Shown here: positions 1 to 64,000 of the stretch, one piece after another
How positions within the stretch are numbered: position 1 is the stretch's first letter
Layout of the letters: each line of letters begins with the position of its first letter
Assembly: GCA_014607495.2 (NCBI GenBank)
Contig: CP053153.1
Span: 3,100,001-3,164,000, forward strand
Length of the DNA: 64,000 bases
Direction of reading: 5' to 3'
DNA from: Carposina sasakii
Taxonomy: Eukaryota > Arthropoda > Insecta > Lepidoptera > Carposinidae
Notes under the pieces: model-generated
What the model was told of the DNA's origin: nothing
Seen by the model: the letters and a program-made list of their open reading frames with translations, nothing else
Database searches by the model: none
Made by a program: the position numbers and the translations under genes

Positions 1-497
1 GAATCGCACGTAACTCCCGTGACCTGTCGCCATTTCATTCATACTGAACTAATTCGGTGCTTTATATCTCGGCCTATTTCCCCATCCTCTTGTAAGACAG
101 AGCCATCCCCTTGTAAGACTGAAGTATCTATTTATTAGTTGTTTGCCTGAGGAAAGACACAGTCACTTGTACACTTATAATATTACAACAAATGAACGCA
201 TGGTGTGAACGGCATTTTTAAAAATGCATAAGTAAATCCCTTTACCTGAGAAAGGTATGTTCTCCTACAACCAGTGTTGCCGTATCGTGTGCCGGAGTGA
301 GTGCACATGTACACAGTACCCAGGCTTGTCTGCTCCACTCTTACAACCTGTTAAAATAATATATTCAAATTGTATATATATTATATATTTATTATTTACA
401 CCTAAAGGAGAACTAATGTGAGAAAGAAATCTTAGATAGGTTAGGTCAGATTATGTTAAGATTAAGGGTCTCATCTCATCTCAAGGAACAAAAATAA
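1..497. other. AT-rich stretch, no gene seen
   Basis: No open frame, splice-bounded exon or recognised repeat was found here. The segment lies downstream of the last visible Hakai exon in the gene's direction, so it may belong to a Hakai intron; that is inference only. Confidence 0.4.
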
Positions 498-780
498 CAG
501 GGGCGTAGCTACCGCCGTATCTGCCGTATCAATTATACGGGGCCCCCAAAGTGCCTATGAAAAAATTAATAAACTCCTTCGATTTTTTTTATTTCACAAA
601 TAATAAAAGACAAAATAAGCGATTTCTTTTTTTCCCGCGTAAAGCGTGCGTTAAAAAATTTGGCAACACCGTAAATCTGTTATCGCGGGATGCAGCATTT
701 CCCTGTTTAAGTAATTTACTGCAACGGATGAATCCCACAAAATGTCCCGCTTTCAGGTGACTCCTCCCCAGTTGATAGAA
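498..780. mobile_element. possible hAT-type element end
   Basis: The block starts with CAGGGGCGTAGCTACCGCC, which resembles the CAGGGG-type ends of many hAT elements, and is followed by a GGGGCCCCC run typical of the same repeats. No matching right end or target-site duplication was found, so only one end is visible. A 69-codon open frame inside shows no family motif and is not called as a gene. Confidence 0.25.
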
Positions 781-1044
781 AAACCCTTCTTCAGATTATT
801 ATCGCGGATAGCACGTGATACATAAATCTAGAATTTTGATTTTTCATAGGCGGATTCTATTTACATTTAAGACAATCAGATGATAGAAAATATAGAAATA
901 TATACACTACTTAACTTTTAACTAAGGTCTATGGCGTACATATGGGCGTATAAAATTTCGATAAATTTTTGTTACTATGCTGTACTAAAAAACTGAGAGT
1001 ATGATATGAATTCATTACTAGTACTACACTAGGTTTACCCTTTT

Positions 1045-1304
1045 TACAAATGATAAATAATAAATAAATATTCACACACTTCACAACACATTGACCAAGT
1101 CCCACACTAAGATCCCTAAGGTCTTGTGTCGTGGGTACTAAGCAATAGTATATAAATACATAGATAAGTATATAAACATCCATGACTCGGAAACAAACAT
1201 CAATATTCATCACATCAATATTTGCACCTGCCGGGATTCGAACCCATGACCTATGGCGTCGCAGGCAGGGCCACTACCAACTACACCAATCGACCGACAT
1301 TGAT
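1045..1304 (-). mobile_element. tRNA-derived SINE
   Basis: Read on the minus strand, the element starts with a tRNA-like head (about 1225-1298) with an A box (TGGTGTAGTTGG) and a B box (GGTTCGAATCC), then runs into an AT-rich tail containing a 'taccca-cgacacaag' block and a 'gtgggacttggtcaa' block, ending in ATTTATTTATT-like repeats. This order is that of a Pol III-transcribed SINE. The anticodon arm does not form a normal stem, so it is not a working tRNA gene. Confidence 0.7.
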
Positions 1305-1741
1305 AATGATGTTATCTGTGTCTCTTTGTCACATAATTGTACTTTATTTACCTTTTCTCTGCACCTAGGACAATGAGTGTGGTCTGCTCTGGCACAAGAC
1401 AGACAGAATACATGCTTGCATGGTATCTGAAAATAAAAATACAGTTTGTAAAATAAAAATAAATAAAAAGAATGTAAGACAATTAAACACCCAGTGATCT
1501 TGCTTATCCTTACTAGGGTGATATATTATTTATTTTTCTCTTATCCTTTCCTTTCATTACATAGATGCTAAAGTTATGTTAATCGTGGTGATTTAGGTAC
1601 ATATCTTTTCTATTTTAATCTAGTTAATAACTAGCTGATAATATTTAACTAGTTGATAATAATTATAACTAAATATTAGGTGGGTATTAGCAATGAGTTG
1701 TGCCAGAGTGTAATTTATTAGTTAGTGTCTATTTCTGTATA

Positions 1742-2001
1742 CAGGGTGTAACAGAAAGGGTATGTTAAGCGAAAAGCTGTATAAAAAGCCCACTATAGAG
1801 AACCTATTCCCAAAATTTGAGACTCGAAATCACATTTTTAATTTTCAAGATTGTATGAAAATTCCTGAGATATTTAAAAATTCTCCATACAATCGGGAAA
1901 AATAAACATGTGATTTCGGATCTCAAATTTTGTGGATAGGTTCTCTATAGTGGGCTATTTACACAGCTTTTCGCTTAACATACCCTTTTTGTTACACCCT
2001 G
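1742..2001. mobile_element. 260 bp MITE with TA duplication
   Basis: The ends are CAGGGTGTAAC and GTTACACCCTG, directly flanked by TA on both sides (1740-1741 and 2002-2003). The inverted repeat extends about 110 bp inward from each end with few mismatches, so nearly the whole element folds back. It has no coding capacity. The TA duplication suggests mobilisation by a Tc1/mariner-type transposase. It is the longest of three bounded copies in the window. Confidence 0.85.
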
Positions 2002-2572
2002 TATTGTTGTGTGCCTGAATTGTATTCACTCTGTTTCCATTAGTGGAGACCTGTTATTGGCCCGCTGGTTCAAGTTCGTGTACTTTACTCTTTTGTATTG
2101 CTGTTGGTCTTCCAAAAATTGTAAAATAAATAAAATAAATAGTTTATCAAACACTTCTTTGATCTTCCTATGTTATGAAAGCCCTACATTCATAGTTATT
2201 GTTCCCTGTGTAATATTTGAACTATTTGTGTTTAAATGGAACCCAAGCATTGTCTGACTGAACATACTACATTACACTATTGATAAATCAACTAGACAAA
2301 TTTAAGGCACCATTTACAGGTGCAATATGTAAATGAACAAATACATACATACATATAGTCTAAGATCCCACTGTAGGTTTACTACACTCATCTGTTTATA
2401 GAATAAAACACCATTATTACAAACATTTACGATTAGAATATATATCCACTGGGTTGCCTATCAAAATTTGGCCGCAAGTATTTTTAATTGAATTTTCAAA
2501 AAATATTTTTTGTCAACGTATTACGCTCTCATGTTTTTTAAATAACACAATCTAATCTAATAATAAACTCAC
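2002..2572 (-). other. Hakai intron 2 (5' part)
   Basis: This lies directly downstream of the exon 2 donor (ATG|GTGAGT, donor read on the minus strand at 2572). No exon encoding the expected next part of the RING finger (a Cys-x-His-x2-Cys block after the Ile-Pro pair) was found between here and the left edge, so the intron probably runs past the window boundary. Confidence 0.5.
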
Positions 2573-3057
2573 CATTCTTCCATAAATGAGTATGGGTTTA
2601 GAACAAATGTCACAACAATAAATCATAGGGTTGAGCACTTTTTCTCCAATGAGTGTAGCCCGATGGCTCCAGACTAGTCGAAGCATGGGCTCTGGGGGCC
2701 CACGCTGCAGTGTGGTGAACACGGGCGCTTCTAGTTGAGATATGTCTGAGGGAACCTCCACTAAAACAGCAATGAATAAACTTAAAACTATGAAATGTCA
2801 CAAGTCAATTACAAGATAAAATACAGTCTAGTTACAACTAACTTACATTTCGGTGGTTCATTCTGTTCAATGCTCTCCTTAGATTCGTCTGCTATAGAGT
2901 CATCAGGGTCCTGTGAGGACTCCTCAATGGAACATTCTTCTTCATCAGAAGATACCACTTTGGGTACCTTCTTTCCACGACCACGTCCTCTCCCTCTACC
3001 ACGGCCACGCCCACGACCGCGACCTCTTCCACGAGCATTCCTTTTCTCACTATTCAT
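2573..3057 (-). CDS. Hakai: Hakai E3 ubiquitin ligase, 5' exons
   Basis: Two exons on the minus strand. Exon 1 (3057-2847) starts at an ATG and encodes an (Arg-Gly)n tract, a Lys-Lys-Val-Pro patch and an acidic Ser/Glu/Asp-rich stretch, 70 codons plus one base, ending at donor T|GTAAGT. Exon 2 (2760-2573) follows acceptor GTTTTAG, joins in frame, and ends after codon 133 at ATG|GTGAGT. It encodes a block ending [20 protein letters not shown] then ILIYGRM, which matches the start of the Hakai/CBLL1 RING region; Cys-x2-Cys in CCDIC is the first zinc-ligand pair. The remaining RING ligands and the HYB region lie outside the window. Known for the family: an E3 ligase that targets phosphotyrosine substrates such as E-cadherin, and a member of the m6A writer complex in the nucleus. 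The intron is only 86 bp. Confidence 0.85.
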
Positions 3058-3150
3058 CTTTCTTTATAAGTATGCGTAAACTTTCAACCGCCACGAAACA
3101 AAATGTAAGTTCACTCATATAGGTTATACACAACACTTACTTATTTTAGA
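3058..3150 (-). promoter_or_regulatory. Hakai 5' UTR / promoter-proximal region
   Basis: This is the sequence just upstream of the Hakai start codon. No TATA box at a convincing distance and no clear initiator were seen, so the transcription start is not assigned. The role rests only on its position. Confidence 0.35.
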
Positions 3151-3664
3151 GTAAGACCATCTATTCTATTGCATTTTATTAAAACGTATATATGATTAAA
3201 ACTGGAAGACTATAATAAATAAGTTTTATAGAAATAAATAAAATTAATTTCCTTCAACCAAAGCAACCAAATAACAATCGATCTTTTTTTTTTCACGTAC
3301 AATGTTTCCAGAACATGCTATATTTTTTAAACTTTATCTTTTTCAGTCTCATTTACCGCAGGTTTTTATGTTAGTACTTTGTAATTAATTTAGGGTAATA
3401 ATTATTTCCATTTTCGATACAGTATTATTGAAATTATTAATTATTCTCCTAATTGAAAAACTTGGTAAAGTGTACCGATTTTAAAACTACTAAAAATAAA
3501 ATGTATTACTAAATGTGGAAACTCGGATACAGGCTATATATTTAAAGAAAATAGGATGCATGTTCAATTACAAATAATAAAAAGCGTTCTTAACGCCATC
3601 TATATATAATTACAGCAAAATGTTACCTATAGAATAGAATAGAATAGAATAGTGAGGTGAGGGG
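3151..3664. other. AT-rich intergenic DNA
   Basis: No open frame, exon or transposon end was recognised. A short AGAAT microsatellite (about five units, 3629-3652) sits at the right end next to the tRNA-like repeat. Confidence 0.4.
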
Positions 3665-4335
3665 GTGAGGAATTTTTTCCATTTCTTTATTAATAATTTT
3701 ATAATATATAATATATTGACTAAGATAAAAACACTTCTCCATAATATGATCCGTTGGGATATGGTTGATCGTTTCATCTTTAAAACATTGTGCTGAGGGA
3801 TTCAGCTTTGTTTGCCGAGATTTGGCTTATGTATAGCTATCGGGATAAATAATAACGTTTCCAATAATGTAATTTCAAAAAGAGATGGTAAAATTCGTCA
3901 TCCGAGTAATTGACCGGGTGGCTCAGTGGTAAGAGCGCTGGCACGGAATGCAGAGGTCGTGGGTTCGATTCCCACCCGGATGAGGAATTTTTTCCATTTC
4001 TTTATTAATAATTTTATAATATATAATATCTTGACTAAGATAAAACACTTCTCCATAATATGATCCGTTGGGATATGGTTGATCGTTTCATCTTTAAAAA
4101 ATTGTGCTGAGGGATTCAGCTTTGTTTGCCGAGATTTGGCTTATGTATAGCTATCGGGATGAATAATAACGTTTCCAATAATGTAATTTCAAAAAGAGAT
4201 GGTAAAATTCGTCATCCGAGTAATTGACCCGGTGGCTCAGTGGTAAGAGCGCTGGCACGGAATGCAGAGGTCGTGGGTTCGATTCCCACCCGGGTGAGGA
4301 ATTTTTTCCATTTCTTTATTAATAATTTTAGAATA
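3665..4335 (+). mobile_element. tRNA-like repeat, tandem pair
   Basis: Two copies of a repeat lie head to tail with a 314 bp period. Each unit has an AT-rich body, then a tRNA-like module (3912-3983 and 4226-4297) with a perfect A box (TGGCTCAGTGG) and B box (GGTTCGATTCC), a 7 bp acceptor-like stem (ACCCGG/CCGGGT in the second copy), a D arm GCTC/GAGC and a T arm GTGGG/CCCAC. The anticodon arm is one base short and pairs poorly. The tail GAGGAATTTTTTCCATTTC flanks the array on both sides. A Pol III-driven SINE-like origin is inferred. Confidence 0.75.
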
Positions 4336-4585
4336 GAATAGATTTTTATTTGAAAATTACACATACACGAACAGAAGTAACATAGAAAAAGACAATAGAA
4401 ATAGGGTAGAAATACCTATGTATAAGACATGCCGCATGTTAGTAATACCGCGGGCTTACCGCACAGGTTAGGCTGTTTTCATTCGAAAGTATATACTGAT
4501 AGTACGGCCAACTCAAGAATAAGTACCAAGTTCTACGTAAAAATTACGAAGTTCCCGAACGAATGTACTGTAAGATATAAATAAA
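4336..4585. other. intergenic, repeat-like debris
   Basis: No gene seen. The stretch around 4430-4520 looks like old repeat DNA, but neither its ends nor its family can be assigned. Confidence 0.3.
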
Positions 4586-5420
4586 ATCAATCAATCAATC
4601 AATCAATATGTTTATTTGCTCAAATATGTGTATATATACATGTTATTATTTGTATTTACAGCAAGCGTTCTACATATTTCGTCATATCTGACATGCAAAT
4701 TTTTATTCAATACAATTTAACATCAAGCAGTAGTTTAATAAATTGTAATAAAAATGTCAATTCAACAATAAATAACAACAGAAATTCAATATGTCAATAA
4801 CTACTATTTCAATGTCAATATCAAAATTTAAATTTACCATTCAATAATAGAAATATGCTAATTCCATACATAATAGGCATGTCCACAATTTCATATAAAT
4901 TTTCTATCAAATTTCGAAGAAAGAAATTCATTAACAGAGTAATATACATCGTTAAGTAATAACTCTGTAAGCTGACTCTTAAATAAATATATATTATCAA
5001 TCTTACATAGTTTTGCAGGCAGTTTGTTGTAAATCCTAGGAAACATACCAAACACGCTATTATTAAACATTGCAGATTTACAGTGCGGCATGCATATCTT
5101 ATGTTTGTTTCGTTCTCCTTTTAGCTTACAAAATGAGTCTAAATTATTTTTAACATGCATTGCAATCTCCAAGATGTACATGCATGGGAGTGGCAATATG
5201 TTTAAACTTTTAAAATAAGGTCTGCAACTGTCCGTTTGCTTTAGGTTTGCCATTGCTCTAATACACCTTTTTTGAGACTTGAATATAATGTCTTTGTCAG
5301 TTGAGTTACCCCAAAAAATAACTCCATATCGCAAAATGTCGGTATGCGACTGCATTCCACATAACGTCATTAGGTTTTTCATTAACACGCGTGGGCCAGC
5401 TTTCAAAACTGACAAAAGTT
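4586..5420 (-). mobile_element. Jockey/CR1-like LINE, 3' part
   Basis: The minus strand carries 174 codons (5415-4891) matching the region downstream of the reverse transcriptase in Jockey/CR1-type LINEs: an RYGVIFWGNS block, then a basic QKRCIRAM block, a DSCRPYFKSLNILPLP block and a helix-rich C-terminus. The RT core is absent. The AT-rich 3' UTR ends in a (GATT)n tail, seen on the plus strand as (AATC)n at 4586-4608. The first 20 or so codons do not fit the family, so the true 5' limit of homology is near 5340. A 5'-truncated, probably dead copy. Confidence 0.75.
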
Positions 5421-6599
5421 TTTACGTCGAAATACGAACGTGTAAAACGTAAACTTAATAAAATTTGGCATGCACATCGACATCGAAAACATTGCTTGTC
5501 AGTCATACATGAATTCACAGTGGCAATGTATGTATTTAGTTAGGCAACAAACTTTAGGTAATGTCACAAGTTTTTAACATATTTCCCGGCAATTGCAATA
5601 CTACCAAGTAAATAAATAATCATGTCATATCATGATTTCATTATCTTTATCGAGATTATTCAAAATAAGGCTGTAGATTATTTCATTTCTGATGCAAATA
5701 TGAAAACTATGCAATGTATGATCTACGTTTCGCGAATTTGCTAACGAACTTTGTAATAATTACAATTGATTCTTATTAACAGATAAGGTAGGAAGTTTTA
5801 CACCGTTTTCGGGTGCCCGAGCCCCAACAACGGCCATAAGTATTTCAGGTTTACAGTTGACCTTAAATCAATAATAGATGGCGTAGTAAGCGTCATTTTA
5901 TTGTAATGTATTATTAATTTAGTGGTACCGTAGGTAGGGAAAAATTAAGATTATACTATGGTTTTCCAAAATAATGAAAATGTGATTACATAGTATTGTG
6001 ATTAGAGTTGTTTTATTTTATTATGAGGTGATTATGCGTTAAGCTTACATCATTATATCAGGATCCTAAGCATGGGTGACAGGCGGCCTTAATTATCTGT
6101 AAGTTGTTTGCTTTTTAATAACTTTTTAGGTTACTTTTCGCCGCCGGTTGTCGTGATTCTATAGAAGAATAATAATTGTTATAAACCATATCCCCTGGTA
6201 AGCGGATGAGCCTGATAAAATAGGTCCTTACTATGTCTATCTAGTGGTTAAGTTTCTATCTTCTACATCTACCCCCGCTTAGATTAATGATAGGTCTTCG
6301 CTCCGGCGAATCATTACTCTAAGTACCCCCGCTTAGAATATCGCAAAAGGGGCAATGGAGCGCCCCTATATAAAGCAGAATGAATAGGTAGGTGCCTACT
6401 TATGTATGTTCGTTCAAGGTCGCAATATTACGGCACCGCTAGGTATCCTAGCAAGCCAAAGCTATCTTAAGAGCCGGCAGACAAATAAAAATCCCACGGT
6501 TGCTCCGCCCACATACCCCGCCACCCGTAACACAAAGTTTTTACGCGTAAAATCTGCGTAGTTTGAAATTCGCGCGCTTTCGAGCAGGTGGGTCAACAC
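5421..6599. other. intergenic DNA, no gene seen
   Basis: No supported gene. Between 6270 and 6345 the phrase TACCCCCGCTTAGA occurs twice. It is followed by TATATAAAG at 6368 in a locally GC-rich setting; no initiator lies about 30 bases downstream, so a promoter is not called. Confidence 0.35.
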
Positions 6600-7049
6600 C
6601 AGTGCCTCAAGCACGAATATTTATCGTTATGGTTATAGTAAACGTAATCGTATAATTTTGTATGAATACCATAACAGCGCCGCTACGGTCGTTTGAGGAA
6701 CTAAAATTCAATAGCACGAACAATTGACGTTTCATCGTGTTATCGTAATGGTATAGTTTACTATAGCTAAAGTATGAAATCGGCAGCACGAACACATTTT
6801 TGACAGATCGTATCGTTTTATTCGACAGCTAAGTATCGTATTATCACTCACCGAGAATTTTTCAGTGAGAGAACTATCGTTTTGATTGTTGTGGGCTATA
6901 AAAATATTTATTTAATGATAATTTAGTAAATTTTAGTGCTAGAAAATTATATATATGTTATCAAGAAACCTTTCTGTAGTTATAGGTATACTTTCTCTGG
7001 TGGTGTTTGGTCAATCAATGATTTTAGAGAAGATGAAGAATGTTTTATG

Positions 7050-7283
7050 GATATGAAAGGGCACTTATAAATGCGAAAGTAGCTATGTCTGTTTGTCTCG
7101 CTTTCACTCAGAAACTATTAAACCGATTTGAATGAAACTTGGTACACATGTAGTCTAGAACCTGAGAAAGGACATAGGCCATTTTTTATACAAGGAAAAA
7201 AATTTAAACCCGGATAATTTCGAAATTTTGATTTTTCTGCAGTACCTGCACGCGGACGAAATCGCGAGCGTCCACTAGTAAGA
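7050..7283 (-). mobile_element. RTE-type LINE 3' end
   Basis: The segment runs from a 'gcgaaagtagctatgtctg' start through an 'aaaccgatttgaatgaaac' block to 'gcgagcgtccactagta'. This is the 3' UTR pattern that recurs about ten times in the window. On the minus strand it is read from the ACTAGTGGACGC end. No coding part remains. Confidence 0.55.
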
Positions 7284-7326
7284 TATATAGTACCCTAAAA
7301 ATATCTTTAGATACTTAATTATTATT

Positions 7327-7510
7327 TAGTACTAGCGTCCACCCGTGACTTCGTCTGCGTGAGAAGGCATTGCACCCGTGCAAAACGGGGTTGGGTCACA
7401 AGTTATACATATAAACCTTCCCTTTGAATCACTCTATCTATTAAATAAACCAAATAGTTGCGTAGTTTTAAACATACATAGGGACAGACAGATAGCGGGG
7501 TATCTTTGTT
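7327..7510 (+). mobile_element. LINE 3' end fragment
   Basis: Starts 'actagcgtccacccgtgac' followed by 'ttcgtctgcgtgag', a diverged relative of the tails at 7050 and 21829. It ends near 'gggacagacagatagcgggg'. Confidence 0.45.
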
Positions 7511-8494
7511 TTATAATATGATTTCCTACACAAAGAAATTTGCTACTACTAGAGCTGAAAGAGATCTCATAAGGCAAAAGTAAGAATCTTATTTTACATT
7601 CTCTAAATTTTATTTTTTGTTGTATAATGATTACATTTTGGTTTTATAAACAATATGGTTTTCCTTAGGTTATTGTGTGCAAGGATGGATCGCTCTCGCC
7701 ATTTATTCGTTGCCTACTGTCGACCTCTTGGACCGTCCCGCGCCTATGGGCTTCACTAAATCACCATTTCTGCGCAGAAACAACACAAGAATAAGTTTCG
7801 ATTATCACTTAGATACAATATTTAAAGTAGAAAGAAAAGAACTCACCTCTCCATAAAATCCACCATCATAACAAACTGTGTTAGTGTTACTCGTATACAA
7901 CTTAGTCCTCATCGTAAGATGGTTTAGAAATCAATAATAAGGAACTTTTCATTGCAGACCCTGTTATGAATTGCTTGCACATGCACAACCAAGATATTGC
8001 ACTCTAGATTTCACTAGAATTCCACTTGAAAGTACAAGTTTTTGTTATTGAGAGAGGTTTTGTTTATGTAGAGTTGACATTGATAAATTGGGTTCGTTCA
8101 ATTTTATTTTATGGGTCGGACCATGTCGATAAATACCCACCTTAATTACTATGTTTTAAGTGTTGTAACGATAAATTAAAACGAAATATTTAGTTTAGAT
8201 TACTGTGATAGTTAAAAGATTATCATTATTTAATAAATATGGTAACAATAAAGTCGTTTTTTATTATTATTTTTTGTAAACCACAATGATGTTTCACAGT
8301 TTTATGAACGCGCTTACATCCATCTTGTTCTCCTGAATCCGGCCAAGGTTACTATAGCATCGTATTACAATCGTGTCCACGATAGTAGTCTAGTATAGTT
8401 TCATGCTGCCAACATAATATAGTTATCGTTATCGAATCGTAAGTGAATACGATAACGATTACGTTAACCATAGCGGTTCGTGCTTGAGGCACAG

Positions 8495-9297
8495 GTCAAA
8501 CACAGACAAATAAAAAGTCGAATAAAAACCCACAGAGTTATTATATAGTAATCATTGAATGTTTGAGCTATTACATATGGATCCTTAATTGTTTTGTTAT
8601 TAATGTTTATTTCATGTATGTATTTTCATTTTGTAATTTATATTTATAATTGTTAATGATATTTCATGTTGCCTTCAATTTATTTCTAGCATTTAAAATA
8701 TAATAATTGTTCTGAGATTTTTGTGTTAGTTTTATTATTTTATTAAGTCTATTTGATAATTTTATAAAATTTGTCACTTATCACTACTGTTTTTTGATAT
8801 ACAATATTTCCACAGTAGATTTCTTTTCCATTTACTACATATTTTAATGCCTTTTTAAACCCACTTCGGATTTTGTTTAGTCCAGTTTTTCCTATTATAA
8901 AAGGAAAGCAGAGGTCATAAATTAATTTAAAAATGTCATAAAAGTGTTGGATGCCATGTCAGCGTTTTTTGAGTCAAAAGTTTCTTTATAGGAAAGTGTA
9001 GACCGCTTTAATTTATTATTATTATGTTTACAATACCTAGGCAATGTATAGAATACCTAAAACATGTGGGTAGGTAATGAATGAAATATTATTTAATTTA
9101 TACTTTGCCTAGGTATTCTATGCAATACCTAATTAGCAGCCGGTAATGTATATAAAAGAAGGGCTTCTGAAACTATTTATGAAATCTATAAAATATTGTT
9201 TAACGAAAATTCCTTCTGCTGTCGCGACACGCTCTCTACGCTCGCTCGGCACGTGCGTTGTTATTTTAACAGTGTTGTTACAACATGACCTAATCTA
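8495..9297. other. AT-rich intergenic DNA
   Basis: No gene seen. A 13 bp inverted pair, AATACCTAGGCAA and TTGCCTAGGTATT, lies at about 9032-9120. Confidence 0.4.
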
Positions 9298-9590
9298 CAC
9301 ATATAATAAAAATGTAACGGATCACAGTCTGTACATGGAAGATATATGAGAAAAAATATTATAGGAGACCATTATCAATGCAATAGTACCCAAAAGAATT
9401 ACTTTTGGAATTTTTGTCTGTTTGTCTGTGCGTTTGTGCACGCTGTTCTCAGAAACGGCTAAACCGATTTCGATGCAGTTTTCAGGAATATATTGTGACA
9501 GGTCCCACTTAACATATAGGCTACTTTTTATACCGGGATTTTTTATGTTATTTCTACAGTCCACATGGACGAAGTCGCGGGTGTCTAGTA
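9298..9590 (-). mobile_element. RTE-type LINE 3' end
   Basis: Same subfamily as 21088-21396, 30288-30614 and 37533-37816. It starts on the plus strand with TATAATAAAAATGTAACGG, has a 'gatatatgagaaaaaatatt' block and an 'aaaccgatttcgatgcagtt' block, and ends 'gtcgcgggtgtctagta'. Confidence 0.6.
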
Positions 9591-9612
9591 TGGACTAAGT
9601 TTTTAACATATG

Positions 9613-9692
9613 ATTTTTTTACGTTTTGTGGATGGGTTAATTATAGTGGACTATTTTCATAGCTTTTCTTATAGCCATTTTGTTACACCCTC
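9613..9692. mobile_element. right-half MITE fragment
   Basis: This matches the right half of the 260 bp MITE: a TAGTGGACTATTTTCATAGC block then TTTTGTTACACCCTCTG. The left half is missing. Confidence 0.55.
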
Positions 9693-10354
9693 TGGTGTTT
9701 TAATATTACTTATAATTATATACATTGTATACACAATTTGTTAAACGGAAATACGAGGTTCACATACCGAGCAAATTTGATTGTCTAAGTATATTCGTCA
9801 ATCGTTTTATTATAGTTGTTATCAAGAGGTACGTTCTCTTTGCCATGTGTAATAAAATTTTTCTGCACTTCTATATTTTTGTAACTCCACATCTTATTAA
9901 GCAATCGTTTACGAGCCAAGTCATCATAATAATATCTACATTTCAAGGCGCATTGGCGCAAGCAGTAATGCCTTGTATATTGTTATAAATAAATAAATAA
10001 ATTAATACTAATTAACTAGTGGCCGCCTTCGTGTTTCCTATGAATCCTCTACACTCTCCAAGAAATATACGTATACCATTCACCTTAGATAGTAAAAGAC
10101 CTTCTGTTCTATGCTCCACCTTATCTGTTACCATCGGACTGTTCATCAGAGAGCTAAATAATTACGTGTGGCACTTGGGGACTTCCGCAGTAAAGCTATT
10201 GCATAGCATTTTTTTTATCAACTTATGCAATTATAATTATTTATTTATTTAAAAAAAATATACTTTTTTGAATTTATATATAATACTTCTATAAAAATAA
10301 CCTAAATTTTTAGTATCAAAGAAAAAAACTTAAATAATTTGATATCTGTTGTTT
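9693..10354. other. intergenic DNA, no gene seen
   Basis: Short open frames here have AT-driven composition and no motif. Nothing else recognised. Confidence 0.4.
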
Positions 10355-11035
10355 CTGGCAGTTTCCAAACACATTTCCGATGTCAAAAATAATAAAAGTG
10401 GCCGCCAACTTTTTAGTTAAGGGCCGGATTGTGTCAGATATCAAAATTGAAAGCAATCCGGTACTTAATTAAAAAGTTCAAAATGGCGGCCACTTTTTCT
10501 ATTTTTGATACCGGAAATGTGTTTGGAAACTGCCAGGAACCCCTGGTATGGAAATTGAAGCCAATCCGACCCTTAACTAAAAAGTTCAAAAAGGGCGGTC
10601 ACTTTTACTATTTTTGACATCGGATATGAGTTTGGCAACTGCAAGAAACCTCAGATATCGATTTTTAAAGCAATCCGGCACTGAACTAAAAAAATCAAAA
10701 TTGCGGCCACTTTTACTATTTTCGACACCGGAAATGTGTTTGGGAACAACCAGGAACCCCAGATTTCGAAATTGAAGGCAATCCGACCCTTAACTAAAAA
10801 GTTTAAAATGGCGGCCACTTTTATTATTTTTGACAACGGATATGTATTTGGAAACTGCAAGGAACCTCAGATATCGATTTTGGAAGCAATCCGGCCCTTA
10901 ACAAAAAGTTCAAAATGGCGGCCACTTTTAATATTTTTGACATTGGAAATCTGTTCAGAAACTGCAAGGAACCTTAGATGTCGATTTTGGAAGCAATCCG
11001 GCTCTAAACTTAAAAGTTCTAAATGGCGGGTATCA
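10355..11035. repeat. 108 bp satellite array, inverted first unit
   Basis: Six monomers carry a TGGCGGCCAC-like landmark at 10486, 10595, 10703, 10811, 10918 and 11026, giving periods of 107-109 bp. Monomers alternate between two types: A with CCGGAAATGTGTTTGG and CCAGGAACCCC, and B with CGGATATGAGTTTGG and CAAGGAACCTCAGATATCG. This makes a higher-order dimer of about 216 bp. The leftmost monomer (10355-10431) is inverted and pairs with 10454-10537 across a spacer of about 22 bp. The long open frame across the array (10736-11095) is a by-product of the repeat period. Confidence 0.85.
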
Positions 11036-11653
11036 TTTATTTTAATGAACAGATATTTTTATATTTTTCCCAATTTACTAGGTAATATGCCATAAGCTGG
11101 CATCCCTTTGCACCGATACATTGACAACTTCTGTGACGTCACGCTACTTTTAAAATCAAAGATACATACACGTTAAGCGAACGTTCGGCCGAGCTACATG
11201 GTAGGCGGAAGTGTTAAGTTTTTCCGTTACGGAATTTCTTGATTCGGTCGCCGCGCTCAAAGTCCGCGATAAAAGCTATGCAATAGCTTCAAATCCAAAT
11301 AAATTTTAGAAGCTACTTTATAATAAGAATGTGGTACCTACTGACTGTAAATGTACTATACTAATCATTACACTAAGCAAAAATTCACGATGTACAACTA
11401 AGAAAAAACAAAACTCTTTTGTCTTAATAGGTAATTCATTAATTAATAATACGATTGGTTAGAATCTAGCAGGTAAGTAGATAGGTACTTTTCTTCAAAC
11501 ATTACAGGTGGTATTAGTTCGGTATAAATTTGCGGGCGACTCCACGACTTTTTGTGAACAAAAATATGGATAAATGCAGCCGTCTTCCTTTTTTAGAAAA
11601 TTCTCTCCAACGTTAAGCCATGTTCCTTTTGGAAATATAAATGTTTTTCAATT
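11036..11653. other. intergenic DNA, no gene seen
   Basis: A CpG-containing patch at 11120-11280 and a short ATG frame at 11566 (encoding about 16 residues) were examined; neither is supported as an exon. Confidence 0.35.
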
Positions 11654-11847
11654 TTATTTCCCATGAGTCCGAACTAGGTCGAGTACACCAAAAATAATAA
11701 ATATTACTGGCTTGGGCACAAGCGACATAGACCCTGCGTCGTCGGCGTACAGCGCGGTACCATCTCTATTTAGTCTCTGCCCGGTACTGAGCGGCAGCGG
11801 GCACGAAGCAGGGATTTGGTATCTCCTCTTAGGATGGATTCCAAGCT
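11654..11847 (-). CDS. candidate terminal exon, unidentified
   Basis: On the minus strand an acceptor with a good pyrimidine tract (ATTTCTTGTTCAG) precedes a 64-codon open frame. The frame opens LGIHPKRRYQIPASCPLPLS and ends THGK before TAA, with an AATAAA-like signal overlapping the stop. The exon is more GC-rich than its surroundings. It contains ALYADDAG, but no other reverse-transcriptase feature, so the YADD match is probably chance. The opposite strand is also open here. A repeat-derived segment cannot be excluded. Confidence 0.25.
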
Positions 11848-11906
11848 CTGAACAAGAAATTGAAACATGAAAAAATGACAGCCTCCCCCCCTTGTTTTCC
11901 CACAAG

Positions 11907-11940
11907 GGATCCCTTACACAGCAAAAAAATACCCTATAAT
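11907..11940 (+). other. candidate micro-exon, splice-bounded
   Basis: A 34-base segment lies between a very strong acceptor (CCCCCCCTTGTTTTCCCACAAG at its 3' end) and a GTAAGT donor. It could precede the exon at 12293, but joining it directly in the frame that stays open downstream introduces a stop. If real, an intermediate exon or another isoform is required. Confidence 0.2.
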
Positions 11941-12292
11941 GTAAGTAAAGACGTTGAAAAAGGCATAAATATAATATTATCATGAAAAACTTGGATTCGT
12001 TTTGAAAATGTTTACATATTTAATAGAGTAATGAAATGTATTTAATGTAATTTGTATTATAAATAAAGTGTACATAATATAGTAAAACAAACCTTCGCGG
12101 TAGCAAAAATTCTGTATTTTAAGGAATGTTCTGTTGCTATGTAATGGTATCCCTGGATAGCACATGACAATTTTGTCAAATCATATCAAATCGATTTGTT
12201 TGAATCGCTTCGCATATTTGTGTGGACTAAATAAGATATTTTGGTGGTATTGATATAAATACAGTAGTGAAATGTATTGTTCGTGGTTGCAG

Positions 12293-12983
12293 AAGCAAGT
12301 GGCATCCAGGATCCAACTTATTATATCACTCGTAAGTACAAAATTGAATTTCCAAACTATGGCCCTAGGCAAAAACTTAAACGGCAAATTTTAGGCAATA
12401 TTCACTCTTGCTTTTTTAAATATTTGTCACAAAACTTTATTTAGTTACTTGCTTATCCTCATAATCCCAATATTTGCTTCTGAAGCTACTTTTTAAACAT
12501 TTTCTGTGTATTGTATATTTTTGAGTAGGGTGCACATACTTTTCCATAACAAGAGACCAATGAATTTATTTTGAAATGTTATACTTTTTATTATCATATA
12601 TAACATTATAAATGTGAAAGTAACTCTGTCTGTCTCGCTTTTACGCCTACTGCCGCCATTTACTGAGCGGATTAATTTTAGTGATAATTTTCTCTGCGTA
12701 GCTTTAGGTGGACCCAGAAAAGGTTTAAACGCCTAGCTTGGTGGCGCCTGTCACTGTAACATTTTGTAATCACTAGTTAGTATAGGTGCTAAAATTTAAA
12801 TTTTCAGATAATCAAGGAAACCCACGTATGGATTATAGTAACGTTACAGCTACCGAAATATTATATCACTGGATCAATTACTGGCAGATAGAGCACAAAA
12901 CATTTGTCGTTCATTACAAAAACATTTATCGTTCTTATGCTCAGCTTCAAAGAACGATGGAAAAACTTGTGCAAATAAAATAA
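12293..12983 (+). CDS. candidate last two exons, unidentified gene
   Basis: Exon A (12293-12331, 39 bases) lies between acceptor TTCGTGGTTGCAG and donor GTAAGT. Exon B (12808-12983) follows acceptor AAATTTTCAG and ends at TAA with AATAAA overlapping. Phases agree: exon A leaves one base and exon B supplies two, giving ASGIQDPTYYIT, His, then NQGNPRMDYSNVTATEIL and a Tyr/Lys/His-rich helix ending in MEKLVQIK, about 71 residues. Composition is protein-like, unlike nearby AT-rich frames. The intron contains a LINE 3' fragment. No family is recognised and the 5' exons were not located. Confidence 0.4.
12595..12780 (-). mobile_element. LINE 3' end fragment
   Basis: Begins 'ataaatgtgaaagtaactct' then 'gtctgtctcgctttta', a diverged member of the recurrent LINE tails. 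It lies inside the putative intron of the 12293-12983 gene. Confidence 0.4.
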
Positions 12984-13389
12984 AAGATATTTAATGGTTA
13001 TTTATTTAATAGTTTTTAAATCCCTTTAATCTAAATAAGACACTAAAGCACTTAAAACAACGTTTCTTATTTGTACGTATGCAATAGTGGTACGAAATAT
13101 AAGTATTCATAATTATGTACTCGTAAATATACCAATTTACATTCCAGGTCTTTAGGATCACGGACAATATCACAATGGCTAAGACCATCCTTTTTTATTT
13201 TGTAAATGTGTAATGTAAATTGTGCAAATTTTATGTTACCTATTTTTAGGCCAATACAAATTCCATTGGGTTCTCTGCAATTATTCCTACTTTTCTTTAG
13301 AAACGGATAATCTAATCTTTACTTATTAATTATTATGTATCCACCATAAAAATTAGCTATTTAAAAGAACTCAGTTGACCTTCAAAAAT
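12984..13389. other. AT-rich, no gene seen
   Basis: Follows the candidate polyadenylation signal at about 12980. No feature recognised. Confidence 0.4.
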
Positions 13390-13410
13390 GCAAGCATTAC
13401 ATTTATTCAC

Positions 13411-13760
13411 GTTTATGCTACTTAGCAATACTAGGCATTTCCTTACTAGTTAAAAGTGCTATTAAATAACGAAGGGCACTAAAACAGCCCAAAGCTGTAG
13501 AATGGAATTACGCTGCATTATAATAGCACAAGTTTATGCTATTATGCAGCATTAGGCATTATCTTACTATTTAAAAATGCTATTGTAGACCCTTAGACAT
13601 AAAAAACAGCTAAAAGCTGTATGGCATTTACATGACATAATGGATTATGTTTATGTTACTAAACAGCATTGAGCATTATATCCTACTTAAAAATGCAATT
13701 GTAGAGCCAAATGTACTAAAAACAGCTGAAAGCTGCAAAGCTGCTTTGTGTATTGATGCA
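13411..13760. repeat. degenerate ~119 bp tandem repeat
   Basis: Three diverged units start with GTTTATG at 13411, 13532 and 13649 (periods 121 and 117). Each contains GCATTAGGCATTAT-like and TTAAAAATGCTATTGTAG-like blocks and a small palindrome ACAGCTAAAAGCTGT. The sequence further right (to about 13890) keeps echoes of the 'aaatgc' and 'gcatcaa' phrases, so the array may once have been longer. Confidence 0.6.
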
Positions 13761-14481
13761 CTAAAACTACAGGCATTACAAAATCATTTTGATATGCCAT
13801 TATCCACCCCTTATAAAGTGTAAAGCATCATAATGGTTTCAAAATGCTCATATAAAGCATCAAGATGCTCGGTAAACTCATATAAGAGTTTCTACGAACC
13901 TTAAGTTCTACATAAGTTAATTATCCGTTTGTTAAAATGCTTCCTGTGTTACTTGGGTTGTTCGTGGTAGAAATGTCATTGAATGAAATGTCCATTAAAA
14001 TTAAATTGTGAGTACACTCTAATTTTTCCCCGTCTAGTTTTTCAAGGTCAAATTGGTCAAATTTTCGGGAGGCAGTTTTTAGTAAGAAGCGCTGTTTCCA
14101 GCTTGTATACATTTCTATGGCACGAAGTTATTATTTAATGCTATTCAGTAAGCATTAGAGTAGAATATCGCTTGCACGCTAAACAACTGATTGAGTTCAG
14201 AAGTAAAGGTGTAGTCTCAAAAAGATTTTTATTAATTGTGAGTTCAATTATGATTGTTTTTTTTATTTTGGCTTAACAAAAGATCACTTTCATTATTATC
14301 TTGACATCTGAATTTATTTTAAACGCCTATCTCATGTAATATCCGAAATAAACGTAAAAATGTCTAAAAAACATGTCGATTTCAAAAAACAAAACTATCG
14401 AGCGAAAGTCATTAAATCATGTTTACATGCCATAGTTAAGGGTACTAAGAATATACTGTAAAAGTCTCACATTAAACAAAC
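13761..14481. other. intergenic, weak minus-strand frame
   Basis: A 63-codon ATG frame on the minus strand (14112-13921) has balanced composition with a KLDGEKLECTHN stretch, but no motif, splice support or relatives in the window. It is not called as a gene. Confidence 0.25.
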
Positions 14482-15045
14482 ATGGGTGCATCAGCATATT
14501 TCATTAAAAAGATGCTAAATAACGTCTGCCTCCTCTTAATAGCCGAGTCCACACAGCCGTATGGGCTCGCGCGGCAGCCTCGATGTGGCTCGCGATCCTG
14601 GCCTCGCGAGCCAGATCAAGCATCACCCCGAAACATAGAAGCGAGCCTCGCGAGGCAGGCCGAGCCATCAGAAGTCCCCGAGCATCAAGTTCATGATAAA
14701 CCTACAACAAGCTCTCGCGAGCCAAATCAGACCGTCCACACCGAACGCACAGCGCACACTGAGGCACCTTTGAGCACAGCCTGTTTACAGACAGCCGATG
14801 GCTTGACCGCGAGGCACGCTCGGCCGAGGCATCGTGCGCCCGAGGCAGCCCGAGCCACGTCCACATCGACAGAGGCAAAGGCTTGCGAGGCTTGCGCGAG
14901 CTGTGCTCGGTCGGTCTGGACGCGGCTGATTAAAAGCGTTATCGACGATTACGTGCCTCCGCTATATGATATTTATTTAAGGAGCAGTGGCGTATCTATA
15001 CCGTTTCAGGCCCGGGGGCCCCTTCCACCTAAGGTTTGTGGCTAA
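14482..15045 (+). other. GC-rich CTCGCGAG island with 187-codon frame
   Basis: A sharply bounded GC-rich block (about 14536-14940) sits in AT-rich DNA. It repeats the palindrome CTCGCGAG and its GCCTCGCGAGGC context (near 14601, 14644 and 14712), and 'gtccaca' phrases occur near both edges. One frame stays open for 187 codons, rich in Ala, Arg, Glu, Ser and Thr, but it has no domain, and GC-rich DNA has few stop codons. The right part runs into CAGTGGCGTATCTATACC, a hAT-like end. A transposon-derived or foreign segment is more likely than a host gene. Confidence 0.35.
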
Positions 15046-16249
15046 GGTATGTGGCTCCCTTGCCACCCTGTAGTTAGTTATGCCCTTGTCTCCCTAAATT
15101 AGCTAGTTGTGATAAATCAGTACCCATCTAGGATGCTTAAATCCAAAAGTTTCCATCATGAATCTAAACATCTTTCTGTTAAACTTTTACGGTTTTAGCA
15201 TATTTTTTGTCCCATCCAGCCAGTGTGTTGTATAATGCCTTGTTTACATCGAGACATGAACCCCAAAATCACATAATTCATAAGGTCAATGTCATTGGCC
15301 CCGAAAATTCTAAGTGTATACTAATCAGAATTCATCTCTACTTCACAAAAACTTGTTTTCCAAATACTCCTATAGAATACGTACTTAGTTTGGTAGGCAA
15401 TAGAAAATTTGTGGGTGTATAAGGAGAATTACCTATAACTTCTTAAAAGTAACGGAAAAATTACAGAATGAAAACCTCTTTTTCTAGGCGTAGGTACAGC
15501 CGCTTTCTATAACATAATGCGCTGGAGATGGCTAAGTGGCATGGATGGAGCGGATTCCATTTACAAAAGACACTATGATGAAACCTGCTTTTCCACCGAG
15601 AATGTGTTTAGCGATCTTATTTTTACTCCTTTTTTCCTGCTTCATAATTTCCTCTCGAGGATTTGTCGGTGAATACGCGATGCAGTATTGTATTGCGAAG
15701 GAAACCGAATCATTAATGTGTCCGTTCCGCTCGTAGATAACTTATTTATGTGCTTGAGTATACATCTAACCATCTGCATGTACCGTGTTTGAAAGGTGCC
15801 TTTAGATGCTTCAAGCATAGCGTTCCGCAAGGGCATGGATAGTTTCGAAAAGGATGTCTTGTGGATCTTGACATAAAACGCCGTAAACGCAGAACTCGCT
15901 CTAACATATATTACCAACTAGGTGGAGCAGGTAACATATACGTTCTAGGCACCTTTACACATTTATAAATAGACGTGTAGGTACGTTAAAAGACCCGAGA
16001 TATGGTATGGGAGTGCCTTGAAGTTGTTTATCTCACTTTACGTTCAATTGCTTCAATCGAATAATGTTTCCTGGGTCCAAATTCGTAGACTATTTTCGTA
16101 TTGCGAGTGCAAATTCGCAAATATATTACATGTGTTTATTACATGTATATCTGGCCTGGGAACTTGTTTTTGCTTCCAATCAGATAGTATTAGAGTATTT
16201 TCTTATTCGGAAGTCTACACTAGGATGCTTTGACGCATAATAAATATTA
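15046..16249. other. intergenic DNA, no gene seen
   Basis: Both strands have short open frames at 15536-15917, none with a motif. Some repeat-like composition but no ends were found. Confidence 0.35.
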
Positions 16250-16257
16250 CTTTGGTC

Positions 16258-16702
16258 CAATGTTACCAACCCTACTGTTTTAACAGTAGATTTGCTGTTT
16301 TCACATTAATGTCCATGTTTTCTGTTTCATTCCTATTTTCTACTGTTTTTCAACTACCGCTCAGCGCCACCTATTACACTACTTTGCAAACGCACGCAAT
16401 GACAAACCACTACGTAATAAAACGCAATGACACTAGATGGCAGTATCTTCTTTAGTCGGGATTCGAGGGAATTCCCGACCACATTATATGTGTTTGACAA
16501 TCATATTTTTATACACGGGGAAATCCCAATTTATGAATGACAGCTACACGCCTACTGTATTGCGTATCGTTTTGTTTTATAGTCACAACACCTTGTGCTT
16601 GAGCAAATCTATGTAATCTGCCTTTTTTTCTTTACCTACTGTTTTCTACTGTTTTTTTTAAACGAGTTGCTGTTTTTTAGTTTTTTGAGGTTGGCAACAC
16701 TG
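16258..16702. mobile_element. non-autonomous hAT element
   Basis: A perfect 8 bp target duplication CTTTGGTC (16250-16257 and 16703-16710) brackets 445 bp. The ends are CAATGTTACCAACC at left and GGTTGGCAACACTG at right, matching at 12 of 14 positions as inverted repeats. There are subterminal CTACTG and GCTGTTTT repeats on both sides, common in hAT elements as transposase-binding sites. No transposase remains. Confidence 0.85.
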
Positions 16703-16710
16703 CTTTGGTC

Positions 16711-17113
16711 GGTAATTATTCAGTCTGTTGATGTTTTATCGACATAGGTGGAATTCTGGAGGCTCTACTTGTACGAGTATGGCATGCTAATTAAATGGCT
16801 GATGGCTGTTTGCTTTCTTTTAAAAGTGTATACCTAACAAGCTTCATTTAAAATTCCAATTGTCAGGATTTTAGGATTGACCACAATCGTAGCGGAATCT
16901 GATTTACGCTTGTGTTTTCGTTTTGTAGCTAAACCAGTTTAAGTCTAGTTTACTTGTATTATAGCCAAGAACTTGGTCCCGAACTTTATTGGCATTAAAA
17001 GATGCTGCAGAACTATGTGGTGGAGATACAATGGATTGGCTGGTGATCTTTATCTATAATCGATTCAAGAGCTCCAAAGGATGAAACCTCAGTTGTATCT
17101 TCTTTCTTTCGTT
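16711..17113. other. intergenic DNA, no gene seen
   Basis: Nothing recognised apart from ordinary AT-rich sequence. Confidence 0.4.
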
Positions 17114-17171
17114 ACCGATCAGTTTCATGTTCCAAACTCGGTGGGAAGTTTGGAACATGAAACTGACCGGT
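17114..17171. other. 58-base hairpin, 25 bp arms
   Basis: Arms at 17114-17138 and 17147-17171 pair over 25 positions with one mismatch (ACCGATCAG against ACCGGTCAG), closed by an 8-base loop CGGTGGGA. Size and shape fit an insect pre-miRNA or a short inverted duplication. Near-perfect pairing is more usual for a recent inverted duplication than for a conserved miRNA. Either strand could be transcribed. Confidence 0.6.
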
Positions 17172-17610
17172 ACTCCAAATCGAGATCCCGTAGAAATTAA
17201 GTAACGTTAAACTCCGTGAGGATCCATAAGCATGAAGATCCTAGGTGCCTGCCTTTGCAGGTCTACAGGGTCTTTTAGTACTATTAAAAATGTGTCTAAA
17301 CCCACTATTCTATGGATATCATCTGGGCTTCTGCCTCTTCAATAGTAAATATGCCCATGGTCTTTCTCGGGTCTGGTAGTAAAAACATACTCTGAATTTT
17401 CTCAACTCGTATTTTATTACTGGAAAAGACGACAACAAACAATATTTTTTATACAATCGTTACAGAAATACAATTATAATTTTTCAACTTAACATAAAAA
17501 GAAGGTAATGATAATCTTACCCAGTAGGTATGTAGCACTTAATACACATACAATACTAATAACTACCTATACAATAAATAATACAGAATGGTATTACGCA
17601 AGTGCACAGT
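17172..17610. other. intergenic DNA, no gene seen
   Basis: No supported feature. It would form the 3' UTR side of the candidate minus-strand exon that follows. Confidence 0.35.
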
Positions 17611-17697
17611 TTACTGGCCGGCTCGCTGGCACTCTAACGCGGTCACGGCCGGTTGACGCCCCGCTGACGCTGCCAACCCTGGAGCGGGACAGACGTG
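17611..17697 (-). CDS. candidate terminal exon, unidentified
   Basis: On the minus strand, acceptor GATTGTTTTCCAG leads into 28 codons in a GC-rich island, starting HVCPAPGLAASAGRQPAV and ending ECQRAGQ before TAA. The sudden GC rise and protein-like codons argue for an exon, but no upstream exon was found and the peptide matches no family known to me. A plus-strand frame (17508-17840) spans the same island and is an alternative. Confidence 0.25.
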   Translation of the reverse strand, partial: HVCPAPGLAASAGRQPAVTALECQRAGQ

Positions 17698-20020
17698 CTG
17701 GAAAACAATCACCTGCACAATTAGAAAAATTTAACTATGTATTACATATTTTAAATTTGAAGATTAAAAAGAGAGAAATAGAATTCGCGATCTATTCCAT
17801 TATGGATATACCGAAGACCTTGCATGAGTCAAATAGTTGAACGTTTTGGAAGATCTTCATCACGTATGATTGTTAATGATGGTTTTGAATAGTTTAATAA
17901 GAGTTTATTTTAAAAGCTTTTTAATTATGAAGGTACTTACGTGTTATTGAAGTAGAAACCTAAGGTTTTTTTTTACAAAATCTACCTTTAATTCCAGAAG
18001 ATCTTTAATGCGATTGCTCGATGATAGTGATACATTAGTAGCGAGTTTTTTATAGATTTAAATAGTGTTTGGATACCATCAATCTTAATTGCTTGGCAAT
18101 TAACTCATTGAGAGTCAGCCCTAGTTTCGATTCAAGATTAAAAATTACCTATACAAAGAGTAAATCTTTTTCTGAAAACATTAAAGCTAACGGATAAACT
18201 AGGTTTAACTCAAGTTTTTTTTTCCATTTTGAGATAACACCCAGTATTATAATAATAATAACGGATAAACTGCCTCTTCCAGTTTTTTTCTCTTTTTGAG
18301 ATAACAAATTAAAACAATAAAGATCAACAAAGATCGTCGTCGCATGGTAGATTTTACATGGTCATTTTACTTTTAGATCAATGTTTGAACTAATCCTCTT
18401 TTCAAATCGATAAAAGTATTTTCATAGTATTCACATACTCCACATGACTGTACCTTAACAGATACAGACTTATCATCTATAGACAGAACCTTGTTTTCAT
18501 ATGAATACTCAGTTCTATCATCAAACAACACAGAATTATAATCTTGTATGCTGATGGCAATGTGATAGAATAAATCTCAATATTTACCTACATTGGTTTG
18601 TTTTTTTGCTCAAGTCACGTTTTTAGGCTGGATTTATGCTAGCTTTTTTTTGCTTTGAGTCCGCGTGGATTGAAAAGTTGTCATGGAAAGTTTTATTTTT
18701 TTTTTCTGAATTCATCTGAATCAAATTTTGTGTATCCAGCTATCAGAATGTTTTCTAACTGTATATCAAAATTTATCTAGTTTTACTAAAAATGACAAAC
18801 TACGCTTTTATTGTTTATCGCATTTGTATATTTAGCCTATGTAGTTTTATTTTATATAGTTATAGCTTTATGCGTTATATAAGTGGTTTGATTCCATTAT
18901 AATATTAGTGAAGCTGAAGCCTATTATTGGGTGTGTAGGTATGTATATGAAGCCATATGCTTAAGAGCAGTTAAGTCGAATGGTGTATTGCTTATATTGA
19001 TGGCTTTATAAAATGAATAGCATAAAGAAAAATACGCGAAGATCTATTTTAAAGTGTAAGAAAAGATAAGAGCTGCCCCGAAACCTGACCTTAGCAATTC
19101 ATAGTACATGCGAAAAAAATTGGCAAATGTATTATATCCACTTCCCTAAAACCATTAACGTGTAGTCTGTCTCCTTGAGATACAAATAACATAGATGCGT
19201 ACACAGTTAAAAAAACTGTCATATTTTTTCACTCATGTGTAATTTTAATTCACGCATAGGAAAATATAAGAGTGGTTACAAAGGTGTCACGTCAGTCGTC
19301 AAGGCTCAGTACGATTTATCCAAATAATTGGGTGGTAGAGTACCTAAGTTTGCATTTAAAACTTAAATATGTGTAGTAAAACATGAATACAAAAACGTCG
19401 GACTTGGAGGTGAAGGTACCGACCAATCAATTAAATTTTCGGTATTTTTTTTTCGAGAAAGTATGTTCGTCGTAGTACAATACGAGTATAATTTCAATTA
19501 TATTCTATTTTCTGGAAGTCACAAACAAAGTCTTACATTTTTGTTTCGTACCTTGCCAGAGATACACCTTGAAACAGAAATATATAGGGGATATTATTTT
19601 ATAATTTAATGTGATACAACACATATTTTATACCTAGTAGGTTAATTTGACAGGAATTAAGAATGTAGGTCAGTCTGTTTATAAAAAGTGATGCGTACGT
19701 TCGAGAGTTCGTGATAATTGGCAGCTTTGGTTGTCCTCCAGGGCTTTGGCAATGAACGCCTCGTGTAAGGGTTTTTTCTACACTTCTATCGACATCAATG
19801 ACAAATTCTCTTTACTGACGATGGCATAAGATTTTTAAATACGCTTCATGGAAAGATCATTGTAGCCTTGAGTTCATTAACGTCTAATACCTGGGTAATG
19901 TCGATCTTGTGCCAAACCATTTCACATTAAATTTGATGTATCGTTTTTAAAAACCACGTTTTTAGTAATGCTGGATTTTTAATAAATATTTTAGACATTA
20001 ACAATTATCCTTTAACATTA
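17698..20020. other. long AT-rich stretch, no gene seen
   Basis: No exon or transposon end was recognised in 2.3 kb. A short direct repeat (AACGGATAAACT ... TTTTGAGATAACA) occurs twice at about 18189-18235 and 18263-18307. Confidence 0.4.
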
Positions 20021-20028
20021 GCTTATAC

Positions 20029-20692
20029 TAGGGAATGCAATCCCGCAACAAAATTTTAATACAGGTATTTGCGGGACTGAGAGGTCTAAGTCCCGCGGGA
20101 TCCTGCTATTTGCGGAATCCCGTATGTTTCTGAAAGTCATTGAGAAAAGAGAGAAATCCTGTATCATAAATGCATCTAGAACTAAAAATTAAACAAAAAA
20201 ATATTATTTAAAATTATGTATTGAGAGATTAATAAAGATATAATAAAAGAATAAAAATTATTAGAAAGAGTCAATAGGTGGTTTAGGCATTATTTTGAAA
20301 GTAACTGCGCATAAAACATAGCATGTTGATAGTCTTGTCTGCCAAACGATTCTTAACTTTACATGCCAGATAACCAGCAGCAGAAAACGCTCGCTCTGCT
20401 TCCACGCTTGTGGGTACAACAGTTAATAAAGCGTTGCAGGCAAATTGAAGATATTCGCCTTTTGATCCACCAGACTGAAACAAATTCATTTCCTTCTTAA
20501 TCAAAACTTAGAGAGAATGAACTCCAGAATGAGTGCGACAAGCAGTTTTAAAACTCGATAGAGTTTGTTCAAGTTCATTATCATTATCGTTGCGCAGTCC
20601 CGCTAATCCCGCGGGATCCCGCTCGATTTATGTGCGGGACTGGTCCCGCAAAAATAGTGCGGGATCCTGGTATCCCGGTATTGCATTCCCTA
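20029..20692. mobile_element. hAT element with intact ends
   Basis: A perfect 8 bp duplication GCTTATAC (20021-20028 and 20693-20700) brackets 664 bp. Both ends have the 13 bp inverted repeat TAGGGAATGCAAT. Subterminal blocks rich in CCCGCGGGATCC occur on both sides. The middle encodes the end of a hAT transposase on the minus strand. Internally deleted, so it cannot move alone, but its ends look usable. Confidence 0.92.
20283..20504 (-). pseudogene. hAT transposase dimerisation domain fragment
   Basis: 73 codons on the minus strand include PTSVEAERAFSAAG followed by a KNRLADKTIN block and a LMCF-like Met-Arg-Ser stretch. This is the hAT C-terminal dimerisation region, with the SVEAERxFS signature. 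The zinc-finger, catalytic and insertion domains are missing, so it is a remnant of the autonomous parent. Confidence 0.85.
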
Positions 20693-20734
20693 GCTTATAC
20701 GCATTTGTTTTTGATTCCCTCGTGCTGTTGTGCT

Positions 20735-21087
20735 AGGGGCGTTCTCTCAAGCAATGAGATAGCAACTTGTCACTGATGTTTTTACTTTTTTTTAGTTTAT
20801 CCCGAAGGAAAGGCAAGGGAACTAAGACCATACAGCCATTGTCTTTAGTAAAATGAATTCTGAATTTATGATGGATGATAATGATGATGAATAGAAACGT
20901 CAGGAAAATCCTCAAGAACGAGTGTGAAATTAACTGATGTTTTTACATCTGTCCCCACCATGCTAAACGTGACTGTAGGATAGATTCTCTTTTCTCTTTC
21001 TCAGTTCTTTCTGGCTGCCCCATTTTGGGAATACCGCTGTATACAAAACAACATGCATTCAATTGTGTCTTGACTACAAGTTAAAAA
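20735..21087. repeat. dispersed repeat, copy 1
   Basis: Contains GTTCTCTCAAGCAATGAGAT followed by AGCAACTTGTCACTGATG. The same phrase recurs at 34235 (same strand) and at 50562-50602 (opposite strand). A later block 'tctggctgccccattttggg' matches 'ttggctaccccatttcgag' at 34348. The family is unknown; a LINE or SINE tail is possible. Confidence 0.4.
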
Positions 21088-21396
21088 TACTAGTGGACGC
21101 CGGCGACTCCGTCCGCGTGGACTACAGAAAAAACAAAATGTCGAAATAATCCGGGATAAAAACATTTTCCCGGGATAAAAAGTAGCCTATATGTTAAGTG
21201 GGAAATGTCACAATATGTCCCCGAAAACTGCATCGAAATCGGTTCAGCCGTTTCTGAGAGAGTGTACAAACGCACAGACAAAAATTCAAAAAATCATTCT
21301 TTTGGGTACTATTGCGTTGATAAAGGTTTCCTATAATATTTTTTTCTCATATATCTTCCATGTACAGACAGCGATCCGTTACACTTTTATTATACA
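21088..21396 (+). mobile_element. RTE-type LINE 3' end
   Basis: Starts ACTAGTGGACGCCGGCGACT, has paired CCGGGATAAAA blocks around 21150-21180 and a 'tcgaaatcggttcagccg' block, and ends near 'cacttttattatacaggatg'. Same subfamily as 9298, 30288 and 37533. Confidence 0.6.
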
Positions 21397-21780
21397 GGAT
21401 GATTTTTGGTCGTCAACGTTCCCGCAAACTACGGAATCTTCTCATCATTACGATCATTTTTCTCCATGGAAGCATACCTGGGAAGTGTCTGGTTTCCAAA
21501 ATATTAGGGTCCAAAGTTGAGTAAATAGACTGCGTTTTTCTGCATAAATGCACATAGACGCGCGTAGCAGGATTATTTCACGAAAAATAATTAATATCTG
21601 TCTATAAAAAAACTAACATAAACACTAGACACTATAAATTTCGCACGATCAAGAAATTAAAAAAAAAATTTCAATAAAAAAAATTTTTTTCCCAGCTATT
21701 TTTTGGGCATAAACTTACTTTATTTCATGTATAGAATACGTACCCTTCGTTAAAGGTGGCCACAAAAAAACACCTGTATA
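21397..21780. other. intergenic, A/T-homopolymer rich
   Basis: No gene seen. Runs of A and T around 21655-21690. Confidence 0.4.
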
Positions 21781-22376
21781 CTCGGGTGAAGAATTTTTTC
21801 CATTTTCTTTATTAATAATTTTATAATATACTAGCAGCCGCCCACGACTTCGTCCGCGTGAGGGGGCGTTGTACCCGTCTATTTCAACCCCTTCATCCCT
21901 TTTTTTCGAAATAAAAAGTAGCCTATGTTCTGTCTCAGGGTCTAAAGATTGTCTGTACCAAATTTCATCAAAATCGGTTGCGAGGTTTAAGCGGGAAAGC
22001 GTAACAGACAGACAGACAGAGTTACTTTCGCATTTATAATATTAGTTGGGATAATATCTTGACTAAGATAAATTTATAAAAAACACTTCTCCATTAATAT
22101 AATCCGTAAGGAAATGGTTGATCGTTTCATCTTTAAACATTGTGCTGAGGGATTCAGCTCTGTTTCCCGAGATTTGGCTAGTGTATAGCTATCGGGATGA
22201 AGAATAACGTTGCCAATATGTAATTTAGAAAAGAGATGGTAAAATTCGTCATCCGAGTAATTAACCCGGTAGCTTAGTGGTTAGAGCGGCTGGCACGGTT
22301 TGCAGTGGTCGTGGGTTCGATTCCCACTCGAGTGAAGAATTTTTTCAATTTTCTTCATTAATAATTTTATATTATA
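21781..22376 (+). mobile_element. tRNA-like repeat split by a LINE tail
   Basis: The AGAATTTTTTCCATTTTC tail starts the copy, and the body resumes at 22053 with 'aatatcttgactaagata'. The tRNA-like module is at 22263-22334 (A box variant TAGCTTAGTGG, B box GGTTCGATTCC), followed by the tail again. A 224 bp LINE fragment interrupts it. The module belongs to the variant with GGTTTGCAGTGG rather than GGAATGCAGAGG. Confidence 0.7.
21829..22052 (+). mobile_element. LINE 3' end nested in tRNA-like repeat
   Basis: Starts 'actagcagccgcccacgac' and 'ttcgtccgcgtgag', ends 'gcatttataatattagttgg'. The host repeat resumes with AATAT, also present just before the insert, which suggests a short target duplication. 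Confidence 0.6.
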
Positions 22377-22486
22377 TGTGTAGATAATTATAGATTATCA
22401 CCTCCAGCTTAACTATTACCATCACATACAATGTTATTAATGCGAAAAAGACTAAGATGAACCATATAATTGGTCATACTTATATA

Positions 22487-22543
22487 CAGGATGTAACAAA
22501 AAGGGTATGTTAAGCGAAAAGCTACCCTTTCTGTTACATCCTG
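22487..22543. mobile_element. 57 bp minimal MITE
   Basis: CAGGATGTAACAAAAAGGG at left and CCCTTTCTGTTACATCCTG at right, flanked by TA on both sides. It consists almost solely of the two terminal repeats and a piece of the left subterminal region (GTATGTTAAGCGAAAAGC). Confidence 0.8.
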
Positions 22544-23408
22544 TATATCAAAAGGGTTTTTAGAAAAAACTAATTAGTGTCTATTTTATTCAGAAAAAAA
22601 TTATGTAACGCTTTGCATAACTTTAATATTCCGAAAAATTCGAAGACATGTCTTTTGTAATAACCCCCATAGAAGTACGTGTTACGGAGATAAGGGCAAT
22701 ATTGATTGCTAGTACCTTAATGCCTAACCCTATTTCATTGCAGACCTAAGAAATTCACGTAGATCGATAGTAAAACGGTAGGTAGTCCTCGATCACCGAA
22801 GGGCCCTTACTAGGTTACCTCTAGGGTACTGTCGGAACGGTGTAGTGCCCTCCTTTCACCTCGAGCTCGTTGCTCTACGGAACCTCGAACTCGATCCCGA
22901 CCCGTGGCAAAAGCTTCTATAAGTCTACCTAACTATATTAAACTCAAGGTACAGCACTTATACCAACTCGCAGGAAGGTTCATTTAATGCAATGTACAGA
23001 GAAATCAACCAAGCCATTGTTCTTTGAAAATGAGCCCTTTGGTTACCAAAATTTCAATCCCTTAATTCATTTCAGATTTAAGGTAAATTCAGATGGCAAT
23101 GAATGCTCTTTATACAAATCCTTTTTATAATAATGCAAGTTAGCATGTACATCCTGATTAAAATGAACCTATCATCTTGGTCCTAGAATAAAAAGTAGCC
23201 AATGAGCATTTGTCGCTTTAGGAAGTAGATTTCAAATCGAAATGATGAAGTAGTGTAAGGTCAAACAAGTAAATTCTTTCATCAAACCTTAAAGTTCAAT
23301 GAAATTTTTTTAAAACTTAATATATCTCTGTTTACTATTAGTTATTCTTTAATCACTTGTAACGATGCTAAAATGACCTTAGAATTAAACAGAATAGAAT
23401 AAGTAGTA
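22544..23408. other. intergenic DNA, no gene seen
   Basis: Nothing supported. A moderately GC-richer patch lies at 22780-22910 without an open frame of note. Confidence 0.4.
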
Positions 23409-23976
23409 CAGTGGTGCCTCGCATAACGAACGCCTCGCACAGCGAACGTTGCACACAACGAACTTCCTTTTCGTTCATTTCACGATTCATACAACGAACT
23501 TCGCTTCACACAACGAAGTCGCCCGATCTTCTACGATCACTGCCGATTAATTGCATCCTTCCGCGCAGGCAGTCGTTAGTCACTGAGCAGTACGCTTAAC
23601 TTACGCACGTGTCGCAGCAATCGTTCATCATTACAACAAAGTCGCCCGATCTTCTACGATCACTGCCGACTTTGGACAGGTTTTTCACTGCACCATCGGC
23701 CAAAAAGCGGAAAATGGATGAAGATGTGCAAGATACGATTATTTCTTAAAATTAAAAAATGTGTGTTTTTTTCATTATGTTTTTAGATGTATCTAAATAA
23801 AAATAATAACAAAAAATTTATCTTTTTTTTATGTCATCTTACCATATTTTATGCTACAGAACGAATTATTTTTTTTAACATGTATTGTTATGGGAAAACG
23901 CGTTTCACATAACGAACTTTTCGCATAACGAACTTGCTCCTGGAACGAATTAAGTTCGTTGTGTGAGGCACCACTG
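23409..23976. mobile_element. Tigger/pogo-like MITE
   Basis: The ends are CAGTGGTGCCTCGCATAACG and the complement of CAGTGGTGCCTCACACAACG, with TA duplications (23407-23408, 23977-23978). CAGT-GT-CCTCG-TAACG ends are characteristic of Tigger elements. Several AACGAACTT-type subterminal motifs occur at both ends. A stretch of about 38 bp (AAGTCGCCCGATCTTCTACG...) is directly repeated at about 23514 and 23640. A KKRKMDEDVQ-like coding remnant near 23704 may come from a transposase. Confidence 0.85.
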
Positions 23977-24007
23977 TACCTAAGTACTCGTAGTCATAGG
24001 GTATAGG

Positions 24008-24884
24008 AATAGAATTATAACCTATAGAAGTATAGTCCGAAGGCCGATTTTAGGAATTTTTATGGGTGCAAATTTGAACCAATCGCGGCTCTGTCATTCA
24101 GTGCTTAGCGGTCAGTGGCTACGTGTGTATGTCAACCTAAAGGACTTACCATGACGAAATGTGCACTGAGATCCTGCCAAAACTATGCTCAAAAACATAA
24201 GAAAATAAATAACATCACATTTCACCGGTAAATATTTGATGTTTTTGAGTAATTTCATTGATAAAACAATAAATACACAATCAAATTTTCATATTTTTTT
24301 ATCTGTCATTGAAAACAAAATGTTGCCATAAGTGTGAAATTTTACCCTATTTTTAAACATGCAGATTGTAGGTAAAAGTAGTTAGATCTACTTTGTCTTT
24401 GATTGATTGTGGAATTACCTGCAAGTTCTCTCACCGAATTATTTAAAACAATAATTGTTACTATAATATTATGTTAATTGAAATTAGATCTTTAAAATGG
24501 GCATCGTCCTTTCCTTTATTGAATGAAATAAAACCACGGAGAATGGCCTCACAGCTTTGTTGACATAATGACAAATTATTCAGAGGGACAATTATTAACA
24601 GAATATTGTATTTTTTTGTCACACTATTGGACCAATGATGTGGAAAAGTCCGATCATCTCCTTTTAATATATTTATATTTCACGATAATTCTACAAGAGT
24701 GTGCAAATCAGTATACTTCTCAGCATCAATAATAATTTTATCGACTATTTCCCCACATCTAGGGAAAACACATTTTTAAGGCAACATTAATTTTATGTCA
24801 TGCATACGTCAAGTCGATATTTTATGCCTATTTTTTCGCCTTGCGTTTGGTTGGAACACACTTTCTATAGGTTATAATTCTATT
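24008..24884 (+). mobile_element. P-superfamily element, internally deleted
   Basis: A perfect 8 bp duplication GGTATAGG (24000-24007, 24885-24892) brackets 877 bp. Terminal inverted repeats of 22 bp are identical and begin AATAGAATTATAACCTATAG. Near the left end is a THAP-domain exon. P elements have 8 bp duplications, terminal inverted repeats and a transposase with an N-terminal THAP domain. The transposase core is absent, so the copy is non-autonomous. It sits 31 bp from the Tigger-like element. Confidence 0.85.
24151..24227 (+). pseudogene. THAP-domain first exon of P transposase
   Basis: ATG at 24151 opens 25 codons plus two bases: MTKCALRSCQNY, a Lys-rich stretch, then INNITFH, ending at donor CG|GTAAAT. 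Cys4 and Cys9 with the following Gln-Asn, and the ITFH block, match the start of a THAP C2CH zinc finger (DNA binding at transposon ends). The second Cys and His of the finger would lie in a next exon that was not found in the element. The frame itself is intact. Confidence 0.75.
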
Positions 24885-24892
24885 GGTATAGG

Positions 24893-26859
24893 GTATCGAA
24901 CTCGAAAGGCCATGAAAAGTAATGATTGTGTTGCAAAATATTACAACTTACCATAATCTGAATTAGAAATGTTGACTGTTGACTTTTATAGACTTACTGA
25001 CATAGTTTCTATTATATTTGTTCAGATAGCGCCGATGGGCAATTTGTTAATAATCCGCGGTTAAATTGTTTTCTCGTTGTAAAAATTTGTCCTCCTTCGG
25101 ATCCCGCTAAATGTGTTCTTTTCTACAAAAACCTTTTGGAGATTTTGTTGAAAAATTGTAGCAGACTGACAGAGATTGAGAGAGAGAGAGGGAGAGAACT
25201 AACACATTTATTTTTATTGTATGGATGTAATTTTTGTGGAGCATCCAGTGTGACACCTGTGTTTGCTAATAACTTTTAAACATAAATACTACGTGAATTG
25301 GACTGTTATGGCAAAATCGGATTAAACCGGTTTTTAGCAAGCACAATAGGTTTTAATTTTATAGTTGACTTATTTAATTATTCTTGATGAAAAACTAGTT
25401 GTTCCTGACAAGTTCTTTCCCTTGGATTACCTACAGGAATTCTTTTAAGTCTTCCAAATTGCTCCCGGTTTAGAAAGCTTCAGGTTTTTTATTTCATTTT
25501 TATATTCTACGTAAAAAATGAATAAAGTTTACCCTTGGAAAGGCATATCTAACTTTAACTGTTTTGGATTTACAGCAATTCAAAAATACGAGCCGGCAAA
25601 ATGTTTTTGAAACGCTCCGTTTGCTCCATACTAAAATGGCAAAGACTTTGATGTCATAGTAGACAACCGTCTCAAATTAGTATGGGGAAAAAATGCAATC
25701 TTATTTTATAAACGTAATATTTTATATTTTGTGTATTGTTGTCAATAAAAATTGTTTATTAATAGGTGCAGATATTAATAAAGTATTTAATACTAACCGA
25801 TTGATGTTATTTTTGCACTCTTCGGTTTATATTTGTAATATCTTTCGAATAAAATATATAAAAAATCAGTTTTTGTGTCAGACGCATATTCCCTATTCCA
25901 AAATCGCAAAACTAGATTTAAGTTATATCAATAAGTAATTAAAACACATGCATATGCTCTTTCTATTTATGTTAAAAAAACAAGTCGCCATCTTTGCTAA
26001 TTCACCATTTAGCTTATATCTAGATTTTAGCATTTGCTGCAAGTAGACCTTAACGGGTTAAACTTGGTTTAAAACGACATTTGACTTCAGAATGTATGAA
26101 ATATCTGTCAAATTTAGCCATAAAAAGCAACCGAAATAATGACAGTGCCTGAGTTTACTTATTTTATTTTGGGTGCAACAAAATATTCAATAGGTAAATA
26201 TAGTTTTGTTATTTTGCTGGTAGCTATCTAAATGTTGGGAATAATGTCAATTGCAGTGATAATAAATTATGATGACTGACCTTTCCGTGCTTTCCCTGCA
26301 TTTTCTGACGCAATTTTTGAAATGAATTGCGTGAGTTTCGTAATCTAGGTGTTTATAATGATTAACAGCTCCTACAATTTACCTAAAAGTAATTTTTTGA
26401 ACTAGGTTGGTAAATCATTTTCTCTCCAAGAGATAAAAAATTGGTTATTATTCTTCGTTTAATAAATATAATTATTTTGAAATAAACATAATATCGGATA
26501 AAATTTTATTTATTCCATTCTGTTTGTCTTAATTTACATACATAGGTACTATTTGTCTTTGCAATATATTTTTCTATACAATCATGTGTTGGAGTGAAGT
26601 TACAATCTATAGATAATGTTTTCGTTGTAATGTTTGTGCGTGCCTAGTCGGTATAAATAATTCCCATATCACGCCAAGTGAGAGTGATGGCTTTCAAATT
26701 AAATATTGTTATTATTCCAATATAAAACCTTTTTGTTTTTACTTCGTAGTTATTACAGATTCAGGATCCTTGTAATTTCATCACCATAGATCGTTGACCC
26801 GAATGAATTAAGTTTTTATTACTATTTTATTTATTCCTTTACACTTCGTTCCCCTATAT
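24893..26859. other. AT-rich stretch, no gene seen
   Basis: No exon or transposon end recognised in about 2 kb. A short (GA)n run lies at 25171-25194. An 81-codon frame at 25693-25938 is low-complexity and AT-driven. Confidence 0.4.
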
Positions 26860-27045
26860 TTGTCTATTCAGGCTGGTCTGAGCAGGAGACGCAATCATTG
26901 TATTCATTGTAAGGTATATCTAGCTCAGGGGCACCATTTAGAGCCGCTAACTAGCCAACCAACCGCATTAAATATATTTAGTTATCTACTTAGTATATGT
27001 AATTGTCAAATAAATTCTATCTATCTATATATCTATCTATCTACT
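26860..27045 (+). mobile_element. possible SINE with (CTAT)n tail
   Basis: A moderately GC-rich head (GGCTGGTCTGAGCAGGAGAC) is followed by an A/T-rich part ending AAATAAATTCTATCTATC and a (CTAT)n run at 27018-27043. A simple-repeat tail after an AATAAA-like run is typical of insect non-LTR-mobilised sequences. No Pol III boxes were identified. Confidence 0.3.
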
Positions 27046-27512
27046 TCTTAAATTTAAGAAAATATTATTTCTACGTTGCGAGTGTGAGTAAACTTGTTTT
27101 TAAGCCTTAAAAATATATTTAAGTGCGTTCAAAGATACCAGTTTTAAATCGTCCTTGACTAGTTGACAAAAAATACGCACTTTTGCAGAATATTGTCCGA
27201 GCTGGTGCTAGCCTGGTTCCGAAAATTTTGCGGCTCGTTTATTTACAGAAATAGCTGAATTAGCACGCGAATCCAACGTGTTCAATTTTATTGTCCTGGC
27301 TAGACGACGAATGAGTTGGCTTCCGGCACGCCTAGCACTTTATGTATTTTTTTAATACACTATCAGATATACATTTCATCGCTTGTCCGCTATAGCACAA
27401 ATGTACCTAATTTTAGATTTGTAAAGTTTGCGAATCATTTATATTGTGGAAAAGTATGTCATTTATAATCACAATAATTATGTATCCCAAGACTGGCTTG
27501 AGTTATTTACCT
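27046..27512. other. intergenic DNA, no gene seen
   Basis: Nothing supported. Confidence 0.4.
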
Positions 27513-27735
27513 CTATTGAGGGATCGCCCACCACCGGGCCCTATACCCTCCGCTGACCCTCGGATCTGCCGACTCATGATCACGAACACAAGACACTACA
27601 GTCGCAACGAGAAGCCAGATCCAAGCACCTAGCATGCAACCATAAATACATAGCTGCTAACCCGAAAACCAATTAAAACTTTAATCGACATATGTTTCGC
27701 CAACACCCGTGGCATCATCAGGATTAGTTTTCCAT
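27513..27735 (-). mobile_element. hammerhead-bearing repeat, copy 1
   Basis: This segment is shared with 40541-40712. In minus-strand order it has the ribozyme, an AT-rich linker, then a GC-rich block with GCATGCTAGGTGCTTGG and ending in GGGCCCGGTGGTGG. A 40-codon ATG frame (27635-27513) opens with MLGAWIWLLVATVV, signal-peptide-like. Hammerheads of this type mark the terminal repeats of Penelope-like retroelements and the non-autonomous retrozymes. No Penelope reverse transcriptase or GIY-YIG domain is nearby, so the copy would be non-autonomous. Confidence 0.6.
27675..27731 (-). ncRNA. type I hammerhead ribozyme
   Basis: On the minus strand: stem I 5' strand AAAACTAATC (27731-27722), CTGATGA core (27721-27715), stem II GCCA/TGGC (27713-27710 with 27702-27699) with a 7-base loop, GAAA (27698-27695), stem III of two pairs AC/GT with loop ATAT, cleavage triplet GTC (27689-27687), stem I 3' strand GATTA, AA bulge, GTTTT (27686-27675). 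All conserved core bases are present. One oddity is an extra T (27714) between the core and stem II, where a G-C pair usually stacks; this could weaken activity. Self-cleavage would fall between 27687 and 27686. Confidence 0.75.
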
Positions 27736-28315
27736 GTTAGTTCTATCTACCGAACCTTATTATTTTTTATTAATTATGAAATTATTTTATATAATGAGTT
27801 ATTTAGTCAATCTCGTTGGTTTATATAACTCAGCATTTTTCTAATTAATTATTAAAATGTGTAAATTCAGTACCTCTGGTTCTTTAAAAATGTAACAAGT
27901 CTCATTTAGACCACATCCTCTCGTGTCTTATAATGCACCTCATATTTCCTTGCATCATGTAAATCAGAGTGGTTTTGATCTGCTTTTACCTTACTGATTC
28001 AAGAAAAACTATGCATTTAGGCATCTATACCAAATCAAACTAATTAGTAGTGAATTAGTCAACCAATCTGCTTTAGTCGCCTTTTTTGTTAAACTACCAC
28101 CCACTGAGCTCTATCTCATTTACATTCTGTTCGTCGGTATAATTTTGTGTTCGTTCAAACATACTAGCTATATTTGCAGCAATTATTACATGCATTTTAC
28201 TTTCAGCTCTGCGAATTAGTGTTTAACGGTTTGAACTTAACTTTGGTGCATTTTTTTAAAATACTATCTCTTCGTGTATCAATCAATAGTTTTAACTTAT
28301 CATCGTTAAATGTTG
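27736..28315. other. AT-rich, no gene seen
   Basis: No feature recognised. Confidence 0.4.
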
Positions 28316-29141
28316 TTAAATACCTCTTACGATGAGCACAATTTCTTTGCGAAATGTAATGCGGATATTGAACGCCAGACAGATTTCGATTCTAGACAGA
28401 ATCGATTTCCTGGCTAGAGAAATTATTTTTTTTAAGCGATAAATTTTTACGAGGTGTTCCTCGCTATACCAATTTGGTGCATGAGCACATGCTTTTATGA
28501 GGCGGTGCCAATATTTTAAGATGACTGATACGCTCACTTCGTTTGCCGTCATGAATGACAATGTAGATTTGTATTGATGAGCCGGAATAACTAAATGTTC
28601 AATACCCATCGAATATTAGAAAAATGAATTCATTCTAGTGCCTGCTTCACTTCACATATTTTCTCCTTTTGCTGATTTTGATCCCAGGAAATGGTTCTTG
28701 TGTTTAAAGAGTCGGCCTCGGGATGCGTAGCGTGCGCATTTTTGACACAGTAACCGGCAGAGCGACCCAGTTACCATTGTTCGAACCGGCCAACGGCCAA
28801 ATCTATTTTGATTTTTAGCTGCCGTTCGCTCGTGTAGTCTGCCACTACTCAATTTTTGCAATGTTTACAGTATCCAACAACCACGTGGCGGAGAAAAATA
28901 TGAAGGAGTATTATCGAAACATTCTAAACTTTCCATCGGACTTCCTCGCAGCCAAAAGCTTACTATAATTCTACCCGTGTAATTTTTCCTCTTCATCTGA
29001 TATTTTAAGACTGTCCATCAGTTAAAACTATTATTGAATTATTGCCAAAATTCAACTTCTCCATTAGTTGATTTCGGATCACAATAGTATTTTTCCAAAA
29101 GTACAGAAGCAGCTGTAATACGAGTATTATACTGATGTCGG
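28316..29141 (-). other. unassigned frames downstream of gag-like ORF
   Basis: Two minus-strand frames, 28861-28652 (69 codons) and 28609-28316 (97 codons), follow the SR-rich frame in the same direction and may be later parts of the same retroelement. Neither shows a protease, RT, RNase H or integrase motif, so no function is given. Confidence 0.25.
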
Positions 29142-29693
29142 TCAATGGTGGCTTATGCCGCTGCCGTCATTTAGAAAATCCTCAAAAAATGCAGAAGATT
29201 CATCATACCTCGACCTCTTGCGCGTTGGTGAACCTTTATCTTCTTCTGGACCATCACGATAACTAGGAGCTGACTCTCGACAATCATGAATAGTTGTCAC
29301 GGCGTCTAAACGCCTGCGTCGTTCGTGCCGATCCCGCTCCTTGCGTACTTCGTCTTCTAGAATTTGCAATCGCTCTCGTTCAAGGGCAAGTTGTTCTTAT
29401 CGTTCATGTAAATTATAAACCTTACTCCTATTGCGGCTACGTCGTGCACTTGTGCGCCGACTTTGGCTACGACTGTGGCGTTGGCTAGGTCGGGTATTCA
29501 TACATCGGCTACGACTACGGCGTATGTTCGTGCGCCGGCTGTGGCTACGACTTCGGCGTGAATTATGAGTCAGATTCCTAGGCATCTCACTGCTACCTAA
29601 TCTCGAACTTAACCCACGAGGTGGTGTATTTAGCCGACGATGACTGGTTTCACGATTCTTGTTGTCCATTTTATCTGAAACTTGTAATTGCAA
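29142..29693 (-). pseudogene. SR-rich gag-like ORF with in-frame stop
   Basis: One minus-strand frame runs from 29693 to 29142, broken by a single TAA at 29399-29397. The first part is rich in Arg-Ser dipeptides (RRSRSHSRRTNIRRSRSR). After the stop the frame continues EQLALERERLQILEDEVRKE, a charged coiled-coil, then RDRHERRRRLD and an acidic end SSAFFEDFLNDGSG. A CAA-to-TAA change explains the break, since Gln fits the coiled coil. SR-rich N-termini followed by coiled coils occur in gag proteins of insect gypsy-like and DIRS-like elements; a host SR protein is an alternative. Confidence 0.5.
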
Positions 29694-30287
29694 TTGCTGT
29701 ATGCCGATTATTTTGTAATTTGATCATGCGGTAAAGAGAAAAAAATAGTTATAGCGTGTTATTATGATTTTTTTATTTCATTTATTTATTTATTTTAAAT
29801 CCGAATTAATCGCCTATTATTCACCTTATTTTTAGTATATTATGCTCGTAAAATATATTTTATGATGTTACCTTACTTATGCGCGTAATATTTTAACGTT
29901 ACACAACCAGTTAATATAATAATCTCCCAATATAACACTGTTATCTGTGGGCGTTATCAAGATTTTATCCCACTTCTGAGTTGAAAAAGCTCAGATGAAA
30001 TAGCAATAAAATCCATTAACTTCAATAACAATATTATATTGAGTAACTCTAAATTCTAATTAACAAAAGCAATGGAAGCATACACTTACACTATAACAAA
30101 ATACCGGCAACTGTCGCTTCTCGAATGGCCGCCAAAAAAAACAATAAAGACGCGCGAACCGGAGTCATGAGTGACTTTTAAAAAGATAACTAATTGTTAC
30201 AATAGGCTTGCAGAGAGAATGAATGTTTCGGTTCTATATGCAAACAGCTACGAGAACCTTTTTACTTCTGTTATCTACATCTTCTAT
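29694..30287. other. AT-rich flank of gag-like ORF
   Basis: No LTR, primer-binding site or gene recognised. A GC-richer patch lies at 30095-30170. Confidence 0.35.
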
Positions 30288-30614
30288 ACATATAATAAAA
30301 ATGTAACTGATCGCTGTCTGTTCATAGAAGATATATGAGAAAATATATTATAAGAGATCTTTATTAACGCAATAGTACCCAAAAGGAATGATTTTTGGAA
30401 TTTTTGTCGGTTTGTCTGTGCGTTTGTGCACTCTAATCTCAGAAACGGCTGAACCGATTTCGATGCAGTTTTCAGGAATAGGTATATTGTGACAGGTCCC
30501 ACTTAACATATAGGCTACTTTTTATCCCGGGAAAATGTGTTTATCCCGGATAATTTCGACATTTTGTTTTTTTCTGTAGTCTACGCGGTCGGACTCGCGG
30601 GCGTCCACTATTAT
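30288..30614 (-). mobile_element. RTE-type LINE 3' end
   Basis: Starts on the plus strand CATATAATAAAAATGTAACT and ends GACTCGCGGGCGTCCACTA. Paired CCCGGGAAAA/CCCGGATAA blocks lie at 30525-30552. Same subfamily as the copies at 9298, 21088 and 37533. Confidence 0.6.
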
Positions 30615-31559
30615 ACATACATATATGTATGTCTTGTAGATATATTATGTTGAGCGGAGATGGGTAATTAATATTCCCTCGTGTTCTCTTTTGGCAGGCA
30701 CGACTATGAGGAATTAGTTCACCAGAGTTGAAATGTCTATTTTAAAGGAACATCAAAAAGGGGAAAGATCTTTTAAATTACGTAATTTCTTTTACGAGTA
30801 ATATATTCGTGAATAATTTCTGAACGATCTGTTATTTTAACTTTTGTAAATGAATCATCAATTATTTTATTTTGCCATAAATAATATGTACCTACCTAAT
30901 ATTAGGTAAATCACTCACCGGATCTATGGTACATTTAATATATACTATTAAAGTCGTGGTTTTCTATTCCAGACCCTGTTGGATGTTTGCCCAGTTTGCA
31001 CAATTTGCGTCAGTCAGTTCTAACACCCTATTAAACTGAAACTTCGGGTTTTGTTAAACATAATTAGTACAATACAAACTAATTGCTACTTCCTTTTTCC
31101 AGATGAAGAAACACGTTGGTGAAAGGCGTGTAAGGAGGTTATGAAGATACTAGAAAAGGGTATTCCATCAATATTAAGAAATATCCACCTCAAGGTAAGT
31201 CGTTATTCTGTTTAACAACAACGTTTCTCCTCAATTCTCTGAAAATTTTAATGGATGTACATATTAAGTTCACATCTAGGTGGTCTTCATGCTAAACAAA
31301 ATTTCACAGGCGCATTATCGTTTCGGTATATAGGCGTATCTCCTGCTGCGGTATACGGTGCCAAACTTTCTATGCGCGCTATTTCTGTGCGCGTACAGAA
31401 AACCGCTGACGCACGCGCACGGTCAAAGCTCCGGGCCTGACGTCCGTCAAGTAGCCGAAGTGCTTATTTCTGGATGTTATAGTTTCCCGCTATTATGGTT
31501 TTTTTAAAATACTTTTAATGCTCTGTTCCCATTTCTGAATAGTTTTATGGTAGAGTTTG
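30615..31559. other. intergenic DNA, no gene seen
   Basis: A GC-rich CpG patch at 31375-31445 (GCGCGTACAG, ACGCACGCGCACGG) ends a 61-codon frame; no domain or splice support. Confidence 0.35.
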
Positions 31560-31795
31560 TACCATCTTATGCCTCCCCGTGGGTATCGTACGAGGCGATT
31601 AAGGGTTTTCGGGAAGTGGGCAGCAGCTCCTCTCTTGTGTACAACATAGTCAAAAAATCAGACTGCGTTCAACAACCCGCCTGCCCAGCGTGGTGAATAT
31701 GGGCAAAAACCCCCCATGGCAGTAGCCTTGTGGCATGCCCTAAGGGAGGCTTACGTCCAGCAGTGGACTGCAATAGGGTGAAGAAGAAGAAGAAT
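31560..31795 (+). mobile_element. LINE 3' end, 'cagcagtgg' type
   Basis: Ends GAGGCTTACGTCCAGCAGTG then GACTGCAATAGGGTGAAGAA and (GAA)n. Upstream is a 'cctccccgtgggtatcgtac' block and 'gcctgcccagcgtggtgaat'. These are typical of lepidopteran LINE 3' UTRs in which the final codons merge into the tail. The (GAA)n run is the tail. Confidence 0.6.
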
Positions 31796-34234
31796 ATATA
31801 AAGTACCTACTGTATTTCTGTCACCTAATGCTATAAACATTCCCTTCGGTCTCAACTCCAACCGTCGATATAGCCTTTTTATTATTCACCCTAGTGCATT
31901 TCTAAGGGTACACGAAGCATGACTGTTATCTGGAGAAATTACGCCTCGGTGATATTGTAATTGTAACTTGCTAAGGTAACTTAGTAAACATGGAGGTAAA
32001 AAAACTGGACCATGAATGGCCTCGCCATCGTCCTATTGCCTGTATAAATATTCAACAGATGCCATAGATGGTTCTAGAAGTGTTGAATAAATCGGATTCA
32101 CTTCATTAGACTTTTGCGTAATTCACTTTTGCTTGTTAAATTGTACTGTGTAATTCTTGCAATATTTTTTTTATAATATTTACTCGGTCACAGGAATAAT
32201 GGCTAATAAGCCTTATTTCTTTCCTACCGATTTTGTAATAAAGGTGTTACATTTAAATTTCTTGAGATAGCGATCAATTACTTGATCAATTGCATGACAA
32301 AATTTTCTAAGCTATATTCTGTGGTGGTATTAGGCTGTCCATGGCAACGAGTAATAACAGTGGTTCGATTGAACAAAGGGCAGGTGCAGCACCAACGCTC
32401 ATTGCTCTAGGCTGTAACGGAAATATCGACCCACTGAACGTTAAAATGTTAAATTTGCACATAAACAATACCATTGAGTGTAATTATTGTATGGGAGAAT
32501 TTGTTTATGAACGGATGAATTAATTTTTGCTCACACCTACTATACTATGTAAATTTTTGTGTCGTTTTAAAGCTACTTTTACTTATCAATATGTTCGGTA
32601 ACTTGGTGTTATCTCCAACTAACCAGACTATAGGTATAGTCAAAACTGAAACGCGATATACACGCGATAAAAAATATTTTGAGTACCTACTATTTTAGAA
32701 AATATTTTACAAATTTTTTGCATCTTGCCCGGTTAGTGACAGATACATATTATGAAAAGGTTAAAGAAATTTAAACTGAAAGTCCAAATGTGCTTCCTTT
32801 GTATATTTAGTATGAGTACAGTCTAATATGACTTGGTCTTTAAAAAATGTGATGACTATTTGGATCAATTTGCATGCTTGTATTTGATTGGAGCACGTAT
32901 GATCCAATATCACCGTAACTAATATATTGTTACGTCGTAAAATTAAAGAACATTCGTAATGCTGAAGTATCCATAATCGATGCAAGTACTAGATTAGATA
33001 ATATCTTCGAGGTAAAAGTCGAAGAAATGCAATTTATTCAACTTCCTATAGTTGTATACAAATGTCTGATTCGAATGTTAGATGGGGTATGTATGTAATG
33101 TAATATTTACTTACTAAGATAAACATAATAAATAAGTTAACAACTTATATTACGTCCACGACCGAGTCGTGATGCTTGAAAAAAATAGATTAAGTGAATT
33201 TAGGGCCGAATTTTCCAACGTCAAATAACCTATGTGAAGCATAAAGTTGATCATGTCTATCTTGATCAAGGTTTAGAGATACAAGAAAGACATCAATTTT
33301 ATTCTTCGGATTCTTCAGGCTATCTGACCATTACAAAAAAATACGATTTGAAATCCCCTCCTCTCCATTATGCTCTAATCTCCAAAAAATAACAAAAATT
33401 TCTAAGAAGTCCTAATCATTGTAGCGTAGAATTTCGGATACGCATTTCTTCGAGTAGTTATATATGTCATGTCCCTCCCAAAGCAATTTATGCTGCAACT
33501 GCGAACACAAATCTTTTTGATTAATGACCTCCCTTGCATTCGTTACGCTAGGTATCCGTTGAAAGAGTAGAGTTGATTTCTGGTGATTCCTAGAGCAAAT
33601 GTTTTAAGTCTATTCATAGAAGATACTTGATCAGAGACGTAAACGACGCTTTTTGTTGTTTGTTGACGAGGATCCTCTTCTAGCAAACCGCACGCAATAG
33701 CCGGATTGGTGATCCAAAAGCGGGATGCGTAAATTTTGATGTAGCTAGACAAGCATGTTAACCTAAATCAGAAATAGCATTGGGCAAAAGATTAGCGATA
33801 CAGCTAACAGATAATTCTGCGATTAAAAGGAAAACTCATTTACCACCCACGTAAAAAGTTGGTAAAACGTGCTCCACTTCTCGATCTATTTGAGTTAAAC
33901 CATCAATTCGGGTGAGATTTATCCGAGGTCGAGGCGTGGAACACAATTCAGGAATGTGAACTATTTAATACAGCTCTCGTGCCGCTATACAATGGGTTAG
34001 TTTAACGAGCAATATATTTGCTGCAAACTTTAAACCTAATGTCACGATCGCGATAATTCAGGTTCTGTACTGGCACGCCGCCGCGGCGTAATCATTTCAA
34101 CCTAGATAGGTTTAAAGCGTGGATGTATTATATTACTCTATCTGCTATATACCTGTCCTGATGCGTGGCTTTACCTACTAAAATACATCAGCTGCATCTC
34201 TTTCGGTGCATATCGATAGAGTCGAGTAAGGAAC
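31796..34234. other. AT-rich stretch, no gene supported
   Basis: A 60-codon ATG frame at 32341-32523 (MATSNNSGSIEQRAGAAPTL) lies in a slightly GC-richer block and reads like repeat-derived sequence; not called as a gene. A 69-codon minus frame at 33752-33543 has no motif. Confidence 0.35.
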
Positions 34235-34400
34235 TCGGGCATTTTCTCAGGCAATAAGCTAGCAACTTATCACTCATCATTTAGGTACTACATCTGTTAC
34301 CATTGAGCTAAAAGTGGCTATGGAATCTCCTTTGTTATCCTGCAGTTTTGGCTACCCCATTTCGAGAACATAGCAGTGTGTGTACCTATATGTACCTGTT
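34235..34400. repeat. dispersed repeat, copy 2
   Basis: Carries GCATTTTCTCAGGCAATAAG then CTAGCAACTTATCACTCATC and, about 100 bases on, GGCTACCCCATTTCGAG. Same order as in 20735-21087, more diverged. Confidence 0.4.
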
Positions 34401-35014
34401 ATATATTTTGCTGCAGCTGATTTATCAAAGGCTTTAATTAGTGAGCATTTGTATGCGTAAAGAGTATGTTTTGTAGAACCGGACACTTAGGACATGGTAT
34501 CTATTTATTTTATCATCAACAGTTTGTGTATGAAGGTAAAATAATGTACATACGCTCGCAACCTAGGTACTTCTACAAGCTAGCCTATATGTATCTTCTT
34601 ACCTTCTATCAATAAGAGCAACCAGAATAATTTCCTTTAGTGTTGGTACAGAAAACTTCAGAACAAATGAATTTAATTTTTTTTTACCGACTTAAAAAAA
34701 CACAAACGACGAAAACTTTAACTAAAAAGCGATAAATAACGTAACTAATTTATCTACTTCATACATATTATCTAAAATTATTTAAATATTTACAACTTAA
34801 TACTTTAACAAAGTCATCTTACTCTTTGGACTCACTTATTCTTTGGAGTCGGTGCCAGCCTAGGTAACGTAGTCTGTTGTTTTGATGGACGCGTTGGCGT
34901 TTTTCTCGAGTTTTAGTTGTGTATAATGCATTGTGTACTTAAATAGATGCTAGTTTATATACTTAAGGGTTTCATCGTTACCATCTCAGGAGTAGTACCT
35001 ACCCGTATAAGAAT
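34401..35014. other. intergenic, old repeat fragments
   Basis: TTTACCGACTTAAAAAAACA at 34683 resembles the start of the duplicated repeat at 35486 in reverse, and 'ggagtcggtgccagcctagg' at 34847 is repeat-like. No gene. Confidence 0.35.
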
Positions 35015-35356
35015 CACGTTAGCCCTACATATAGAGTTTCCATCGACCAATTGCAGTATTATCCCCTAACTCCTAACCGTTAAGGAGTTCTATAGCTTCA
35101 TCATCAGCATAGCAGCATGAGATGTTGATTCAAGTAACACGTTAGCCCTACATCCTACTAAATAGTTTTCATCGATCAATTGCCGTACTGTCTCCTAAAT
35201 CCTAACCGTTAAGGAGTTCTGTAGCTTCATCATCAGCACAGCAGCATCAGATGTTGATTCAAGTAACACGTTAGCCCTACATACTACTGTGTCCCAACTC
35301 CTAACCGTCAAGGAGTTCTGTAGCTTCATCATCAGCACAGCAGCATCAGATGTTGA
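35015..35356. repeat. ~125 bp tandem repeat, three units
   Basis: Units start CACGTTAGCCCTACAT at 35015, 35137 and 35267. Each has TCCTAACCGTTAAGGAGTTC and TAGCTTCATCATCAGCA. The third unit lacks the internal 'catcgatcaattgc' block. Units 2 and 3 are closest. The frame on the minus strand repeats a TSDAAVLMMKLQNSLTVR peptide purely because of the repeat. Confidence 0.75.
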
Positions 35357-35485
35357 CACCCTGAAGCATATACCTGAGTAAGACATGATTACGTAACAAA
35401 AGCACCATACGAGCATACAATTTTCGGTGATTGCCCTAGATTTCTCCTGGATCCCATCATCGGATCCTGACCTGGTGAAAATGGG

Positions 35486-35827
35486 ACCACCTCAGAAGTG
35501 AACTCTATCCAACAAAAAATTTTTTTTTTAATCCGTCTATAATTGACGGAAATATCGGTGAACATACATAAAAAAATATTATATAAAAAAATACAGACGG
35601 ATTGAGAACCTCCTCCTTTTTCTTGAAGTCGGTTAAAAAGTATCATGGAACAAGTTCACCACCTCAGAAGTGAACTCTATCCAACAAAAAATTTTTTTTT
35701 AATTCGTCTATAATTGACGGAAATATCGGTGAACATACATAAAAAAATATTATATAAAAAAATACAGACGGATTGAGAACCTCCTCCTTTTTCTTGAAGT
35801 CGGTTAAAAAGTATCATGGAACAAGTT
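35486..35827. repeat. 171/172 bp tandem duplication
   Basis: Two head-to-tail copies (35486-35656 and 35658-35827) differ by one base (AATCCG/AATTCG) and one T in a homopolymer, so the duplication is recent. Each copy holds the inverted pair AATCCGTCT ... AGACGGATT and the TCCTTTTTCTTGAAGTCGG block of a repeat common in Lepidoptera. Confidence 0.85.
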
Positions 35828-37532
35828 AGAAAACTGATGTAACGGGCGCATTGTTGACAAATCCCTCAATGTAATTTCTTTGGAATACGAGTTCCGAACT
35901 CGGTCAAAGTTATTTGAAAGAAAGAGAAACTTCTAAAAAACGGGCTGTTATTTCTAGAGTCAGTTGTTTAATCAGGATGTATCCATATTATAACACGTAA
36001 ATTCGCATTGCTTTTGATGAAAGCTGGCATATTTTAGAAACCTGAAAGAACACCTTTTGAATGTATAATTTCCACCTTTATTTTTATTGAATTTTATGGC
36101 GTCAATAAGCCTAGTCATCAGGAATCAATTAATATTCCGCGGCAATTTGCTTTATGACTGTAAATTTGAATAATAAAGAGGAAGTTATATCTTACGCACA
36201 GGATGTTATATCATTGCAACATTTCTTGATACTTTTTGGAGCGTAAAACATATGATCAGTATCTTGTTTCAGTAAAATTGAAAACTATTTACTGACTAAA
36301 ATTTTTATTAACGACTTTGAGGACTTTTACCAATGGACAAGATGCTACTTTCCTGTCAATGAAAGAGAGAAATTGAAATTTTTAATTTTCTTTCCTTTTA
36401 AGTCTGGTGTAACAAAATTGTACGGATCCTTGCATCATCCGTTGTGTGTATTCATCATGCATGTACAATGTCCTATTTTATTGTGCAATAGTAATATGTA
36501 CAGCATACTGTGGTTAGCGTGATGAAATACGATAAATGATTTTGTCATAATTATAATGTTGAGGTTTCGGAATGTCGACTTTTGTAGGGACACTATGCAT
36601 TTGTATCTTTCTGTTCCCACGACATGCACGGAAGGAGATGTAGCTGATGTATTCTAGTGAAGCTCCGCATCAGCACAGATTCACGTATGTGTATTGTAAA
36701 CAAGCCTTACACATTCCCCTGTTTGATTTGTCGTCTGTTCCGAAGTGTTAGCTAATTATCTAATATTATAAGCAAGTTTTATATGAAGTTGGGCTTTGTG
36801 AGCTTATAAAAATTCTTTTCAAAAGCGGTGTGTCTAGTTTATTAATTCCATTATATTATCTAGGTTTGTAATAGCTCCAGTTTCTATAAGTTTCCATGTA
36901 AACGATTTATCTAAAGGTACAAATTAATGGGCGTGACGCGGTGGGAGTAGTCCGACTACATTAATGTAGCATGGTGTATGAACATAGCAGCAGTTCAAGC
37001 AGGTAACGTAACCCAACTCTTGCATTTGCTTTTCGAACGTTTTACTTATTTAGTAGTAATGAAGAATGGTTTTTGATATCGAATAAACTAAAATAAATAA
37101 GATTTGTATCCTTGTTAAGTTGATTGTCAATATGCTTCAGCTCCTCCATTGGAAAACAAATAAACTGCTACGAAATTCTATTAGGTCCTGATAGAGAACT
37201 ATTTCTGTCTTGTCATCTTTATGAGTTAATATACTGTGAACCTGTTACACTATGTTCGCTAATGCAGGTTTGACAGCCTAGGAAGGTGGTCCAGAGTCCA
37301 GTCCAGGCCCACGTAACTCTCGGCTCGCAGTTATATTATTCTAACCATCGGTAATAATTTATACCAGAACTGCAGGACGTGTTGCGGTGTTTAAATTACA
37401 TACTATACTAACGTATAAATTGATATTTACTTAAGGACCTACATTAGTTGATGGTGATACATAAGGAAAAAGCAACAGAAAGTTTTTTTAAATATCAATA
37501 GTTCAATACATAATCTATATAGGTACGAGTAC
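35828..37532. other. AT-rich stretch, no gene seen
   Basis: No exon or bounded element. At 36652 the phrase TTCTAGTGAAGCTCCGCATC matches AATCTAGTGAAGCTCCGTAT at 50662, a short dispersed repeat. Confidence 0.35.
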
Positions 37533-37816
37533 ATATAATAAAAATGAAACGGGTCGCTGTCTTTACATGGAAGATACGTGAGAAAAAATATTATAGGAGA
37601 CCTTTATCAACGCAGTAGTACCCTTTTTGTCTGTTTGTGCACGCTAATCTCAGAAACGGCTGAACCGATTTCGATGCAGTTTTCAGGAATATATTGTGAC
37701 GGGTCCTACTTAATATATAGGCTACTTTTTATCCCGGGAAAATGTTTTTATCCCGGATAATTTTACATTTTGTTTTTTCTGTAGTTCACGCGGACGGAGT
37801 CGCGGGCGTCCACTAG
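37533..37816 (-). mobile_element. RTE-type LINE 3' end
   Basis: Starts on the plus strand CATATAATAAAAATGAAACG and ends GAGTCGCGGGCGTCCACTAG. It lacks part of the 'acccaaaag' block present in the related copies. Confidence 0.6.
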
Positions 37817-39679
37817 TAAACATTATATTTCTTATTTGCTAGAGTTGTGCCAGACAGTTCTATGTAAATCCCTCTGTGATTGAAATTCTAAAGAATACAG
37901 ATATTTGTTATCCTGGTGGATACTTATTACGTAGGTATAATAATTTTAAAGATATCTACTAGATTCGCTTGAAGACAGAAACGGATACAAATATTTTATC
38001 TGTTTCACCTCCCTAGTATCTTTCAGATCAGCATTATCTCAAAACTGTTAAGGTATCGACCAATGTGAAGTATGTAAAATGATATATTTTCAGAAATGAC
38101 AATCATAGATCTAGAAAGATTTTTCTGAGTCTGAATTCAGATGATTTCTGAGTCTGAATTCAGTTAGTCTGTTTCACGATATTTCATCATCAATATCTGA
38201 TATGACCAAGCGTTTATATCAAGACAGAGTACCTAATGTCCCATCAGTTATATCTGGCCGGCATCCAATACAAGATGCTCTCACACGAATATGGAGTTGC
38301 GTTTTCGTCTGTTAAATGCTGATTATTGGTTACTAAGTGCATGTCTTTTAGGGTATTAGCCCTTTATTTTTTTATTAAATCCTAGTTAAATTGGAGAGAA
38401 TAAGGCTTTCGTGAAAAGTATAAAGGATTGTTAATAATTAAAAAAATATACCTTATTACCTTCGGTAACATCTGCTAAATATTGAATGAATAGCAATTTA
38501 GTACATTATGTTAACTGTAAAGGCTACATGATACCACTTTCTTGTAAATTCAAGAGCAATGATTGAATATACGCCATTACTGACTACTGAAAACTGGTAC
38601 AATGTGCCAAGAATGGCAGTCTAGATAATTTATTTCGCAGATTCGAAGTCCATATCTTTGGTAACAAATAATTAAATCAATCACGCGGACCAACCATTAC
38701 CATCGCACCTTGAAGAGGGTCCTACCAAGTACTGAATCAGCTTTGCTGGCGATTTACAAATATTGGAACTATTTCTTCATATAAAAAAATATTTCTTTTT
38801 GGATCGGAATACTTTGGGCTGATGTAATACACAAGCCCTTAGTGGCTGATGTAAGAATAGTAACAAGATTTGCGGCTAAACTAACTAATCCGTTTATGTT
38901 ATGCGCGGTCGTGTCAGACGGCGACTGGCCCATGTAATGTTTGTCTTTGTATGTAATTAGTAAATATTTATGTAAGTGTACCACTCCCGAAGTACTGTAG
39001 CTAATGGTTACGCGACCCGTTCCGAACATAATATTGTCTTATTGTAGATACTGTTGTGTAACCTGAATGAAACCTAACGATTCCGAACTAAGTATTACTA
39101 TCTACGCAGATTTTTGGACAGTAAGTTCAAAGTTTTGATTAATCTGTTCTAACACGTAAACTTTAATTTGTGTAGTGCTAAAAAAGGCGAAATATTCGTA
39201 GTGTCAAAGTCTGACTGTCCAGTAGCCTTCATAACCATTGTGCGTTCTTTCTTTCAATCATTTCGAGACTACTAGGAACCTGTATAAGAAATCCACGTTT
39301 TGGAATCATTTCAGTCAGATAAATCTAAATAGGCTGAAAGTTGATTTTTTTGCAAATATGCTTAGCGTGTACTAGGAAATTTTGCACGAAATGCATCAGA
39401 CTTAGAACTTCTGATGGATTGCCAAGAACTGCAGTCGGTGATTTAAGTAGCTTATGTTATTGCTAATTCATATGATCGTGATACATTCAGAAAGTAATTT
39501 GAATAGAATTTATATAATTTTATAATTTAATAATGTTCGCTTGTAAATTAATACCAACTCGTAACGAATTATAAGATGACACATATAGGTAGAATAAGTA
39601 GCAACGAATTGTAATAACATTATGATAAAGGTAAGGAATATCACGTGTACCTATAAATATATATGTATTTGAATCTATC
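37817..39679. other. intergenic, no gene supported
   Basis: A direct repeat TTTCTGAGTCTGAATTCAG lies at about 38123-38163. A minus-strand frame of 86 codons (39029-38769) has moderately protein-like composition (MFGTGRVTISYSTSGVVHLH) but no motif or splice support. Confidence 0.35.
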
Positions 39680-40515
39680 TATATCTATACATAGTATAAA
39701 ATGAAGTTGCGAAGGGCGCCCAAAATGTGTTTGTTACCTAGGATCTCAAAAACTACTATATCAATAGCTATGCGGTTTTCAATAATGGAAAGAAGACATT
39801 CCAGGGATTCTATAGGTGTATAATTTAGGTGTACCTACTTAAGAAATTATTAGAGTAATCGTAACAGTTATCAGACGGACGGAAGAAAAACGAGCTTTTT
39901 GGAGGCTTGCATTGCGTGCGCTGCTGAAATAACTCAAAATACAGAATAACAATGTATGGGGGAATTATTCTTCTCAAAAAGTTCTATAAAAAAGTCTGCG
40001 ATAGCATATGTCTATCCTTTAAGGTTTAGCCACAATAACGATTTTAGTGGTGTTCAAGTTTAATTTACGAAATATTTAATCTTCATTATAGTACGTCCAT
40101 AATCAACCTACCAACCAACCAACCAACCAACCAACCAACCAACCAACCAACCAACCAACCAACCAACCAACCAACCAACCAACCAACCAACCAACCAACC
40201 AACCAACCAACCAACCAACCAACCAACCAACCAACCAACCAACCAACCAACCAAACAACCAACCAACCTACCAACCAACCAACCAACCAACCAACTCTCT
40301 TACTTTGTCCAATTCTCTTACTCTCTTTAAAAAATAAAAAATATTTAAAGAAACAGTTTTCCGTAATTAATAAAGAACCTAGGTCTGTCCATCTGTCAGA
40401 TATAATAATTGGCAACTTATTATCACTTTGAATTGGAAGGAGTTTCTATTTTCATAACTACAGCTGTAAAAGTCGAATATTCGAGCGAAGCCGGAACCGC
40501 GGGCTGCTAGTAAGT
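39680..40515 (+). mobile_element. LINE 3' region with (CCAA)n inside
   Basis: Starts 'atacatagtataaaatgaag', passes 'gcattgcgtgcgctgctga' (matching 'cgttgcgtgcgctgcgtaaa' at 60223), and ends 'gagcgaagccggaaccgcgg' then GCTGCTAGTA, the ending of a LINE 3' UTR class. A long tetranucleotide array is embedded. Confidence 0.5.
40104..40295. repeat. (CCAA)n microsatellite
   Basis: About 48 tetranucleotide units with two interruptions (AAAC at about 40253 and CCTA at about 40267). The Gly-Trp-Leu-Val peptide on the minus strand is an artefact of the repeat. Confidence 0.95.
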
Positions 40516-40540
40516 AAATAAATAATAGTTTCCATCAAGG

Positions 40541-40712
40541 GTACGTCCACCACCGGGCCCTACACCTTTCTCTGACCATCGGATCTGCCGACCCGATCAC
40601 GAACACAAAACCACTACAGTCGCAACGAGAAGCCAGATCCAAGCACCTAGCATGCAATTATACAAAGCCACCAATCCGAAAAATATCAATTAATAATGTT
40701 AATCGACATATG
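40541..40712 (-). mobile_element. hammerhead-bearing repeat, copy 2 (truncated)
   Basis: Matches 27522-27693. Homology stops at 40712, seven bases upstream (minus strand) of the predicted cleavage point (40705/40704), so the CTGATGA core, stem II and GAAA are lost. GTC and the 3' half of stem I (GATTAA) remain. The ATG frame at 40653 again reads MLGAWIWLLVATVV, but a one-base insertion relative to copy 1 leads to an early stop. Confidence 0.6.
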
Positions 40713-41218
40713 CACCTATGGTTCTCTACCTTATGCAGCCGCTATAGATTTTGAGATGAACTTCAACAGTCAATAGTCATTCATTATGTTGGAATAGGTA
40801 CTTGTAACATTTAGTATCCACGTCCATCAGTCTTGCCTGAAACGTGCCTCTGGCCTCCAATACCAAGGTCGAAACAGTTCAAGTTGATCTATAGATGAAT
40901 ATTTAAAAACACTCAATAAAAATCCGGAGATACATAAAGTGGAAGTAGAAAAATATCAGGCCATGTGGCGTGGTGCGATCCATGTTGCCATGTGTCAATC
41001 TGTTTTCTCAACCAAAATAACGAACTGCGCAGCAGCGGATGGATGTAAAACGCCATAGTCTAAAAACGTGCTTTGTTTGTATATACTTACCTATATTTGT
41101 GTGAACTTAGGTATTTACTATATTATAATGATGACATAATTCACAGTGCCACATTGAGGAAAACTTTTTAAGATTTTTTTTATGTTATTAAGTAAAGGTT
41201 TTCTTGGATCTTAATATA
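40713..41218. other. intergenic DNA, no gene seen
   Basis: No feature recognised. Confidence 0.4.
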
Positions 41219-41453
41219 CAGGTGTTACAAAAAGGGTATGTTAAGCGAAAAGCTATGTAAATAGCCCACTATAGAGAACCGATTTCCAGAATTTCAGACT
41301 CGAAATCACATGTTTATTTTTCATAAAGAATTAGAAGAACTATCTGGAAAAATAAACATGTGATTTTAAGTCTGATTTTTTTTATAGGTTCTTTTTAGTG
41401 GGCTATTTACATAGCTTTTTGCTATGTTAAGCAAACCTTTTTGTTACACACTG
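41219..41453. mobile_element. 235 bp MITE with TA duplication
   Basis: CAGGTGTTACAAAAAGGG at left and TTTTTGTTACACACTG at right, each flanked by TA. The internal GTATGTTAAGCGAAAAGC and AGCCCACTATAGAGAACC blocks match the 260 bp copy. Confidence 0.82.
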
Positions 41454-43345
41454 TATATTTTTCGAAGAGATTACTCAATTGAAATTTAATTTGTTCAAAA
41501 TTTAAAAAAAAATCTCGTGTACTTCTTACTTGTGTATCATTGTGTATATTCGTGTTTCACGCCGCGTGTCGGTGAGATTTAGCTTCCACTTGCGCTCGTG
41601 CTTTCTTAGATTTATGGCCGCTATGTAAAAAATAGTAATATGCAGCAAGAGTTATAAATATCTCTGTATTTAAAAGGTGTAAGTTTCCCAGAATACGAGT
41701 ATAACGTACAGGCCAAACATACCGACGAAAGTAAACAAAGTGTGAAGTAACATTAAATAGTATTTATTTTACCAAGGAATAAGAGTGTCTTGCATTTTTG
41801 CTATAGATGATACTTGCCTGCTTTTTACGTGAACGTTATTCAAACGGATTGAAACACTTCTAACCTTTGGTATGTATCATGTAAAAATAACACACTTAGG
41901 TGACTGACTATTAGGAGATGGTAGGCTATTTACGCCTGATATAGTAAAACCAGAAATGTACTTCCTGTAGGGTCCATTTGATTAGTAATAATCACACAAT
42001 CTAATGTCATCAGATTACAAAAAAGATGGAACTTGCAATTGAACTTACTTTAAATTTTGTTAGTAAGAGTCTCCATGAGAAAGTTGTATTGAATCATCTG
42101 ATTTAAATAAATATTCATGAAAAACCAGTTATGCTTCTAATTACAGAAGCAATAGAACTTAGCGATGGAAAGATAGTCATGAAGACGTGTGCGTAAGGAA
42201 GACCGAGTGCTGTAGATTATATAGGCAGATGAGGAACAGATTCATTATCAGATAAAACTACGGTTAGCGCAGTATTTATGACTTCCCCATAAATTAGTTT
42301 TACCTAGTTCTTTTAGGGACACCCCTATCTGCTTAAGCACTTACAGATGTCCAGCGTTTATTGCGCGTTAAGTTTCTGTTAATTATACAAACAAGACAAT
42401 ATGATAAATAGGTAATCCATTTGGACTAAAATCGTCTGATCGTGCTAATTTATGTAATTTATCGAATAAAGATTACTTGTTATCTGGCTATCGTGTTTTT
42501 AAACGATGTTCAATATCTATGGAACGTTAATTTTTCAAGCTTGATGACTCTTTTGTTGCGTGGGCTTCAGTTTTTTGTTAATCATTTGTATGAATTTACT
42601 CTTAGTCATTGAAGGTTTAGTGTTAATGATTGTTCAGCTATATTTCGGTTTTACCGTCATAGAGATGTGACATTGAAGAGTTCTGAGTATGCGTCGGAGT
42701 TTCTTATATTATATAAATTCGGAGTCTATTCCAGACGGCTTTCTTGAGAGAATGACCTGGCGAAAGGTGCTGGAAGTGTGCCAATGCGCGGGAGTCGCTT
42801 GATGTAACGTGGTCACCTCTCGTGTTGTATTCCTTTGTTTTGTGTTTATAATTTAGATTAGAATGCTCTTCCGTTAAGAGCTAATTGCATTTATCGGTAC
42901 TTATCATTTCTGCTTCAATTATTTAGTGTTAAATTGTTTTTCTTTATTCTATTATCTTGTACATACTTTCCTACTTCATAAAAGTAAGTTATGATAAAAA
43001 ATATTTCGTATCAATTTATATTGACCCAATTTTCCGGCGCGGAAATTACTAAATTTATTTTTGTATTGGATCACGCGGCTCTCTTGACGACATTATTATA
43101 GTATTTTGTATTCTGGTCACATTTTCATTCGCTTCTTCCTGGTGCCGTGATCGTGGGTTTCTTTCAGTGAAGTCATTGACGTATGTCGTGATTACGGTAG
43201 CATTCACTACGCGCGCCGATACATTCATAATGCAGCTGTTTATTTTCATTAATGCTTCATTCTGTTACTATATTTTAGGTTCCTCCGATGTATGGTATTC
43301 TATGCTATATTACCTGTAAAAGTTATTGCTAATTTAGACGCGACA
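41454..43345. other. intergenic DNA, no gene supported
   Basis: Nothing recognised in 1.9 kb apart from weak frames. A minus-strand frame at 43249-43055 (64 codons) is polar and protein-like (NPRSRHQEEANENVTRIQN) but unsupported. Confidence 0.35.
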
Positions 43346-43690
43346 CTATAAAATTATTAATAAAGAAATGGAAAAAATTCTTCAACCGAGTGGGAATCTA
43401 ACCCACGACCACTGCAAACCGTGCCAGCCGCTCTAACCACTGAGCTACCAGGTCAATTACTCGGATGACGAATTTTACCATCTCTTTTCTAAATTACATA
43501 TTGGCAACGTTATTTTTCATCCCGATAGCTATACACTAGCCAAATCTCGGCAAACAAAGCTGAATCCCTTAGCACAATGTTTAAAGATGAAACGATCAAC
43601 CATATCCTAACGGATTATATTAATGGAGAAATGTTTTTATAAATTTATCTTAGTCAAGATATTATATATTATCTATAAAATTATCTATAT
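43346..43690 (-). mobile_element. tRNA-like repeat, full copy
   Basis: Minus-strand copy with tail, tRNA-like module (43455-43383) and body. The B box has a base change (GGTTAGATTCC), which should weaken Pol III recruitment. The AATTATTAATAAAGAAATGG tail at left and a degenerate 'taaaattatcta' at right bound it. Confidence 0.7.
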
Positions 43691-44154
43691 ACTGCACTAA
43701 TTCACAGAACTGAAATACTTTTATGAGGATCTTGTACTATCCCAATGAATAATCACGACTAGGTTTTGCTTGTCTCTTGTGTATACTTTAGTTCAAATTA
43801 TCGCTTATTTATCATTAAAAACAAATGTTTTTTAAGTTATGTTAATTGTGGCAACATTTGTTATTAATAGATGTAGATATTTGGTAGACATTGAATTTTG
43901 TTAAGTAGCTGTATATTAATTTTATCGCGAACGCCAAAAAATACTTTATTATAATTTAACCTGCACTGGTGGTCGAAAGTGGAACTAATGTTCTGTTCCA
44001 TATCGCAGTAGCTCTAAAATCGACAAAAGCGACGGGCTCGTTACTTTAGTAAATTTGTGGTATTGTACGAGCATGCACGTCAGACGAATCGGTTTTGTCA
44101 TTATGGTACATCTCATAAGCGCATGGCCTCCAATCCTACACATTTACGATACTA
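43691..44154. other. AT-rich, no gene seen
   Basis: No feature recognised. Confidence 0.4.
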
Positions 44155-44385
44155 TTAACCACGACCATCACGTAGGCAGCGCATTTCTGACACAATTTGA
44201 TAGACAACTAAATCGTTTCTTAGCCGATATGGTAATGACTTGGTTAGTTGTTTTAACGCTTCGCCTAAACTTTTAGGTACGTAGGTAACTACTTCGATAC
44301 GTTTTTTATATACCACTGTTTGTATTCGGTACGTCGCTTTTGGTAAATTTTCAAAATCCTTACTAAATGCCACCATGTCTACCAT
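44155..44385 (-). CDS. unidentified 76-codon ORF
   Basis: An ATG frame with protein-like composition: MVDMVAFSKDFENLPKATYR, then a basic VVYKKRIEVV block, GEALKQLTKSLPYRLRNDL and a Cys-containing end. It stops at TAA after a Gly-Arg-Gly end. It has no recognised domain. It could be a fragment of a transposon ORF or a short exon. No Kozak or splice evidence decides this. Confidence 0.2.
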   Translation of the reverse strand: MVDMVAFSKDFENLPKATYRIQTVVYKKRIEVVTYVPKSLGEALKQLTKSLPYRLRNDLVVYQIVSEMRCLRDGRG

Positions 44386-47300
44386 TTATGTACCTTCATT
44401 TTGCATCGATAAATGTAGTGTCACATGAGCTAAAAAGCGCGATACAAAGTGGTATGGTGTAATTTAGTTTACCGAGGTCTACTCGGCATTAGACCAGGCC
44501 CTACACTCTGCTGGCCCTTAAACCTCCAAAACTGCAGTAGCAGACCCTTATTTTATGGTTTCTCATCTTGACTGTCGACAACAGCGGTGGGCAGACTCTC
44601 AAACACCAGTAGGAAATGAACTTCCGACCGAATTGTAACGAAAATTCGAGTAACGCAGTATAATTCAATAATTAGGCTAGGAAAAGTAGTCTCCCATTAT
44701 GTACCTCGTATATTGCGCCAAGTGACATCAGGCGACTCGTGCATTGGCACAATTCAGCCTGGACACTCCCGTTTCTGTACACAAAGCACGTCACTTGCGT
44801 TTGTAAATATTGATATTTTGTCTGGATTTTGTATACAAGTAAATAGAGTACCTAATATACGTATTAACATTGCACTATTATTACAGTTAATTGATAATAC
44901 GTACTGATAATATGTTTTAAAAATAGAATGAAACATCAAATTCGTTGATTAAATGTCCAATAATTGATTTATACATTTTTTTTGTACTTAGATATCTGGA
45001 TCTGTAGCAGGTATTATAAGAAGTTGACTAATCTTCGTTAGAAAGAGTCATATAAATAAGTAGTAATTTTTTAAATGATTTTATACTGGAATATTCCCGA
45101 AGGATTGGTTTTTTCGGATTAAAGTCTTGGTATTTACTGAAAGTGGTACATGGACGATGTTTTGGGAAATCGCCAATCTGGAAAGACTTAAATGATGTTG
45201 TGTTGGGGTAAGTTTAGTTACAGAAAAAAAGTTCCTAAGTTCTTAAAGAAGGCGTTATACCTATATGTCCGTTATCCGCCTTAACTCAACTGATTAAAGT
45301 GGTTCTGGCGAAGATATTCGTCAAAGTTTGTTTTTAAATAAGAATGGGATCTCGAAGCCATCATGAAATCCAAAAGAGTGCACTAGCGCAGGTAGTTGTA
45401 CTGTTAATAAGTAAACAGTAAGCCTTTGCACACTTCTGTTTAATCTTTTTACATACATGTAAACAGCTGGATGAATCTGAACTAGACCTCACCCGGGTGG
45501 TAAGGATTCTTCTTCCTGCAAAAATATTCAACAAATTATAATATTATTGCTGACCATCGAAATATAACCTCACTTGTCCTGTGGTCTTTTCCGATTATAT
45601 TTCCAAATGTCACCAAGATCCGTTCAGTCGAAAGTTTAGTTTCAAAGATTATAACTATACCAATGAAGTGTTTCCATTCATCTCCACAGTTGTTTCCCTT
45701 CTATAACGTCAGCGACGTACGTATGTTGAAGTTAGAACGCATTATTTTGCAAAATCCAAGGCTATTATAAACATTTTTTCACTATCAAATCGAATGTTGT
45801 TTTCGATTCGCGATGCCAAATGAACCGAGAAAGTATTGCCTAAAATTAGAACTCACGACTAACGGACGTCTGTTACATTTTTCAAAATGAAATATATTTC
45901 GCCATTTCTCGCATCTGTTAACTCACAACCCGAATACCCAAGGTGTTTTCTGTTCAATAAATTGTATAACTAATTTATTTTATTTTATCTTTTGTGTCAA
46001 AACGGGGGCAGTATTTACAGGTGTACTCTACTTTCGGTCGATAATTTTTTATTGTAATTTAATACCTTTAATGTTATTGCTTTTCCCTGGTTATCTATAT
46101 TTGGTAGCTCAAAGGACTATACATTTTCGTGTTCAATCTAGTTCAAGGCTCCTATAAGCTTCTGTCAATCGAAGGTTATGTCAGATGGAGTCGAGAAGTC
46201 TATATGTCGGGCGGAGTTGTTTTTATAAAATGTTGATTTGATAATGAATCATCATCAACATGTGACACTCATACAGATAACTCTAGTTGAATAAAGTGGC
46301 GACATCGTGTCTGAAATTCTTTATAGGTTTTCATGATTTTCCTAAACCTACATATGAATTGTTAAATCCTTTTAATTATTAAATGATAATGATTTATAAT
46401 TAGATCAATACCTTGAAGTACTATTGTTTACATTTTACTCCTTTGCTGCCTCCACTAAATCGAAATTAACTTTATCCTTCATGGACTAATAATGGACGGT
46501 CGATGTTCTAGTACTTTTCTATGTACGTGTTTTATCTGTAAATATTGACCGGCGAAGCATGGGACGACCGAATGGAAAAACACTCTGTTTATCACCTTAG
46601 AACCTGTTAATTTATTTTCTATTGGTGTGTGGTGTTAGGCACTTTTCAGTATTGGTGTCCATGGGTCGCATGTTGCTAATGCGCTGTTGTCAACCATGAT
46701 TGCCCTTGTACTAGGTGATTAAGATGGTCAGTTATTTAAAAACCTTTTATTGAAGTAATTTTGTGTGTGCCTACATATACACACGGCTGGGTTCCAAAAA
46801 AAGGGATTATCAGAACAGCAGGATCACGAAGGATCTACGTTTAGCATATATGTTTTATATACTATGCGTACTTACTATTTCATTATAATTAAAGATTATG
46901 CCGTTATTGTTTTATCTCAAGATAGATATATTATTATTTTATGTTTCGCTTCAGTTTTCTAACTATAGGTACATATTAGAAATATACCTTAGGAAGAATT
47001 TAAACTGAACCACATAAAACTATTCTTAGTAGTACACTGACTTAACTTACTAACTTAAACGAAGCCAACATCTGGGAGAGCAAAGGGAATCACAAAAAAA
47101 CCTGCAGTTTTACAAATACTCTTTCTTAGAAGATGGAATTTGGCCCTTGGAACATGCACAATGTAGGTACATACATATTTGATTTTAGTGTGATTTGTTT
47201 TGATACCTTTAATTTCTTTACAAAACTTTGTCCTTTTCTATATTTTGAAGTGATCTAAGGTTTATTCACTGATAAGATTATCAAATTGTGAATAAGACCT

Positions 47301-48059
47301 ACAATCCTACATCATTATCTCAATGCGGCATTTTTTGAAAACGATAACTTGATTAAGTCTACCTAAATAGTAAATGCACCGAAAGTGATTCAATGTCCCA
47401 CATTAGTAGATTTGTAATCTAAAAATCTAAATATCCTTTTTATTACTACCGCACCGACATTACTATAAAGCGTTTAATTAACATGATTAAGGTAACGTTG
47501 AACTAACGTCTTTTGTGTGCCTACGTTGTGTGTACGTGCCTTTGTTATATTTTTCTCCTAGTAGCCAAGTTTTAACTTAAATAATTTTAAAAATGATATT
47601 TTTCTACTTTGTACACCTACAATCGATCTTATTGTGCTAAAAAAAGTCAAATGCTTTAATTTTCTGTAATACTGCCAAAACAATACAGTCCCGTTAGATA
47701 ATTCCCTTAATATAATAATAATCCATTTATTCCATATTTCAACTTTACATTTCAAATGTTGTTAGGAAGTAGTTTATTAGTAAGTTTGCTTAAATTATGT
47801 GAGTAGTGTTAGTTTGTATCTGTGACTGAAATATGGACCTCTGTAAGGGTAAAGGCCTCCTCCGTCTTCTTCCATAACTCTCTGTCTTTACCAGAGTTCA
47901 TCGAGTCGTATCCCTCAGATTCCCTTAATCCGGCTTAAAATCCAATTTCGGACAATGACGAATCCGGAAAAATATTTCGCGAGGACTCATCTAATGATTA
48001 GATATGCCTAGTCTAACAGAAGCATCGGCTGTATAGGATAAGCAATAGTTGACACATAT
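44386..48059. other. long AT-rich stretch, no gene seen
   Basis: No exon, transposon end or tandem array was recognised in 3.7 kb. A GC-richer patch at 44460-44610 (CAGGCCCTACACTCTGCTGG) looks like repeat debris. Confidence 0.4.
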
Positions 48060-48240
48060 GCGCGCGCAGGGGCCGCGTCCCGTGTCGTGCGTACGTGCTA
48101 CAAAGAACGCCAGCTCTGTTTACTGCTCGATTGTTTACCACCCAAAAGGCGAAATCAGGGGCGAATCGTTCGAGCACGCACACCCTACCTACCGGTAGCT
48201 GGCACTCCCTTTTGAAGGATCGCTGCCTCCTGTTTTCGGC
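48060..48240. promoter_or_regulatory. GC-rich, CpG-rich block
   Basis: CpG-dense sequence (GCGCGCGCAGGGGCCGCGTC) in an AT-rich setting, followed by GATTGTTTACC (forkhead-like core) and a mirrored ACCTACCGGTAGCT. No open frame of note. A promoter, 5' UTR exon or conserved enhancer are possible; direction is unknown. Confidence 0.3.
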
Positions 48241-48856
48241 AATCGTTTAAGTTCTAAACTACCTTCTAATTGTTTTTTTGAGATTGGGGTTTTCTCACAA
48301 TTCAAAAGGTTTTTTTTAGCTTATCAAAGTGATATGATAATTTTATATGTATAGATTATACTAGCCTTCTTAGATAAAGTGTAATTAGGATATCTACTCA
48401 TTTAATTATACAGATGATATCATTAATTACTCCTAAATCAATAATTTCACTGGTCGTTGAAGTTATTTAGGACTCCCTTACCTTAGTACGAAATAATTAG
48501 TTGTACCTAGTTTGCTATTTATTTCAATATTCAAATCTATGTCGTGATAGAACAAAGGTGTAGAGTTCCCTTAGATCATGTCATAGGACGGGGGTCTAAA
48601 TAAAAGAATTGCCGTATCTATTATTATGTATTACAATACGTATGTCTATGTGTTGTCATTTACGTAAAAATTCCGGGAGTCAGGGCAATCTCATTCGTTA
48701 ACTGCTGAGCACGTGATAACTGATTATATTTTAGTGACGCCGCATTAAATAAATAAAATCGTCCAATTAATTAGCTACCTTATCATGACTTATCGTGTGA
48801 CAGGTGCTTATGATTCTGCCATTTGACTTCTCAGTTTTAAGATAAACTGGGCTGAC
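48241..48856. other. AT-rich, no gene seen
   Basis: No feature recognised. Confidence 0.4.
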
Positions 48857-49089
48857 CTAGTTAATTACGCTTAACATGTCTCTGAAATTGAGTATTTTGA
48901 TATGGATTGGGATCAGAACGTACCCCAATTGTGGCACCTGCCCCCTTGATAGGGGTATGGTGGATATTGCTGGGGTCGTTGCTCTCGTTCCCAGCGGGGT
49001 CGTCGACCCCATGGCCGTCAGCTGTTGCACACAACAAGCTCTCGTTTGACCTAGTTTGCACACTCGCATCTAGTTGTCATTGGACGTAA
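48857..49089. other. GC-rich block open in several frames
   Basis: Three frames are open over about 200 bases. The minus frame 49061-48861 has the most protein-like codons (SNESLLCATADGHGVDDPAG then NESNDPSNIHH). A plus frame from ATG 48907 looks like a hydrophobic signal. A plausible plus exon lies between GGGATCAG and GGAC|GTAAAT. An inverted pair GGGGTCG/CGACCCC occurs inside. Not assignable. Confidence 0.25.
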
Positions 49090-49307
49090 ATATACTGCCA
49101 ATTATAAATATTACATAAACAGAATTTTTCCATTAATTTGTCTAAATATAACTTATGTTATACCTACGTGATGTACTTACTCTAAGCGTTTTGTTATTAC
49201 GGTTATCTCTTCTGCTTGTTTATTCTATATTAAAATTTTCTTCGAGAACTATCGAACACATTTCAATTTAAAATCATTAATGCTTTTTTGGATGTAACTG
49301 GTAATTG
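49090..49307. other. AT-rich, no gene seen
   Basis: No feature recognised. Confidence 0.4.
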
Positions 49308-49660
49308 TAAAATTATTAATAACGAAATGGAAAAATTCCTCACCCGGGTGGGAATCGAACCCACGACCTCTACATTCCGCGTGTCAGCGCTCTCACCACT
49401 GAGCCACCGGGTCAATTACTCGGATGACGAATTTTACCATCTCTTTTCTAAATTACATATTGGCAACGTTATTTTTCATCCCGATAGCTATACACTAGCC
49501 AAATCTCGGCAAACAAAGCTGAATCCCTCAGCACAATGTTTAAAGATGAAACGATCAACCATATCCTAACGGATTATATTAATGGAGAAGTGTTTTTATA
49601 AATTTATCTTAGTCAAGATATTATATATTATAAAATTATTAATAAAGAAATGGAAAAAAT
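49308..49660 (-). mobile_element. tRNA-like repeat, full copy
   Basis: Minus-strand copy with tRNA-like module 49414-49340, intact A and B boxes and a perfect ACCCGGT/ACCCGGGT-type acceptor pairing. It carries the GGAATGTAGAGG variant like the tandem pair at 3665. The tail occurs at both ends (49310-49340 and 49628-49660), suggesting excision from, or amplification as, a tandem. Confidence 0.75.
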
Positions 49661-50552
<892 letters not shown>

Positions 50553-50561
50553 ATAGATCGG

Positions 50562-50602
50562 TGACAAGTTGCTAGACTTGCTAGCTCATTGTCTGAGAGA
50601 AC
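50562..50602 (-). repeat. dispersed repeat, copy 3
   Basis: The minus strand reads GTTCTCTCAGACAATGAGCT then AGCAAGTCTAGCAACTTGTC, matching 20735 and 34235 with an 8-base insertion. Confidence 0.4.
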
Positions 50603-52487
50603 CCCCCTGTATTCCTTAGTCGACTCTATTATGACATGCATGGACGAAGATGGGTCTGATGTAATCTAGTGAAGCTCCGTATCCATCCATTCCAATAAGT
50701 AAAAAAAAAAACAAAAGACATTTTCTTTCCCTGGGTGGGTAGGATATCTGTGTATCAACGTAAGCCTAACTTCATCAAGATACTTTAAATCCGATAGAGT
50801 GACGCCCAGTCAGAATACTACTTTCTTTAATTCTTGAACATCCTTCGACAAATTCCCACTATTCACTAGTGGGATAAATATTTAGTCATATATTTACAAA
50901 CCTCCATAAATGTGGTAGTTTAAGCCGAGGAACCTGCGTTTGCCCGTCAAAGTTTAAATACTCAATTCTCAAAAAAGATATGACACGGTTCTAATTTAAA
51001 TCTATGGAAGTTATGGGAGTTTTAGACAAAAATTTAATTCAGAGATTGAAACACTGATTACAGTCGTGAATTTCTACATAGAAGCTTAGCAGTCAGTAAG
51101 TATGAATAAATGTACACTGTGTGTTTTACTATGATAATATCTATGTAGCTTGTTTACATTCCAAGGTCAACTGTGCCATTTACATTTTCATTTATTGCTT
51201 CCATAATTTGTGCGTTCGCCTATTTTAGTGCGATTTTTTTTATTTATCTAGCTTTGTACTGATGTCTAGCTAGGTTTTTACTAAACTAGATGCCGCCGGT
51301 AGTCAATTTTGCTCTACCTATGTTAAGTTTTTTGAACTTTTGTTTAGAGAATGACCATTGTCATGCTCTATTAAGATTTTATTTCGTAATTTTAATTAAT
51401 TTGCATACACGCCTTAGTTAGGGTAAAAAACTTAAATATTGTTGAAAATTTTGTTTAATTATTACTCTCAACGCTTTTTCGTCTGACTGTACTGTTTTTG
51501 GCTTGTCAATATGAGTGGACCGAGTCGCCGGAAGAAAAATATTTAAAATATATTAGATCCGGCAACTGGGTCCGCGGAACGAGTTAATTGCGGACCGAGT
51601 CGCCGGAAACCTCATAAATAAATGGCGCTGTAGTCAGGTTCCAGCTGGTAAGCAAAGCTGCCAAGTAATGACTATTATAGTACATATATTAATTATTTCT
51701 GGAATATCTATTGTTTTTGCATTTCTCATCATTGGTAAGATATTTATGTGAAACATTATGATAAAATAATGATGGATTGTAAGATTAGTAGAGGAAACTT
51801 TCTGCTGGATAATCTGTAAATAATTTTTAAAAGAACTATTTATCCGATAGCGCGATAACATAGAATACAAAGTACGGCACTCGATAGCAAAGATTTGATG
51901 GTGATGAAAATTCAATACTAGGAATGTTGCTCCGATTACACAGATAAGTTGCAAATTAATGAATCTGTTCGGGCATGTAAAGTAAAAAGAGATGACAATA
52001 ATGCTGATAGGGGTTGATGGAGGAGGAACTCCAGCTTTGAGGACGATCAGAAAAATACGAACCCTTCTGGTAAGGGTAGGTAATTCAAAAGAAGCATTGC
52101 AAGTTAACTTAGAAATTGGAACTGAAAATTATGATAAAAATCAATGTTTTAAATCTTATAGGATTCTTATTTGCGAATGTTGCTTTAGGATATAATATCT
52201 GAACAAATTCCTCGGTTGAATAGGTCATGGACAGTAAGTTACTTTGTCGTTGTCATATAGATATATCTCTGCAACATAGTGTGGTTGGATGCGATAAGGG
52301 ACCCGCGCAATTGCAATTTGTTGAAAGCGCAGCTGAGCAGTTGTATTTAGTAAATACTGTTTACTCGACTTGTGCTATCTATATTTACAGTTTTTTATTT
52401 GTATTTATATCGAAAGATCATAAAATAAAATAAATATTTTCGAAAGAAAAACTTCGCTAGCGTGAAAACATTCCGGGATATAACGAT
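50603..52487. other. AT-rich stretch, no gene supported
   Basis: At 51515-51615 the phrase GGACCGAGTCGCCGGAA occurs twice, about 75 bases apart. A 106-codon minus-strand frame (51954-51634) is AT-driven. No exon found. Confidence 0.4.
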
Positions 52488-52664
52488 TTATAAAATTATT
52501 AATAAAGAAAATGCAAAAAATTCTTCACCCGAGTGGGAATCGAACCCACGACCACTGCAAACCGTGCCAGCCGCTCTAACCACTGAGCTACCGGGTCAAT
52601 TACTCGGATGACGAATTTTACCATCTCTTTTCTAAATTACATATTGGCAACGTTATTTTTCATC
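52488..52664 (-). mobile_element. tRNA-like repeat, truncated
   Basis: Has tail, tRNA-like module (52599-52525) with intact boxes and about 65 bp of body, then ends abruptly after 'acgttatttttcatc'. The module is the GGTTTGCAGTGG variant. Confidence 0.7.
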
Positions 52665-52793
52665 GATTTCACAATCACAATTTTAGACTTGCCAATAAAA
52701 CGCTCCACACAAACGGCTATCACGACCTGACGTCACTCTTAAAGCAACTTATATGCGCGTTAAAGAACTTTTGTTCTACACCTATATTAAATA

Positions 52794-53765
52794 CTAGTGG
52801 ACGCCCGCGACTCCGTCCGCGTGGACTACAGAAAAAAAAATGTCGAAATTATCCGGGATAAAAACATTTTCCCGGGATAAAAAGTAGCCTATATGTTAAG
52901 TGGGACCTGTCACAATATATTCCTGAAAACTGCACCGAAATCGGTTAAGCCGTTCCTGAGATTAGCGTGCACAAACGCACAGACAGTCCCTTCCCGTGGG
53001 AATTTCGGGAAATCAATTCTTAGTGCTTCCCCGCAGTCTCCGATTTTAGCTTCACATGTACAGCGGTTTTTGTAAAAAAATTGAATTCCCGTTAGTCCCC
53101 TTCCCGTGGGAATTTCGGGAAATTCGTTCTTAGCGCTCCCTCGCAGTCCCTAATGAACGTACAGGTCTAATTTCGAATTCATATGTATCGCGCTTGTCGT
53201 AAAAAAATGAATTCCCGTTTGTCCCCTTCCCGTGGGAGTTTCGAGAAATCCGTTCCTAGTGCTTCCTCGGGGTCCCAAATAAACAAATATGCCCAACTTA
53301 AGATTCATATGTGTAACCGTTTTCATAAAAAATAATTAATTCCCGTTGGCCCCCTTCCCGTGGGAATTTCGGGAAATTCGTCCTTAGTGCTTACTTGCAG
53401 TCCCTAATGAACATCTATGCCCAATTTCAGCTTAATATGTATAGCGGTTTTCGTAAAAATTATGAATTCCCGTTTGTCCCCTTCCCGTGGGAATTTCGGG
53501 AAATCCGTTTTTAGTCCTCCCTTGCTCTCCCCAATGAACATATATGCCCGATTTCAGCTTCATATGTATAGTGGTTTTCGTAAAAAATATAGAATTCCCG
53601 TTTGTCGCCTTCCCGTGGGAATATCGGGAAATTCTTATAGCCTATGTTCATCCAGGTCCTATAAGGATTCTAACGGTGAAAGAATTTTTAAAATCGGTCC
53701 AGTAGTTTTTGAGCCTATTCATTACAACCAAACAAACAAAGTTTTCCTCTTTATAATATTAGTGT
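52794..53765 (+). mobile_element. LINE 3' end with 127 bp tandem array
   Basis: Begins like the RTE-type tails (CTAGTGGACGCCCGCGACTC, then paired CCGGGATAAAA blocks) as far as 'cacaaacgcacagacag' at 52987. It then switches to six units starting TTCCCGTGGG at 52991, 53101, 53227, 53355, 53482 and 53610 (110, 126, 128, 127 and 128 bp), and finishes AAAATCGGTCCAGTAGTTTT with a TTATAATATTAGTGTAG end. The first unit has a 16 bp deletion. Two LINE 3' UTRs appear to be joined. Confidence 0.7.
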
Positions 53766-54639
53766 AGATTGCGTTTATAAATATGCTCACAAATTAAAAG
53801 TTGCTGTAAATGATGCAGGTGGATATGTGATTTTGTGTTTTCAATTAATTTCACATTTGAAAAATGGACTTGCCCAGTTAACTTTGAAGGCTTATTACTA
53901 CCTCATTTAGACACATTATCAAATTGTAATTTTACAGATAGGTATGATTTTGATTATTTATTCTGATAAGAATAAGATGTTACGAGTATTAAGATTCAAT
54001 CATAGGAAACTACCCCATTATGGGTTCTTTGTAAATCCGTATTAATATTACATTCATGCGAAAGTAACTATTTGTTTACGACAAAATAACGAACGAATGT
54101 TGTTGAAACTTTCTTGATTCCTTTAGTAGTGCTCGGCAATAGAAGCTATTCGGTGAAACGTATAAATGTGTCCCAGGCTGAGTGTAGGTACTGAATAAAT
54201 CTAGTAAATAATTTATAATTAATAGTTACATAAAGGGCGCCAAGTGAAACCCCTCCGGTTTAATGGCACCCTGAACCTAATTGTAATTCTTTTAAAAATC
54301 TGAAATAAATTTAAAAAAAAAATCAAGAAAGAACAAGGTTAGAAAAAGAATGCTTTTCGATAATGTTCTTTGGGATAGGCTGTGCATGTATAATGTTTAA
54401 AAGTAAATGAATAATGAAAAATAAATGTCACCCCAAGAACATTATGTACGAGTACTTGTTTTGTTTATATTAACTAAAATTAAATTCAGGTCAAATGTTA
54501 CCGCTAAAGACTTGTTTAATGTATTTGTTTACTACGACTTCAGACCTAAAATTGCCAAAATTATATCATTGTCATGAAAACACGTTTAAATGCATTTTAT
54601 TGTTAGCATCTCTCTTCTATGCTGCTCTGGGAGTGAAAA
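53766..54639. other. intergenic, old repeat fragments
   Basis: 'gcgaaagtaactatttgttt' at 54059 resembles a LINE tail start. No gene. Confidence 0.35.
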
Positions 54640-54855
54640 AAAAAACGTATAATACTACAGCTGCTTCTCTTCCTGGGCATAGTGTACAAGTCAGTACAGA
54701 GACAAGAGGGTCTTGGTGTTTTGTAGGCGATGGGCTGACCACTCAACTGTACCCTCAAAATTGGTCAGAAGTGGCTCCATGTGGTTCTATCGGTCCTTGG
54801 TGCTCTGCGTACCCCGTAAGGGATAAAGGCGTGATTATATGTATGTATTGTTATC
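54640..54855 (-). mobile_element. lepidopteran dispersed repeat fragment
   Basis: Read on the minus strand, AATCACGCCTTTATCCCTTA then CGGGGTACGCAGAGCACC resembles a very common lepidopteran repeat core (sequences of the type 'tcacgcctctttcccggagg'). A 138-codon plus frame through it has no motif and is attributed to the repeat. Confidence 0.5.
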
Positions 54856-55047
54856 ATCTTGACTTGGATAACTTTAGGAAACGAATGTATTTGTTGACTA
54901 CTAGATTATAAACATCGCAACGTCTATGAATTTACAAGTTCCTGTTTAAAATGCGAAAGGGTTAAAAGTTAAAATTTTCATTATCAGTGCATCATCGTAA
55001 CTTGACTTGACACTGTAATAGAGATATGGTGGCGGATTACATTGAAG
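54856..55047. other. intergenic DNA
   Basis: No feature recognised. Confidence 0.4.
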
Positions 55048-55055
55048 CTAGAATC

Positions 55056-56048
55056 CTCAGATCAAGAAATTAAGGTAGATATGTCACGGCCTTTGCCAAA
55101 AGTAAAGCTGAAATCTCTACAAAATTGTGTACGTACAGGCACTCACGCACACTAATGCAAAAAACTAATACAAAATTGGATCAGTTCGCGTCCGTCCGCC
55201 GCATTTATTAAAAAAGCCGTCTTGCGCAGTTAAATGGTGCAAAAACTACACAAAAATTAACAATAAGTCTCGAGGAATTACGTTTCACAATCAATATCAT
55301 CAAATTATCACATTTTTGTGTTTTATTGTAATAAAATTTTGAAGTTTTAAATGTCGATGTCATCTTGTGTCTCTGACATAGAGTAATCGTGTTGCCAGAT
55401 CAGTTTTTGAAATTGCCTAAATTAGCATCAAATAAATTGTGTTATTTTAATGATGTTTCATAAAATACATATAAATTTAAGTCGAACAGCCGAAATTTTG
55501 TACAACATAAAATATGTTAGTATGTATTTTCAATAAGGATTAATTTCCTACGTAGAAAATAAAAAATAAAAATATCCTCATAGATCTAAATCAAATTTAT
55601 ACATTTTAATTAAAAAGGCTGTGTTGAGAAAAATAAATAGGCTGTTACTATGCAATTCTTTTTATTTGGTAGGGCTCCTTGCACCTTATTAGGATTCCGT
55701 AGCTAAATGACATAAAACAGAACCATTAAAGATTCGTCATGTCTGTCTATCTGCCTGTTCATCTGTATGTCAACTAAGGACTACGTAGTTGAAATTATTC
55801 TGAAAAAGTATTCTGTGAACCACTTCAACAATTTTTATATAAATATATGAAACTTATGCTGTTAAGTTCGGTTCCATTTATGAGATGTGATAATTTTCTC
55901 CGTTGGTGTTGTATTACTTGTACCCCAATTATGCTTAATTCCAGTTTTTTTTTATATAGTGGCAACATTTCTTCACACACGCGCATTTCAAAACTGTCTT
56001 CACTTTTTTGTTAGGAATGCCTGATCTACCTTAATTTCTTGATCTGAG
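55056..56048 (+). mobile_element. second P-superfamily element, deleted
   Basis: A perfect 8 bp duplication CTAGAATC (55048-55055, 56049-56056) brackets 993 bp. Inverted repeats of about 26 bp are identical, starting CTCAGATCAAGAAATTAAGG. A THAP-like coding remnant lies near the left end as in the element at 24008, but the terminal repeats are unrelated, so the two belong to different P families. No transposase core remains. Confidence 0.85.
55214..55288 (+). pseudogene. THAP-domain remnant, lost start codon
   Basis: The frame AAG-CCG-TCT-TGC then AVKWCKNYTKINNKSRGITF and His matches the beginning of a THAP finger: Cys, four residues, Cys, then Lys-Asn, and a G-I-T-F-H block. The codon where Met is expected is AAG, a one-base change from ATG. 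No donor follows the His codon, unlike the copy at 24151. Inactive. Confidence 0.7.
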
Positions 56049-56056
56049 CTAGAATC

Positions 56057-56827
56057 GATGAAACTCTAACACATTGTCGTATATTTTCACTGAGTCCTAT
56101 GATACCTCGTCGCTGGTCGTCACAACGTGTCGCTACTTCAGTAACACTTGCTGATTTATTCCCCGGGTATTTGTGTGGTTGTATAACAGCGTGTTTTGGT
56201 TCTCAAGTATGTTTTTGTTAGGCCGCTTTATCAGCTACTGTGTGCGTAAGAGCCAGGTTATCGGAACAAATCGAGGATCTTGTCCTCTTATAATAAAATA
56301 ATCCGAATGAACTCTTGTAATCTTTTTTGCTTACGCAAGACGTCATTGTCACATCACATGCCACACCTCATAGTTATTATATCGTATTATTTACTTTAAA
56401 GTTATTTTGCATTTATAATATCGGCTTATTATTTACCTTAGTTCAAAATATTTTGTAATGAAATCACGTTCATCATCAACGTTTTCAGAAAACTTACTTT
56501 ATTAATAACATGAATGTGAATTTTAAAAGTATTTATTTATGTAAACTCTTTTGATAAATATGACAAAGGTACATAAAATATGTAGAGGGCTTGAGGAGGG
56601 AAACAACAAAGGACCGTGCGAATGTAAAATAAAAACTAGTTTCATGACTTTCCATACAAATTAGTTTCTATTATCCTGTAGTATGCGCAGCTAATGTCGA
56701 CTCTAGTGCGCTCAGCACACAGTCGCTTACGACCTTTTAGAATTTAGAAGATAAAAGTCACTCCTATTATACTTGTTCAAAATCGTAAAGTTACTCAATA
56801 CATACAAGGGTTTGTGGACAAAATCTG
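56057..56827. other. intergenic DNA, no gene seen
   Basis: No feature recognised; one CpG-containing patch at about 56690-56740. Confidence 0.4.
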
Positions 56828-57110
56828 CACCGGTATGATGAATTTGGTGAGAGCGAGATGTCTCACTTTTAAACGTCAAATCCACAGAGCTAAGTAATAA
56901 CTAGACAAGGCAAGTGTTTCTACTTTGTGTATAAAAAGGGATTGCAAACCACTTCTATCAGCCCTATTTCTTTCAGTCCAGGCTCGCGAAAGAGTGTCTA
57001 TTTTAATTCTTAAGTCTATTTTTTACATGCAAAGTACATCTACTTAGTTTATCTAGTTATTAATGTGAATTTGACGTTTAAAAGCTCTCACCAAATTCAT
57101 CATACTGGTG
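56828..57110. mobile_element. TIR element with core-promoter-like centre
   Basis: The ends CACCGGTATGATGAATTTGG and the complement of CACCAGTATGATGAATTTGG form an inverted repeat of about 65 bp with a 13 bp gap, and further pairing through AACGTCAAATxCAC. No convincing target duplication was found. The centre has TATAAAAAG at 56931 and TCAGCC with its A 31 bases downstream, ideal TATA-to-initiator spacing. Confidence 0.6.
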
Positions 57111-58370
57111 CTTAAAGAATTTTTTTAAAGCGTTCATCCAGATGTGCCTCGTATACTTAGCTGTGTGTGATTTATCCATGGTGATTTTAATGATTCCTAG
57201 CTAATATTTGATCGTCTTCAATGCTTTTGTTTCACTTAAATGGGATTCAAAAATAAAAATATGTTTTATGGATATATGTAGAACATAGTATACATACTGT
57301 ACGTGTGTATTCTGTGTATCTTTACGTACACACGAATATCTTGTTTGAAGGTGACATCATGCAGCCAACCAAACCGGTTTAACACCTATTTGAAATTATA
57401 AGTAAAGGAGTCGACAAAACTGATACTTAATATGGGATATTCGGATTGATTCCAATGTTTGAGAGCTATACCAGCCACCGGAGCATATGGATAAGTACCT
57501 AAACGTTACTGACTCACAAATACTCGTTTCAAAATACAACTTCTCTTGGGATTGAGATTGGGAAGTAGAGTTAGAAGTTAGTAGAGCATAAACTGGCACC
57601 GGATTACAGTCACATAGGGATCAAAGCTGAGCTATACGGTATTATTAGTTATGCACGAAGCAGTGGTAGTGAGTGATTCATTTTAGTAAAAAGAAACCAG
57701 TCCTAATTGTAAAAAGAATGTTAAACAGGAAGTTGAACTTCAAAGAAGTTGACGATTTTAGACCATAATATCATAAAACAAAGATTTGTATGCATAATTG
57801 AACGATCTACGAAAATCTATCTAAGAATAAGATTTTGTATTTAAAAAACTGTGATACAAAGTTCATTGTGTACACATAAAGTGCATTGACTTTAAGATGT
57901 TTGGGATCGGGATACTGATAGATAACTATAGGCCTGTTAAGAGTTGATAAATTTATCAAATGATATGGTTAACCGTTGTATACCTTCTTTTACTTCTGAA
58001 GGTATCTAACTTTGAACAAACCCATCTTTGAAAAAGCATAATTGCTTATGAAATAATTATTGGAAACTGTCATGAAGTATTTACTTAATATGTTACTTAG
58101 TAGTGTAATGAGCTCTAATTAAGTTCGCTTGACTTTTCACGAGTAATGTAATAATTTGTGACTCTTATAAATAATATTATGGTTGTTTGGTATTATAAGC
58201 TCATCATAGCATTTATTTCCTTTGAGATTGACCTCATTTCATTATTTTGTTTTGTAACTACTTAACTTATCTTATTACACTAATTGAAATTACACTGTTT
58301 TATATAGGTATTGCACGCGCTTATAGGTGCGTACTTAATGTAAGTTTTCAGATCCAAATTAGACACCAAG
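57111..58370. other. AT-rich stretch, no gene seen
   Basis: No exon or bounded element recognised. A 67-codon minus frame (57599-57396) has no motif. Confidence 0.4.
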
Positions 58371-58610
58371 ATTTTCATTAAAGTTAGCAATTTGAATATT
58401 CATTTTATTCGAATATCCGCTCCAATTTCAAATTCGAATATTTCATTTCAATTAATAACTTAATAAAGTACGGCAGATGTCCGACCGCCGGCGATAAAAC
58501 GACTAACTATCGGCGATTTTCTCGCTCAAGAAACATACAATAGATATACGATGCGTGTAAGGTGGTCATGAGGGTCATATATAGAAGTTAGAAAATTTGT
58601 CGAAACATTT

Positions 58611-58781
58611 CCACACTATATGCCTCTATGCGCTTATTACTTGCTGAAAGGAAACCAGAAATTAGTTCACGAAATGACGTGGATGAAATCTAGAGCGGTT
58701 AGATTTCATCCACGTCATTTCGTGACCGCATTTCTGGTTTCCTTTCAACAAGTAATAAGCGCATAGAAGCATAGAGTGGGG
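58611..58781. repeat. long hairpin, ~80 bp arms
   Basis: Arms 58611-58692 and 58700-58781 are inverted copies differing by only a few bases (for example GAAATTAGTTCACG against GAAATGCGGTCACG), with a 7-base loop GAGCGGT. The LINE fragment begins a few bases to the right. Such a perfect inverted duplication gives a double-stranded RNA when transcribed. Confidence 0.9.
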
Positions 58782-58784
58782 ACT

Positions 58785-59155
58785 ATCTGCATCTTGAAAC
58801 ACTTAGATTATGCCGATGACCTATGCTTGCTGCAAGCCCAGATGGAGGATGGGGAGGCGAAGGAGACTAGACTTCAAATCAACACTTGAAATTCGACGAG
58901 CTCCTTGCCGTTGCACATTAGCGCAGAGAATGTGAAAAGGGTCTACAAATTCACTGACCTTGGTAGGATAGTGTCGGAAACTGGAGGGGCCGAAGAGGAC
59001 TTCATTCTGAGGATTGCCAAGGCAAGAGCGACCTTCACACAGCTGAACCCTTTTTGGCAATCGCAGCAACTGATCAGGAGAGTCAAACTCAAGACATTCC
59101 GGTCCAATGTTAAAACCGTGTTGTTGTACGGGTGTTAAATGTAGAAGGTGACCGA
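58785..59155 (+). pseudogene. LINE reverse transcriptase fragment
   Basis: Starts LKHLDYADDLCLLQAQMED, which holds the RT catalytic YADD box, and continues in later frames with PLHISAENVKRVYKFTDLG, then a VSETGGAEEDF block, RIAKARATFTQLNPFW and KTVLLYGC before a stop. These are the palm-end and thumb motifs of RTE-type (and related) non-LTR retrotransposons; the family usually continues with a Glu-Thr-Trp after the Cys. It has stops and a frame break around 58887. No endonuclease or 3' UTR remains. Confidence 0.8.
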
Positions 59156-59820
59156 GGACATCGTCGCACCTATTCCAGGTCGTAGTTAACCGCTGTTTTC
59201 GCCAAATCTCGAATTTAGAGCTGTGCTTTTAAGAAGTCTTCAGAAGTCTATTGGACTTCGGACGAAATGTTTCTATTATGTCTTTTCCGATTCTCAGTAG
59301 AACGTGAATTTTGAAGTGAAACGCACCTTACCTAGTATTGGCACATAGCTTAGTGCCAAATTTGTAAAAAAATACGCGTTCGCCTCGCTCGCGCTTTTAT
59401 TATAGAATAAAGTATAGACTTGTTACTTGTTTTGTATTATTTGGGTCGTAAACTCCACAAATTCTTGGTGATACGTTACACACAAGTTAACGTTACAAGC
59501 AATAAAACTTACATGCAAGATGTGGTCGCTAGCAATTTGGTTTGCCTGGATACACCTCTGAATATTCCATCGGATCTTTTGTATGTGATGTCTAGTTAAA
59601 AATGTTTCTAATATAATGATATCAAATATCAGAGCCTCTGCCCTGACTTATTCTCGAATATAACCACCCTCTGGCTTCAAGTTTGGTTCGCAATTTGTAT
59701 TGAATTGATATTGTATTATTTTTAATTGATGTTATTCGAATATCCGAATATTCGCATATTTAGCTCTAGAAATATTCATTTTATTCGAATAGTGAAATGA
59801 AACGAATATTGCAAACCCTA

Positions 59821-59992
59821 ATTTTCATGCAAGGTATTATATTGGTGTTTAAAATAGATAATTACAAATGAGTTGAGCACTTAGTATAAAATATAAATTT
59901 TAAACATCACTGTATCACTCCCATTTACTTATTGTACTGTTTTCAATAATTCCCCATAGTTTCAGCTTCAGTTGCTTAACGGCTTCCATATC
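59821..59992. other. intergenic DNA
   Basis: No feature recognised. Confidence 0.4.
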
Positions 59993-60290
59993 TATACTAA
60001 TATTATAAAGCTGAAGAGTTTGTTTGTTTGTTTGTTTGTTTGATTGAACGCGCTAATCTCCGGAACTACTGGGTCGAATTAAAAAATTCTTTTTGTGTTG
60101 GATAGTCCATTTATCGAGGAAGGCTTTAGGCTATATATCATCACAGTGCGACCAATAGGGACGAAGAATAAGAGGACAATGTGGAAAAAACGGGGAAAAT
60201 TATTCAACTTTGGAGACTTCCGTTGCGTGCGCTGCGTAAACGGTTCAAGTTATCCAAAAAATATGTATGAAAGAATAAAATGACGTAGAA
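59993..60290 (+). mobile_element. LINE 3' end with (GTTT)n
   Basis: Starts 'atactaatattataaagctg' then a (GTTT)n run (60010-60041), 'gcgctaatctccggaactac', and 'cttccgttgcgtgcgctgcg'. This class shares the last block with 39900-39925. Confidence 0.5.
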
Positions 60291-60426
60291 ATGATATGAA
60301 AGAAAAAAATTGAAGGTCTAGACTGCCTGATGCAGAACCCTTAGCAGCCCAGCTAAACTTAGAGAGATATGAAAATACCGTCTTAGGAAAAGTTGCTCAG
60401 CATGATAAGCACTTTCTAATAATATA
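60291..60426. other. intergenic DNA
   Basis: No feature recognised. Confidence 0.4.
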
Positions 60427-60481
60427 ATATAAAATTATTAATAAAGAAAATGGAAAAAATTCTTCACCCGAATGGGAATCG
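60427..60481 (-). mobile_element. tRNA-like repeat, tail fragment
   Basis: Tail plus the start of the T arm (ACCCGAATGGGAATCGA), cut off at 60481 where a LINE 3' end begins. It is the shortest copy that still shows part of the tRNA module. Confidence 0.6.
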
Positions 60482-60484
60482 ATA

Positions 60485-60704
60485 ATATATAAACGCGAAA
60501 GTTTGTGAGTATGGATGGATGTTTGTATCTCTTCCGCGTAAAAACGGTTGGAGCGATTTAAATTAAATTTTGTATGGAGTTAGCTGACACCCTGGATTTT
60601 TGTTTTTATTAATTAAACCGGTAAAAAATATTTTCCCAGGTGATTTCAACATTTTTATTTTTCTGCAGTCCACGCGGACGAAGTCGCGGGCGTCCACTAT
60701 TTTT
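60485..60704 (-). mobile_element. RTE-type LINE 3' end
   Basis: Starts on the plus strand 'tatataaacgcgaaagtttg' and ends GAAGTCGCGGGCGTCCACTA. It interrupts the tRNA-like repeat at 60481. Confidence 0.6.
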
Positions 60705-61079
60705 TATACACCGCGGTTGACGACTCAGTTCCATACTGCGAACCCACATGTATACTAATACATATCTGCCTATCCGCAGAGAACAGCACAAAAAACGATC
60801 ATATCAGCATTGCAAAACTGTGGGTATGTTTTATGTAACCTTGGTTCTGGTGACCGTAGGGATATACTGGCAGCAAATATGTCGAATCAGTTTTATTTCT
60901 TTAGGAACACAATATTTTTTTCGCCTCGGAATAGAATATCTTTGCTAAACAATAATAGATACTGTGGAGGTTATATGTCTACAGTAAATACTATAAACAT
61001 AAATAATGTAGATATCCTGTGGAGTTAGGTAGAAATCATGCTTTTCATTTATGCAGCTGAATATGTTTCGTTAACGCAC
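60705..61079. other. intergenic DNA, no gene seen
   Basis: Overlapping short frames at 60748-61028 have no motif. Confidence 0.35.
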
Positions 61080-61215
61080 AGACCGCATAAGGAACAAACC
61101 ACAAGACTGCAGTGGAACTGAGCCGGACACGTTAGTCGAGTGCACTGGGAAACACAAGAAAGTGTGGACTCAATTCGGGAAGGCCTTTGTCCAACAGTGG
61201 GACACAGTGCTATCA
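61080..61215 (+). mobile_element. LINE 3' coding end
   Basis: One frame reads AGHVSRVHWETQESVDSIRE and then GLCPTVGHS, and the DNA GAAGGCCTTTGTCCAACAGT then GGGACACAGTGCTATC is the usual end of a lepidopteran LINE ORF and 3' UTR. It is related to, but diverged from, 31740-31795. Confidence 0.5.
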
Positions 61216-61839
61216 AGCAAAATATGTTTCGTTATTATGAATTAGTTACATTACAATTTTTTAGATCAAATTCTAAACCAACCGCTGGGTTTTTTTAAAG
61301 AATATCTTGCATTGGTATTGTAATTTCTCTGCAGGTAGCTTAGTAAATTTACTAAGCATTAAATAAACCTCTATTTATGCACCTTCGTCAAATTATCAAT
61401 GCGTCAGGTGCGTGCATACTGTTGTATGCATACTATTGTACGTGATCGAACGCATCTACGTTATTCGTGCAACGAAATAAATGATCAAAAAAATGGATCC
61501 ACGGGAAAACCCGTGTGCAGTCTCGCACGAAACCAAATACACGTATAGAAGGATCCAGAGCCATCCCGAAAGTTAGATCCTTCCGAAATCAACTTTATGT
61601 GGAGCTGCTCAAAGTGGAGTATTTTGTAGCAAGCGTCACAGAGGGTTGGGTCGGTATGTCACTCATAAATTTTGAATGAATGACTCTAAAGCTAGCTATA
61701 AACCTTTCGAAGGGACGACGAGTGCTGAGAGTCATTATGCTTAAATTCCTTTGTGCTGCGGGCCTACCAAATTTCATGTAACAAAGGGCATCATCTTTAT
61801 TAAGCTTTCTGTTAACTTTTGAATACATTTTTGTTCCAG
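61216..61839. other. intergenic, weak minus-strand frame
   Basis: An 85-codon minus-strand ATG frame (61852-61595) reads MFDRSGTKMYSKVNRKLNKD and is moderately protein-like, but overlaps the candidate plus-strand exon and has no motif. Confidence 0.3.
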
Positions 61840-62238
61840 ATCGATCAAACATGGAGATTTGTGAAAACGTGGACGCTATTGTTAGACGAATACTGAATAA
61901 AGGTAAGGGTATAACTATAACCAGTATACCTACTTATTATTAGAATATGTAACACATAAGTTATAACAAATAAGTATATTAACAATAAAGAAGAAAATTG
62001 AAATGACATTGTCAATTGCGCAATTGAATTAAATTAGAAATGCTACCAGAAACAAACACACAAACACAACCCACCCTTTCTTGTGTAGTAATAATACTAT
62101 AGGGGACGACTTGACTAAACACGCAAAAAACGCTTGCGTAGCGTAACGATATTCTTGGAAACCGTAGTATCGGATGAACTGCATTTTTTTACGTTTCCTC
62201 AAGAACGAAAGTGCATTATGCAAGGAAGCCATAAAAGA
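61840..62238 (+). CDS. candidate start exon plus short second exon
   Basis: Exon 1 (61840-61902): acceptor TTTTTGTTCCAG, a short leader, then ATG (61851) encoding MEICENVDAIVRRILNK, ending AAAG|GTAAGG. Exon 2 (62204-62238): acceptor TTTTTTTACGTTTCCTCAAG, 35 bases, donor GTAAGT. Phases agree and continue ERKCIMQGSHKR. All four splice sites are strong for so short a model, but no further exon was found and the peptide matches no family known to me. Confidence 0.3.
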
Positions 62239-62929
62239 GTAAGTTTAAGAAGCTTTAAGTTAGTCATACAACTTTAGCTTGAAGTGGAGTATAAATTGAA
62301 GAATGCCCATTTAGGAACTTTAGGATAAAGCCGGAAATATTTCTAAATAAACTATCTACCTGGTCGTTTCTAAAATTAGTTCTAGTTAACTTTTTAAATT
62401 TTTCTTCGCATTTCTCTGTGAGATTTTCTTATTAATCATTGAGGTTTTTACCCTAATATTTTTTTTAGTAAATATATTTTATAAAATTATTAATAAAGAA
62501 ATTGAAAAAATTCTTCATTATACTCGTATTTTGTAGATGAACGTACTATGCTGGTCGTTTCAAAATTAGTTTTACTCCGCATTTCTTTGTGAGTGAGGTT
62601 TTTACTGCGCAAGTACCCTAATATTTTTTCAGAATTATCTCATAGTTTGACATGTTTTAAGTTTTAAGACGATAAGATAAGCATTGTATATTATCGTGAT
62701 CATCTGATCTAAGAAAGGAGTCACCGCCAGATATTCTGACCTAATCAGCAAATATTTACTTTTCTCATATTGAATTTTACGTTCATTATCCTCGAACTCT
62801 GGCATACCTACTCACCCAAGTGTAAAAGTCGCAATGGAGTACATTTAAAAAGCCATTCAATTATATGAAGTTGTAAGTAGTGAACTAGCCGTTTTAATTA
62901 TATGGGTTATGTTATTGTTATTGTCAGCA
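62239..62929. other. AT-rich; contains tRNA-like repeat tail
   Basis: At 62478-62517 lies AAAATTATTAATAAAGAAAT then TGAAAAAATTCTTCA, the tail of the tRNA-like repeat without its module. No gene seen. Confidence 0.45.
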
Positions 62930-63180
62930 CTCAGTCACGTAGGCAGAAGACAGAGACGCAATGTGCGGTGGGGGTGGGGGGGGACTTAGAAGAGTTAGAA
63001 CTGTGCTAGACAGAGACGGCACGATGGCGTGACAACAAAGATGGCGGCGCCGGTTGCCGGTAGACCGGTTGAGTTGGCCGGTACCACGTGCTTTATGCGT
63101 CGCGTGCAGCCGTTCCCGTATCTTGTTTGTCAACAAACGCCCTGTGAAGGTCATCCATAGGAGGGTTAGGAACACAAAGG
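62930..63180. promoter_or_regulatory. CpG-rich block, promoter-like
   Basis: A rise in GC with a G run (GGGGGTGGGGGGGG at 62970), ATGGCGGCGCCGGTTGCCGG, an E-box CACGTG at 63086 and TTTGTCAACAAACG. It has no credible coding frame. It may belong to the promoter or first exon of a gene at the right edge; direction unknown. Confidence 0.3.
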
Positions 63181-63719
63181 ATTTCTATTGCATAACCGCC
63201 TTAAAAAGAAACCTATAAGAATAGAAATTCACAACTGGTTGTGACGATGGCGTTTTTTTTTGTAATGAAATGACGCGTCAAATAAGAATATCTTTAAAAT
63301 CTTTATTAATATCTACGCTTAGGTAAATGAGCTGTGATAAATTAATCCTTTTAAATTATACATATGCTATGTATAGATGCATGATTAGCTAGCATTAGGA
63401 CAAATATGTTAATTAACTTGATCGAAGACAGTCACATTAGAAATATAGCAGAGCCTACTTATAGTATGTATGTAGCTAGCCTAGTGTTTGAGATTATGCA
63501 ACATAGTTTGTAGGTACCTACCTACCTACCTACTTCTTGACGAATGCGGCTTTTATTTACCTTCTATTTTCACTAGAATACACTCATTTAGCCGTTTAAG
63601 CTGTTAATTGTTCTGCAATTAAGTATAAAGAAATGTGGGAACAGAGGATGTTAGCTGCAAAACCTGAAAAACATATGGTGTTCCATCCGATCAGAAAATG
63701 AAACAAAAAAACTTGCGAC
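63181..63719. other. AT-rich, no gene seen
   Basis: A short (CCTA)n run at 63513-63530. Nothing else recognised. Confidence 0.4.
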
Positions 63720-63910
63720 AAAAAATATAAACACGTCAGTGGTGGTGCGAGCGAGTACGCATGCGCAAGAGAGGAGCCAAAACGAACGACGCAATCAGTG
63801 CGGGGTATGAGGTGCGGTGGAGGGGAGCGTGGTTCGCCGGGTCGAGTCAAGCCGGCAACCAACTCGTCAGTTGGATTTCAGAACATCGGACGGGCGGGCG
63901 TGTGTAGAAT
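63720..63910 (+). promoter_or_regulatory. candidate core promoter at right edge
   Basis: CpG-rich sequence with an NRF1/Ewg-like site (TACGCATGCGCA at 63757), two TCAGT initiator-like motifs (63796 and 63868) and no TATA box. This composition is typical of TATA-less insect promoters. The strand is inferred from the TCAGT orientation only. The first codon would lie beyond the window. Confidence 0.35.
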
Positions 63911-64000
63911 GGACCGTTAGCGACAACAGCAGTTTTTTTTAATTCCGCCTTCTAACAGTGTTTGTTTATAACCTTCCGGAACACTTTCCGCAAATCCTTC
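63911..64000 (+). other. possible 5' UTR at window edge
   Basis: Follows the promoter-like block; no ATG in a long frame before the edge. Assigned by position only. Confidence 0.2.

Follow-up and report, generated by a model that had tools for sequence, protein, structure and literature searches.

Minimal type I hammerhead ribozymes are present by the thousands in many metazoan genomes, mostly dispersed in non-coding DNA, and in invertebrates most of them have a stable helix III, as far as the available sections of the source go (PMC7761336). In the axolotl motifs, by the accessible part of that report, stem III has one or two pairs and a tetraloop and cleavage is better as dimers, the Amex1 family having a palindromic helix III (PMC7229834). 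In the Penelope-like element PAc of the anole the ORF opens at stem II, 26 bp upstream of the cleavage site; C3 and G8 precede its start codon, and the hammerhead cleaved only once the element's protein had been added, according to the portion of the article at hand (PMC11167929). The monarch butterfly carries 9,901 copies of a single Penelope-like family (PMC8848866, in its available extract). A search of the hammerhead literature on Lepidoptera and Bombyx gave no title on Lepidoptera-native hammerheads among the matches listed, which does not establish an absence of reports. Caution is advisable with small motifs, as the partial text of PMC6155905, which also covers the part played by G12 and G8 in catalysis, regards as probable false positives most matches that minimal, relaxed motifs had given in earlier searches.

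We have focussed on a candidate motif of this kind in a 64-kb stretch of the Carposina sasakii genome (the window, meaning the whole stretch analysed). Its features are summarized in Table 1. An earlier note on this DNA had read a type I hammerhead with a full core (CTGATGA, GAAA and GTC) on the minus strand, and direct reading bears out the sequence and all the stated pairs, with the core exact; the layout is a confirmed, real observation. The helices (5+5 bp in the open-ended stem I, 4 bp in stem II and 2 bp in stem III) consist of standard pairs throughout, and the type I consensus (CUGANGA, GAAA and UH, with A15.1-U16.1) is matched exactly at 27721-27687. Stem III, with its 2 bp, is marginal, stem II is preceded by one inserted base, and stem I has no loop on its 5' side. 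The usual loop-loop contacts of hammerheads use such a 5'-side loop; motif numbering and loop-contact rules are those in general use. The sequence of stem III, ACAUAUGU, is palindromic (self-complementary). On balance, we think that a retroelement probably left this motif behind as a solitary minimal type I hammerhead, which is likely to be degenerate.

Table 1. Features of the candidate hammerhead and of the folds competing with it, in window coordinates.
Feature	Position	Strand	Remarks
Candidate minimal type I hammerhead ribozyme, whole motif	27675..27731	-	direct reading; 57 bases; AAAACTAATC CTGATGA T GCCA CGGGTGT TGGC GAAA C ATAT GTC GATTA AA GTTTT
Stem I, 5' half: distal AAAAC 27731-27727, proximal TAATC 27726-27722	27722..27731	-	pairs with 27675-27679 and 27682-27686
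Core CTGATGA (C3-A9)	27715..27721	-	exact match
Extra T (position 9.1), after A9 and ahead of the G10.1-C11.1 pair	27714	-	direct reading
Stem II GCCA/TGGC, 4 bp: GCCA 27713-27710, TGGC 27702-27699	27699..27713	-	
Stem II loop CGGGTGT	27703..27709	-	
Core GAAA (G12-A15.1)	27695..27698	-	
C 27694, then ATAT 27693-27690 (stem III)		-	
Stem III region ACATATGT	27688..27695	-	monomer: 2 bp and ATAT loop; two copies: possible 8-bp self-complementary helix
GTC; cleavage predicted after C 27687, before G 27686	27687..27689	-	cleavage position predicted from hammerhead layout
Stem I, 3' half: GATTA 27686-27682, AA bulge 27681-27680, GTTTT 27679-27675	27675..27686	-	
Competing structures	27661..27687	-	minimum-energy folds

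The candidate resembles each of the described systems in part. With the metazoan non-LTR retrozymes it shares the type I layout, the 2-bp stem III with tetraloop (as in Amex2) and a palindromic loop (as in Amex1); unlike them, it lies outside a 150-450 bp tandem repeat and canonical loop contacts are not apparent (PMC7229834, as partly available). The hammerheads of Penelope-like elements and Terminons are similar in being of a minimal type I, with a weak helix III and without classical loop-loop contacts, and in having an AUG where stem II begins, a short distance ahead of the cut. They differ in that no element ORF or tandem partner was found for the candidate and in that they usually do without non-conserved helix III bases, whereas the candidate keeps its ATAT loop (available parts of PMC7761336 and PMC11167929). 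From most invertebrate type I hammerheads it is set apart by a helix III that is not stable (PMC7761336, same sections).

How often would such a motif arise by chance? It was the sole descriptor match on either strand of the window, in which CTGATGA is found nine times on the minus strand and never on the plus strand, and only the copy at 27721-27715 passed. We compared it with order-2 Markov windows of the composition of the real one, using a loose type I descriptor (stem II of at least 3 bp, stem I of at least 4 bp, at most one inserted base, and for stem III A15.1-U16.1, one or more further pairs and a loop of 3 nt or longer). In 51,950 simulated windows there were 382 type I places, of which only three were as compact as the real motif (stem II of at least 4 bp with a loop of up to 10 nt, stem I of at least 5 bp, loop III of up to 8 nt), figures that are somewhat generous because the thresholds were fixed after the motif had been seen. 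A palindromic stem III was absent from all three, and so was a distal stem I helix of 4 bp or more. Two further simulations allowed stem III a 2-nt loop and required one pair more: 347 windows gave one row, and 57,707 windows gave 210 type I rows, two compact and two palindromic (some places being counted twice). When the core was kept and the rest shuffled, both stems recurred in 678 of 400,000 shuffles within segments and 214 of 400,000 pooled ones, falling to 46 and 22, respectively, with the added requirement of a distal helix (4 bp or more).

A type I layout with complete core is therefore improbable by chance in a single window, and to this extent the earlier statement that chance agreement is unlikely was right. 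It does not extend to the genome, since about 0.45 motifs this compact are expected by chance in 500 Mb (an assumed size), and one per insect genome is quite possible. Types I, II and III together gave 466 rows in the 57,707 simulated windows (again with some places counted twice), so that chance hammerheads will be met by anyone reading many windows. Public DNA offers another comparison. The pattern CTGATGA-N8-24-GAAACNNNNGTC gave at least 151 rows. Of these, 27 came from genome contigs (25 loci, each with ATAT) and at least 124 from viral-contig loci, at least 120 of the latter in a single scan. The rows are partly interdependent, three of them being from Salinicoccus. Stem I of at least 4 bp together with stem II of at least 3 bp was present in one of the 151 core matches, and the stems of the candidate (5 and 4 bp) were reached by none, in both cases among the matches listed. 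The same stem III was found at 4 viral and 25 genome loci, none with candidate-like stems; Rfam recognized a single type II hammerhead (L003) in the four viral loci.

The covariance models give a less favourable picture. No hammerhead family was found in the window at the Rfam gathering threshold or, over its whole length, at E <= 2, and a 401-nt stretch gave no match at E <= 10. The check proposed in the earlier note, a search with Rfam Hammerhead_1 (RF00163), went against it: in an 81-nt slice the model scored 10.7 bits (cutoff 34, E 7), and RAGATH-1-hammerhead 13.2 bits (cutoff 56.3, E 3.7). Rescaled to one family over 64 kb, the Hammerhead_1 score corresponds to about 1.3 expected chance matches. 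By the window-wide result and this score, a hammerhead of Rfam grade is ruled out. The candidate has in common with RF00163 the open stem I, the CUGAUGA and GAAA core, the GUC site and a short self-complementary stem III adjoining the core; it differs in its score, in the extra U at 9.1 and in a stem I without 5'-side loop. The overall reading as a type I hammerhead finds partial support: it holds for layout, core and rarity, and is weakened by the Rfam score and by the unfavourable fold predicted with the native flanks.

The extra T between CTGATGA and stem II had also been recorded as a deviation, which it is, albeit a minor one. We examined 120 core matches, i.e., type II core pattern matches in viral contigs plus L003 from another pattern, and kept 37 distinct viral-contig sequences in which both closed stems had at least 4 bp. 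Stem II follows CTGATGA directly in 35 of these 37, and in the other two there is one extra base between A9 and the G-C pair, U both times (all among the matches listed); in the candidate, too, it is a G10.1-C11.1 pair that closes stem II. The carriers are L003, which scores 43.8 bits and is above the Rfam cutoff, and one of three copies in L184. In L003 the Rfam alignment shows a two-base insert at this site, the single U being the shorter reading. By analogy, the extra T looks like rare but natural and tolerable variation, the comparison being with long-stemmed type II hammerheads of putative activity that share with the candidate one extra U at the same site. A viroid hammerhead with an extra residue after A9 was reportedly described by De la Pena and Flores in 2001. 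The occurrence of U at 9.1 in two of the 37, among the matches listed, suggests that strict descriptors may miss some copies, and the main use of the candidate, if it is real, lies in testing how far the hammerhead core may stray. The L184 hammerheads, three of type II on one strand of a viral contig (7730-9034) with the extra U after A9 in one, are a natural set for the effect of that insertion. In L003 (5442-5508 and 6138-6416) the type II hammerhead lies close to a RAGATH-8 RNA (147 bits), and one strand of the viral contig carries both.

Predicted folding depends strongly on how much flank is included. For the bare 57-mer, mean pair probabilities of stems I and II were 0.75-0.81 and that of stem III about 0. 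A 67-nt stretch was no more stable than its shuffles (z = 0.12), and the hammerhead as drawn has -5.2 vs. a minimum of -10.2 kcal/mol (a gap of 5.0 at 37 C); stem III pairing was 0-0.01 in this 67-mer and at most 0.10 in the flanked sequences. Adding 20 nt of native 3' flank brings stem I down to 0-0.01, because its 3' half is drawn into a competing 7-bp hairpin, CGATTAA/TTAATTG (27687-27670). In all eight contexts with at least 20 nt of 3' flank stem I was at 0.00-0.08, while with 5' flank alone it was at 0.53-0.58 for 20 or 50 nt and at 0.06-0.08 for 200 nt. In the 227-nt fold TCGGG (27665-27661) pairs with CCTGA of the core (27722-27718). The dimer with an 8-bp helix III is predicted at -20.0 kcal/mol, 6.1 above the best dimer fold (-26.1) at 37 C. 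Metazoan retrozyme monomers are highly self-paired RNAs; self-pairing of the minus strand over the tentative interval 27505-27731 gave z = -1.34, with 26 of 200 shuffles as good. The folding models leave out tertiary energy and co-transcriptional folding. As they were used without a positive control of the same topology, we believe that the predicted native-flank fold counts only moderately against activity.

If the motif is what we think it probably is, its ancestor would be one of the dispersed hammerheads that animal retroelements such as Penelope-like elements and retrozymes have left in non-coding DNA. On transcription of the minus strand, stems I and II would fold about the CUGAUGA/GAAA core. 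The phosphate preceding G 27686 would be attacked by the 2'-OH of C 27687, and the cut ends would carry a 2',3'-cyclic phosphate and a 5'-OH. A stem III of only 2 bp should make for a weak monomer. Judging from its letters, the palindromic ACAUAUGU suits cleavage as a dimer, in which two tandem or intermolecular copies would be joined by a common helix III of 8 bp. An AUG (27715-27713), made up of A9, the extra U and G10.1, is located 29 nt before the predicted cut, with a reading frame of only 28 codons. The parallel, drawn with the published description of the anole PAc, may be taken as a lead. It is conceivable, but a long shot, that the candidate represents a type I lineage with an extra U after A9 in which the core overlaps a start codon (CUGAUGAUG) and the palindromic ACAUAUGU makes cleavage dependent on two copies. 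Cleavage in such a lineage would process the element RNA and decide whether the start codon stays attached to it.

The link to Penelope-like elements and retrozymes, which the earlier note had drawn from the small stem III and the type I layout, is sound as a resemblance and lacks the element context. It rests on resemblance because no related copy was found in the window and no tandem repeat, reverse transcriptase or GIY-YIG domain nearby (the two domains within about 2 kb of the motif). On the minus strand the exact 57-mer is found a single time, 27500-27900 is free of overlapping tandem arrays, and no repeat within 20000-36000 or 26800-28400 covers the motif, except for a 13-nt inverted match touching its end. 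Six-frame translations of 25500-30299 (stops as X) matched no Pfam family at E <= 0.5. With neither tandem repeat nor Pfam match in the regions searched, we reject, on present evidence, the idea that the motif sits in an intact Penelope-like element or retrozyme.

The most serious alternative is a chance resemblance in AT-rich non-coding DNA that was never a ribozyme, which we regard as possible, if doubtful. It would account for the sub-threshold Rfam score, the AT-rich stem I, the need for one insertion, the predicted unfavourable native fold and the missing element context, and the genome-wide expectation leaves room for it. What speaks against it is the rarity per window, the scarcity of comparable stems given the core, both in the shuffles and in public DNA among the matches listed, and the fact that no compact simulated place combined such stems with the distal stem I helix or the palindromic stem III of the candidate. 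These features lead us to prefer a degenerate hammerhead of retroelement descent, which, if real, would add one weak, solitary member to the many known in animal genomes.

Readings in which the ribozyme is still functional, either within an element or domesticated, are improbable even when taken jointly. An intact ribozyme in the pLTR or 5' end of a Penelope-like element, or in a retrozyme, processing the element RNA (probably as a dimer), would fit the small type I layout, and the AUG before the cut recalls PAc (PMC11167929, by its partial text). Against it stand the short frame opened by this AUG, the absence of Pfam matches in the translated region, and the single occurrence of the motif away from tandem repeats, and we judge it very unlikely. 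Slimmer still are the chances of a domesticated hammerhead in an intron or UTR of a host transcript, like the vertebrate examples. This would agree with the GC-rich stretch (0.52-0.55) that follows the motif just downstream in the minus-strand sense and ends in a donor-like AG|GTAAAT at about 27510 (-), which could be an exon border, but a putative splice donor is a short motif.

The surroundings contain several other sequences deserving mention. Upstream on the same strand there is a coding-like stretch (29142-29723), Arg/Ser-rich and then Glu/Arg-rich and broken by a stop, perhaps a gag-like remnant. Neither this nor the neighbouring coding-like pieces matched a Pfam family above cutoff (a weak TBCC match, E 0.07, was below it), and the searches for protein relatives, with 2 candidates for 28316-28615 and 501 for 29400-29687, gave none at E <= 1. 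A dispersed repeat of ca. 300 bp, found on both strands (3663-4359, 22079-22379, 43346-43672, 49304-49631 and 52489-52664), holds tRNA-like cores, with six Rfam tRNA matches and four ARAGORN predictions (two Ser, one Pro, one unassigned), and looks less like single tRNA genes than like a tRNA-derived SINE or a mobile tRNA cluster. The inverted repeat at 1739-2004, with 119-nt arms that are 91% complementary and a sub-threshold match to MIR6217 (68.5 vs. 110 bits), is probably a hairpin-forming transposon remnant. Further repeat copies are located on both strands at 21087-21394, 30291-30614, 37526-37827, 52783-52986 and 60613-60700, some of them ending in CGCGGGCGTCCACTA, an ending that presumably resembles those of Lepidoptera Helitrons.
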